From the IMG/VR virus record IMGVR_UViG_3300023180_000265, positions 1-30,518 of that record: a stretch of 30,518 nt of DNA; one strand, 5' to 3'. Positions within the stretch are counted from its first letter, which is position 1; each line of letters starts with the position of its first letter. Below, piece after piece: positions 1 through 30,518 of this stretch. The notes under the pieces were generated by a model, which searched no databases, was not told the origin of the DNA, and saw only the letters and a list, made by a program, of their open reading frames with translations. Source of the DNA: a virus. A program made the position numbers and the translations under genes.

Positions 1-74
1 TCAGTATCAATGAGGATTTGTTCATCTAATGTGATGTGTGAGGGAGTAGCATCCCTATCATAATCATTGTTCAT
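1..74 (-). CDS. Partial small hypothetical protein (N-terminus only)
   Basis: An ATG at 74 opens a frame that stays open to the window edge, giving 24 codons that begin MNNDYDRDATPSHITLDEQ. The start lies inside the last codons of the DUF4385 gene, an 11-base overlap, which fits the packing of its neighbours. A second ATG at 67 gives only 13 codons before a stop, so I prefer 74. The peptide is polar and acidic. No family is recognised and the rest lies outside the window. Confidence 0.5.
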   Translation of the reverse strand, partial: MNNDYDRDATPSHITLDEQILIDT

Positions 75-561
75 TGGATCTCCATGTTTTCCTCATTGTA
101 ACATAGATTGGGTGTTTGGCAGCCCTGTCACGATAAGTTTTAAATATCTTAGCACATTGTGCCTTCTCATTAGTTAATGCATCATGTTCTTGTGGTAATA
201 CTGGTGTCCCTCCACGATCGCCTGTATGGTAGTATGGCGGTTTGGTAGCATACTTCCTACCTGAAGAGTGGTTGGCATACCTTCTAGACCGTGTAAACCC
301 CATCTCAAGGAACTTACGACACATATCCATACCAATGAAATCTTCTTGGTCCATATATCGTTGGAACATAGCATAGATTTGTGTGGCTGATTGTAATGCT
401 ATGTCAGGGGTTCTAAATCGCCAATGAGCACAAATAATGTCTGTATAAGGGCGAACCAATAGAACTCCTTGCTCTCCCCTTCCAATACGATAAAGTCTAC
501 GAGTGTCTGGATCTGTGAAGTCAAGTTGTTTGTAATCCAGTTCATAATCAAACTCTTTCAT
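64..561 (-). CDS. DUF4385 family protein
   Basis: This 165-aa protein matches what I know of DUF4385, a domain of unknown function common in cyanophages and some bacteria. Visible landmarks are YRIGRGEQGVLLVRPYT near the N-terminus, HWRFRTPDIA, a D-FIGMDMCRKFLEMGFTR segment and RRYANHSSGRKY. The length suits the family. The start at 561 was chosen over an ATG-like start at 576 because it forms an ATGA overlap with the upstream gene, the junction type used throughout this operon. No catalytic motif is obvious and the function is unknown. Confidence 0.85.
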   Translation of the reverse strand: MKEFDYELDYKQLDFTDPDTRRLYRIGRGEQGVLLVRPYTDIICAHWRFRTPDIALQSATQIYAMFQRYMDQEDFIGMDMCRKFLEMGFTRSRRYANHSSGRKYATKPPYYHTGDRGGTPVLPQEHDALTNEKAQCAKIFKTYRDRAAKHPIYVTMRKTWRSNEQ

Positions 562-770
562 CGTTGGCAATAACAAATAGTAGTTCCATCATACTGTTGT
601 TGACAGACTGATGTGAGAGGTGGTTGTGGTCTGAATAGATTGAGTAATCCTACTGTCACAATAACAGTTTGTGATAAGGCAACATAGAGTAGCAACCGAT
701 GCTTGTGACGATAAAAAGGAGCGTTAATACGATCAGACCACCGTAAATAACGCTCCCACATAGTTTTCAT
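558..770 (-). CDS. Small membrane-anchored hypothetical protein
   Basis: The product is 70 aa. It has a basic N-terminus (MKTMWERYLRWSDR, then HKHR) followed by one hydrophobic stretch at about residues 28-46 (LLLYVALSQTVIVTVGLL) that could span a membrane. The tail has two cysteines near its end (TTICYCQR). The positive-inside rule suggests the N-terminus is cytoplasmic. The start at 770 makes an ATGA overlap with the upstream 56-aa gene, so I prefer it to the in-frame start at 779. Family not recognised. Confidence 0.7.
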   Translation of the reverse strand: MKTMWERYLRWSDRINAPFYRHKHRLLLYVALSQTVIVTVGLLNLFRPQPPLTSVCQQQYDGTTICYCQR

Positions 771-937
771 TCTGCCCAACGTAGTGTCTTGAGGTATTCT
801 AACACATTATCTCGTACCCACATCAGTTCATGATAACATTCTTGATTGTGAGCACACTGCCTGAGCGCGGGATCAGGTTTGTGTACGCTCTCGATGAACA
901 GATCTAGTCCCCTGTTCCAACGTTCGGCATCGGTCAT
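767..937 (-). CDS. Small hypothetical protein, 56 aa
   Basis: The frame begins MTDAERWNRGLDLFIESVHK and ends with YLKTLRWAE. It is joined by ATGA overlaps to both neighbours (767-770 and 934-937), which is good evidence that it is translated as part of the operon. The protein is mixed charged, probably helical, with two cysteines. No family is recognised. Confidence 0.75.
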   Translation of the reverse strand: MTDAERWNRGLDLFIESVHKPDPALRQCAHNQECYHELMWVRDNVLEYLKTLRWAE

Positions 938-1131
938 TGTACTTTCCTCAGAATGATTGAGTTGTTATCTTCATTTATATCCCATTCTATCTCATCATCC
1001 TCTTCCCAACCCAATTCCTTAAGAATATCTTCAGGAATAGACAGGACTAGATCATCACTTTCCTCCTCCAGTGTAACAGTATAACTTGTAACTGGGGTTG
1101 TATCGTTCGATGTACTTTCTCGCATGATCAT
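934..1131 (-). CDS. AbrB/MazE-like (SpoVT-AbrB) small protein
   Basis: The core, SYTVTLEEESDDLVLSIP followed by EDILKELGWEEDDEIEW and NSIILRKV, has the pattern of a SpoVT-AbrB swapped-hairpin domain. In other members this domain binds DNA as a dimer and acts in transition-state regulators and antitoxins. No toxin-like partner is adjacent. The protein is strongly acidic, which is unusual for a DNA binder. The start is uncertain: the ATGs at 1131 and 1125 add about 15 residues before the domain and place the start inside the basic upstream frame, which ends at 1055. The stop overlaps the next ATG as ATGA. Confidence 0.7.
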   Translation of the reverse strand: MIMRESTSNDTTPVTSYTVTLEEESDDLVLSIPEDILKELGWEEDDEIEWDINEDNNSIILRKVQ

Positions 1132-1522
1132 AGCAGGTAAACCAACATTTTTTGTTCTCTGTTTTGTCCTCAAGGAAGTAAGGGAATGTCTCCACATACG
1201 GAAACAATTCCAACTTACGGGAGTTAGTTACGGAAACTTCCGCATTCTTACGGCGCTTCGTTGTTTTCTTGGTGGTAGATACCGTAGGTTTCTTCGTTTG
1301 TTGCTTGGAGGTACGGGTCTTCGAAGAAGTGCTCCGTGAGTTCTTCGATGTTGTCGTTAACTTCTCCGTGTTCTTCTTTAGTGCTGCTGCTGTTCTCGAT
1401 TTTGTCGAGTTCTTGCTCACAGTAGTATTGGAGGAGGTCGATGAAGTCTTGCTCCGTGAACGAGTTGAAGATGCTTTCGCCTGGGTCTTTTTCGTCCCAC
1501 TCGATCGTGAAGGTTGTTTCAT
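1055..1522 (-). CDS. Basic Lys/Ser/Thr-rich protein with conserved-looking C-terminus
   Basis: The 155-aa frame has two parts. Residues 1-95 are almost entirely K, R, S and T, resembling a disordered nucleic-acid-binding tail. Residues 98-155 look like a small folded domain with LELFPYVETFPYFLEDK, KKCWFTCYDHARKYI and YKLYCYTGGGK. Most of the basic part (1248-1522) lies in another frame over the acidic gene 1248-1544. The C-terminal part uniquely covers 1132-1247, which would otherwise be an empty gap in a very compact operon. Expression could be from the ATG at 1522 or by frameshift from the acidic gene. The basic bias may partly be a by-product of E/D/N codons read one base later, so I trust the C-terminal half more than the N-terminal half. 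Confidence 0.55.
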   Translation of the reverse strand: MKQPSRSSGTKKTQAKASSTRSRSKTSSTSSNTTVSKNSTKSRTAAALKKNTEKLTTTSKNSRSTSSKTRTSKQQTKKPTVSTTKKTTKRRKNAEVSVTNSRKLELFPYVETFPYFLEDKTENKKCWFTCYDHARKYIERYNPSYKLYCYTGGGK

Positions 1523-1544
1523 TTTCTTGAGTTACTTTGATCAT
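1248..1544 (-). CDS. Acidic hypothetical protein, 98 aa
   Basis: It starts MIKVTQENETTFTIEWDEKD, continues with SIFNSFTEQDFIDLLQYYCEQ, and becomes very rich in E, D and N toward its end. The N-terminal half reads like a short structured domain of beta strand followed by helix. The ATG overlaps the stop of the upstream gene as ATGA (1541-1544). Its third codon positions favour C (AAC, GAC, TTC, TAC), supporting real coding. About 275 bases are also open in the basic frame above. Family and function are unknown. Confidence 0.8.
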   Translation of the reverse strand: MIKVTQENETTFTIEWDEKDPGESIFNSFTEQDFIDLLQYYCEQELDKIENSSSTKEEHGEVNDNIEELTEHFFEDPYLQATNEETYGIYHQENNEAP

Positions 1545-1873
1545 TTGACTGAGTGTTGAACAATCTTACCGTGGAACAGTGTAACATGACAGATGGGACA
1601 CTTAGCATAATAAGCATCCCACTTAGCAGGTTGTAACCTAATTGTGGTGGTGATGTCCACAGGTGTTACTCTACCATGTAATCCACTTGGTTCATAGGGC
1701 ACACGCTCACTGTCAGTGAATACCTGTGTACCAGTGTAATCTACCTCATACAATTCACCTGCTGGACTAATCCAGTAGCATCCACATGTCTGAGATAGTT
1801 CTTTAGTTTGTAAATTCCTATTCCAGAATCCAGGTCCCAGGTCATAGGAGCAGTGAACTGTATCGTAATACAT
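1541..1873 (-). CDS. Hypothetical protein with C-terminal CxxC
   Basis: This 110-aa protein begins MYYDTVHCSYDLGPGFWNRN. It contains LSQTCGCYWISPAGELYEVDY in the middle and ends with YYAKCPICHVTLFHGK. The four cysteines (CGC and CPIC) with a nearby histidine could form a zinc site, but that is inferred. The start at 1873 shares a base with the upstream TAA stop (TAATG), and the gene ends in an ATGA overlap, so it is tightly coupled on both sides. Not recognised beyond that. Confidence 0.75.
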   Translation of the reverse strand: MYYDTVHCSYDLGPGFWNRNLQTKELSQTCGCYWISPAGELYEVDYTGTQVFTDSERVPYEPSGLHGRVTPVDITTTIRLQPAKWDAYYAKCPICHVTLFHGKIVQHSVK

Positions 1874-2553
1874 TATTTGATGAATCCCTCCTCTGTCAAC
1901 CACTTACGAGTGAGTGGGGTCAGTTCGTAGTCTGTCCACATGGTGCCAGCAGCACACGACTGGAGTGCTTTCATGGTCATTCCCTCAGTTCTGCCTGCCC
2001 ACGACGCTTCCGCCTCCCAGGGGACCGCTGAGGCATCGTAGGTACGCTCTGCCAGGGTACGCCACAGCACAGGCACGTCCTCTTCATTGTGGATGATGGC
2101 AATCATACTATTTTTAATACTACCTGCCATACAATCTTGTGCTGCATGCCATCCTTCGTGCCTCATTACCATCATTAATGTGGCAGGATCATTCATATAC
2201 CTCTTGTTGAGGAAGAAGTTATTACCCACAGTATGATACACACCACGGTGCATCTTGGGGAAGTAACGTTCATTAGCAAGATATACTTTCACACCAATTT
2301 GATTGAGTGACATGAGCATATTATTAAACTCTTGTGTCACTGGTGTGAACTCTTCAGTGTTATCGTAGTTAGAACTAATGTCTAATAGACTGAACACTTC
2401 CTTCACATCCTTAGTACACTCACGGAGCAACATACATCCAAGAGAATCCATAGTATAGAAACCCTTGGTGATCTTGTCCTCATTAGCGAGAGCGAAGTTT
2501 GATACTCCTAGACTAGCTATCGTCAGGAATACGGGGATTAGCGAACGTACCAT
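1873..2553 (-). CDS. Putative exported zinc metallopeptidase-like protein (HEGWH)
   Basis: The 226-aa product opens with a clear signal peptide: MVRS, a hydrophobic core to about residue 18, and a likely cleavage site after ALA at about residue 24. The mature part contains MRHEGWHAAQD, a match to the zincin HExxH motif at residues 132-136. WEAEASW at about 179-185 could supply a third, glutamate, ligand. By analogy with gluzincins it could be a zinc-dependent hydrolase exported to the periplasm. I do not recognise a named peptidase family, and there is no lysozyme or holin next door to make it an obvious lysis gene. The catalytic call rests on the motif alone. Confidence 0.7.
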   Translation of the reverse strand: MVRSLIPVFLTIASLGVSNFALANEDKITKGFYTMDSLGCMLLRECTKDVKEVFSLLDISSNYDNTEEFTPVTQEFNNMLMSLNQIGVKVYLANERYFPKMHRGVYHTVGNNFFLNKRYMNDPATLMMVMRHEGWHAAQDCMAGSIKNSMIAIIHNEEDVPVLWRTLAERTYDASAVPWEAEASWAGRTEGMTMKALQSCAAGTMWTDYELTPLTRKWLTEEGFIK

Positions 2554-2674
2554 AATTGTGTGTGTAATAAAGGAAATTGTTAATAGTACGATGAATGCCC
2601 AACGATTCTTTTACCGCTAACCATGACTCGTACTCTAGTTGTAGATCTTCACCTAATTCAATATTTACTTCCAT
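2513..2674 (-). CDS. Small hypothetical protein, 53 aa
   Basis: The frame starts MEVNIELGEDLQLEYESWLA and ends FANPRIPDDS. Its ATG overlaps the end of the upstream oxygenase gene by 10 bases, and its 3' end overlaps the signal-peptide gene by 41 bases. It fills a 111-base gap that would otherwise be empty. The long 3' overlap lowers confidence a little. Function unknown. Confidence 0.6.
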   Translation of the reverse strand: MEVNIELGEDLQLEYESWLAVKESLGIHRTINNFLYYTHNYGTFANPRIPDDS

Positions 2675-3297
2675 TTAGGTCCTAATGCCCATCCTACTAA
2701 ACAATATCTAGTACCAGTCTTTACTGGTTTGACACGATGTCTGATACGAGAATCAAACATAACTAGAGAACCTTTCTTCTTTGGCACAGTGACCAGCACT
2801 CTACCATGACAATCATCAATCAATTGAACATCACCACCAGTGTACTCATCTTCATCAGATAATTGTAGTGTGAAAGAGATCTTCCTCACATACTCTGTAA
2901 TATCTTGATGTATTTCAGTCCACGATGGTGGAGCAACTAATGTAGTTTGTTCAGGAGAAGAATCTGCATGCCAATCATAATAATGTCCTGGTGTGTATTT
3001 AAGATGATGACACTCAGTATATGATAATGCTCTTAGCTCATATTGAAAGAATGATTCATTTGCTAAGTTAATATAGTTACATAAGAAAGAAGGCACCCAG
3101 TCATATGGTAGTGACCAACGTGCTTCTACTTTACGTGCTGCTTTTTCTTTAGTATCACCCTTTGCTGTGCCATCTCTTGGTTCACAGTTATTCATGTAAT
3201 AACTAGTGATCTCATCACAAAGGAAGTCGGGAAGATTAGTCTCCCATTGTACAATAGAAGAACCCTTTGCCATAGGAGCAAAGGGTTTTATGTTCAT
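2665..3297 (-). CDS. 2OG-Fe(II) oxygenase (prolyl 4-hydroxylase-like)
   Basis: The 210-aa protein has the double-stranded beta-helix signature of 2-oxoglutarate/Fe(II) dioxygenases. The HxD metal pair is in YYDWHADS (about H110 and D112), followed by KISFTLQLSDEDEYTGGDVQL. The distal His is in SRIRHRVKPV (about H187), and a 2-oxoglutarate-binding Arg is in GTRYCLVGWALGP (about R197). PiuC- and prolyl-hydroxylase-like forms are common in cyanophages, but their substrates are mostly unknown. The start at 3297 was chosen because AAGGAG sits five bases upstream. The longer frame to 3393 would run deep into the upstream gene. Confidence 0.88.
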   Translation of the reverse strand: MNIKPFAPMAKGSSIVQWETNLPDFLCDEITSYYMNNCEPRDGTAKGDTKEKAARKVEARWSLPYDWVPSFLCNYINLANESFFQYELRALSYTECHHLKYTPGHYYDWHADSSPEQTTLVAPPSWTEIHQDITEYVRKISFTLQLSDEDEYTGGDVQLIDDCHGRVLVTVPKKKGSLVMFDSRIRHRVKPVKTGTRYCLVGWALGPKWK

Positions 3298-3319
3298 TGC
3301 TCCTTTGGATACAACAGCA

Positions 3320-3544
3320 TTAGCGTTCCACAGATTCCTCAAGTTCTCCCTCCTTATAATACAGAATTTCTTCGTCACAATCTTCTTGGTCAAGCATCAT
3401 CCACTCCATGAACTCTTCACCCACAGCAATAGCATCTTCAACACGTCCTTTCTTCATGAGGAATTTGAAACGACGGTTACGATTTGCCATGATGGCATCA
3501 ACTTGCTTGGACACAGATTGTTGCTCTTGTTGGAGGGGATTCAT
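3320..3544 (-). CDS. Hypothetical protein, 74 aa, helical
   Basis: Begins MNPLQQEQQSVSKQVDAIMA, has a basic patch NRNRRFKFLMKKGR, then an acidic helix AIAVGEEFMEWMMLDQEDCD. It looks all-helical. It is joined to the upstream gene by an ATGA overlap (3541-3544). Its TAA stop forms TAATG with an eight-codon mini-frame that leads into the oxygenase gene. Family unknown. Confidence 0.75.
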   Translation of the reverse strand: MNPLQQEQQSVSKQVDAIMANRNRRFKFLMKKGRVEDAIAVGEEFMEWMMLDQEDCDEEILYYKEGELEESVER

Positions 3545-3768
3545 TTGATTACAAGTGAGTTAGCGAGGTGGTCATATTGCACGAAGGTTTTACCCTCGGG
3601 CAGGATCTCCATGATAGCACGGGCGAAGTCATTTGGGAAGCGACCGTGGTATCTCCAGAACTTATTTACTTGCTCTGGTTCAAGGTCAGCACGTGGACAA
3701 ACACGTACTGGTGTGGCATCATAATTAATTGGAGCAAATAGATCTGAGATGTGAGTAAACTTCTTCAT
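3541..3768 (-). CDS. Hypothetical protein, 75 aa
   Basis: Begins MKKFTHISDLFAPINYDATP and ends YDHLANSLVIK. The middle has a WRYHGRFPNDFARAIMEILP segment. It overlaps both neighbours by ATGA junctions, so it belongs to the same translation unit as 3765-3986 and 3320-3544. No recognisable domain. Confidence 0.75.
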   Translation of the reverse strand: MKKFTHISDLFAPINYDATPVRVCPRADLEPEQVNKFWRYHGRFPNDFARAIMEILPEGKTFVQYDHLANSLVIK

Positions 3769-3986
3769 TTGGTGTAAACATTGTCAAAGGTGTACGTCTG
3801 AACAAAATCAACAGCAGATTTGTACATTTTGTACTCATTAGGGAGCATGTCTTCCCAGTCTACCGTATCTTGACTAGTCCAGTCAATAGTACCATCGTTT
3901 TCATCAACGAGATATGTAACAACTTGACCCTGTTCCATCATGATGGCTTCACCATTGACGACAACATACATCAGATCGTGGTCCAT
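3765..3986 (-). CDS. Hypothetical acidic protein, 73 aa; first gene after a promoter
   Basis: Begins MDHDLMYVVVNGEAIMMEQG; the tail is SAVDFVQTYTFDNVYTK. It looks like a small beta-rich acidic protein. It is the first gene downstream of a sigma70-like promoter at 4016-4044 and so probably leads the unit running from 3986 down toward 1. No good Shine-Dalgarno precedes the ATG at 3986; a second ATG follows five codons later. Function unknown. Confidence 0.7.
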   Translation of the reverse strand: MDHDLMYVVVNGEAIMMEQGQVVTYLVDENDGTIDWTSQDTVDWEDMLPNEYKMYKSAVDFVQTYTFDNVYTK

Positions 3987-4015
3987 TGGTTTGTGAGAAG
4001 AAAGTGTACTATAGT

Positions 4016-4044
4016 AATTTAGCAGACAAAATGTCTGCTGTCAA
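4016..4044 (-). promoter_or_regulatory. Sigma70-like promoter with a palindromic spacer
   Basis: On the minus strand a perfect TTGACA (4044-4039) is followed by exactly 17 bases and then TAAATT (4021-4016, four of six matches to TATAAT). The spacer is itself an inverted repeat, AGCAGACA-TTT-TGTCTGCT (4039-4021), with an 8-bp stem. It lies in the only gap of this stretch, just before the gene starting at 3986. The repeat could be an operator, a terminator for the upstream gene (no U-tract follows), or both. Confidence 0.5.
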
Positions 4045-4046
4045 CC

Positions 4047-4508
4047 TCAACGCTTGTAGAGGTAACCACCAGCCCAGTCAGCATGTTGGAGTAACCATTC
4101 ACGTTGCTCAATGATCAGCAGGTTAAAACGAACGTGCTTAGCAGGCGCTTTGAAAGAAGCAGGTTTGAATACTTCACCAGTCTTACGATCAACGAAAGCG
4201 TGAACACTACGGGAAGCAGGACGATTGTGGTTAGGAACCTCCATGATGATCTTGTGATACTTACGACCAGACTCGATCACAAACTTATACTCAGGAGCAT
4301 CATAACCACCGACTTTACCATGGTTACGATCCTTGAAGTTCTGCTCCAGAGCATCACACAGCATCAGGGTATACTTTGTGACGTTGAGTTGGATAGTGTT
4401 ACGAGCATCCTGAGTGGCACAGAAGTCAGCGAAGGTCTCGGTGGTCATGTCGTTGTCTGAACTGTGTTCAGTATAGAGGGTCTTGGTGGGGTTTGGGAGG
4501 GAGATCAT
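4047..4508 (-). CDS. Hypothetical protein, 153 aa
   Basis: Begins MISLPNPTKTLYTEHSSDND. The central part has KVGGYDAPEYKFVIESGRKY and IIMEVPNHNRPASRSVHAF, then DRKTGEVFKPASFKAP. The end, HVRFNLLIIEQREWLLQHAD, looks helical. It resembles a conserved cyanophage protein of unknown function, but I cannot name a family. The start at 4508 gives an ATGA overlap with the upstream gene, preferred over the frame's extension to 4529. It ends three bases before the TTGACA of the promoter above. Confidence 0.75.
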   Translation of the reverse strand: MISLPNPTKTLYTEHSSDNDMTTETFADFCATQDARNTIQLNVTKYTLMLCDALEQNFKDRNHGKVGGYDAPEYKFVIESGRKYHKIIMEVPNHNRPASRSVHAFVDRKTGEVFKPASFKAPAKHVRFNLLIIEQREWLLQHADWAGGYLYKR

Positions 4509-4654
4509 GACAGTTCTAGTTTTGTCCACTCGATGGCGTCAGCGCCAGCAGCATCGTCATCATGGAGGTCGATCATGTCAACATCCATGGTCTCCTGACA
4601 TGTTAGTTTGCCAAACAACATGTCGATAAATTCGTGATCTTCTTTAGTGAACAT
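4505..4654 (-). CDS. Small acidic hypothetical protein, about 49 aa
   Basis: The first ATG in frame, at 4654, gives MFTKEDHEFIDMLFGKLTCQ and then an acidic tail with DLHDDDAAGADAIEWTKLELS. A TTG at 4699 would add 15 mostly hydrophobic residues and touch the upstream stop, so the start is uncertain. The 3' end makes an ATGA overlap with the next gene. Family unknown. Confidence 0.6.
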   Translation of the reverse strand: MFTKEDHEFIDMLFGKLTCQETMDVDMIDLHDDDAAGADAIEWTKLELS

Positions 4655-4695
4655 TACAGTCTGGGTGTGGTTGAGGAAGGAAAGAACAAACACTA

Positions 4696-4932
4696 TCAAC
4701 AGAATAGTGGGGAGTAATCTTTACCACTGTACTCATCAAGGTTAAAGTCGATAAGAGTGCCACCGTTGTTAATACGTTGGTTAGCATCATACATTGCCTC
4801 GGAGCGGGTTACGGTACGGAAGGAAGTCATCTCAGTCTCAGCACCAGGGTGCCAGACAACACGTTGAACGAAGCGTTTGCCAGTGCCGACAGGGAAGAAA
4901 TCGACGGTGACGGCGGACTGTTGGATCTTCAA
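4696..4932 (-). CDS. Hypothetical protein, about 78 aa (start uncertain)
   Basis: The frame is open from a GTG at 5001, but its first 12 codons would lie inside the terminator stem at 4966-4990. I therefore place the start at the TTG at 4932 (MKIQQSAVTVDFFPVGTG), with a weak AGG upstream. No ATG occurs until about residue 58 of the long frame. The product contains RFVQRVVWHPGAETEM and ends FNLDEYSGKDYSPLFC. Function unknown. Confidence 0.55.
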   Translation of the reverse strand: MKIQQSAVTVDFFPVGTGKRFVQRVVWHPGAETEMTSFRTVTRSEAMYDANQRINNGGTLIDFNLDEYSGKDYSPLFC

Positions 4933-4952
4933 GGGGTTGCCTCGTTTGGTAT

Positions 4953-4999
4953 GAATATAGTATAACCCCCCAGGAGGGCATCCTGAGGGGTCGTGTGAC
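4953..4999 (-). repeat. Terminator-containing direct repeat, copy 2
   Basis: This 47-base segment aligns without gaps to 6074-6120 with 8 mismatches. It contains a hairpin terminator and a following TATAT stretch. The two copies bracket the ParB-like gene. Confidence 0.7.
4966..4990 (-). terminator. Hairpin terminator after the ParB-like gene
   Basis: On the minus strand CCCCTCAGG (4990-4982) pairs with CCTGGGGGG (4974-4966) across a 7-base loop, ATGCCCT, with one G-T wobble. It begins 15 bases after the stop of the gene at 5006. The 3' side is TTATA instead of a full U-tract, so it may be weaker than the copy at 6083-6110. Confidence 0.65.
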
Positions 5000-5005
5000 A
5001 CTAGA

Positions 5006-6064
5006 TCAATTGTCCATCATGTCAAGACAGAATTTCTTGCTAATCTGACATGCCTGTTCCATAGTAGCATCACCGATACAATGTCGTGATGGGATGTTAT
5101 GAATGGAGCAATAATCCTTGTAATCAAACAAAAACTTCTTAAGAATCCACTTAGGAGTATTACCATCCTGAGGCAATCCTTTCATAAATGTAGACTGTTT
5201 TGTGTCACGATATCGCTTGGTCAAGAATTTATAAAATTCTTTACGCTGACCCTCATTAAGCACCTCATTCATAAACTCGTATGTATATCTACATCCACGA
5301 AGAGTAGAACCAGTGACAAAGTTTTCAGGAAATATTTCTTCCCACAACTTAATACCATTAATATGGCACTGAAGACCTTTACCGATACTGTTATCATAGG
5401 TTAGCATGAGATAGAACTGGTTAAATGATTTCAGTTCAAGGGCATCATCTTCTAGACTACCAAATCGATCACAGTGGAGTTTTAATGCTTCCATCACAGT
5501 GAGAATCCAACATGCTTCAGGGTCATCAAACAGCACACCTGCTCGAATAATATCAATCTTCGTAAGTTTACGACGCTTACTATTGAGAGCATGAAACAAT
5601 TCTGCTTCTAATTTGATACATTGTTCCAGAGTTGCGTCATCATCATGCTCTAGCAACATTGCTGGATATACTTCACCACTTTCCTTTGCTTCTGCCAGTT
5701 GAAAAAACACTCCCTTGTGTTGCCCATCAAGACACCAATCTCCACCTTGTTCACCAAGATATGTTGGACGCCGAGCAATTACACCTGGCACCAAAAGCAT
5801 ACGATTCAATTGACTGAATTCTTTGATAGCAGCAGGACTAAAATCTCGTTGATATTGAGTAGAAACTTTAATGTTACTCACATCATCAAACTCTACATAA
5901 CGTAGTTTCTTACCATGAGCACCAGGACAAATCCATTTCTTTGCTTGCTTTTCTACTTTAGGATCAGCAGCAATTTGAGCAATTGTTTGATACATTTTTA
6001 CCTCGTTGTTGTTTTTATCGTCCACTAATTGTGTGGACATTTCTAATTGTAGCACATTACTCAT
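5006..6064 (-). CDS. ParB/DGQHR-like protein
   Basis: This 352-aa protein has a region near residues 65-125 like the ParB N-terminal or DGQHR fold: VSTQYQRDFSPAAIKEFSQL, a GVIARRPTYLGEQG strand, then WCLDGQHKGVFF with the DGQH signature at about 113-116. Relatives include plasmid-partition ParB, where this fold binds or hydrolyses nucleotides, and DndB-type proteins. The C-terminal two thirds is helical and charged, with no named domain. ATG at 6064 was chosen; the frame also offers a TTG at 6073. The gene stands alone between two near-identical terminators and is longer than all its neighbours, suggesting a separately transcribed, possibly acquired, cassette. Confidence 0.7.
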   Translation of the reverse strand: MSNVLQLEMSTQLVDDKNNNEVKMYQTIAQIAADPKVEKQAKKWICPGAHGKKLRYVEFDDVSNIKVSTQYQRDFSPAAIKEFSQLNRMLLVPGVIARRPTYLGEQGGDWCLDGQHKGVFFQLAEAKESGEVYPAMLLEHDDDATLEQCIKLEAELFHALNSKRRKLTKIDIIRAGVLFDDPEACWILTVMEALKLHCDRFGSLEDDALELKSFNQFYLMLTYDNSIGKGLQCHINGIKLWEEIFPENFVTGSTLRGCRYTYEFMNEVLNEGQRKEFYKFLTKRYRDTKQSTFMKGLPQDGNTPKWILKKFLFDYKDYCSIHNIPSRHCIGDATMEQACQISKKFCLDMMDN

Positions 6065-6073
6065 TGAAGTCAA

Positions 6074-6120
6074 GCATATACTAAAAACCCTCAGAAGGGC
6101 ATCCTGAGGGGTTGTATGAC
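6074..6120 (-). repeat. Terminator-containing direct repeat, copy 1
   Basis: It matches 4953-4999 at 39 of 47 positions and has the same orientation. It contains the terminator at 6083-6110 followed by TAGTATAT, a possible -10-like element for the ParB-like gene. The two copies lie about 1.12 kb apart. Confidence 0.7.
6083..6110 (-). terminator. Rho-independent terminator
   Basis: On the minus strand CCCTCAG (6110-6104) pairs with CTGAGGG (6094-6088) around a 9-base loop and is followed by TTTTT (6087-6083). It lies between the 43-aa gene ending at 6140 and the ParB-like gene starting at 6064, so it should end the transcript of the small-gene run upstream. Confidence 0.85.
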
Positions 6121-6139
6121 ATTGTGTAAGGTGGTTGCC

Positions 6140-6271
6140 TCAGAAGTCTGCTAGCAGGTCTTCTGGTAGTGTCTCAGGTGTCTCCCACAATTCTTGTTCA
6201 CTCATTTCTCGAATAATACTCTCACGGAGTTCATAATCACCAAAGATGTCGCCTTCAAATTCGTTGTTCAT
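6140..6271 (-). CDS. Small acidic hypothetical protein, 43 aa
   Basis: Begins MNNEFEGDIFGDYELRESII and ends LPEDLLADF, with many D and E residues. The ATG overlaps the upstream stop as ATGA (6268-6271). It is the last gene before the terminator at 6083-6110. Function unknown. Confidence 0.7.
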   Translation of the reverse strand: MNNEFEGDIFGDYELRESIIREMSEQELWETPETLPEDLLADF

Positions 6272-6423
6272 GATTCAAATACTGGAATAATTTCTGTTTT
6301 AAGGTGTTGAGTTTTGTTGATGTGCTGTTCCCACATGGAAGCATCATCAAGATTATAGAACACTGCCTGTTCCATAACAAGTTTCTTTTTCTTGGGTTTC
6401 ATGTACACAACAGCGTACTTCAT
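6268..6423 (-). CDS. Small basic hypothetical protein, 51 aa
   Basis: Begins MKYAVVYMKPKKKKLVMEQA and continues with FYNLDDASMWEQHINKTQ. It is a compact strand-rich start followed by a helix, with a basic KPKKKK patch. It overlaps the next gene by ATGA and follows the upstream stop by two bases. Function unknown. Confidence 0.75.
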   Translation of the reverse strand: MKYAVVYMKPKKKKLVMEQAVFYNLDDASMWEQHINKTQHLKTEIIPVFES

Positions 6424-6425
6424 AA

Positions 6426-6668
6426 TCAGCCTCGGGAGTGGTTGCCAACAACAGGAATAACATGCTCTAAGTCATGTTTATATACGATCAAGCACACATT
6501 ACGTGCTGGATCATCTTCAAATACTCTAATACAGATACTACATGTACCTGTCTCTGGGTCACAAAACTTGACCCAACCATGGTGCTCTTTGTATATTACT
6601 TCCGTGCCTACTGGATACATCTGTACCTCTTCTTTGGATTGAATTTGACCAGGCATCGGAGCAACCAT
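6426..6668 (-). CDS. Hypothetical protein, 80 aa, small beta-barrel-like
   Basis: Begins MVAPMPGQIQSKEEVQMYPV. The GTEVIYKEHHGWVKFCDPE and SICIRVFEDD segments suggest an SH3-like or KOW-like small barrel, followed by LIVYKHDLEHVIPV. This is a shape guess, not a family match. The ATG at 6668 was chosen over a TTG at 6680. Three cysteines are present (FC, TC, IC). Role unknown. Confidence 0.7.
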   Translation of the reverse strand: MVAPMPGQIQSKEEVQMYPVGTEVIYKEHHGWVKFCDPETGTCSICIRVFEDDPARNVCLIVYKHDLEHVIPVVGNHSRG

Positions 6669-6692
6669 GATGAATCTCAAATAGGTGGAACA

Positions 6693-6836
6693 TTAACAAT
6701 CGTACTCTCTACTCTCCATGTCTGCCATTTGGCGTTGTAACTCTTTAATGTAGTCATCTTGGTCACGGATCTTATCGTTTTGATCCTTGATGAGTTCTTT
6801 CATCTCATCAACCATGGATTTTTCTATGTCAGTCAT
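6693..6836 (-). CDS. Coiled-coil hypothetical protein, 47 aa
   Basis: The whole protein reads as one charged helix: MTDIEKSMVDEMKELIKDQN, then IRDQDDYIKELQRQMADM. Heptad spacing of M, I and L residues suggests a short coiled coil that could dimerise. It ends EYDC. It is too short to assign a role; its placement in the gene run and good packing support it as real. Confidence 0.7.
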   Translation of the reverse strand: MTDIEKSMVDEMKELIKDQNDKIRDQDDYIKELQRQMADMESREYDC

Positions 6837-6860
6837 TTGTATCAATTGAATACAACTATA

Positions 6861-7088
6861 CTACTTAGTAACTTTTGTATCTACGTTAACAGTTGTTTCA
6901 TTTACAATGACATCAGAAATATTAGAGATAATACTAAAAGTCTTATTAATAAAGGATCTTACTTTGTCATTCATGTTGTTGTCTACCCACGATTGGTAGA
7001 TAAATGTGGAAATGCCCACAATAAATGCTGCCACAGTAGCAGCATAATACACTGTCATTTGAGTGTACTTGTTGTCAGGAAGTTTCAT
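6861..7088 (-). CDS. Single-pass membrane protein, 75 aa
   Basis: Begins MKLPDNKYTQM, then one clear membrane segment at about residues 13-32 (VYYAATVAAFIVGISTFIY), then a polar tail with SIISNISDVIVNETTVNVD. The start at 7088 shares its A with the upstream TAA stop (TAATG). It could be a phage inner-membrane protein; no lysis motif is seen. Confidence 0.75.
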   Translation of the reverse strand: MKLPDNKYTQMTVYYAATVAAFIVGISTFIYQSWVDNNMNDKVRSFINKTFSIISNISDVIVNETTVNVDTKVTK

Positions 7089-7384
7089 TAACAAAATGAT
7101 AAAATTGATGGTCTCATTGGTTTAAGAATAGGCATAGCAGTGTATGCTCTAGTCTTGCTTACATCAACAACATCCCCTACTTTTATAGAGTTGATTGGAG
7201 AGTGGTATTGTCGTTTCTTTGTGTTGTAGAATCCCCAGATAGTACGAGATTCATCGCCACCATTGTACACCCACCTACGAGTAGATACAAGCCAAATTGC
7301 AATAACATTACTTTTATGGCGAATTGCCTCGTAGTTGTATCCTCTTGGTGGTTCATGGGGAAAATCATTGGGTAACTCAATCAT
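7088..7384 (-). CDS. Hypothetical protein, 98 aa
   Basis: The chosen ATG at 7384 gives MIELPNDFPHEPPRGYNYEA, then VIAIWLVSTRRWVYNGGDE and RTIWGFYNTKKRQYHSPINS. The end is IKVGDVVDVSKTRAYTAMPI. It looks beta-rich. It overlaps the upstream gene by 8 bases and the downstream gene by TAATG. The frame extends to 7480, but that would overlap the neighbour by over 100 bases. Not recognised. Confidence 0.72.
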   Translation of the reverse strand: MIELPNDFPHEPPRGYNYEAIRHKSNVIAIWLVSTRRWVYNGGDESRTIWGFYNTKKRQYHSPINSIKVGDVVDVSKTRAYTAMPILKPMRPSILSFC

Positions 7385-7583
7385 TAAATCCAAGGTAAGT
7401 GCTGTCGGGATAGATGCCCATCTCTTCACAGCGACACTCGTAAGCAATACGCTTGAGCATCTCAATGTCCATCTCTTCAATGGACTTGAGAATGGTACGG
7501 CGGAGTTGAAGATCGATGGCGTCGTCAGTGATCATGATTCCCTGTCGTTGACTTTTAAAGTATAGGGCATCGTACTTCGGCAT
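7377..7583 (-). CDS. Hypothetical helical protein, 68 aa
   Basis: Begins MPKYDALYFKSQRQGIMITD; the central part is a long amphipathic helix (LRRTILKSIEEMDIEMLKRI) with CRCEEMG after it. The ATG at 7583 is 18 bases after the upstream stop. Function unknown. Confidence 0.72.
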   Translation of the reverse strand: MPKYDALYFKSQRQGIMITDDAIDLQLRRTILKSIEEMDIEMLKRIAYECRCEEMGIYPDSTYLGFND

Positions 7584-7601
7584 GGCAGTTGGGTGGACAG
7601 T

Positions 7602-7781
7602 TCAGGAATCGGACTCAAGATACATGTAACCAAGGCACTTTGCCAGGTATCCTTCTAGATCATTATCTTTGATACCATGGCGTTCTGCTGTATTTTTAAC
7701 AGTGGCAATAGGAGCACCCCACATCAAATCAATGAGAAACTTTAACTCCCGCTCATTTAAACTAATGTCAACACTTTTCAT
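7602..7781 (-). CDS. Small hypothetical protein, 59 aa
   Basis: Begins MKSVDISLNERELKFLIDLM and continues with WGAPIATVKNTAERHGIKDN. The helix-turn-helix-like spacing in the middle (VKNTAERHGI) is suggestive but too short to call DNA binding. It overlaps the upstream gene by 14 bases. An A-rich TATAAAAA stretch lies just before its ATG, inside the upstream gene. Confidence 0.7.
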   Translation of the reverse strand: MKSVDISLNERELKFLIDLMWGAPIATVKNTAERHGIKDNDLEGYLAKCLGYMYLESDS

Positions 7782-7965
7782 TTTTTATACTAGAATAAGG
7801 TCCACGATCGAAACCAGTCATTTGATACCCTTCACGTAGGGCTTGAATAATAATGTTATCATAAGAGTGTGAATGAAGAGGAATATGTCTGTGAAGAAGA
7901 AAGTCTTCACAATCTTCTGCTAGTGCTTCCTTCACTTCATGTGACAGTGACTCGAATTCGAACAT
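7768..7965 (-). CDS. Hypothetical protein, 65 aa
   Basis: Begins MFEFESLSHEVKEALAEDCE. It has a histidine-rich stretch LLHRHIPLHSHSYDN and ends SSIKNEKC. The six histidines within about 20 residues could bind metal, but no defined motif is present. It lies four bases after the upstream stop. Unknown function. Confidence 0.7.
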   Translation of the reverse strand: MFEFESLSHEVKEALAEDCEDFLLHRHIPLHSHSYDNIIIQALREGYQMTGFDRGPYSSIKNEKC

Positions 7966-7969
7966 GTGC

Positions 7970-8239
7970 TTAGTATCTCTCTGGAAGATTTAGGTCAACT
8001 GAACGGTATCCTAGCATCAGATCCCTCAGTTCTTCAGCTTTCTTAAGATTCTTTTTATGGTATTTGATTACATCGTGAATACCACACAGCATCTCTTCAT
8101 AGGTTTGACGTGCTGATACCCTCTCATCTTGAAGATAATCATCGATGGCATCTTGCATCCTATCTTTACGTTGCTTGGCATATTCATTTTGCCAGTAATC
8201 ATCTGGCACTTGAATTTCTGGTCGTCCTTCAATAGTCAT
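7970..8239 (-). CDS. Hypothetical helical protein, 89 aa
   Basis: Begins MTIEGRPEIQVPDDYWQNEY. The middle is strongly charged and helical (QRKDRMQDAIDDYLQDERVS), followed by HDVIKYHKKNLKKAEELRDL. A coiled coil is plausible. It sits between the oxygenase gene and the 65-aa gene with short spacing on both sides. No family is recognised. Confidence 0.72.
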   Translation of the reverse strand: MTIEGRPEIQVPDDYWQNEYAKQRKDRMQDAIDDYLQDERVSARQTYEEMLCGIHDVIKYHKKNLKKAEELRDLMLGYRSVDLNLPERY

Positions 8240-8254
8240 AGTAGTAAAAGCAAA

Positions 8255-8812
8255 TTAACATGCCCATGATACCCATGAGTATCTGGTTCCTTTGGTAACT
8301 GGTGTCACATAATGTGGATAGATGAACAGCGATGGGAATATAATATACTCCCCTGCTTTGATGTCAATGGGTTCTTCACATAAATGAAATACACCACCCT
8401 CATAGTCATCATTGAGGCATCCTACCATACTTAAAACAGGAATACCAGAAGGTCTTGAGTTGAAAATAGAGTGAATATGATCCACATGTTCCTCTATACT
8501 CTCACCCACACTATATTTGTTGAATCTAACATGTGTATTAAAAAAAGCCTGAGAGAATTTACCCATTTTGGTGTTAGCATACTCAACCAATCCCTGTTGT
8601 AATAATGGTTGAAACTGTTTGGACAGGGATTGATTGTCAGTGACTACAAAATCGTTGAAAGATTCTCTGTGATCATCACCGTGATTGTACCACTCATGTG
8701 GTTTCCATTTACAGTATTTCTCTAGGTATGTGATAATATCAATAGAATCATCAGCATCCATTAGTTTATACTTTACAATATAATCACTAATCTGTGTCGT
8801 CTGGGAAATCAT
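8255..8812 (-). CDS. 2OG-Fe(II) oxygenase-like protein
   Basis: The 185-aa protein shows a second dioxygenase pattern. The HxD pair is in EEHVDHIHS (H109, D111). GCLNDDYEGGVFHL matches the usual 'LND.Y.GG...' strand. The distal His is in IYPHYVTPV (H167), and a co-substrate Arg is in KGTRYSWVSW (R177). The arrangement resembles prolyl-4-hydroxylase-type 2OG oxygenases of cyanophages. The N-terminal 90 residues have no clear relatives. The substrate is unknown. The start at 8812 overlaps the upstream gene by 26 bases; an ATG at 8761 would avoid this. Confidence 0.85.
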   Translation of the reverse strand: MISQTTQISDYIVKYKLMDADDSIDIITYLEKYCKWKPHEWYNHGDDHRESFNDFVVTDNQSLSKQFQPLLQQGLVEYANTKMGKFSQAFFNTHVRFNKYSVGESIEEHVDHIHSIFNSRPSGIPVLSMVGCLNDDYEGGVFHLCEEPIDIKAGEYIIFPSLFIYPHYVTPVTKGTRYSWVSWAC

Positions 8813-9023
8813 ACTCTCGTCTCATCTTTTCAAGTTCACGACTCAGTTTCCAATTATTGATTTTAACAACAGTACCAATAGTGATCAAATAATATGTCCT
8901 CTTTATCTGTACCCACAAGTTTTTGACTTGTAGGTCAATAAACACACCAACATTTGGATCAATCACCATTAGTGCCAATACAATGGCAAAAACACAAATT
9001 AGTGATGTGTAGTATAAACTCAT
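8787..9023 (-). CDS. Membrane-anchored hypothetical protein, 78 aa
   Basis: Begins MSLYYTSLICVFAIVLALMV, a hydrophobic segment that could be a membrane anchor or uncleaved signal. A second, weaker hydrophobic stretch follows (YYLITIGTVV), then a charged helix KLSRELEKMRREYDFPDD. The start overlaps the dam stop as ATGA (9020-9023). Family not recognised. Confidence 0.75.
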   Translation of the reverse strand: MSLYYTSLICVFAIVLALMVIDPNVGVFIDLQVKNLWVQIKRTYYLITIGTVVKINNWKLSRELEKMRREYDFPDDTD

Positions 9024-9859
9024 ACCATAAATGCCTCCAACGCTCCAACTTTAGGTTTTACCTTCTCTGGGTATTTAACAATAACCAGTTCAGTTTTATC
9101 ATAGCGTTTAGTACCAGACATTTGGTATGGGAATGTTAGATATCTAAACTCAGTCCACCCGTGATACAGTGATCGAACAGCATCACTGTTGTCATAAGAC
9201 ATCACGAACCCACCTTTGTGTTGCTTGAGTGTCTCACAGAACTTCTCATGGTCAAATGACTTGTGAAGAGCACCATCTTTGCCATAGTAATGGCTCACGG
9301 TCTCATAATATGGTGGGTCCAGGTATAAAAAGTCATTTTTGTGTGCTGGGATCGTGTCGAAGCACGACCCATGGCAGAACGTCACGTTGGGAGCATGAAA
9401 ATTCCTAAGTTTATCAATTCCCACCAATCTGAACTCTGCTCTACTACGAACGGTAGAACATCCGATCTTACCTGAGTACGAACCCTTGATTGCAATGTAA
9501 AATGACAGTGCTCGCTCCCACTTGTCCTCACTATCTAACCCTGGGAGGAAGGATTTATAGTGATCGCTATCAATCAAGGGATAGTGCTGCTCAGCAGCGT
9601 CTGCCAGGATGGCAGCACCACCCTCACCACACACAATCTCCCAGAAGTCAGCCAGAGGGCGGAACACGTCATAACCTTGGACCTTGACTCCCTCACTGGC
9701 GATCAGCATTTCGGTGCTAGCACCACCCCAGAAGGGAGACACAAGATATTCGATGCCAGGGTTGACATCACGAATAATCTTGATAAGATCCTTCTTCATA
9801 CGATTCTTCCCACCAGCATAGCGGTAGAGAGAATGGTTTGTTACTTTAGATGGGGCCAT
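9020..9859 (-). CDS. dam: DNA adenine methylase (Dam-like, N6-adenine)
   Basis: At 279 aa it matches Dam/D12-class methylases. Motif I is RYAGGKNRMKKDLI at 13-26 (usually FxGxK). FWGGASTEMLI is at about 43-53 and the catalytic DPPYY at 181-185, inside DFLYLDPPYYETVS. VMSYDNS at about 218-224 fits a later motif. These enzymes transfer a methyl group from S-adenosylmethionine to adenine N6, often in GATC, though the target here is not known. Such phage enzymes can protect phage DNA from host nucleases. It follows the helicase and HNH nuclease genes with a 19-base overlap, so the three are probably made together. Confidence 0.93.
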   Translation of the reverse strand: MAPSKVTNHSLYRYAGGKNRMKKDLIKIIRDVNPGIEYLVSPFWGGASTEMLIASEGVKVQGYDVFRPLADFWEIVCGEGGAAILADAAEQHYPLIDSDHYKSFLPGLDSEDKWERALSFYIAIKGSYSGKIGCSTVRSRAEFRLVGIDKLRNFHAPNVTFCHGSCFDTIPAHKNDFLYLDPPYYETVSHYYGKDGALHKSFDHEKFCETLKQHKGGFVMSYDNSDAVRSLYHGWTEFRYLTFPYQMSGTKRYDKTELVIVKYPEKVKPKVGALEAFMV

Positions 9860-10833
9860 GAATAGGTGTTACGGAGGACTTGGGCAGTGAACTTCTCTCT
9901 ATTATACTTCACGTGCTGGTGATTTGACAACTCAATACACTCACACATGATGTTAACATAGTCAGTGTTGTTGATCTCACCATTAACATATTTGGCAGCA
10001 CCAATACGAACAGTACGGAAGATCTGTCGTGCTAGTTCCTTACTACCAAGAAGATACTCACGAAGAATGGTATTCATAACTGGTTTGTAGTTGCCCTGAC
10101 TACCACCAGGACGTGCTACACCTGCTTTAGTCAAACGAAATGGTTGTAGAGATGACATACCAATGTTTCTCCACATATATTTCTCATACTTAGCAGGACA
10201 CTCGAAGAGATAATCCCTCAGGTCATCTTCAGTCATGGATAGAATGCTAACCTTGACACGTTGACCCTTGTCGGATGCTTTCTTGAGATCATTGTACCAA
10301 TCGGTGAACTCTTGCTCACCATTCTTAGCACGATCCTCCCAACGTTGAATGAAAGCAGTCATACGAGACTGCTTTCGATTCTCATTGACATTGTATACTA
10401 CCAGGAACCAATTGTCTGGATGATCACCAGCATTAGGCTCAATGTGCTCTACCTGAAAGTCCAGAATGTTGTAAGGACCAGTGTGAGTGTAGGCACACTT
10501 TCTACCTTGATTGAGGTATGCTTGGCAGATCGAAATGCCACGGGCATGGGTAGGATTCTTGGTGAGACTGTTGGACTCTGGGTCATACCAACCCAGAATG
10601 TTGTCACCATCACCACAGATACCCTGCTGCCCAGACTTACGGACCATGGCACGATCAGCAGTGGGAAGAGAATAATAGAACTCTGTTGCCTCTTCCCATG
10701 TAGTTTCAGCAACTACAATAGCATCACGAACAGATTGACGACCCATTAACAGAGTCTTTTTGTTAGCAATCAGACCCTGACACTGTTGCCAGTCAAGGAT
10801 CTGATTACCGATAACACGTGTTTGGTTTTCCAT
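9841..10833 (-). CDS. HNH endonuclease-like protein
   Basis: The 330-aa protein carries an HNH-type ββα-metal pattern near residues 122-153. Strand ILDFQVEHIEPN has His at 130, DNWFLVVYN supplies the central Asn (141), and VNENRKQ supplies the last Asn and Arg. HNH nucleases cut DNA using one metal ion. No CxxC zinc ribbons are evident. The rest is helical with no named domain. The ATG shares its A with the upstream TAA (TAATG) and the gene overlaps dam by 19 bases. It may be a nuclease partner of the helicase and methylase; a free-standing homing-type nuclease is the main alternative. Confidence 0.78.
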   Translation of the reverse strand: MENQTRVIGNQILDWQQCQGLIANKKTLLMGRQSVRDAIVVAETTWEEATEFYYSLPTADRAMVRKSGQQGICGDGDNILGWYDPESNSLTKNPTHARGISICQAYLNQGRKCAYTHTGPYNILDFQVEHIEPNAGDHPDNWFLVVYNVNENRKQSRMTAFIQRWEDRAKNGEQEFTDWYNDLKKASDKGQRVKVSILSMTEDDLRDYLFECPAKYEKYMWRNIGMSSLQPFRLTKAGVARPGGSQGNYKPVMNTILREYLLGSKELARQIFRTVRIGAAKYVNGEINNTDYVNIMCECIELSNHQHVKYNREKFTAQVLRNTYSWPHLK

Positions 10834-12080
10834 TAGACAGTGACAGAAACAGCGGGGAGACCCTTGACGAAAATAGTATCGACAAGGTTTTGAAGGCGTT
10901 TGATAGTGGGAGCACCGTAGTTCTTGAAGACAGGCACGATGACCTTGCCAGTGGACTTACGATACATCTCGAACTTGCCTGGGGTAATCTTACCACAAGC
11001 AATGTCAGCAGCGTCGTCTTTGTTAAGACGGATAACACGACCGACAGTTTGTGCCATTTGGATGACATCCAGTTGACGAAGGAACACACAGTGTGTTAGA
11101 CCGTGAACGTTGATGCCTTCAGACAGGATGCTGTAGTGGAAGATCACGAACTTACGGTTAGGATCTTTGCCCCAAGCATTGAACGTGTCAAAGAACTGCT
11201 CACGGTTGACCTTAGTCTTGTTCACATAAGCACCATACTTGCTGGTGATGTGAAGTACATCGTAACCCTTGTCATGAAAGAAGTCAAGCACACTAGTCTT
11301 AGTGAGCAGGTTGAACATGATCTTGCTGCTAGGAGCAGCAATCAGGATCTTGTTACCATCAGCATCAATGTCATTAATGAGATTGGTGAGAGTGTCCTTG
11401 TCAGATTCGTAAGAGAACTTACCCTTGACTCGTTCGAAGTCAACCTCGTAGGATACAACCTCAGGAGCAAGAATGCTGCCGTTGTTGACAAGCTCAGGAG
11501 CAGGAACAGTCTCAAGAATAGGACCGTAAACCATGCTGTTGTTCATGCCACGACCATAAGGAGAATGGGTGTGCTTAGGAGTGGCAGTGAAAAAATAGTA
11601 GGACTTAGCATCAACATTAAGCACAGACTCAAAGAAGTCACGACGGACAGAGTTGTGTGCCTCATCGTAATAGATACAGTCAATGTCAATGCCTGCTTCT
11701 ACAACACGACGGAGCGAATTGTAAGTGGTGAAAATGACTTGGTGAAGACCAGCAGTCTTACAGACAGCATCGTGACATTGAATCTTCTGGACTTTGGTGC
11801 TGCTGCCGAAAGAAGTCTCACCACTGTGAACGTGGAAGAACTCAGCATCAACATCACCATTGAAAGCAGACCAGAACTCATCACAGAGTTGGTTTGCCAG
11901 TAGAATACGTGGGGCGACCACTACAATAGTCTGTGGCGTAGCAGCAGCAGTCAGACGACGCTGAGCATCCTTGATCATAATGATAGTCTTGCCACCACCA
12001 GTGGGGACAATGACTTGACCGTGAGTGTTGTTCTCAAGAGCAGCAAGAGCACGCTGCTGGTGAGGACGAAGGGTGAGCAT
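10833..12080 (-). CDS. SF2 DNA helicase (DEAH-type)
   Basis: This 415-aa protein has the full set of superfamily 2 motifs: LRPHQQRALA at the start (Q-motif-like), Walker A PTGGGKT at 26-32, DEAH at 139-142, TAT at 165-167, SEGINVHG at about 320-327, and QTVGRVIRL at 344-352 containing the arginine finger motif. It resembles the helicase part of restriction (HsdR/Res) enzymes and T4 UvsW-like repair helicases, but is shorter than either and has no nuclease domain of its own. It is the first gene after a promoter and terminator pair at 12106-12138 and is coupled to the HNH gene by TAATG. Confidence 0.9.
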   Translation of the reverse strand: MLTLRPHQQRALAALENNTHGQVIVPTGGGKTIIMIKDAQRRLTAAATPQTIVVVAPRILLANQLCDEFWSAFNGDVDAEFFHVHSGETSFGSSTKVQKIQCHDAVCKTAGLHQVIFTTYNSLRRVVEAGIDIDCIYYDEAHNSVRRDFFESVLNVDAKSYYFFTATPKHTHSPYGRGMNNSMVYGPILETVPAPELVNNGSILAPEVVSYEVDFERVKGKFSYESDKDTLTNLINDIDADGNKILIAAPSSKIMFNLLTKTSVLDFFHDKGYDVLHITSKYGAYVNKTKVNREQFFDTFNAWGKDPNRKFVIFHYSILSEGINVHGLTHCVFLRQLDVIQMAQTVGRVIRLNKDDAADIACGKITPGKFEMYRKSTGKVIVPVFKNYGAPTIKRLQNLVDTIFVKGLPAVSVTV

Positions 12081-12105
12081 CGACTGCCTTGCTGACTACC
12101 CTGTA

Positions 12106-12111
12106 ATTATA
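12106..12111 (-). promoter_or_regulatory. Extended -10 promoter before the helicase-HNH-dam unit
   Basis: On the minus strand TGCTATAAT gives a perfect TATAAT (12111-12106) with the extended TGN element. No good TTGACA is seen at the -35 distance, which instead falls in the terminator stem. The helicase ATG lies 26 bases further on. This is probably a host-sigma (early) promoter. Confidence 0.6.
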
Positions 12112-12116
12112 GCAGA

Positions 12117-12138
12117 AAACCGCCCGTGGTGGGCGGTT
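12117..12138 (-). terminator. Rho-independent terminator ending the structural module
   Basis: On the minus strand AACCGCCC (12138-12131) pairs with GGGCGGTT (12125-12118) across the 5-base loop ACCAC. The bases after the stem are TTC, so the U-tract is short. It sits 8 bases after the stop of the gene at 12147. Confidence 0.85.
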
Positions 12139-12146
12139 CGTGCCAG

Positions 12147-12530
12147 TTATGGAAGTGGTTCTGGTTCTGGTTCTCTCAGTCCGTTAGTGCCGTCGTTTCC
12201 TCCGCCATACAATCCATTAGTAAAAATAACGTATTGAATGAAATAATCAGTATCGTCTGGTTTAACGTTTGGGAAGTTATCTCTACAGAAGTCTTGTGCT
12301 GATTCTTCATCGCTAAACTCCACAAATGTGAATTCGTTGTACAACAATTTGTCAAAGATAGCAGGATTTTCTGACTGCATGTTCAGATAATATGCTGAGT
12401 AGATTTGATTTGCTTTGGCAGCATCATCTACACCATCAGGACCAACAGTTCTTAGTAGTACAACAGTGGTTTGTAGTGCTTCAGTGTAGTTCTGAATCCA
12501 CTGCATAAAGTTTTTACAAGATACAAACAT
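12147..12530 (-). CDS. Acidic hypothetical protein at the end of the tail module, 127 aa
   Basis: It begins MFVSCKNFMQWIQNYTEALQ, then has FTFVEFSDEESAQDFCRDNF, and ends with a glycine-rich stretch and EPEPEPLP, encoded by a short hexamer repeat. GGAGGAG lies 5 bases before the ATG at 12530, inside the last codons of the upstream gene. This decides the start over the frame's extension to 12545. The last position in the fibre cluster suggests a virion or assembly role, but no family is recognised. Confidence 0.72.
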   Translation of the reverse strand: MFVSCKNFMQWIQNYTEALQTTVVLLRTVGPDGVDDAAKANQIYSAYYLNMQSENPAIFDKLLYNEFTFVEFSDEESAQDFCRDNFPNVKPDDTDYFIQYVIFTNGLYGGGNDGTNGLREPEPEPLP

Positions 12531-12531
12531 G

Positions 12532-13470
12532 TCACTCCTCCACAATAGTTAAGTTATCTAGGTTAGCACCTGCCAAACCATCATTTAAATTGTATTGTTG
12601 TACTTTTTCCCAAATTCTTTGTGTGACTGGAATACCACCATTCCTCAATCTTGACTTCATAGTGATAGCAGCAGCTTCAACACTACCATATATTGCTTCA
12701 CTGGCAAATTTACCAGTACCAGTAATAGATTTACTGAAGTGTTCTGGTACACTTAGATACTCAGTATTGCCATCTGGATCTAATTTGTGATAAGCAACAG
12801 GATCAATAGGCCATCTAAAATCAGCATCCCAAACAAGGTAGTCCAGAATATCATCAAAATCTTCTGGCGATCTAATATTATCCCTAAGATATGCTCTGTA
12901 GGTAGTCCAATTATCAACCTCTCCAGCATATGTTTCTTGAGCATCTGCCAACTGTGACCAATCACTCTTGTTTAATAAAAGTTCTTTAGTTTGCTTAATT
13001 TGCTCATCAATACCAACAATATATTCATTTGATGTAGCAAGATCAGCAATCTCTCTAGTTCTAATTACTTCTTGATCTAATTTATTAACTTCAATAGCTG
13101 CCTTAAGAACTTCAAATAGTTCTTTTACTTCATCTAGTTGAAGATTCTTATACTGATATCTAATCCATTTTGATTTCTTAGTAGCAAAATCAAATTTTTG
13201 CTTTTCTTTTTCTAGAATATATTCACCATCCTCATAAATGGCAAAATTAATAATTCGATCATTATCATTAGACCACTCGTCTGGACAATGTGTCAAAAGA
13301 TTGGAATTGACAGCAGGATCTAACTTAGCGGCAAAATACTCCCACTCTTTATTTTCTCCTCTTGTTCTGAGGACAATAAATCTAGCAAGAGCATTCCACT
13401 CCAGAATAGGTTTATGTTCCTCTGGAGGAGCAATAGATTCAAATTGAAAATCGTCTGGATTGAACGCCAT
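12532..13470 (-). CDS. Putative tail-fibre assembly chaperone-like protein
   Basis: The 312-aa protein has a central charged helical region (DEVKELFEVLKAAIEVNKLD) followed at about 164-200 by LLNKSDWSQLADAQET and NWTTYRAYLRDNIRSP. This pattern, 'LL..SDW..L.D' then 'W..YR..LRD', is the signature I know from phage tail assembly chaperone proteins of the PF16778 type. It lies directly after the giant fibre gene, the usual place for such chaperones. The first 150 and last 90 residues are unlike that short family, so this may be a larger variant or a structural protein carrying the motif. Confidence 0.6.
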   Translation of the reverse strand: MAFNPDDFQFESIAPPEEHKPILEWNALARFIVLRTRGENKEWEYFAAKLDPAVNSNLLTHCPDEWSNDNDRIINFAIYEDGEYILEKEKQKFDFATKKSKWIRYQYKNLQLDEVKELFEVLKAAIEVNKLDQEVIRTREIADLATSNEYIVGIDEQIKQTKELLLNKSDWSQLADAQETYAGEVDNWTTYRAYLRDNIRSPEDFDDILDYLVWDADFRWPIDPVAYHKLDPDGNTEYLSVPEHFSKSITGTGKFASEAIYGSVEAAAITMKSRLRNGGIPVTQRIWEKVQQYNLNDGLAGANLDNLTIVEE

Positions 13471-13494
13471 TTCTGTCAGAATTCTTTTTACTAT

Positions 13495-16400
13495 TTAGTA
13501 TGCCTTAATCAACCACTTGGTCCAAGTGTATGGAGACATCAATGCTACTTCATCTTGAGGTGTTAGTGATGGTGTTGGGATAAGTTGTTTTGTCTGTGAC
13601 AATGTAAATGTACCAGGAAGAACTTGAACACCAAGATCAGCAATGGAATTGAATTCCAGATTAACAGATTCAAGACCATGTGTGCTAGCATTTGTATTTA
13701 AACCAGCACTCTTGTTTCCATAAGTGTCATAGTTACCGTAACTATACATTTCTCCGTCATCATCAAATGGTGCTGATAGAGAAACATAATGAGTGTGGAA
13801 CAATTTACTCTCTGGATTATATCCTTTAATAGTAGCTTGTTTCTCTGGGATGTCAACACTAGTAAACTGTTTATAAGCACCAACAACACCATTAAAGTCA
13901 GATGATCCATTACCTGGCCAAGGAGAGTTAGTAACATCAATATAATTATTAATTTCTCCATAAGCACCAGAAGAAGAAATTGAGTTAATAGTTAAAGTAA
14001 TAGCAGATCCTCCAACATTACCAGCAGCAAGAGTTACTGTACCGCCACTAGTATAACCAGATCCACCTGAGTTAACAGTAACAGATACTACTTCTCCAAC
14101 ATTTCCTGAACTAGCAGGTCCAACAGCACTAACAGTAATTGTAATACTATTATCTGGTGCTGCAACTCCATTCGCGTCTACAATTTCATTACCATTTGCA
14201 TCTTCAACTGGAGGATCGCTACCATCAGCATTTTCAATGACATCGCCATTTGAATCTGTACCACCATTTGTACCACCATCATCAGCAAATGTTGTTCCAG
14301 GAATAGTGAGAGTATCACCAACATTATATCCAGATCCACCTGTAGTTGCTTGTACACTATATGTATTATTTGTATTGATAAGTACAGCGAACACAGCACC
14401 AGTTCCAGTCACATTAGCGCCAGGAGTAGCAGTAATGTCTTCATAAACAACTTGCTCGGTCACATCAGGAGCTACAGCATTACCAATGCTAAGATTTTGA
14501 ATATCTCCTCCAGTAGTTGCAGCAGTGGTTCCTCGTATTACAGTAAATGTTGCTCCCGATCCACCACCACCAGATGAAGCAACCTGGGAATATGTTCCAC
14601 CACTTGAGGTTGTGGATGAAGAAGTAACATCAACTCCTAAAATAGCTCCATCGACGGCAAGCATATTAGGTTGTACTAATTGAGGATTTGGTGACGGATT
14701 GCCAATGTCTGAAATACCTTGATAACCTGATGGATCTGACCAATCTTCTGTACTACCATCCCACCATTCTGTAGATTTACCAGGACAGTAAGCAGATCGT
14801 GGTAGATTATTGTCAGGAACGTAAACGTCGTTTCTAGTTAAATATCCCCACTGGTTAAAACCATATTGTCTTTCATATTCATATGTGGTACTCAATTTAC
14901 CAACAAATGTTTCACTAGCACTAGCAGCAGGAGATCTAAATCCACCATCACTACCCCAGTTAACACGACCTTTGAATGCTCCCTGGTCCTTCTGACCAGT
15001 AACTAGTTCATGGAAGTGTAGTGGAACATCATAAACTTTTTGTTTCTTAAGGCTTACTTGAGCTACACATGATCCAGATACCAAGAATTCCACGTTACCA
15101 CTGACATCAGTATAACCAGTGGTTTGTACCTGAGCAATACCAAAGTAATCAGATTCATTTGCTGGTAAACCTTCGGCAGGTGTTTGTACTTGTTCAAGTT
15201 CACCAGATCCAGGATCTCCAATGGTATCAACATACCACATACCACCAAATGCTCCAGGAGATTGATTACCAGGGGCACCAGCAAGTTTGGTTGGTTGATA
15301 TGTAGGTGCTAGTCCAGGAGATGATAATTGAGTACCATCAATAACACCAGTTCCCTTAAGATATCTGTTTCTAAGATCAGGTAATCTCATTAAGATCTTA
15401 GCATCACCATCTTCTTTAAGAATATTACCATTGACATCGTATAAAGTAGTGGTAAATGTTTCACCAGTTACTGCTTCTGCTCCGTATCTATATTGTAATA
15501 GAGCAAAGAGCATAGGATAATCTTCTGGTTCGACATAACTACCATCACAGTACAACATACCAGGGAATCTAGAAGTAAATTCGCCATCTAGGTCTCCCCA
15601 ATTATCAGATTGTGTAGCATCTTGGAATACAGGAATCATAGATCCAATAGGAAGACCATCAAACTTAGTATCAAAACGGATTTGACTTCCAGCATTAGCA
15701 CCAGCAACAAGATATTTTACTGGTTGAATAGAACTATACCACTGACTCTTAATTGGGTCCTGTACAGCAGCAGGAGTTTGTACAGTAAATGATGTCGTAT
15801 AGTTACCAATAGTAATAGATCCAGTTCTAGTGAATCCAGGAATTTCAGAAGATTCTAACTGTACTTGAATAGTATTACCATTATTTACTGTATACTCTCC
15901 ACTAGAAGGATTAAAAGTGCCGCCATTAATAGAAACTTTCAATCCATTTGTGGTGACAACTGGCGTAACTTGTCCCAATCCAGAAATAGAGGGAACTTCG
16001 ACTGAGTTAGTGTCAACACCAGCCCCACTTGCTAGAACTGTTTGGAAGGTAAATGCTGCTGGGTTGGATACAAATGATCCAGCAGTTGTTACTTTCCAGT
16101 CAGTTTCATATACTGGGTAATCGGTAGATCCTTCTACTTCTTGAGTTGTTGTATTATATGTGCCACCAGTTCTAGTGATAAACTCTCTAGGTTCTCCAAG
16201 TACACCAGTTGTAGTGTATTTCAATGAGATCTGATCATTATTCTCTACTTGAATATAAGTTAGTGGATCACCAGAAGAATTGAGTTGCTCGATACCATCA
16301 AGGAGAATAATGGCTAACGCTGGAGTTGATGAATCTGATTGATCATTATCACCATAATCTATTTGGAAATAAGTAGGACCGCCCAATCCTTCGATAACAT

Positions 16401-19400
16401 TGACATTACTTGTGTATGTTGTATTAGGGTTAGCGTTACTAACATCCAAGAAACTAAATGCTTCTGGTTCAGTATCAATTTCATCCAAGGTTGTAACCGT
16501 CCAAATATCTTCGGAATTAGATCCAGTACCAACTGTCACAACAACATCAACATCATCACTATAGTCAGCAGAAGATGTGACTCTAATTTGTAGTTTCTGA
16601 TTGTTCTCGATATAATTTGCTGTTGATCCAGATGTCCAATCTAAATCTACTGTGTTGTCAGAATTATAGATTTTAATTTCAGCTCCACCACTAGCAGTGA
16701 CTTCCACAGGAACATTAATACCACTAATAGTAACAACCTCACTAGTAGTTAAAGTGCTCAAAGGAGCATCTTCAGCATCTGTAAACTGGAAGAAATTTAC
16801 TGTAGTATCTGGTGGTGGACCAGTGTTAATAACCCACGTGGATGTTGTTTCACCAACTTCAACTTGTACTTCATATGGCGTATTATATGAAGTTCCAGTT
16901 GTTGCTCTTAATTGAAGATACTCGTTATTGCCAATTTGAGTAGCACCCCAATCACCACAAGAAGCATCACTATCAGCACTACAAACTCTAGCAGTAGCAG
17001 TAAATCCAGGAGAAGATAATTGAATTGGCACTTTACCTGTAATTCCTTGAATCAGTGCTCTACTAGAAACAACCTGAGTATTAATGTTAACACTATCTAC
17101 CTGATCAAAGTCAAAATCGTCTGGAGTAACATCCTGTGGTCCATATTCAATGATAACTCTACCAAATTGTCCAGGAGGGGCACCAAGACCGTCCAATGTA
17201 GTACCAGCAAGAATAACGGTGTTTGTACTATCATAATAAGCACCGCCACCAAGTCCACCCCTAGCATCTAAATCAGTAGTTTGAATAACATTGCCATCAG
17301 CATCTAATTTCTGGGTAAACAATGTTCCAGCAGTGCCATCATATCCACCACCACCACCGCCAGGACCAGCGCCTGAACCAGTAGCATCAGGAGCATCATC
17401 ACCACCCAAATTAATGTCAGTGGTTGTTGTTTGTAGAGAACCATAACCATCCCAGTTACCAAAAGCATCAGAACGTGGCACTTCAGTATCATTACCAGCA
17501 CCAGCGCCGCCACCACCACCGCCAGCCATAGCGATTAAAGTTCCATCTAACATTGTAATAGCGGCAGCACCGCCGCCGCCCCCACCAGCACCAGATTTAT
17601 CTCCATTACCAGAATCTCCGCCAGCGCCACCCATGGCATATCCCCATCCACCAGCACCACCGCCAGCTCCTTGAATATAACTTTGACCGTCTCCTCCTTT
17701 ATCAGGAGCATATACTCTAACTCTACCGTCAGTAACACCAGGGAATCCAGGTTGATCTGGAAAATCATCTCTCTGTACCCTTAATCTAAGGAAGTTACCA
17801 GAACCACCACCAGCACCTTGAGAGTTAGGAGCATCATCACCACCTCTACCACCACCAGCGCCAACTAGTGTTACATAAAAATCTTGTGTAGCGTAATATG
17901 GCAATTCTAATGTCTGATAAGTATTGGCACCATCACCATCTGCTTGTAAAAATCCAAAAAATCCTAGATTGTTAAAGAGTCGGGTGTAAATTCTGAACGT
18001 ATCATATGCCTCCTGACCATCTCTGTAAATTCTGTACGTTAATTCTTTCACTCCTCCACTATTAGTAGCGGCATTGGTTCTAACATATAACGTAGTATCA
18101 GTTGGTTGAATTGTAACACTATTAGACCAGTTTGATCCATTTGTACTCAAATCTCCTACACCATTATTAACGATTTCAGCATTTGTTTGTACGTCTAAAC
18201 CTTCGATAGCAACTTCAGCAATGTGCTCTTGATTAGGATTAGAAAGGAAAACAGGTTCAGCGTGGAAAGGATATGGAATAACTCTTCTAGATCTAGTAGT
18301 AAGAGTCATTGTAGTTTGTTTTTCTGCCTTAGAAGCAGGGGATGGACCCCCAGTTGGGTTACCTAAGTCAGGATTACCTGCTGTAGGACCAATAATCCTA
18401 ACTTTAGCAGTAGCCGTACCACCAAATGTACTATTTGAGTTAAGTTTTAAATTAATTGTATCGCCATTCTCAACAGTAATTTGAGATCCAGTCCATGCTC
18501 CAGTGTTATTTTTTCTAATTTCACCACCAGTTCCATCAATAATTGCCCTGATTTTTACGGATTGACCATCCAAATTTGCATTGATACTTTGTACAGAAGA
18601 CCCAGTATCATCAAGGATTGTATTCTGTAGATTAGTATAAGGAGATTCTAGGTCATCATAAGCACCGTCTGTATATTCTGTACCAAGACCTGACACTGGC
18701 ATGTCGGCAAAGTACATAAATCCAGGTTCACATGTGGCATCAACAGTTTTAGAGATTGTAATCTTTTCATACTCTAAAATTCTGATTTGAGCATTGCTAC
18801 CACCAGGAGAAATAATTGTGACTATATCACCAGCAACATAGTCATATCCTGGGTCTGAAATGAAAGCTGTAGTATATCCGTTTTCTTCACTAATTGTTGA
18901 AAATGAAGTGCCACTTGATCCACCAGGAAGAAGTTTAATCTTCATTCCCTCACCAGATCCATTAGTAGTGGTACTAAATGTACCAGTGTAGTTAAATCCA
19001 GAACCTGTTACTGCTACTCCGCCTACGCTAACAATTTCTGTCTTAATACCATATGTAAAGATGGGTGTTGCTGCAATAGCATCTGGATATCTATCTACTT
19101 CTGTCCAGATTTGCCAATTATCAGTTACGCTACCAAGAGTTTGTGATACAGCATAAGTACCAGATCCATATGTTGTACCATCATCTACGTTCTCATAAGA
19201 ATTACTACCTCTAGTGTATGTCTCACCACCTTGGGCAAATACTGTTATTGATCCGCTTTCTTTTTCTGTGTAGTTAGTGCCATTAGGCATTCTAACAAAT
19301 ACATCATCACCAAGAACAACGCCTGTTAAAGATGTAGAATATCCACTAGTAGGAGCAGCAGCATTTCCACCACCCTCTACCTTGACTACTCTTGCTACAC

Positions 19401-20193
19401 CAGTAGTTGATACTCTTAGTACAGCATCGTCATCAATGTTAGTAATATCAACACGATGATAATAATATTGAGGTCCACCTTCACTGTATGGAACCATGTC
19501 AACACGATCAGTGAAGTTAATTTCACTAGCAGGAATCGATTGATCCTGTGGTCTAGTGGAAATATCCCACGTTCCTGTTAAGATAGCAGAAGATGATACA
19601 CCAGCAGCAGTATATTCAGAACCAAGACCGCCACCAGTTGTGGTTTCATTTACACTAAATGTAACTCTAGTCCAAGTAATATACCAATCAGGAGTAGTTA
19701 CCCTTAACTGAATTTTATCTCCTGGTTGAATGCCGCCTGTACCTTCAGCAAGATTACCACTAATAGTAGTTCTCCAAGAGTCAAAAGATCCATCTCTAAA
19801 GATTCTAAACTCTGCTGTTGTATTAGACGTATTGCTATTCTTAGGACCGTTAGATACAGCAGAAATAGCACCGTCAATGGGGACTTCAAACCCCGACATC
19901 TCGATTAAATTGGAATAATATGTAGTGTCTCTTTCAAAAGTTGTTCTACCACCAGTTAAGGTATTATTGCTATTGCCATCATAAGCATTTAAATATCCTT
20001 GCTGATCGGTAAAAGTAAATCCAGCTGGCGTAGCATCAGGAATTTTTGTACCAAAAGTAATACCATCAGGATCCTGTCCCGTACCAATACGAAGATTTAC
20101 AGTAACCTGCGTATTCCATGTATCTGGTGTTGGATATCTTACCTGTACGTTATCCCCAGGACTAACGTACACAGGATTGCTACTATATGGCAT
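13495..20193 (-). CDS. Giant multidomain tail-fibre/adhesin protein with tail-collar domain
   Basis: At 2232 aa this is the largest gene in the window. From the N-terminus it has beta repeats with IxPGDKIQLRVTT-type motifs (1-650), then a glycine-rich block (about 770-1018) with runs of up to six or more glycines. At least four Ig/Fn-like repeats of 100-140 aa (about 1020-1500) follow, each beginning with an F-x-F strand and ending in a W-x-V-x-T-like strand. A phage tail-collar segment starts near 1540 (GMLYCDGSYVEPEDYPMLFA, then MRLPDLRNRYLKGTG). Near 1960-2060 are GYxxGDTLTI repeats, and the C-terminus ends WLIKAY, like the IRAY end of the 642-aa protein. It is probably a host-recognition fibre or tail-sheath appendage of the virion. 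Confidence 0.85.
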   Translation of the reverse strand: MPYSSNPVYVSPGDNVQVRYPTPDTWNTQVTVNLRIGTGQDPDGITFGTKIPDATPAGFTFTDQQGYLNAYDGNSNNTLTGGRTTFERDTTYYSNLIEMSGFEVPIDGAISAVSNGPKNSNTSNTTAEFRIFRDGSFDSWRTTISGNLAEGTGGIQPGDKIQLRVTTPDWYITWTRVTFSVNETTTGGGLGSEYTAAGVSSSAILTGTWDISTRPQDQSIPASEINFTDRVDMVPYSEGGPQYYYHRVDITNIDDDAVLRVSTTGVARVVKVEGGGNAAAPTSGYSTSLTGVVLGDDVFVRMPNGTNYTEKESGSITVFAQGGETYTRGSNSYENVDDGTTYGSGTYAVSQTLGSVTDNWQIWTEVDRYPDAIAATPIFTYGIKTEIVSVGGVAVTGSGFNYTGTFSTTTNGSGEGMKIKLLPGGSSGTSFSTISEENGYTTAFISDPGYDYVAGDIVTIISPGGSNAQIRILEYEKITISKTVDATCEPGFMYFADMPVSGLGTEYTDGAYDDLESPYTNLQNTILDDTGSSVQSINANLDGQSVKIRAIIDGTGGEIRKNNTGAWTGSQITVENGDTINLKLNSNSTFGGTATAKVRIIGPTAGNPDLGNPTGGPSPASKAEKQTTMTLTTRSRRVIPYPFHAEPVFLSNPNQEHIAEVAIEGLDVQTNAEIVNNGVGDLSTNGSNWSNSVTIQPTDTTLYVRTNAATNSGGVKELTYRIYRDGQEAYDTFRIYTRLFNNLGFFGFLQADGDGANTYQTLELPYYATQDFYVTLVGAGGGRGGDDAPNSQGAGGGSGNFLRLRVQRDDFPDQPGFPGVTDGRVRVYAPDKGGDGQSYIQGAGGGAGGWGYAMGGAGGDSGNGDKSGAGGGGGGAAAITMLDGTLIAMAGGGGGGAGAGNDTEVPRSDAFGNWDGYGSLQTTTTDINLGGDDAPDATGSGAGPGGGGGGYDGTAGTLFTQKLDADGNVIQTTDLDARGGLGGGAYYDSTNTVILAGTTLDGLGAPPGQFGRVIIEYGPQDVTPDDFDFDQVDSVNINTQVVSSRALIQGITGKVPIQLSSPGFTATARVCSADSDASCGDWGATQIGNNEYLQLRATTGTSYNTPYEVQVEVGETTSTWVINTGPPPDTTVNFFQFTDAEDAPLSTLTTSEVVTISGINVPVEVTASGGAEIKIYNSDNTVDLDWTSGSTANYIENNQKLQIRVTSSADYSDDVDVVVTVGTGSNSEDIWTVTTLDEIDTEPEAFSFLDVSNANPNTTYTSNVNVIEGLGGPTYFQIDYGDNDQSDSSTPALAIILLDGIEQLNSSGDPLTYIQVENNDQISLKYTTTGVLGEPREFITRTGGTYNTTTQEVEGSTDYPVYETDWKVTTAGSFVSNPAAFTFQTVLASGAGVDTNSVEVPSISGLGQVTPVVTTNGLKVSINGGTFNPSSGEYTVNNGNTIQVQLESSEIPGFTRTGSITIGNYTTSFTVQTPAAVQDPIKSQWYSSIQPVKYLVAGANAGSQIRFDTKFDGLPIGSMIPVFQDATQSDNWGDLDGEFTSRFPGMLYCDGSYVEPEDYPMLFALLQYRYGAEAVTGETFTTTLYDVNGNILKEDGDAKILMRLPDLRNRYLKGTGVIDGTQLSSPGLAPTYQPTKLAGAPGNQSPGAFGGMWYVDTIGDPGSGELEQVQTPAEGLPANESDYFGIAQVQTTGYTDVSGNVEFLVSGSCVAQVSLKKQKVYDVPLHFHELVTGQKDQGAFKGRVNWGSDGGFRSPAASASETFVGKLSTTYEYERQYGFNQWGYLTRNDVYVPDNNLPRSAYCPGKSTEWWDGSTEDWSDPSGYQGISDIGNPSPNPQLVQPNMLAVDGAILGVDVTSSSTTSSGGTYSQVASSGGGGSGATFTVIRGTTAATTGGDIQNLSIGNAVAPDVTEQVVYEDITATPGANVTGTGAVFAVLINTNNTYSVQATTGGSGYNVGDTLTIPGTTFADDGGTNGGTDSNGDVIENADGSDPPVEDANGNEIVDANGVAAPDNSITITVSAVGPASSGNVGEVVSVTVNSGGSGYTSGGTVTLAAGNVGGSAITLTINSISSSGAYGEINNYIDVTNSPWPGNGSSDFNGVVGAYKQFTSVDIPEKQATIKGYNPESKLFHTHYVSLSAPFDDDGEMYSYGNYDTYGNKSAGLNTNASTHGLESVNLEFNSIADLGVQVLPGTFTLSQTKQLIPTPSLTPQDEVALMSPYTWTKWLIKAY

Positions 20194-20203
20194 TGACTAT
20201 ACT

Positions 20204-20392
20204 TCAGGTATTATCCTCAGATTTATTTAGGTCACTAGGTCTAACGTTTACCCATGGACCGCCATTGATCCTAACTTGAATCGGTTTATCTGCCGTAATT
20301 TCTTGTCGTTCTGTAATGTCAGGAGTAAATCTACCAGATTTATACATATCATCTGGTTCCATGTCGTATAAAATAGGAAATACTTCGCTCAT
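20204..20392 (-). CDS. 62-aa protein resembling the paralogues' C-terminal end
   Basis: The sequence begins MSEVFPILYDMEPDDMYKSG and then has KPIQVRINGGPWVNVRPSD. The last part matches the ending shared by the four modular paralogues (VQIKINNGSWQNI). It looks like an orphan copy of only that C-terminal motif, or a protein meant to occupy the same site. It overlaps the upstream gene by ATGA and precedes the giant fibre gene. A CTAAATA stretch at 20224-20230 lies inside it, 31 bases before the fibre ATG. Confidence 0.7.
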   Translation of the reverse strand: MSEVFPILYDMEPDDMYKSGRFTPDITERQEITADKPIQVRINGGPWVNVRPSDLNKSEDNT

Positions 20393-20601
20393 AACGTACC
20401 AAAATATGTGTTAGCAATAAGTTGTACAATCTCATCTTCACCAGAGAGATCATCACCTGGGTTGATATATCTATCAATTCCTTCTACGTTGACAACTTCG
20501 TCATTGTAAGTAGTTGTAAACTCTTCAAGCACACCAATCTGCTGTGACTTTACAAGCACGAAAATTCTCCATAATCCAGTTTTTACTCTTCTACTTGCCA
20601 T
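20389..20601 (-). CDS. Small hypothetical protein in the fibre cluster, 70 aa
   Basis: Begins MASRRVKTGLWRIFVLVKSQ and has EEFTTTYNDEVVNVEGIDRY, ending IVQLIANTYFGTL. The ATG at 20601 is one base after the stop of the 412-aa paralogue, so I reject the frame's extension to 20634. A GATAAATA late-promoter-like motif lies 34 bases upstream. Function unknown; its position suggests a structural or assembly role. Confidence 0.7.
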   Translation of the reverse strand: MASRRVKTGLWRIFVLVKSQQIGVLEEFTTTYNDEVVNVEGIDRYINPGDDLSGEDEIVQLIANTYFGTL

Positions 20602-20602
20602 G

Positions 20603-21841
20603 TTAAATTTCTCTAATGTTTTGCCAACTACCATTATTTATCTTGATCTGTAAATTTGGATCATCACCCTTAATCTCCATATCAATTTCAATATCATCCA
20701 TGTTTAGAGTTTGTGACAATCCATACTGACTCGGAGTATTAGAAATCAAATCAATATCTTCAAAAGGATAAGTTCCTACTGCTCCATCATAATCAAAATC
20801 CTCACTTATCCTAGGTTTTCTGGTAACATAAGAAACATTAAAAGCACTCAAACCACCAACAGTAACACTAACTGTTTTAGTATTTGTTTTACCAAAATCT
20901 CCAGTTACACCACTAATATTAGTATTAAATGGTAATGTTGTCATTTTCATGTAAACATTTTGACCATTACTAAAATACTGTGGGTTAGCATAGGATCCAT
21001 TAGCACCATTAGCAAAGAAGACACCAGATGTAGGACATGACACTTTTGTTATCATATCAATGCCAGACAAAGTTCCTAGTTTTTTAGCGTATGATGTATT
21101 TGGTTCTAAATTAGTAAATGATGTAGTCCAAGAATTAGAAGGATTTCTATCGTTGTATACATCAACTGTAATTGAATCAGTAACTGTGTTACCAGCTACG
21201 TTAGTAGCAGTTATTGTGTATGTTCTACTTGCTCCATTACCACTAGATTGTGGTAAATTATTAATTGGTAGACTACCATTAGGTAAAGACAAAGCTACAC
21301 CATTCCAGATATCACCACTACCACCATCAGTTGTTAAAATAGCAGTCGTGGCATTAGTAATATTCCAACTTAATGTAGTGTTATAATTCGGAATGCCATC
21401 AGTACCACTAGTTTGAATTTCAGGACTAGCGGTAAAACTAGTAATTACAGCTGGTGGTGGCGGAACGAATCCAGTCCAATCTAATGCTATACCCCATGGA
21501 CCACTACCACTATTAACTGAAGTGGCGCTTAGTGTATAAGTTCCTGGAGGAATATAACTACTAGTAGTTTTAGAAGTTTGACCACCATAACCACCCATAA
21601 CAAACTGACTTCCATATCCACTAATAGATACAGATCCCGAGTCATCTACGGCAGTGTCGAATGTTTGTCTGCCATAATTATTAAAAGTAATAGTCCAACT
21701 AAAAGTTCTAGTTGGTGTACCACTGTCACTACCACCAATATTATTGTTATTCATGAATGATGACCACCCACCATTACTATTGGTTCCTGTGTAACCTTGG
21801 TCGTTTGGCGATCTGCTAGTAAATGAAGAATCTTGTGTCAT
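20603..21841 (-). CDS. Modular adhesin paralogue D (PA14-like N-terminus), 412 aa
   Basis: Residues 1-125 form a Gly/Ser/Asn-rich beta domain. AVDDSGSVSISGYG and PGTYTLSATSVNSG resemble PA14 or other jelly-roll carbohydrate-binding domains. A PPPP linker (127-130) leads to an Ig-like domain (131-229) with the shared SGTDGIPNYNTTLSW segment. Residues 230-412 are the C-terminal module shared with three neighbours, with NGQNVYMKMTT, the acidic repeat EDIDLISNTP, MDDIEIDMEI and the end QIKINNGSWQNIREI. This layout suits a virion surface protein with a variable tip and a fixed attachment base. No enzymatic motif is seen. Confidence 0.78.
   Translation of the reverse strand: MTQDSSFTSRSPNDQGYTGTNSNGGWSSFMNNNNIGGSDSGTPTRTFSWTITFNNYGRQTFDTAVDDSGSVSISGYGSQFVMGGYGGQTSKTTSSYIPPGTYTLSATSVNSGSGPWGIALDWTGFVPPPPAVITSFTASPEIQTSGTDGIPNYNTTLSWNITNATTAILTTDGGSGDIWNGVALSLPNGSLPINNLPQSSGNGASRTYTITATNVAGNTVTDSITVDVYNDRNPSNSWTTSFTNLEPNTSYAKKLGTLSGIDMITKVSCPTSGVFFANGANGSYANPQYFSNGQNVYMKMTTLPFNTNISGVTGDFGKTNTKTVSVTVGGLSAFNVSYVTRKPRISEDFDYDGAVGTYPFEDIDLISNTPSQYGLSQTLNMDDIEIDMEIKGDDPNLQIKINNGSWQNIREI
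20635..20642 (-). promoter_or_regulatory. Late-promoter-like GATAAATA
   Basis: The 8-base motif matches the T4-type late consensus (xATAAATA). It is embedded in the codons for K-I-N-N at the end of paralogue D, 34 bases before the ATG of the small gene at 20601. The same motif occurs at the same place in paralogue B. Confidence 0.4.
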
Positions 21842-23530
21842 TTATATCTCTTGAATATTTTGCCATCCACCATTATTAATTTTAATTTGTACGTTTGGAT
21901 CATCAGACCTAATTTCCATATCAATTTCAATATCATCCATTTCTATAGTTTGTGTCACAAGAGATGATGCTGGGGTATTAGTAATTAGGTCTATATCTTC
22001 ATAAGGATACTCAGCTGGTTGTCCATCGTAATCAAACGTTTCTTTGATAACTGGAGCTCTAGTAACAAAATTAACAGCGATAGTATCAGTTCCAATCACA
22101 ACATCCATAGTTTTAGTGTTTGTTTTGCCGTATGTAGCATCACTAGACAATTCAGATATGTCAGTGTTGTATGGTAAAGTTGTTGTTTTTAAATAAATGT
22201 TTTGACCATTGGTAAAGTATTGTGGATTGGAATAAGATCCATTCTCACCATTAGCAAAGAAAACTGCATCGTCTTCACACGAAACTTCAATAACCATATC
22301 AACACCAGCAATTTTACCTATGTTTTTCGAGTATACTGTTTCTTTTTCTAAATTGCTAAATGTGGTAGTCCAATTCGTGGTTGAAGGATCTTCATCATTA
22401 GTAACTTCTACAATCAAAGTTTCAGTTACACTTTCAGATCCAGCATATGCCGTTACAGTGTATGTAACTGTGGCAGGAGAATCACTACCTGTCACAGATT
22501 GTGGCAGATTATTATCAGTATACGATAGGGTATCGCCAGGATAGTAAGTTTGATTTATACCATTACCTGTAAGAACAGCATATTGCCAGTTTTGAAGAGT
22601 AAGATCTATAGTTGTATTGTAATTTGGTACTCCATCTAATCCACTAGTTTGTGGATTAGGACTTGCGCTAATTTCTACTTCAGGGACAAGTAAATCGTAA
22701 GATACAACAATACTTGGAGTATTGCCTAGAGAAGAAGAAGATAAAGATACTAGTTGTGTGTTGTATTTTGATCCAGCAGAATTATTGTAACTATTGCCAG
22801 GAGCACCACCACCTCCTCCACCAGTTCCACCAGACTGACCACCATTTCCACCATTACTACCAGAGCTACCAGAAAAATTTCCATTAACAGAAGTCCAATC
22901 AGCGGCAGCTGCTCCAGTACCCTGAGATCTAGCACCTCCGCCTCCACCACCAGAAATAGCAACATAGGCACCAGCAGTGGTATCATAAACAGCACTAGAT
23001 GATCCACCACCGCCACCACCACCGCTATTTACATAAATTGTGTTGTAGCAAGTTTTTGGTTCATAACAGCAAAAACATTCATTTGCTGTTCCTTGTGCTC
23101 CACCACAACAGGGATCCCCATTCCCCTGACTACCACCACAATACCAGTTACTACAACATCCACAACTGCCACCACAATCTCTAGCATATCCTTTACCTTG
23201 ATCACAGTTATATGCTTGCTGATATGACCATTGCCCAGGTCCACCATTTCCTCCGTCATGTGGACCATCTCCACCAGATCCACCACCATATACACCACCA
23301 TTACCACCATTATCACCAGGAGCTAGAATTAAAGATCTAGCAGTGAAATTGTAAGAAGAAAGATATTGGAATGTACCATTTCTACCATTACCACCAGCTC
23401 TACTAGATCCACCCCCATAACCCTGTCCACCTCTAGCACCATTAACGGTAATGGTTAGATTGACATGATTATCTGGAATGTCAACGTTTTGAGCAGATGT
23501 ATATGTATTTGATACAGGAGTTGATGACAT
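21842..23530 (-). CDS. Modular adhesin paralogue C (polyglycine/cysteine-rich), 562 aa
   Basis: Residues 30-250 are dominated by glycine, with several runs of six to seven G, a composition typical of polyglycine-II helical bundles in phage adhesins such as S16 gp38 and in receptor-tyrosine-kinase glycine-rich domains. Between about 109 and 161 are 12 cysteines (including GSCGCC, DPCC and ECFCC), which is unusual for a phage virion protein. An Ig-like domain (285-377) with SGLDGVPNYNTT follows, then the shared C-terminal module (378-562) ending NNGGWQNIQEI. The gene directly abuts paralogue D. Probably a receptor-binding protein. Confidence 0.78.
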   Translation of the reverse strand: MSSTPVSNTYTSAQNVDIPDNHVNLTITVNGARGGQGYGGGSSRAGGNGRNGTFQYLSSYNFTARSLILAPGDNGGNGGVYGGGSGGDGPHDGGNGGPGQWSYQQAYNCDQGKGYARDCGGSCGCCSNWYCGGSQGNGDPCCGGAQGTANECFCCYEPKTCYNTIYVNSGGGGGGGSSSAVYDTTAGAYVAISGGGGGGARSQGTGAAAADWTSVNGNFSGSSGSNGGNGGQSGGTGGGGGGAPGNSYNNSAGSKYNTQLVSLSSSSLGNTPSIVVSYDLLVPEVEISASPNPQTSGLDGVPNYNTTIDLTLQNWQYAVLTGNGINQTYYPGDTLSYTDNNLPQSVTGSDSPATVTYTVTAYAGSESVTETLIVEVTNDEDPSTTNWTTTFSNLEKETVYSKNIGKIAGVDMVIEVSCEDDAVFFANGENGSYSNPQYFTNGQNIYLKTTTLPYNTDISELSSDATYGKTNTKTMDVVIGTDTIAVNFVTRAPVIKETFDYDGQPAEYPYEDIDLITNTPASSLVTQTIEMDDIEIDMEIRSDDPNVQIKINNGGWQNIQEI

Positions 23531-23534
23531 CTTT

Positions 23535-23711
23535 TCACCACTTGTTTAGAGGGCAATGTAATCCAGGTACAAGGACTTTAGCAGGAAGAAAACAATTACA
23601 TTGCTTACATGTTTTAATCGCTCTATTCATCTCCTCACATTGTAAGCAGATTTTCATTTTTTCTTTTGCTTCTTGTTTAACTACTTCTAAAGATCTTGAA
23701 AATTCAGGCAT
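23535..23711 (-). CDS. Small zinc-ribbon-like protein, 58 aa
   Basis: It begins MPEFSRSLEVVKQEAKEKMK and contains CLQCEEMNRAIKTCKQCNC and later HCPLNKW. The CxxC ... CxxCxC ... C layout could bind one or more zinc ions. Short proteins of this type (DUF6171-like) are known in T4-like cyanophages, with unknown role. The ATG at 23711 overlaps the upstream stop by 8 bases. It precedes paralogue C by four bases. Confidence 0.78.
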   Translation of the reverse strand: MPEFSRSLEVVKQEAKEKMKICLQCEEMNRAIKTCKQCNCFLPAKVLVPGLHCPLNKW

Positions 23712-24021
23712 TATTTTCTCCCATCTCCGCTTCAAGTTCTGCTAATGCTTCTTCGTAAATGTCAGAAACCAGTTGGGGATCTACAGTATAATTATTTTCA
23801 AGACCATTATCAAAGTCCTTGATAACACTATATGGTGTCATCTGATATTTCTCAGTGACATATCTTACTTGTTCGAATAATTTATCTAATAACCGTCTGT
23901 CTTTTCTAACCTCAGCAAAAAACAAAGCATATAAAACGGTTTGAGATGATGATGCCACCATCAATTTTCTAAAATCTTCTCTAATTTCATCTTGAGAAAA
24001 TCCAATATATTTTTCGTCCAT
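23704..24021 (-). CDS. Hypothetical helical protein in the fibre cluster, 105 aa
   Basis: Begins MDEKYIGFSQDEIREDFRKL. It is mainly helical and charged, with LLDKLFEQVRYVTEKYQMTP and an acidic end ALAELEAEMGENNA. The ATG at 24021 lies four bases after the stop of paralogue B, so I reject the extension to 24057. A GATAAATA motif lies 37 bases upstream. Function unknown; perhaps an assembly factor for the neighbouring virion proteins. Confidence 0.72.
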   Translation of the reverse strand: MDEKYIGFSQDEIREDFRKLMVASSSQTVLYALFFAEVRKDRRLLDKLFEQVRYVTEKYQMTPYSVIKDFDNGLENNYTVDPQLVSDIYEEALAELEAEMGENNA

Positions 24022-24025
24022 AATT

Positions 24026-25171
24026 TTATATCTCTTGGATATTTCGCCAACTACCATTATTTATCTTGATTTGTACATTTGGATCATCAGTTTCAATAGG
24101 CATATCAATTTCAATGTCATCCATGTTTAGGGTTTGTGTTAATCCATATTCAGTCGGAGTATTAGAAATCAAATCAATATCTTCAAAAGGATATTGTCCT
24201 GCGGATCCGTCATAGTCAAACGTTTCTTTGATGACTGGGGCTCTAGTAGTATACGAGACATTGAAAGAAGATAGTCCTCCAACACTAACAGAAAATGTTT
24301 TAGTATTCGTTTTTCCACTAGTAGCAGAAGAAGATAATCCACTAGTATTTGTGTTAAAAGGCAACGAAGTTGTCCTTACATAAACAGATTGACCATTAGT
24401 AAAATACTTTGGATTAGCAAAACCACCACCAGAACTATTAGAGAAAAATACACCATTAGAAGAACTTTCAACTTTAATTGTCATATCAATTCCAGATAAT
24501 GTGCCCAACCTTCTAGTGTATTGAGTACTTGGTTCTAATCCAGTGAAAGATGTGGTCCAACTATTAGAAGGAGTTCTATCATTATATACAGTAACTGTAA
24601 TTGTCTCACTAACAGCTGGGCGATCAGGATTATTTGCTGTTAGTGTGTATGACCTAGTTGCTCCACTACCAGTAGATTGAGGGAGATTAGTAATATTACG
24701 AGATGTTGTACCCAATACATTCCACGACTCACCAGCACTGCTGGTTAAAGTTAATGAAGTAGCATTTTGATATCCCCATGATAATCTAGTGTTATAATTT
24801 GGAATGCCATCAGTACCACTAGTTTGTGGGTTAGGAGAAGCAGAAAACCCACTAATTACAGGAGGATCATAGTAAACATACAATCCATTACTACGAAATT
24901 CCGCATTACCAGAAGTAATTGTTACAATGAGATCATTATAATCATTATCAGCACCAGCACCTTGTCTATCGTCAAGACCAATTTGTGTGCTACTATTAAT
25001 TCTATAACCGACAGATCCTGGTCCACTACCCTGGGTAGAATAACCATTAGTACTGCCAGCAGGTTTATCTACAAAAGAAGTTCCAGTATTAGGACCTACA
25101 CAACTACCAGAAAAACATAAGTAGTTTTGATCTCCAGCATCTCTAAATGTATTAAATGTTACGGTAGGCAT
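24026..25171 (-). CDS. Modular adhesin paralogue B (DUF4114-like N-terminus), 381 aa
   Basis: The N-terminal 103 residues contain LDDRQGAGADNDYNDLIVT (66-84), matching the 'GGDNDYND' core of DUF4114, a domain often found in secreted and calcium-binding proteins; two cysteines are also present (FSGSC). Residues 104-197 are the Ig-like domain with SGTDGIPNYNTRLSW. Residues 198-381 are the shared C-terminal module, ending NNGSWRNIQEI. The ATG touches the stop of paralogue A. It is probably a surface protein whose N-terminus binds the host or stabilises the tip. Confidence 0.78.
   Translation of the reverse strand: MPTVTFNTFRDAGDQNYLCFSGSCVGPNTGTSFVDKPAGSTNGYSTQGSGPGSVGYRINSSTQIGLDDRQGAGADNDYNDLIVTITSGNAEFRSNGLYVYYDPPVISGFSASPNPQTSGTDGIPNYNTRLSWGYQNATSLTLTSSAGESWNVLGTTSRNITNLPQSTGSGATRSYTLTANNPDRPAVSETITVTVYNDRTPSNSWTTSFTGLEPSTQYTRRLGTLSGIDMTIKVESSSNGVFFSNSSGGGFANPKYFTNGQSVYVRTTSLPFNTNTSGLSSSATSGKTNTKTFSVSVGGLSSFNVSYTTRAPVIKETFDYDGSAGQYPFEDIDLISNTPTEYGLTQTLNMDDIEIDMPIETDDPNVQIKINNGSWRNIQEI
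24058..24065 (-). promoter_or_regulatory. Late-promoter-like GATAAATA
   Basis: The same motif as at 20635-20642, again within the K-I-N-N codons near the end of paralogue B and 37 bases before the ATG at 24021. It suits a T4-type late promoter for the two small genes and the next paralogue pair. Confidence 0.4.
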
Positions 25172-26749
25172 TTAAATCTCCTGAATACTTTGCCATGGTT
25201 CGTTGTTTATCTTAATTTCAACGTTTGGATCATCAGTTCTTATCTCAACGTCAACATCAATATCATCCATATTTAGAGTTTGAGTTACAGCATATTCACT
25301 AGGAGTATTAGTAATTAAATCAATATCTTCATAAGGATATTCACCAGACGCCCCATCAAAATTAAATGTTTCTCCAATGTTAGGTGGTCTAGTAGTAAAA
25401 GTAACATCAAATGGGTCTAGGGATCCAACCGTAATACTAACTGTTTTGGGATTTGGTTTTCCGAATAAATCATTTGCCCCCAAACCACTAAGATCGGGAT
25501 TAAATCGTAATGTTATCATTTTAATATAAACGTTTTGACCATTAGTAAAATACTGTGGATTAGCGTAAGATCCATTAGCACCATTAGCAAAAAAGACACC
25601 TGATGTAGGGCATGATACTTTAGTTACCATGTCAATGCCAGATAAAGTCCCAAGATTTTTAGCATATTCAGTATTTGGATCCAACCCAGTAAATTCCGTA
25701 GTCCAGGTATTAGATGGTGTATTATCATTAGTAACCTCTACAGTTACTGTTTCGGTAGAACATCCCAACGAGTGACACAACGTCAATGTATATGTTCTAC
25801 TAGCTCCACCACTACCAGCTACAGATTGAGGTAAATTAGTTACCTCAAAAGATCCACTAGTACTTGGATTTGGAACAGAAGCAGAATAAGTACCAGAACT
25901 GATTGTGGCACTGGTAATAGTTAGATCAGATGACGCCGACCAACTCAATGTAGTGTTATAATTTGGAATTCCATCTGTGCCGCTAGTTTGTGGATTAGGA
26001 GAAGCAGTAAAAGAAGAAATATTAGGTAGATCTACAACTGTTAAAGTAACACTATCACCTGAATCTCCAGCAGGACCTTCGGCAGTAATATCGTATGTTG
26101 TGGTATTTTGTGGATTAACTGTGACACTACCAGAAAGACCAGGATTTGTGACACCAGTAACAGATATATTAGGTAGTCCATCAGCATTTTCTGAAATATC
26201 ACCAGCAGATGTCCAAGAGAGTGTTGCTCCACTACCATTTCTTAAAATAGTTGATGGAGATACACTAATAGAAGTGTTTGGTGGAACAGATACATTATGT
26301 GGAGCAATCCAGCGTTCGTTACCAAAAGTGGTATTAACAACTAAGACAAATCCAGCAGCATTACAATCAGAAATAAACTGGTTATAAGAATCTTGGACAT
26401 CAGCCAAAACAGTAGAACCAGAAGTATCAACTGCTAATGATACGACACTTCCTTCTTCTGCTTGATCTAATCCAGTAATAGTAAACCAATCAGAAGTTGG
26501 TGGAACTGTTGACGTTCCATATTTACTATCTAATCTACTAACAGTAATAGGACCAAAAGTAAGAGGATCACTATTCCACGCACTAGGAAGACCTAATTGA
26601 CTGGTATATGATGGTTGTGGATTTAATAACCAAAATTCTCTATTTGGATATGTACTTCTAAAAGTATTAAAGTCAGAATTTCTATTATTAAGATGAGTGG
26701 AAGTATCCGCTTCGTCAACTACAGATATACAAACTACTTTTGCTGCCAT
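25172..26749 (-). CDS. Modular adhesin paralogue A (VWA-like N-terminus), 525 aa
   Basis: The first 150 residues contain SLAVDTSGSTVLADVQDSYN (104-123), a DxSxS metal-ion-dependent adhesion site as in von Willebrand factor A domains, followed by a helix and FVLVVNTTFGNERW. The fold is shorter than a typical VWA domain (about 180 aa), so this is tentative. Two Ig-like domains follow (about 155-240 and 241-345), the second with SGTDGIPNYNTTLSW, then the shared C-terminal module (346-525) ending NNEPWQSIQEI. It may bind a host surface ligand through a metal. Confidence 0.77.
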   Translation of the reverse strand: MAAKVVCISVVDEADTSTHLNNRNSDFNTFRSTYPNREFWLLNPQPSYTSQLGLPSAWNSDPLTFGPITVSRLDSKYGTSTVPPTSDWFTITGLDQAEEGSVVSLAVDTSGSTVLADVQDSYNQFISDCNAAGFVLVVNTTFGNERWIAPHNVSVPPNTSISVSPSTILRNGSGATLSWTSAGDISENADGLPNISVTGVTNPGLSGSVTVNPQNTTTYDITAEGPAGDSGDSVTLTVVDLPNISSFTASPNPQTSGTDGIPNYNTTLSWSASSDLTITSATISSGTYSASVPNPSTSGSFEVTNLPQSVAGSGGASRTYTLTLCHSLGCSTETVTVEVTNDNTPSNTWTTEFTGLDPNTEYAKNLGTLSGIDMVTKVSCPTSGVFFANGANGSYANPQYFTNGQNVYIKMITLRFNPDLSGLGANDLFGKPNPKTVSITVGSLDPFDVTFTTRPPNIGETFNFDGASGEYPYEDIDLITNTPSEYAVTQTLNMDDIDVDVEIRTDDPNVEIKINNEPWQSIQEI

Positions 26750-26750
26750 A

Positions 26751-27662
26751 TCAGAACTTGATAATGTATTCTACTAAAATGTATGGAGGAGTTGCTTCAT
26801 CCAACTTGTAAATATTTTCTGTGGTGATAGTAACCGTAGTTTCTAGTCCTAAAGGATCAATTTCAATTTCACCAGTAGCAGGTTCTAACAACTGATAAGT
26901 CATTTCATTAGCAGCAGCAATATCAGCACTACTAGGAAATTGAACTTGGTGTGAGTGGGCAACAACAGCAGATGATCCTGTTGGTTGTTGAACCTGAACT
27001 AGATTATTAGATCCCTCGTTTTGAGCATCGTTACCACCTAAAGCAGCACCGTCATTACTAACAAAGATAGAATCCGACCAGTTTCCCAAATAACTAAAAA
27101 CACCAATTGTAGCATCATGTCCATGTGCCTGGAATGCTTGATCGCTAAGGAAAGCATTCAATGTATTTCCATCAGAAGAAATAGTTTTAAACTGAGGATT
27201 ACCAATGAAACTTTTTGCTGTAAAAGGAACCAGCTCAAAAGTACCGCCGTATGTAATTGTTTGTGTACTACCAACCAAAGATGAGATCTCAACCTCAGAA
27301 CCTACTCTATATCCCTGAGTAGAATCTGTATTTTCGATCTTGGAATTCAAGAATGTACCAGAAGAAGCAGATCCAGAAATATACTTAGATCCTAAATCAG
27401 GTAACGCAAACTCATTGGATGATAGTTCTTGTCCCTCTTTTTGGAATTTACAATTATCTCCTGTCCCTAGAATTTCTGCTAGAACAGGATACTCGGAAGC
27501 ACTAAGTACAGAACCATCACATCTTAAAAATCCTGCTGGTAAATATGCTCTCCAATTACCAGCGTCAGGAGTATTTCCTGCTGGTAATTGTTGTGGAAAA
27601 GGAATGATAGTACCAGCGACACCACCAAACCTAGCTTTTTCGTTAACGTAGTAGCGTGCCAT
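26751..27662 (-). CDS. Phage tail-collar protein, 303 aa
   Basis: The N-terminal part has the tail-collar pattern: GTIIPFPQQL, then AGFLRCDGSVLSASEYPVLA and FALPDLGSKYISG. The middle carries QAHGHDA and AHSHQVQF, His motifs often seen near collar domains. The end is TPPYILVEYIIKF. It follows the 642-aa collar protein and precedes paralogue A by one base. Such proteins sit in tail fibres or short baseplate fibres and bind host receptors. The first 30 residues (MARYYVNEKARFGGVAGTI) are probably the virion attachment end. Confidence 0.85.
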   Translation of the reverse strand: MARYYVNEKARFGGVAGTIIPFPQQLPAGNTPDAGNWRAYLPAGFLRCDGSVLSASEYPVLAEILGTGDNCKFQKEGQELSSNEFALPDLGSKYISGSASSGTFLNSKIENTDSTQGYRVGSEVEISSLVGSTQTITYGGTFELVPFTAKSFIGNPQFKTISSDGNTLNAFLSDQAFQAHGHDATIGVFSYLGNWSDSIFVSNDGAALGGNDAQNEGSNNLVQVQQPTGSSAVVAHSHQVQFPSSADIAAANEMTYQLLEPATGEIEIDPLGLETTVTITTENIYKLDEATPPYILVEYIIKF

Positions 27663-29591
27663 TTAATAAGCCCTGATGAGATTGGTCATTGTGAGTGATG
27701 CCACTCTAGTAGTAAATCTGATTTGTAAAGCATTAGGAATATTGTCTGGAGTAACTAGAGGTTGTGCTTTTACCTGTATTTGTTCAGATACATCGAGATT
27801 AGTTCCATCATATTGAACAGAAAATGTTCCATCATGATCGTGAGATTCAATAACATCAACACTTCCAAAACTATTTGAGGCAGTATCATTCAAAAAGTCG
27901 GTAGCAGCATGATTAAATAACACTGGAAATGGTCCATGATCTACTGCACCAGCATCATTATTATCAATTACTTTCAAGACATTTGCTGTAGCAACTGCTT
28001 GAGAAGAATCGGAGAAAGGAACAGTAAATCCAGGATGAAATTCACCTTCTTGCTTCAACCACGCCAATTTTTGACCAGCATCTCCAGTTTTACTGGCAGT
28101 TTTGCCAACAGATGTATTGTTAGCAGCATCTCTTAAATTCTTAACACCAACGCTAGCACCAGCATCAAACCAAGATTTTCCAACACCGTGACCAGCTTGT
28201 GCTGTACCAGCAGGAATATATCCTTTTAAAGGTAATCCACCACCAACAATAGCGATGGCATATCTACCAGGACCAGCAGTAAATGGAGATGTTTGCATGT
28301 TAGTAATTTGGGTTTTATTACTTCCAATATAAACACCTGGGTTAGCACTACAAAATAGTTCTAAAGGAACATTAATTGGGCATCCAATACCAAAAGGTTG
28401 TTCTGGTGGACATGGATTACGTCTAGAAGCAAAGTCGGCAAATGTAAAGTCAGGAGTAGCAAATACACAAGCACCGTTTCCTGGTCGATCGTTAGCATCA
28501 TTATAATTAAGAGTATCGTACAATCCCTCGTGGAAGTGCTGTGCCATGTGATATCTTCCTAGTTTCCTAGGCATAACATACACATCCTTAATACCAAATC
28601 CTTTAATAATACTTTGTCCAGTAATAGTACCCTCGAAATAAGAATCTCCAATCTGATTGATAGTAATTGTTAAATCATTTGTCGTCGCTACACCACCATC
28701 AGTACTAAAAACATCACCTTCAATTATTAATCGATCTCCAATTTCATAACCTTCTCCTTTCTGTTTTGTTGCTACAGAATACGTACCATCGGTATTAATT
28801 ACCACCAAGAAAGCAGCGCCCGTTCCAGAACTAGTATCTCCAGAATTTATATTAGTACTAGGTTGAACATCATCACCAGAAACTGTATAAACCTTAGCTG
28901 TGTCTACATCGGGAGCAGTTCCAGTGGAAGAAACTGCTACAATAGTACCGTTAGGATCTGGAACATATTCTAAACTAATATCAGTTAAAGCATTTTGTAC
29001 GTTTGGAGGACCCAAATCTCCTGGTTCAAATCCACCAATAGAATCACCAATATAATCCTTAACAATATTCAAAGCAGCTGGATTATCAATCGGAGACGGA
29101 ACAGCGCCAGCAACAATGGTCTCTGCTTTTAAATTTACAGTAGTAGAATTAGCTTGAGTTCCTGATGTATGAGTGGGAGCAGTTGTTCCTAATGTGCCAG
29201 AAGCAGCTGTTGCGGAAATAAGTTGAACCAAATAATACTTACCACTAGAGACAATAATATCTCCATCATAAACTGTAGCACCAGCACTCCAAGCATCAAC
29301 ATTGCTACCAGAATATAGTCCAAAATATCCTGTAGAAATATCGGCAGCTGCCTTATCATTCATTGGGGGTAAACGGAACGTTCCTGTGTAATTTGGAAAT
29401 GTTCCTTGAAAACTTGTTCCACCATAAGTGTCTCTAAGTACACGTGCTAAAAGTGGATAATCGCCAGCATTTAGTTCTTGATTATTACACAACAACCATC
29501 CTGCTGGAATGTCCGATAGGTCTCCTCCCCATGGTTGCATTGAACCAATAGGGAGGGCTCTTTGTGTTTTTGTTACAGCGTATCCTGGCAT
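27663..29591 (-). CDS. Tail-collar fibre protein with CBM-like segment, 642 aa
   Basis: A collar domain occupies about residues 10-90: LPIGSMQPWGGDLSDIPAGW, LLCNNQELNAGDYPLLARVL, FRLPPMND. At about 94-150 is DAWSAGATVYDGDIIVSSGK with APTHTSGTQ, which resembles carbohydrate-binding module 5/12. A GYEIGDRLIIEGD-type repeat and MAQHFHEGLYD follow, then a long region with no named domain. The C-terminus has IESHDHDGTFSVQYDG and ends LIRAY, like the giant fibre's LIKAY. It is likely a host-recognition fibre acting with the 303-aa collar protein directly downstream. Confidence 0.82.
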   Translation of the reverse strand: MPGYAVTKTQRALPIGSMQPWGGDLSDIPAGWLLCNNQELNAGDYPLLARVLRDTYGGTSFQGTFPNYTGTFRLPPMNDKAAADISTGYFGLYSGSNVDAWSAGATVYDGDIIVSSGKYYLVQLISATAASGTLGTTAPTHTSGTQANSTTVNLKAETIVAGAVPSPIDNPAALNIVKDYIGDSIGGFEPGDLGPPNVQNALTDISLEYVPDPNGTIVAVSSTGTAPDVDTAKVYTVSGDDVQPSTNINSGDTSSGTGAAFLVVINTDGTYSVATKQKGEGYEIGDRLIIEGDVFSTDGGVATTNDLTITINQIGDSYFEGTITGQSIIKGFGIKDVYVMPRKLGRYHMAQHFHEGLYDTLNYNDANDRPGNGACVFATPDFTFADFASRRNPCPPEQPFGIGCPINVPLELFCSANPGVYIGSNKTQITNMQTSPFTAGPGRYAIAIVGGGLPLKGYIPAGTAQAGHGVGKSWFDAGASVGVKNLRDAANNTSVGKTASKTGDAGQKLAWLKQEGEFHPGFTVPFSDSSQAVATANVLKVIDNNDAGAVDHGPFPVLFNHAATDFLNDTASNSFGSVDVIESHDHDGTFSVQYDGTNLDVSEQIQVKAQPLVTPDNIPNALQIRFTTRVASLTMTNLIRAY

Positions 29592-29598
29592 TTTTAGA

Positions 29599-30518
29599 TT
29601 AGATCTCCATTAACCACCAACCGAGTGCTGAGGATGGAGCACCAGTAGATGTTCCATCGTAGTTCGTGCCGCCAAGATAAATTAAACCAAAGGCAGCATG
29701 AGGTGTTTGTACAACCAATTCACCACCATCATAGTCGGTGGAAGATAGATCAGGTGAATTGCCATTTGTATTATCACCTTGAATAGCAACGCCGTCAGGA
29801 GCTCTCATTCTTAGAGAGATGTTGTACGTTAGATTACCACCAACATCAACGATTCTAATTACATCACCAACTCCTGGTTCGGATGGTAACTTGATAGTCA
29901 TATCAGCAGAAGGAGCAACGAAGTAACTAACATTGCTTTCTGCTTGATGTAGTTGAGTACCAGCACCAACAAACTCCCACTTTCTAGCACCCTTAGGTGT
30001 AAAGAATCCTTCTTGTTCAGCGAAGTTTATAGAACCATCGCTTTCAACCTCAAAGAGTTCTTCTGGTTCACGTAACTTCAGGAAGGTATATGAAATACCA
30101 CCAATAGTTTGAGTGCCAGTGCTGTGAGTTGGAGGAGTAGAACCAGAGGTTCCATCAGTATTTACAGTGTATATATTCGTGCTGTAATAGACAGTATCTC
30201 CATCAGCATACGAAGTAGATGCTTGCCATTCAGGTGAATCATCAATTTTATTAACCTGGAATTGACCACCATTTAGTTTGATGCTACCATCAAAGTTGTT
30301 CATTGCTGAACCTTGGATGTTAACAACACCAGCAAGAGTTAAGTTACCGCTGCTATTGTTAACAAACAGTTTTTGATTACTTGTAACATCACCACTAATT
30401 AGGAAGTCACCACCACGTAAGGTAGTATCTCCAGTGTCACCATCAACTCTTAGACGGTCACAATCAGCACCACCAATCCAGAGATCACCACGTGAACAGA
30501 TATCGCCATCAGCAGAAT
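29599..30518 (-). CDS. Partial fibre/baseplate-like protein with CBM-like segment
   Basis: The frame is open through the window edge for 71 codons upstream of the ATG at 30303, so this is the C-terminal part (about 305 aa) of a longer protein. The upstream part repeats RVDGDTGDTTLRGGDFLISG and NNSSGNLTLAGVVNIQG, typical of beta-helical phage shaft sequences. Next comes EWQASTSYADGDTVYYSTNI with PPTHSTGTQ, which resembles CBM5/12 and matches the segment in the 642-aa protein. The protein ends GWWLMEI. The ATG at 30303 is probably internal. It belongs to the tail or baseplate adhesion set. Confidence 0.8.
   Translation of the reverse strand, partial: SADGDICSRGDLWIGGADCDRLRVDGDTGDTTLRGGDFLISGDVTSNQKLFVNNSSGNLTLAGVVNIQGSAMNNFDGSIKLNGGQFQVNKIDDSPEWQASTSYADGDTVYYSTNIYTVNTDGTSGSTPPTHSTGTQTIGGISYTFLKLREPEELFEVESDGSINFAEQEGFFTPKGARKWEFVGAGTQLHQAESNVSYFVAPSADMTIKLPSEPGVGDVIRIVDVGGNLTYNISLRMRAPDGVAIQGDNTNGNSPDLSSTDYDGGELVVQTPHAAFGLIYLGGTNYDGTSTGAPSSALGWWLMEI

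Follow-up and report, generated by a model that had tools for sequence, protein, structure and literature searches.

Unrelated N-terminal tips are exchanged in the tandem, probable adhesin genes of T4-like cyanophages while the C-terminal base to which they are joined stays in place. The window, meaning the whole 30,518-nucleotide stretch of DNA analysed here, is a fragment of such a phage, a virus of marine cyanobacteria. It likely carries a modular array of receptor-binding proteins (adhesins) that dock by their C-termini and trade their tips, a reading in which attachment and anchoring are inferred from domains, gene neighbourhood and literature, without binding, host-range or localisation data.

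All features described below lie on the minus strand. The locus opens with a 303-aa collar-domain protein (26751..27662; Pfam PF07484, E 9.4e-9; phrog_4714, E 4e-61), whose position is the same in isolates and which is used as the conserved synteny anchor, and it closes with a 2232-aa short-tail-fibre-like protein (13495..20193; phrog_4924, E 4e-92, and HMMs) that contains Ig2 repeats, a Gly-rich segment and a collar domain. The array sits between these two genes, as in cultured Kyanoviridae. Its four adhesin genes span positions 20603-26749. Adhesin A (525 aa, 25172..26749) comprises a VWA-like tip (residues 1-150), two Ig-like domains (151-240 and 241-342), an Ig2 domain (343-455) and a terminal tail (452-525), as judged from domain HMMs, a DxSGS motif and a structure model. 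Adhesin B (381 aa, 24026..25171; HMMs and a sub-threshold PF13448 match) has a DUF4114-like tip (1-100), Ig-like and Ig2 domains and a tail (308-381). Adhesin C (562 aa, 21842..23530; HMMs) has a glycine/cysteine-rich (polyG) tip (1-283), Ig-like and Ig2 domains and a tail (489-562), and adhesin D (412 aa, 20603..21841; HMMs and model) a PA14-like tip (1-128), an Ig-like domain (128-232), Ig2 (232-342) and a tail (339-412). Small genes follow each pair: after B, a gene of ~105 aa (23704..24021; 117 aa from an upstream ATG) that travels with the Cys-rich gene, here a small CxxC...CxxC protein of ~58 aa (23535..23711; listed as 66 aa; phrog_13558), and after D, the last adhesin, a gene of ~70 aa (20389..20601; listed as 81 aa) that is conserved within this clade. 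Both the 117- and the 81-aa reading frame show a 32-bp overlap, probably an artefact of first-start calling, as ATGs just past the stops give ~105 and ~70 aa. A 62-aa ORF (20204..20392), which consists of the tail motif on its own (EITADKPIQVRINGGPWVNVR) and is recognised by the tail HMM and BLASTP, closes the array; such a free tail ORF is found in 25 metagenomic arrays. Megablast of the array region against phage records gave no match, a Pfam scan of adhesins A-D gave nothing above cut-off, and the T4 late-promoter motif TATAAATA has 0 matches in the window against 2.3 expected.

The C-terminal stretch common to A-D covers ~280 aa (278-298 aa) at 52-64% identity, with E from 1e-90 to 1e-123 in pairwise BLASTP (A-D 62%, A-B 56%, A-C 54%, B-D 64%, B-C 54%, C-D 52%). 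It consists of an Ig-like domain with the segment SG(T/L)DG(I/V)PNYNT, then another Ig-like domain, and finally a terminal tail of ~75 aa, for which modelling confidence is low (pLDDT about 35-71 in the monomer models of both A and D). The first 130 residues, by comparison, are unrelated, their global identity of 19-26% being that of random pairs. At the DNA level there are four 292-nt and four 274-nt direct repeats at 63-80% identity; repeat D1, for example, is tail-coding DNA with one copy in D (20602..20893) and others at 21841-22132, 24025-24316 and 25171-25462 (direct-repeat search). No inverted repeats of >=28 nt occur in 20204-26749, so that the hallmark of site-specific inversion is not met, and no reverse transcriptase was seen among the larger ORFs scanned in this 30-kb fragment. 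An earlier note, made from the sequence alone, had reported these four reading frames within 20204-26749, with a shared C-terminal module, unrelated N-terminal domains and repeated DNA, and all of this held. The module size it gave (about 180 aa) held only in part, the common part being about 280 aa. Its two tandem pairs are real in that A/B and C/D abut, a TAA being followed directly by an ATG, but the pairing varies, a relative at 90% lacking D; and its description of the pairs as back-to-back failed as to orientation, all genes running head-to-tail on one strand.

The names that the same note gave to three of the tips fare unequally. PA14 is supported via relatives: PF07691 is matched by two of ten aligned homologues of tip D (best E 3.6e-7), the window protein itself being unmatched, and a PDB sequence search with the D alignment returned no solved chain at E<=1. 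DUF4114 remains sub-threshold, with tip B scoring 20.3 bits against PF13448 where the cut-off is 27 bits (E 0.0011); this tip is 48% identical over 88 residues to S-CAM1. VWA rests on motif and model, without a Pfam match at E<=0.1. Residues D108, S110, G111 and S112 of tip A are invariant in 10 aligned homologues and meet the MIDAS DxSxS motif (as DxSGS), and the model shows alternating beta/alpha elements. A PDB sequence search with the VWA alignment gave two hits at E 0.7, both meaningless. Fold searches with the A and D models turned up generic Ig/FN3 proteins, Ig domains filling the search for A; the tips themselves were hardly probed.

Exchange is seen directly between close relatives. 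Two S-RIM44 isolates whose flanks are 97.7-98.5% identical differ in that the middle gene (g2) has been replaced save for its last ~165 bp. In one haplotype (KX349294/NC_047734 type) g2 carries a PA14 tip, and in the other (KX349295 type) it encodes 884 aa. Between S-CAM4 and ACG-2014j g2 has been replaced save for its last ~200 bp. L038 and L042 carry a PA14 and a DUF4114 tip, respectively, on one base, while g1 of L016 combines the tip of L057 g3 (79%) with the base of L057 g1 (70%). L012, a ~90% relative of the window, has orthologous A, B and C with the same tips in the same order and is missing D; in the tail-coding part its sequence switches sharply from C to D at LNMDDIEIDM, a crossover resolved to the base and lying inside the repeated DNA. 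Synonymous divergence between window and L012 is a mosaic, 0.43 in the collar gene and 0.05 in the polyG tip (Fisher, flanking genes vs tip, p 3e-16). In this pair dN/dS is not raised at the tips (0.22-0.32, vs 0.24-0.35 in C-modules), and the evidence is therefore for exchange rather than for selection on point mutations. For a diverged patch in gene A (nt 1204-1337) no donor was found, the best paralogue being D at 78%. L038/L044, considered as a further clean tail-to-tail deletion, proved ambiguous upon re-check.

A survey of 54 arrays (137 proteins) extends the pattern. Within a genome, N-terminal identity is 29% (background), against 50% for the last 180 aa and 61% for the tail; between genomes the last 180 aa fall to 31% and the tail to 33%. 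Tip identity exceeds base identity in 397 of 464 cross-genome pairs with homologous tips; low-complexity glycine segments probably swelled an earlier, looser count of 2923 such pairs, and the stricter set is used here. Extreme cases are g2 of ACG-2014e and of the IMG/VR contig L042, with 94% identity in the tip, 31% in the base and 37% in the collar, and S-CAM4 g1 with S-RIM44 g2, with 89%, 39% and 47% in the same order. The nearest neighbour of a base is a paralogue from its own genome in 35/131 cases (shuffled labels: mean 1.9, maximum 8), that of a tip in only 2/131. An iterated tail HMM seeded on the window matches the C-terminus of nearly all isolate array proteins; the tail lies at the extreme C-terminus in 65/66 complete VWA proteins, and where a VWA unit starts only after residue 200, an internal tail comes before it. 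Tip order runs VWA-DUF4114-polyG-PA14 in the window, polyG-PA14-DUF4114 in L042 and VWA-PA14-other in S-RIM44, with VWA last in H9-2 and RIM32. The earlier note had proposed tips swapped onto a constant base, an idea that all four N-terminal domains conserved in fixed order among relatives would refute. Order and content in fact differ, and the proposal is supported by the replacements between close relatives and the L012 crossover.

In the model we favor, a unit would consist of a tip (VWA-, DUF4114-, polyglycine- or PA14-like), an Ig-like spacer and a C-terminal module, specific to the lineage, whose last ~75-85 aa form the tail. The tail with the last Ig domain would most likely dock the protein onto the phage tail or baseplate, or onto neighbouring fibre proteins, leaving the N-terminal tip turned toward the host. 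Because units run head-to-tail, any cassette that follows another unit is flanked on both sides by tail-coding DNA, its own and that of the preceding gene; the first cassette has the collar gene upstream, not a tail. Paralogues or co-infecting phages may then recombine in tail DNA, as well as at other points of the C-terminal module, and in so doing delete, add or replace tips and preserve the base; the exchange itself is shown, the pathway inferred. Since several tips are carried together, gain or loss of one would be predicted to alter the set of surface features that can be bound. A role in varying host attachment stays the inference that the earlier note itself called it. It is backed, indirectly, by the collar/short-tail-fibre synteny, by PA14 in relatives and by record annotations of isolate counterparts as "virion structural protein," the sole basis for a virion location. 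The PHROGs category of related large proteins is "head and packaging," not tail. The C-terminal anchoring role is argued by exclusion only, the tail model being of low confidence. During coexistence of S-PM2 with its host, fibre genes flanking the array mutate, a point in favour of attachment; a point against it is that the mutations mentioned in the text fall in genes to either side of the array, not in S-PM2d221-223 (PMC9910659).

Of the competing explanations, the one least readily dismissed, though unlikely, makes the C-terminal tail a folding or trimerisation chaperone, possibly removed after assembly, with tips still exchanged and attachment left to Ig domains or other proteins. The tail's place at the extreme C-terminus of nearly all units, its poor structure in monomer models (as expected of an oligomerisation module) and the existence of a stand-alone tail protein speak for it. 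Against it, fused proteins keep an internal tail, needless for a terminal cleaved chaperone; the tips are unrelated and therefore cannot supply a common attachment; and tail sequence tracks phage lineage, as docking to lineage-specific partners predicts. We consider a Hoc-like head decoration, with Ig fibres fixed to the capsid by their C-termini and tips outward, very improbable. It shares the polarity (C-terminal anchor, Ig spacers), the head-and-packaging label of the related PHROGs and weak structural matches to outer capsid proteins, but tail collar, short-tail-fibre and tail-assembly-chaperone genes bracket the locus, comparison with the T4 Hoc profile gives an hhalign probability of 0.1 (scale 0-100), and the profile matches no chain of known structure at E<=1.

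There is also little to recommend variable virion proteins that are not host adhesins but serve, for example, to bind glycan or matrix outside the host cell or to control superinfection. Generic binding folds such as PA14 and Ig-like domains fit this reading, and there is no functional assay; yet the array sits in a tail-fibre gene run, isolate records annotate the counterparts as virion proteins, and published work regards the tail-fibre regions in these phages as forming a host recognition cluster (PMC7029224). Plain duplication and divergence, with old N-termini and no present exchange, would suit the conserved tips and order of A, B and C in window and L012, but is practically ruled out by the within-species replacement in S-RIM44, by D lost or gained between 90% relatives with a hybrid tail, by 89-94% identical tips on 31-39% identical bases and by the mosaic synonymous divergence. 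A bolder version of the docked-array model is conceivable, a system of reversed polarity: unrelated binding domains would be joined, as exchangeable cassettes adjoining tag-coding repeats, to a C-terminal docking tag specific to the lineage. This tag, which would also be produced on its own as a ~60-aa protein, would permit family-wide receptor switching and in free form might fill or regulate empty docking sites.

In cyanomyoviruses no T4 tail-fibre genes such as g34, g35 or g37 can be recognised, according to a review (PMC2984593), and the proteins by which T4-like cyanophages choose Synechococcus or Prochlorococcus hosts are largely unassigned. The array offers a set of candidates that spans the family and has a definable unit, and the two S-RIM44 haplotypes are a natural pair, distinguished by the tip cassette of a single gene, with neighbouring regions ~98% identical; with such pairs and candidates, assignment of host range becomes testable. 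A constant C-terminal tail with a variable N-terminal tip also provides an annotation rule for "virion structural proteins" in marine viromes.

Kyanoviridae virion structural proteins (T4-GC 737-739 of S-PM2 and Syn1; phrog_29022, phrog_2155) share the synteny of the window array, segments matching its tips, and the tail HMM at their C-termini. The window differs in having four short single-tip units, a different penultimate Ig domain and a stand-alone tail ORF, where several isolates instead encode giants of 1200-1860 aa in which multiple tips are fused. T4 Hoc likewise has Ig-like domains, and its C-terminal domain binds the capsid. As a sequence relative it was rejected, any relation between the C-terminal modules being undetectable at the hhalign score given above (structural similarity is not excluded), and the array's neighbourhood is tail-fibre, not head. 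The host recognition cluster (HRC) of cyano- and pelagimyophages is a similar hypervariable tail-fibre region in T4-like marine phages, but is described as an island, and unit structure, constant tail and cassette exchange are absent from the relevant passages (PMC7029224). The multi-fibre adsorption complex of RaK2 (Alcyoneusvirus) unites many receptor-binding proteins in one complex, as proposed here, but with depolymerase spikes (PMC10253068). The branched tail-spike complex of Ackermannviridae (TSP1-4) resembles the array in its tandem receptor-binding proteins (RBPs), constant assembly and variable binding parts, and homologous recombination between neighbours (PMC11414711). Its layout of conserved N-terminal assembly domains is not met in the window, where N-termini are unrelated and C-termini conserved: tail spikes have the constant XD/TD part N-terminal and the variable part C-terminal, while the array has the opposite polarity and mutually unrelated tips. 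Multi-RBP arrays are already known, and what is new here would appear to be the reversed polarity.

The 30.5-kb window is a viral fragment of a T4-like cyanophage whose relatives are the Synechococcus and Prochlorococcus myoviruses (Kyanoviridae), and its minus strand carries every gene of interest. In order of transcription these are the end of a large short-tail-fibre protein (phrog_4527), a 642-aa collar-domain protein (27663-29591), a 303-aa collar-domain protein, adhesins A (25172-26749) and B (24026-25171), two small genes (23535-24021), adhesins C (21842-23530) and D (20603-21841), two further small genes, a 2232-aa short-tail-fibre-like protein (13495-20193; phrog_4924) and a tail-assembly chaperone (phrog_4697). 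The T4 late-promoter core TATAAATA has no occurrence in the whole 30.5 kb (2.3 expected). Genes further downstream (1873-12080) include a D12-class adenine methyltransferase, a DEAD/ResIII helicase and two 2OG-Fe(II) oxygenases. The 2232-aa protein contains repeats related to the adhesins' penultimate Ig-like domain and has a ~75-aa segment in common, at 44% identity, with the 642-aa collar protein; its homologue in L012 (12190-18198), a ~90% relative of the window, lacks about 235 aa (residues ~1842-2076).

Adhesins A to D have ~280 C-terminal residues in common at 52-64% identity, while their first 130 residues resemble one another no more than random pairs do. The earlier note's observation of four adhesins with a common C-terminus and unrelated N-termini held, as did its reading of the array (the adhesin row between collar and short-tail-fibre genes) as a site of tip exchange; gene orientation and the starts of small genes had to be corrected. 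Profile HMMs built iteratively with window sequences as seeds give the unit order as a tip, at least one Ig-like domain, a penultimate Ig-like domain and a tail of 75-86 aa. Nearly all array proteins of the cultured phages examined end in this tail, as do 65 of 66 complete proteins in a second sample, 80 viral contigs retrieved via the VWA-like tip. Where the VWA-like tip in that sample starts beyond residue 200, a tail precedes it, so that such proteins look like fusions of at least two units. By the HMMs, the second array gene (g2) of ACG-2014j (L010:13490-19075; 1861 aa) reads PA14...tail-VWA...tail. Giant fused adhesins keeping internal tails are frequent (L010, L128, L155 and other compared genomes). 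In AlphaFold models the Ig domains are confident and the tail poor (pLDDT about 35-71), which might mean that the tail folds only within an oligomer or complex, but could equally reflect a badly predicted region.

Comparisons between relatives show that these are distinct units whose tips are exchanged while bases (the common C-terminal parts) are kept. Two S-RIM44 isolates have flanks 97.7-98.5% identical and differ in g2, whose product has 486 aa including a PA14 tip in the first and 884 aa lacking that tip in the second (a haplotype represented in the comparison by Syn1, 99.8% identical to it); near-identity returns only in the last ~165 bp, at a sharp boundary within the tail. S-CAM4 and ACG-2014j (flanks 94%) have g2 products of 582 vs 1861 aa, co-linear in the last ~200 bp only. 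L012 lacks gene D. At the LNMDDIEIDM codons, about 110 bp upstream of the stop codon, its C gene changes from C-like to D-like sequence and continues into the gene that adjoins D downstream in the window; the tail of L012 B is likewise D-like at this region. The third gene of L038 has a PA14 tip vs a DUF4114 tip in L042 (collar 90%), with base and downstream region at 89%. A tip has also moved position, since L016 g1 combines the tip of L057 g3 (79%) with the base of L057 g1 (70%). L063 and L110 differ by one whole gene. Gene A is the same in the window and L013 apart from a 21-bp indel, some isolated point differences and one C-module patch of ~135 bp (25410-25551; gene A nt 1199-1340), only ~80% identical, in which L013 resembles L012; a search for a donor of the patch found none. 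Synonymous sites diverge unevenly when the window is compared with L012: by 0.43 in the collar gene and 0.44 in the A tip, but by about 0.07 in the A Ig domains and 0.05 in the C tip (Fisher tests, flanking genes vs C tip p = 3e-16, A tip vs A Ig p = 1.5e-7).

To gauge generality, arrays gathered from viral contigs via collar-protein alignment were pooled with isolates, leaving 54 genomes and 137 array proteins after dereplication. Median identity over the first 130, last 180 and last 75 aa is 29%, 50% and 61% within genomes (128 pairs) and 29%, 31% and 33% between them. Pairs from different genomes whose tips are homologous (at least 45% identity across 100 aa or more) number 464, and in 397 of them the tips are more alike than the bases. 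For 35 of 131 bases the closest neighbour is a paralogue from the same genome (1.9 expected; maximum 8 in 200 shuffles); for tips this holds in 2 of 131. Such pairwise counts are not independent of phylogeny, so more weight is placed on the individual exchange events.

At the DNA level, paralogous array genes within a genome are most alike over their final 240 bp (median identity 71-72%), with values up to 88% over the final 120 bp; their first 150 bp show only background identity (62.5%). The 3' regions of the window adhesins contain direct repeats of 292 and 274 nt; a repeat search found no inverted repeats at the array. Because every unit follows the preceding unit's tail, downstream cassettes are bounded by repeats on both sides. 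We infer that tips would be exchanged by recombination in the direct repeats, and also in the Ig region. In the proposed scheme the C-terminus would dock onto lineage-specific virion partners and the N-terminal tip would touch the host, a polarity reached by exclusion, because the shared attachment cannot lie in tips that are unrelated to one another. Adhesin function itself is likely, and untested.

A 62-aa ORF (20204-20392) bears the tail motif EITADKPIQVRINGGPWVNVR. Homologues close 25 metagenomic arrays of the window's clade (e.g. L034:15325-15513) and one occurs in Sf-FR1; in other cultured phages no stand-alone tail gene is annotated between array and short-tail-fibre gene. It might be a free docking tag, which is a suggestion only. 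In this clade, such ORFs of ~60 aa, with little beyond the tail motif, immediately precede the short-tail-fibre-like protein of ~2000 aa. Two small genes, one of ~105 aa and a CxxC...CxxC gene of ~58 aa, move as a pair among adhesin genes (window 23535-24021, L061:12510-13656, L048:9353-9878), and L061 has two such pairs in succession.

In marine T4-like phages, the tail-fibre regions have been termed a hypervariable host recognition cluster (PMC7029224). When S-PM2d coexisted with its host in a chemostat, it gained mutations in S-PM2d218, 219, 220 and 224 (PMC9910659); by the genome record these genes flank the array (S-PM2d221-223) on either side, and the text of that paper does not name the array genes. 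The flanking mutations are consistent with the locus acting in adsorption, with the array changing by cassette rather than by point mutation, though they test neither. No description of a constant-tail/variable-tip unit was found in the literature searched, which left out most subscription papers. The architecture is family-wide, exchange within it is evidenced down to single bases, and it suggests a way of testing what determines host range in this major group of marine phages. It is a variant of known multi-receptor arrays. The closest functional counterparts are the tail-spike complexes of Ackermannviridae, in which several binding proteins likewise share a constant part for assembly, and in which neighbouring spike genes recombined upon addition of a fifth spike (PMC11414711); their polarity, however, is opposite. 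T4 Hoc has the polarity inferred for the array adhesins, but no sequence relation to them was detected and its gene neighbourhood differs.

Follow-up and report, generated by a model that had tools for sequence, protein, structure and literature searches.

A conserved small phage gene is a free-standing version of the tag carried by adhesin-like virion proteins of the same tail-fibre cluster

The stretch of DNA analysed here, referred to as the window, is a 30.5-kb contig (30,518 nucleotides) of a marine, T4-like cyanobacterial virus, and its right half holds a tail-fibre gene cluster on the minus strand. Following the order of transcription, the end of a fibre-like ORF precedes two collar or short-fibre genes and then four paralogues with two small genes among them. 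Next come a small neighbour gene (hereafter NB81), the gene under study (hereafter SMALL), a giant fibre gene, a tail assembly chaperone gene and a small gene that matches phrog_4883. All window coordinates given below refer to features on the minus strand. The paralogues encode proteins of 525 (25172..26749), 381 (24026..25171), 562 (21842..23530) and 412 amino acids (20603..21841), with C-terminal tags encoded at 25175-25279, 24029-24133, 21845-21949 and 20606-20710, respectively. We call these proteins adhesin-like, a label taken over from the initial annotation of this DNA, and any receptor binding by them is putative. The 62-amino-acid ORF that was noted there at 20204..20392 is confirmed as SMALL, with an ATG start. 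NB81 (20389..20601) encodes 70 amino acids when read from its conserved start, extends to position 20634 as the listed 81-amino-acid ORF, and overlaps SMALL by 4 nucleotides (ATGA). The giant fibre gene (13495..20193), whose 2232-amino-acid product has a Pfam Collar match, starts 10 bp after SMALL, and the chaperone gene (phrog_4697) occupies 12532..13470.

Isolated phages provide both versions of this arrangement. Synechococcus phage Sf-FR1 has a gene order broadly like that of the window. A similar cluster that lacks NB81 and SMALL is present in S-PM2, Syn1, S-RIM44, ACG-2014j and nine further isolates, where only 34-43 bp separate the last paralogue from the fibre gene (T4-GC740 in S-PM2 and Syn1). 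Most paralogues of the isolates are annotated as virion structural proteins (T4-GC737-739, 1047 and 1048 in S-PM2 and Syn1), and the corresponding cluster of these two phages includes the tail assembly chaperone T4-GC741. These 13 isolates were chosen by hand from 49 records, one per named phage and leaving aside Sf-CH1a, Sf-CH3 and AG-345-P14; 11 are filed under Kyanoviridae, and Sf-FP1 and Sf-CH11 under Viruses only.

SMALL was initially regarded as an orphan, which is not borne out by a search for conservation in other phages of the kind that the same annotation had proposed. Relatives occur in 28 IMG/VR loci, several of them near-identical (the same contigs also recur between separate IMG/VR searches), and the SMALL protein of one of these loci (L004/L025) is identical to that of the window. 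More divergent members were reached by using the fibre gene as bait. One isolate, Sf-FR1, also carries the gene: SfFR1_27 is a direct homologue (38.8% over residues 10-55) with the same neighbours, although it falls in a more divergent group and is annotated only as a hypothetical protein. In each of the first 19 loci compared, the giant fibre gene comes straight after SMALL, and paralogues are found upstream. Mean identity among 25 SMALL proteins is 84% in the core defined below and 45% in the part before it, and the reading frames are open and free of decay in all members compared. The three closest pairs have dN/dS values of 0.05, 0.09 and 0.12, which do not indicate the relaxed selection expected of a pseudogene; the overall median is 0.30 (range 0.05-0.89, from 195 usable of 300 pairs). 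Judged from these sequence comparisons, SMALL is a real, conserved gene that is under purifying selection in the closest pairs. Given the low dN/dS values, the identity of the core and the fixed position of the gene, SMALL is therefore not decaying.

The association with the giant fibre gene is also consistent. A bait made from the fibre N-terminus, which contains no SMALL sequence but was built from SMALL-bearing loci, fetched 34 loci, and SMALL is directly upstream of the fibre gene in all of them (in one, L085, the contig edge cuts inside SMALL). The 13 opened isolates have another fibre N-terminus and no SMALL. In 29 of the 34 loci, the start codon of SMALL and the stop of the ORF before it, which has at least 55 codons, overlap by 4 nucleotides (ATGA or GTGA), and the fibre start lies 9-40 bp beyond SMALL in the 31 of 34 loci where that start could be placed. 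The overlap suggests that SMALL is usually coupled translationally to its neighbour gene. Together, NB81, SMALL and a giant fibre with a particular N-terminus constitute a distinct variant of the fibre cluster, and the linkage between SMALL and this N-terminus may reflect the common descent of one clade. By eye, the tag and the fibre N-terminus look alike (V.pGD.VQVRY...W), and we considered whether they are homologous. This idea found no support in nine profile comparisons, of which the best reached a probability of 9% at a different place and the look-alike alignment itself 5.2%.

Of the 16 NB81 members, 10 match phrog_6228 (best E 4e-6). This family is of unknown function, and the match concerns the neighbour of SMALL rather than SMALL. 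By weak tblastn matches (E 0.01-0.7), NB81 also resembles small proteins whose genes lie a short way downstream of a fibre or tailspike gene in four further phages, namely Prochlorococcus phage P-GSP1, two Pelagibacter phages and phage DSL-LC05 (L064 5001-5285, L065 4001-4267, L066 4001-4246 and L067 4001-4255). NB81 and these look-alikes possibly form a small fibre-linked family. Inspection by eye of the four phages revealed no SMALL-like tag protein beside the NB81-like genes.

The relationship between SMALL and the paralogues is most readily seen at their C-terminal ends. Within its own record, the best match of SMALL after itself is the C-terminus of the 412-amino-acid paralogue (E 7e-4). 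The initial annotation had proposed a profile comparison of the C-termini, and when SMALL was aligned in this way with 45 paralogue C-termini from SMALL-bearing phages (44 of them distinct), the result was a probability of 96.8% and a score of 50.5 over 41 columns. The maxima among 300 column-shuffled controls were a score of 27.4 and a probability of 71%. Most of the signal is carried by a motif of 16 columns, which reaches 97.2% on its own against the paralogue C-termini of SMALL-bearing phages. Against the 39 tags of the 13 isolates, hhalign gave 97.0% (E 8e-11) over 26 columns. The cleanest test of homology used a profile of 25 SMALL proteins that included no adhesin, which was searched in six frames, after the loose pre-filter of the tool, against the 13 whole isolate genomes (187-200 kb). 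This search yielded 35 matches at E<=0.1, all of them located in adhesin tags and one of these an internal tag, with best E values per record from 2.3e-6 to 3e-3; SMALL itself was found in none of the 13 genomes. The likeness can be very close, as between the SMALL protein of L094 and a tag of S-RIM32, which share EIKSDKPIQVR without a difference over 11 residues. We conclude from these alignments that the core of SMALL (residues 31-51, EITADKPIQVRINGGPWVNVR; 20240..20302), which contains a predicted beta-hairpin at 38-41/47-50, is a homologue of the tag with which the adhesin-like paralogues end.

Several details of the match as it was originally described need to be amended. The W-containing motif is indeed alike in SMALL and the four paralogues of the window, but SMALL does not end with it: ...GPWVNV is followed by RPSDLNKSEDNT, whereas the window paralogues stop six residues after the W. 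The acidic segment said to precede the motif is present, with 9 D or E residues against 4 K or R among residues 1-36 by direct reading. A lack of significant similarity beyond the W-containing motif had been named as an outcome that would refute the idea, and it holds only in part: the similarity takes in the EI[TK]x[DN]xPIxV segment before the hairpin but does not convincingly extend to the upstream half. Significant similarity between SMALL and the tags is limited to approximately 26 residues, comprising EI[TK]x[DN]xPIxVR, the hairpin and the W.

Homology of the N-terminal half of SMALL to the adhesin linker was examined separately, with mixed results, and we do not claim it. With the motif removed, comparison with the IMG/VR paralogues scored 14.9, against a median of 9.0 and a maximum of 18.9 in 300 shuffles. 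No shuffle of 400 reached the score obtained against the isolates, but only 10 columns around EITADK align. When the sequences were cut before EIKS, the observed score was reached by 12 of 300 shuffles for the divergent group and by 106 of 300 for all SMALL proteins. In a register test of the upstream part (one of its 26 rows, L048, being mis-anchored), the expected place had a median rank within the top 1% and came first in 5 of 39 cases, and 2 of 150 column-shuffled controls did as well. Because the upstream remainder behaves inconsistently once the core is removed, homology is claimed for the approximately 26 residues only. The N-terminal half may do something other than serve as a tag.

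The tag itself is a constant feature of the adhesin-like proteins. All 39 paralogues in the 13 isolates carry a version that approximates SPDxExxLSDPIxIxDIDIPVEIKSDKPIQVRFDD...NWxxxRQI. A tag profile, in which 11 of the 19 rows came from five of the isolates searched, marked 41 sites in the 13 genomes, of which 39 are the C-termini and two are internal copies. The internal copies lie in a 1861-amino-acid protein of ACG-2014j and a 1789-amino-acid protein of ACG-2014e, which are natural fusions of two paralogues (L023 15490-21075 and L060 9197-14566, respectively) wherein each half keeps its own tag. The tag therefore needs no free C-terminus, and by its distribution it seems to belong to each unit, as one would expect if it serves for mounting. 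In the AlphaFold model of the 412-amino-acid paralogue, the beta-rich domains are mostly predicted with confidence, while the tag, with a weakly predicted hairpin at its end, appears disordered (pLDDT <50 at 349-359 and 364-386). SMALL modelled alone shows the hairpin and short helices, in a weak model (mean pLDDT 64.6, pTM 0.25). Predicted disorder with a terminal hairpin would suit a peptide that acquires its fold upon binding, although the low model confidence for SMALL and the tag may come merely from shallow alignments.

SMALL and the tags beside it differ in one precise respect. We define the register as the residue count that starts at the conserved E of EI[KT] and runs to the [QEK][VI] of PIQV. 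It is 8 in all 35 SMALL proteins and in all 39 isolate adhesins, and 9 in all 45 adhesins of the main SMALL-bearing group (group A). A pattern settled 33, 37 and 43 of these counts, and the remaining two in each set, with double or failed anchors, were settled by eye. An earlier pattern had given 34 of 35, 36 of 39 and 44 of 45, with exceptions that by eye were wrong or missed anchors. These counts leave out the tags of the divergent group that includes Sf-FR1 (group B), where 12 of the 16 tags found have an insertion between the VELExPYGVQI and LEVNV...W parts; insertions were noted among the paralogue C-termini of L022, L093-L095, L098-L100, L020 and L021. The four group-B tags without an insertion (L022, L095, L097 and L101) have a register of 9 by eye, counted from a different anchor (the Q of VQIK). 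Thus, SMALL has the tag form of the paralogues in phages that lack SMALL, and the tags of the paralogues that stand beside SMALL are one residue longer. Taken at face value, this difference favours separate tasks for the two over a simple contest for a single site. The shift could also be neutral, as a bulge that one clade has inherited, or a harmless beta-bulge at the same site.

Our preferred reading, which we hold tentatively and regard as possible rather than probable, is that SMALL is a free-standing docking tag that fills the ancestral tag site as an adaptor, with the adhesins mounted on a shifted tag. The tag would serve to dock the adhesin-like proteins at a site of the tail or fibre assembly, as a short stretch that is largely disordered before binding and has a beta-hairpin at its end. 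SMALL, produced in step with NB81 and the giant fibre, would be a permanent adaptor or wedge that sits in the ancestral site for 8-residue (type 1) tags. The adhesin-like proteins of SMALL-bearing phages would present the shifted (type 2) tag, one residue longer, and the two types probably bind adjacent or modified sites and do not compete. If the docking role is correct, SMALL would be a docking module set free. Among the roles suggested initially, that of a minor component of the same assembly has the most support, given the fixed position, the 4-nucleotide overlap and the short distance to the fibre gene. A more specific scenario, which we consider unlikely, is that one lineage split its docking tag off, leaving SMALL, with the ancestral register, in the original socket and the adhesins on a second tag shifted by one residue, so that exchangeable receptor-binding heads have a two-socket mounting.

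Other functions must be weighed against the adaptor reading. SMALL might be a plug or competitor that binds where the adhesin tags bind and so limits or caps adhesin occupancy, as had been suggested initially. A homologous core, a shared gene cluster and the presence of little protein besides the tag would all suit such a role. However, a competitor would be expected to track the adhesins of its own phage, and this possibility is weakened because SMALL differs in register from its own group's adhesins and agrees with phages in which it is absent. Bearing in mind that the shift could be neutral, we judge a plug to be unlikely. It is also conceivable that the tag is a recognition signal for the tail-fibre assembly chaperone (phrog_4697; T4-GC741), which SMALL would prime, recycle or titrate. 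The chaperone gene directly follows the fibre gene in the window and lies one gene further on in those isolates whose stretch reached that far, and nearly all adhesin-like proteins have their tag at the C-terminus. This role nevertheless strikes us as rather improbable, given that the two fused proteins retain an internal tag and that the chaperone is present too in phages without SMALL.

Alternatively, SMALL could pair specifically with the N-terminus of the giant fibre, for instance as an attachment clamp, and its likeness to the tags would then reflect a shared ancestor and not a shared site. Its linkage to this fibre N-terminus in 34 of 34 loci and its absence from the 13 isolates with another N-terminus are what such a partnership would predict. 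Descent within one clade could produce the same linkage, however, and the core of SMALL remains very close to isolate adhesin tags, as illustrated by L094 and S-RIM32, and we hold a dedicated fibre partner to be improbable. Finally, SMALL is the counterpart of a paralogue's C-terminal piece and was at one time thought to be possibly a decaying copy. A functionless fragment is extremely improbable for a gene with dN/dS values of 0.05-0.12 in close pairs, 84% core identity across 25 members, a fixed position in 34 of 34 loci, its own start and its usual coupling to a neighbour.

Database comparisons agree with the placement of SMALL near the virion structural proteins. At E<=0.05, 24 of 25 SMALL proteins match phrog_2155, a virion structural family (best E 9e-5; 0.03 for the window member), and, where shown, the alignment is located at the C-terminal end of the family. 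Four of the 25 match phrog_17305, a family of 48 amino acids and unknown function, at the same threshold (best E 1e-3), although these matches are weak and the one shown covers positions 20-47; the profile of this family had no match in five records with SMALL. One member matches phrog_9770 (E 0.09). No chaperone family is among the PHROG matches of SMALL members, which are confined to these three. Pfam gave no match for the NB81 or the SMALL of the window, the latter being the only SMALL protein scanned, and one match at chance level for one NB81 member. Among solved structures, none proved convincingly related by sequence to SMALL, to the tag or to the 412-amino-acid paralogue, and a fold search with the model of that paralogue returned only generic beta-rich matches with low TM-scores.

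The closest described proteins are those of the T4-GC737, 738, 739, 1047 and 1048 clusters (S-PM2p223-225 and Syn1_035-037; PHROG 2155), which share with SMALL the tag core, the 8-residue register and a position in the same cluster, beside the T4-GC740 fibre. SMALL contains the E[IV][KT]x[DN]xPIxV...W pattern of these proteins, with 11 further residues after the tag core in the window member. In contrast, the 39 proteins read are 460-1861 amino acids long with beta-rich domains before the tag, and SMALL, at 62 amino acids with its hairpin and short helices, has no such large N-terminal domains. SMALL is thus not itself an adhesin-like protein but shares one defining element with them. The PHROGs category of the families matched by the window paralogues (20603-26749) is head and packaging, yet their cluster is one of tail-fibre genes, and this category looks doubtful.

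Literature searches turned up no description of a free-standing tag protein, nor any explanation of the way in which marine T4-like phages mount a set of exchangeable adhesin-like proteins; as far as these searches go, SMALL is a conserved but undescribed small gene. One article reports mutations of S-PM2d under experimental coexistence in ORFs 218, 219, 220 and 224 (PMC9910659). By position and size, we take these ORFs to be the fibre genes around the paralogues. ORFs 221-223 are unnamed in the main text of that article, which therefore offers no direct evidence on the paralogues.

The analysis defines a short tag that is common to all 39 adhesin-like proteins sampled and that can sit at a C-terminus, inside a fusion or alone as a gene, and SMALL is its conserved, selected, free-standing version. 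The precise register difference between tag types can be tested. If the docking role is true, a single tag would account for the exchange of heads for new ones while the virion keeps its design.

The window holds additional genes that might merit attention. Two small genes of 66 and 117 amino acids lie between paralogues (23535-24057). The product of the former has a CxxC...CxxC pattern that resembles a small zinc protein, and a relative of it lies between paralogues in another locus (L011). Elsewhere in the window, two ORFs (2665-3393 and 8255-8812) look like 2OG-Fe(II) oxygenases when their sequences are read directly.
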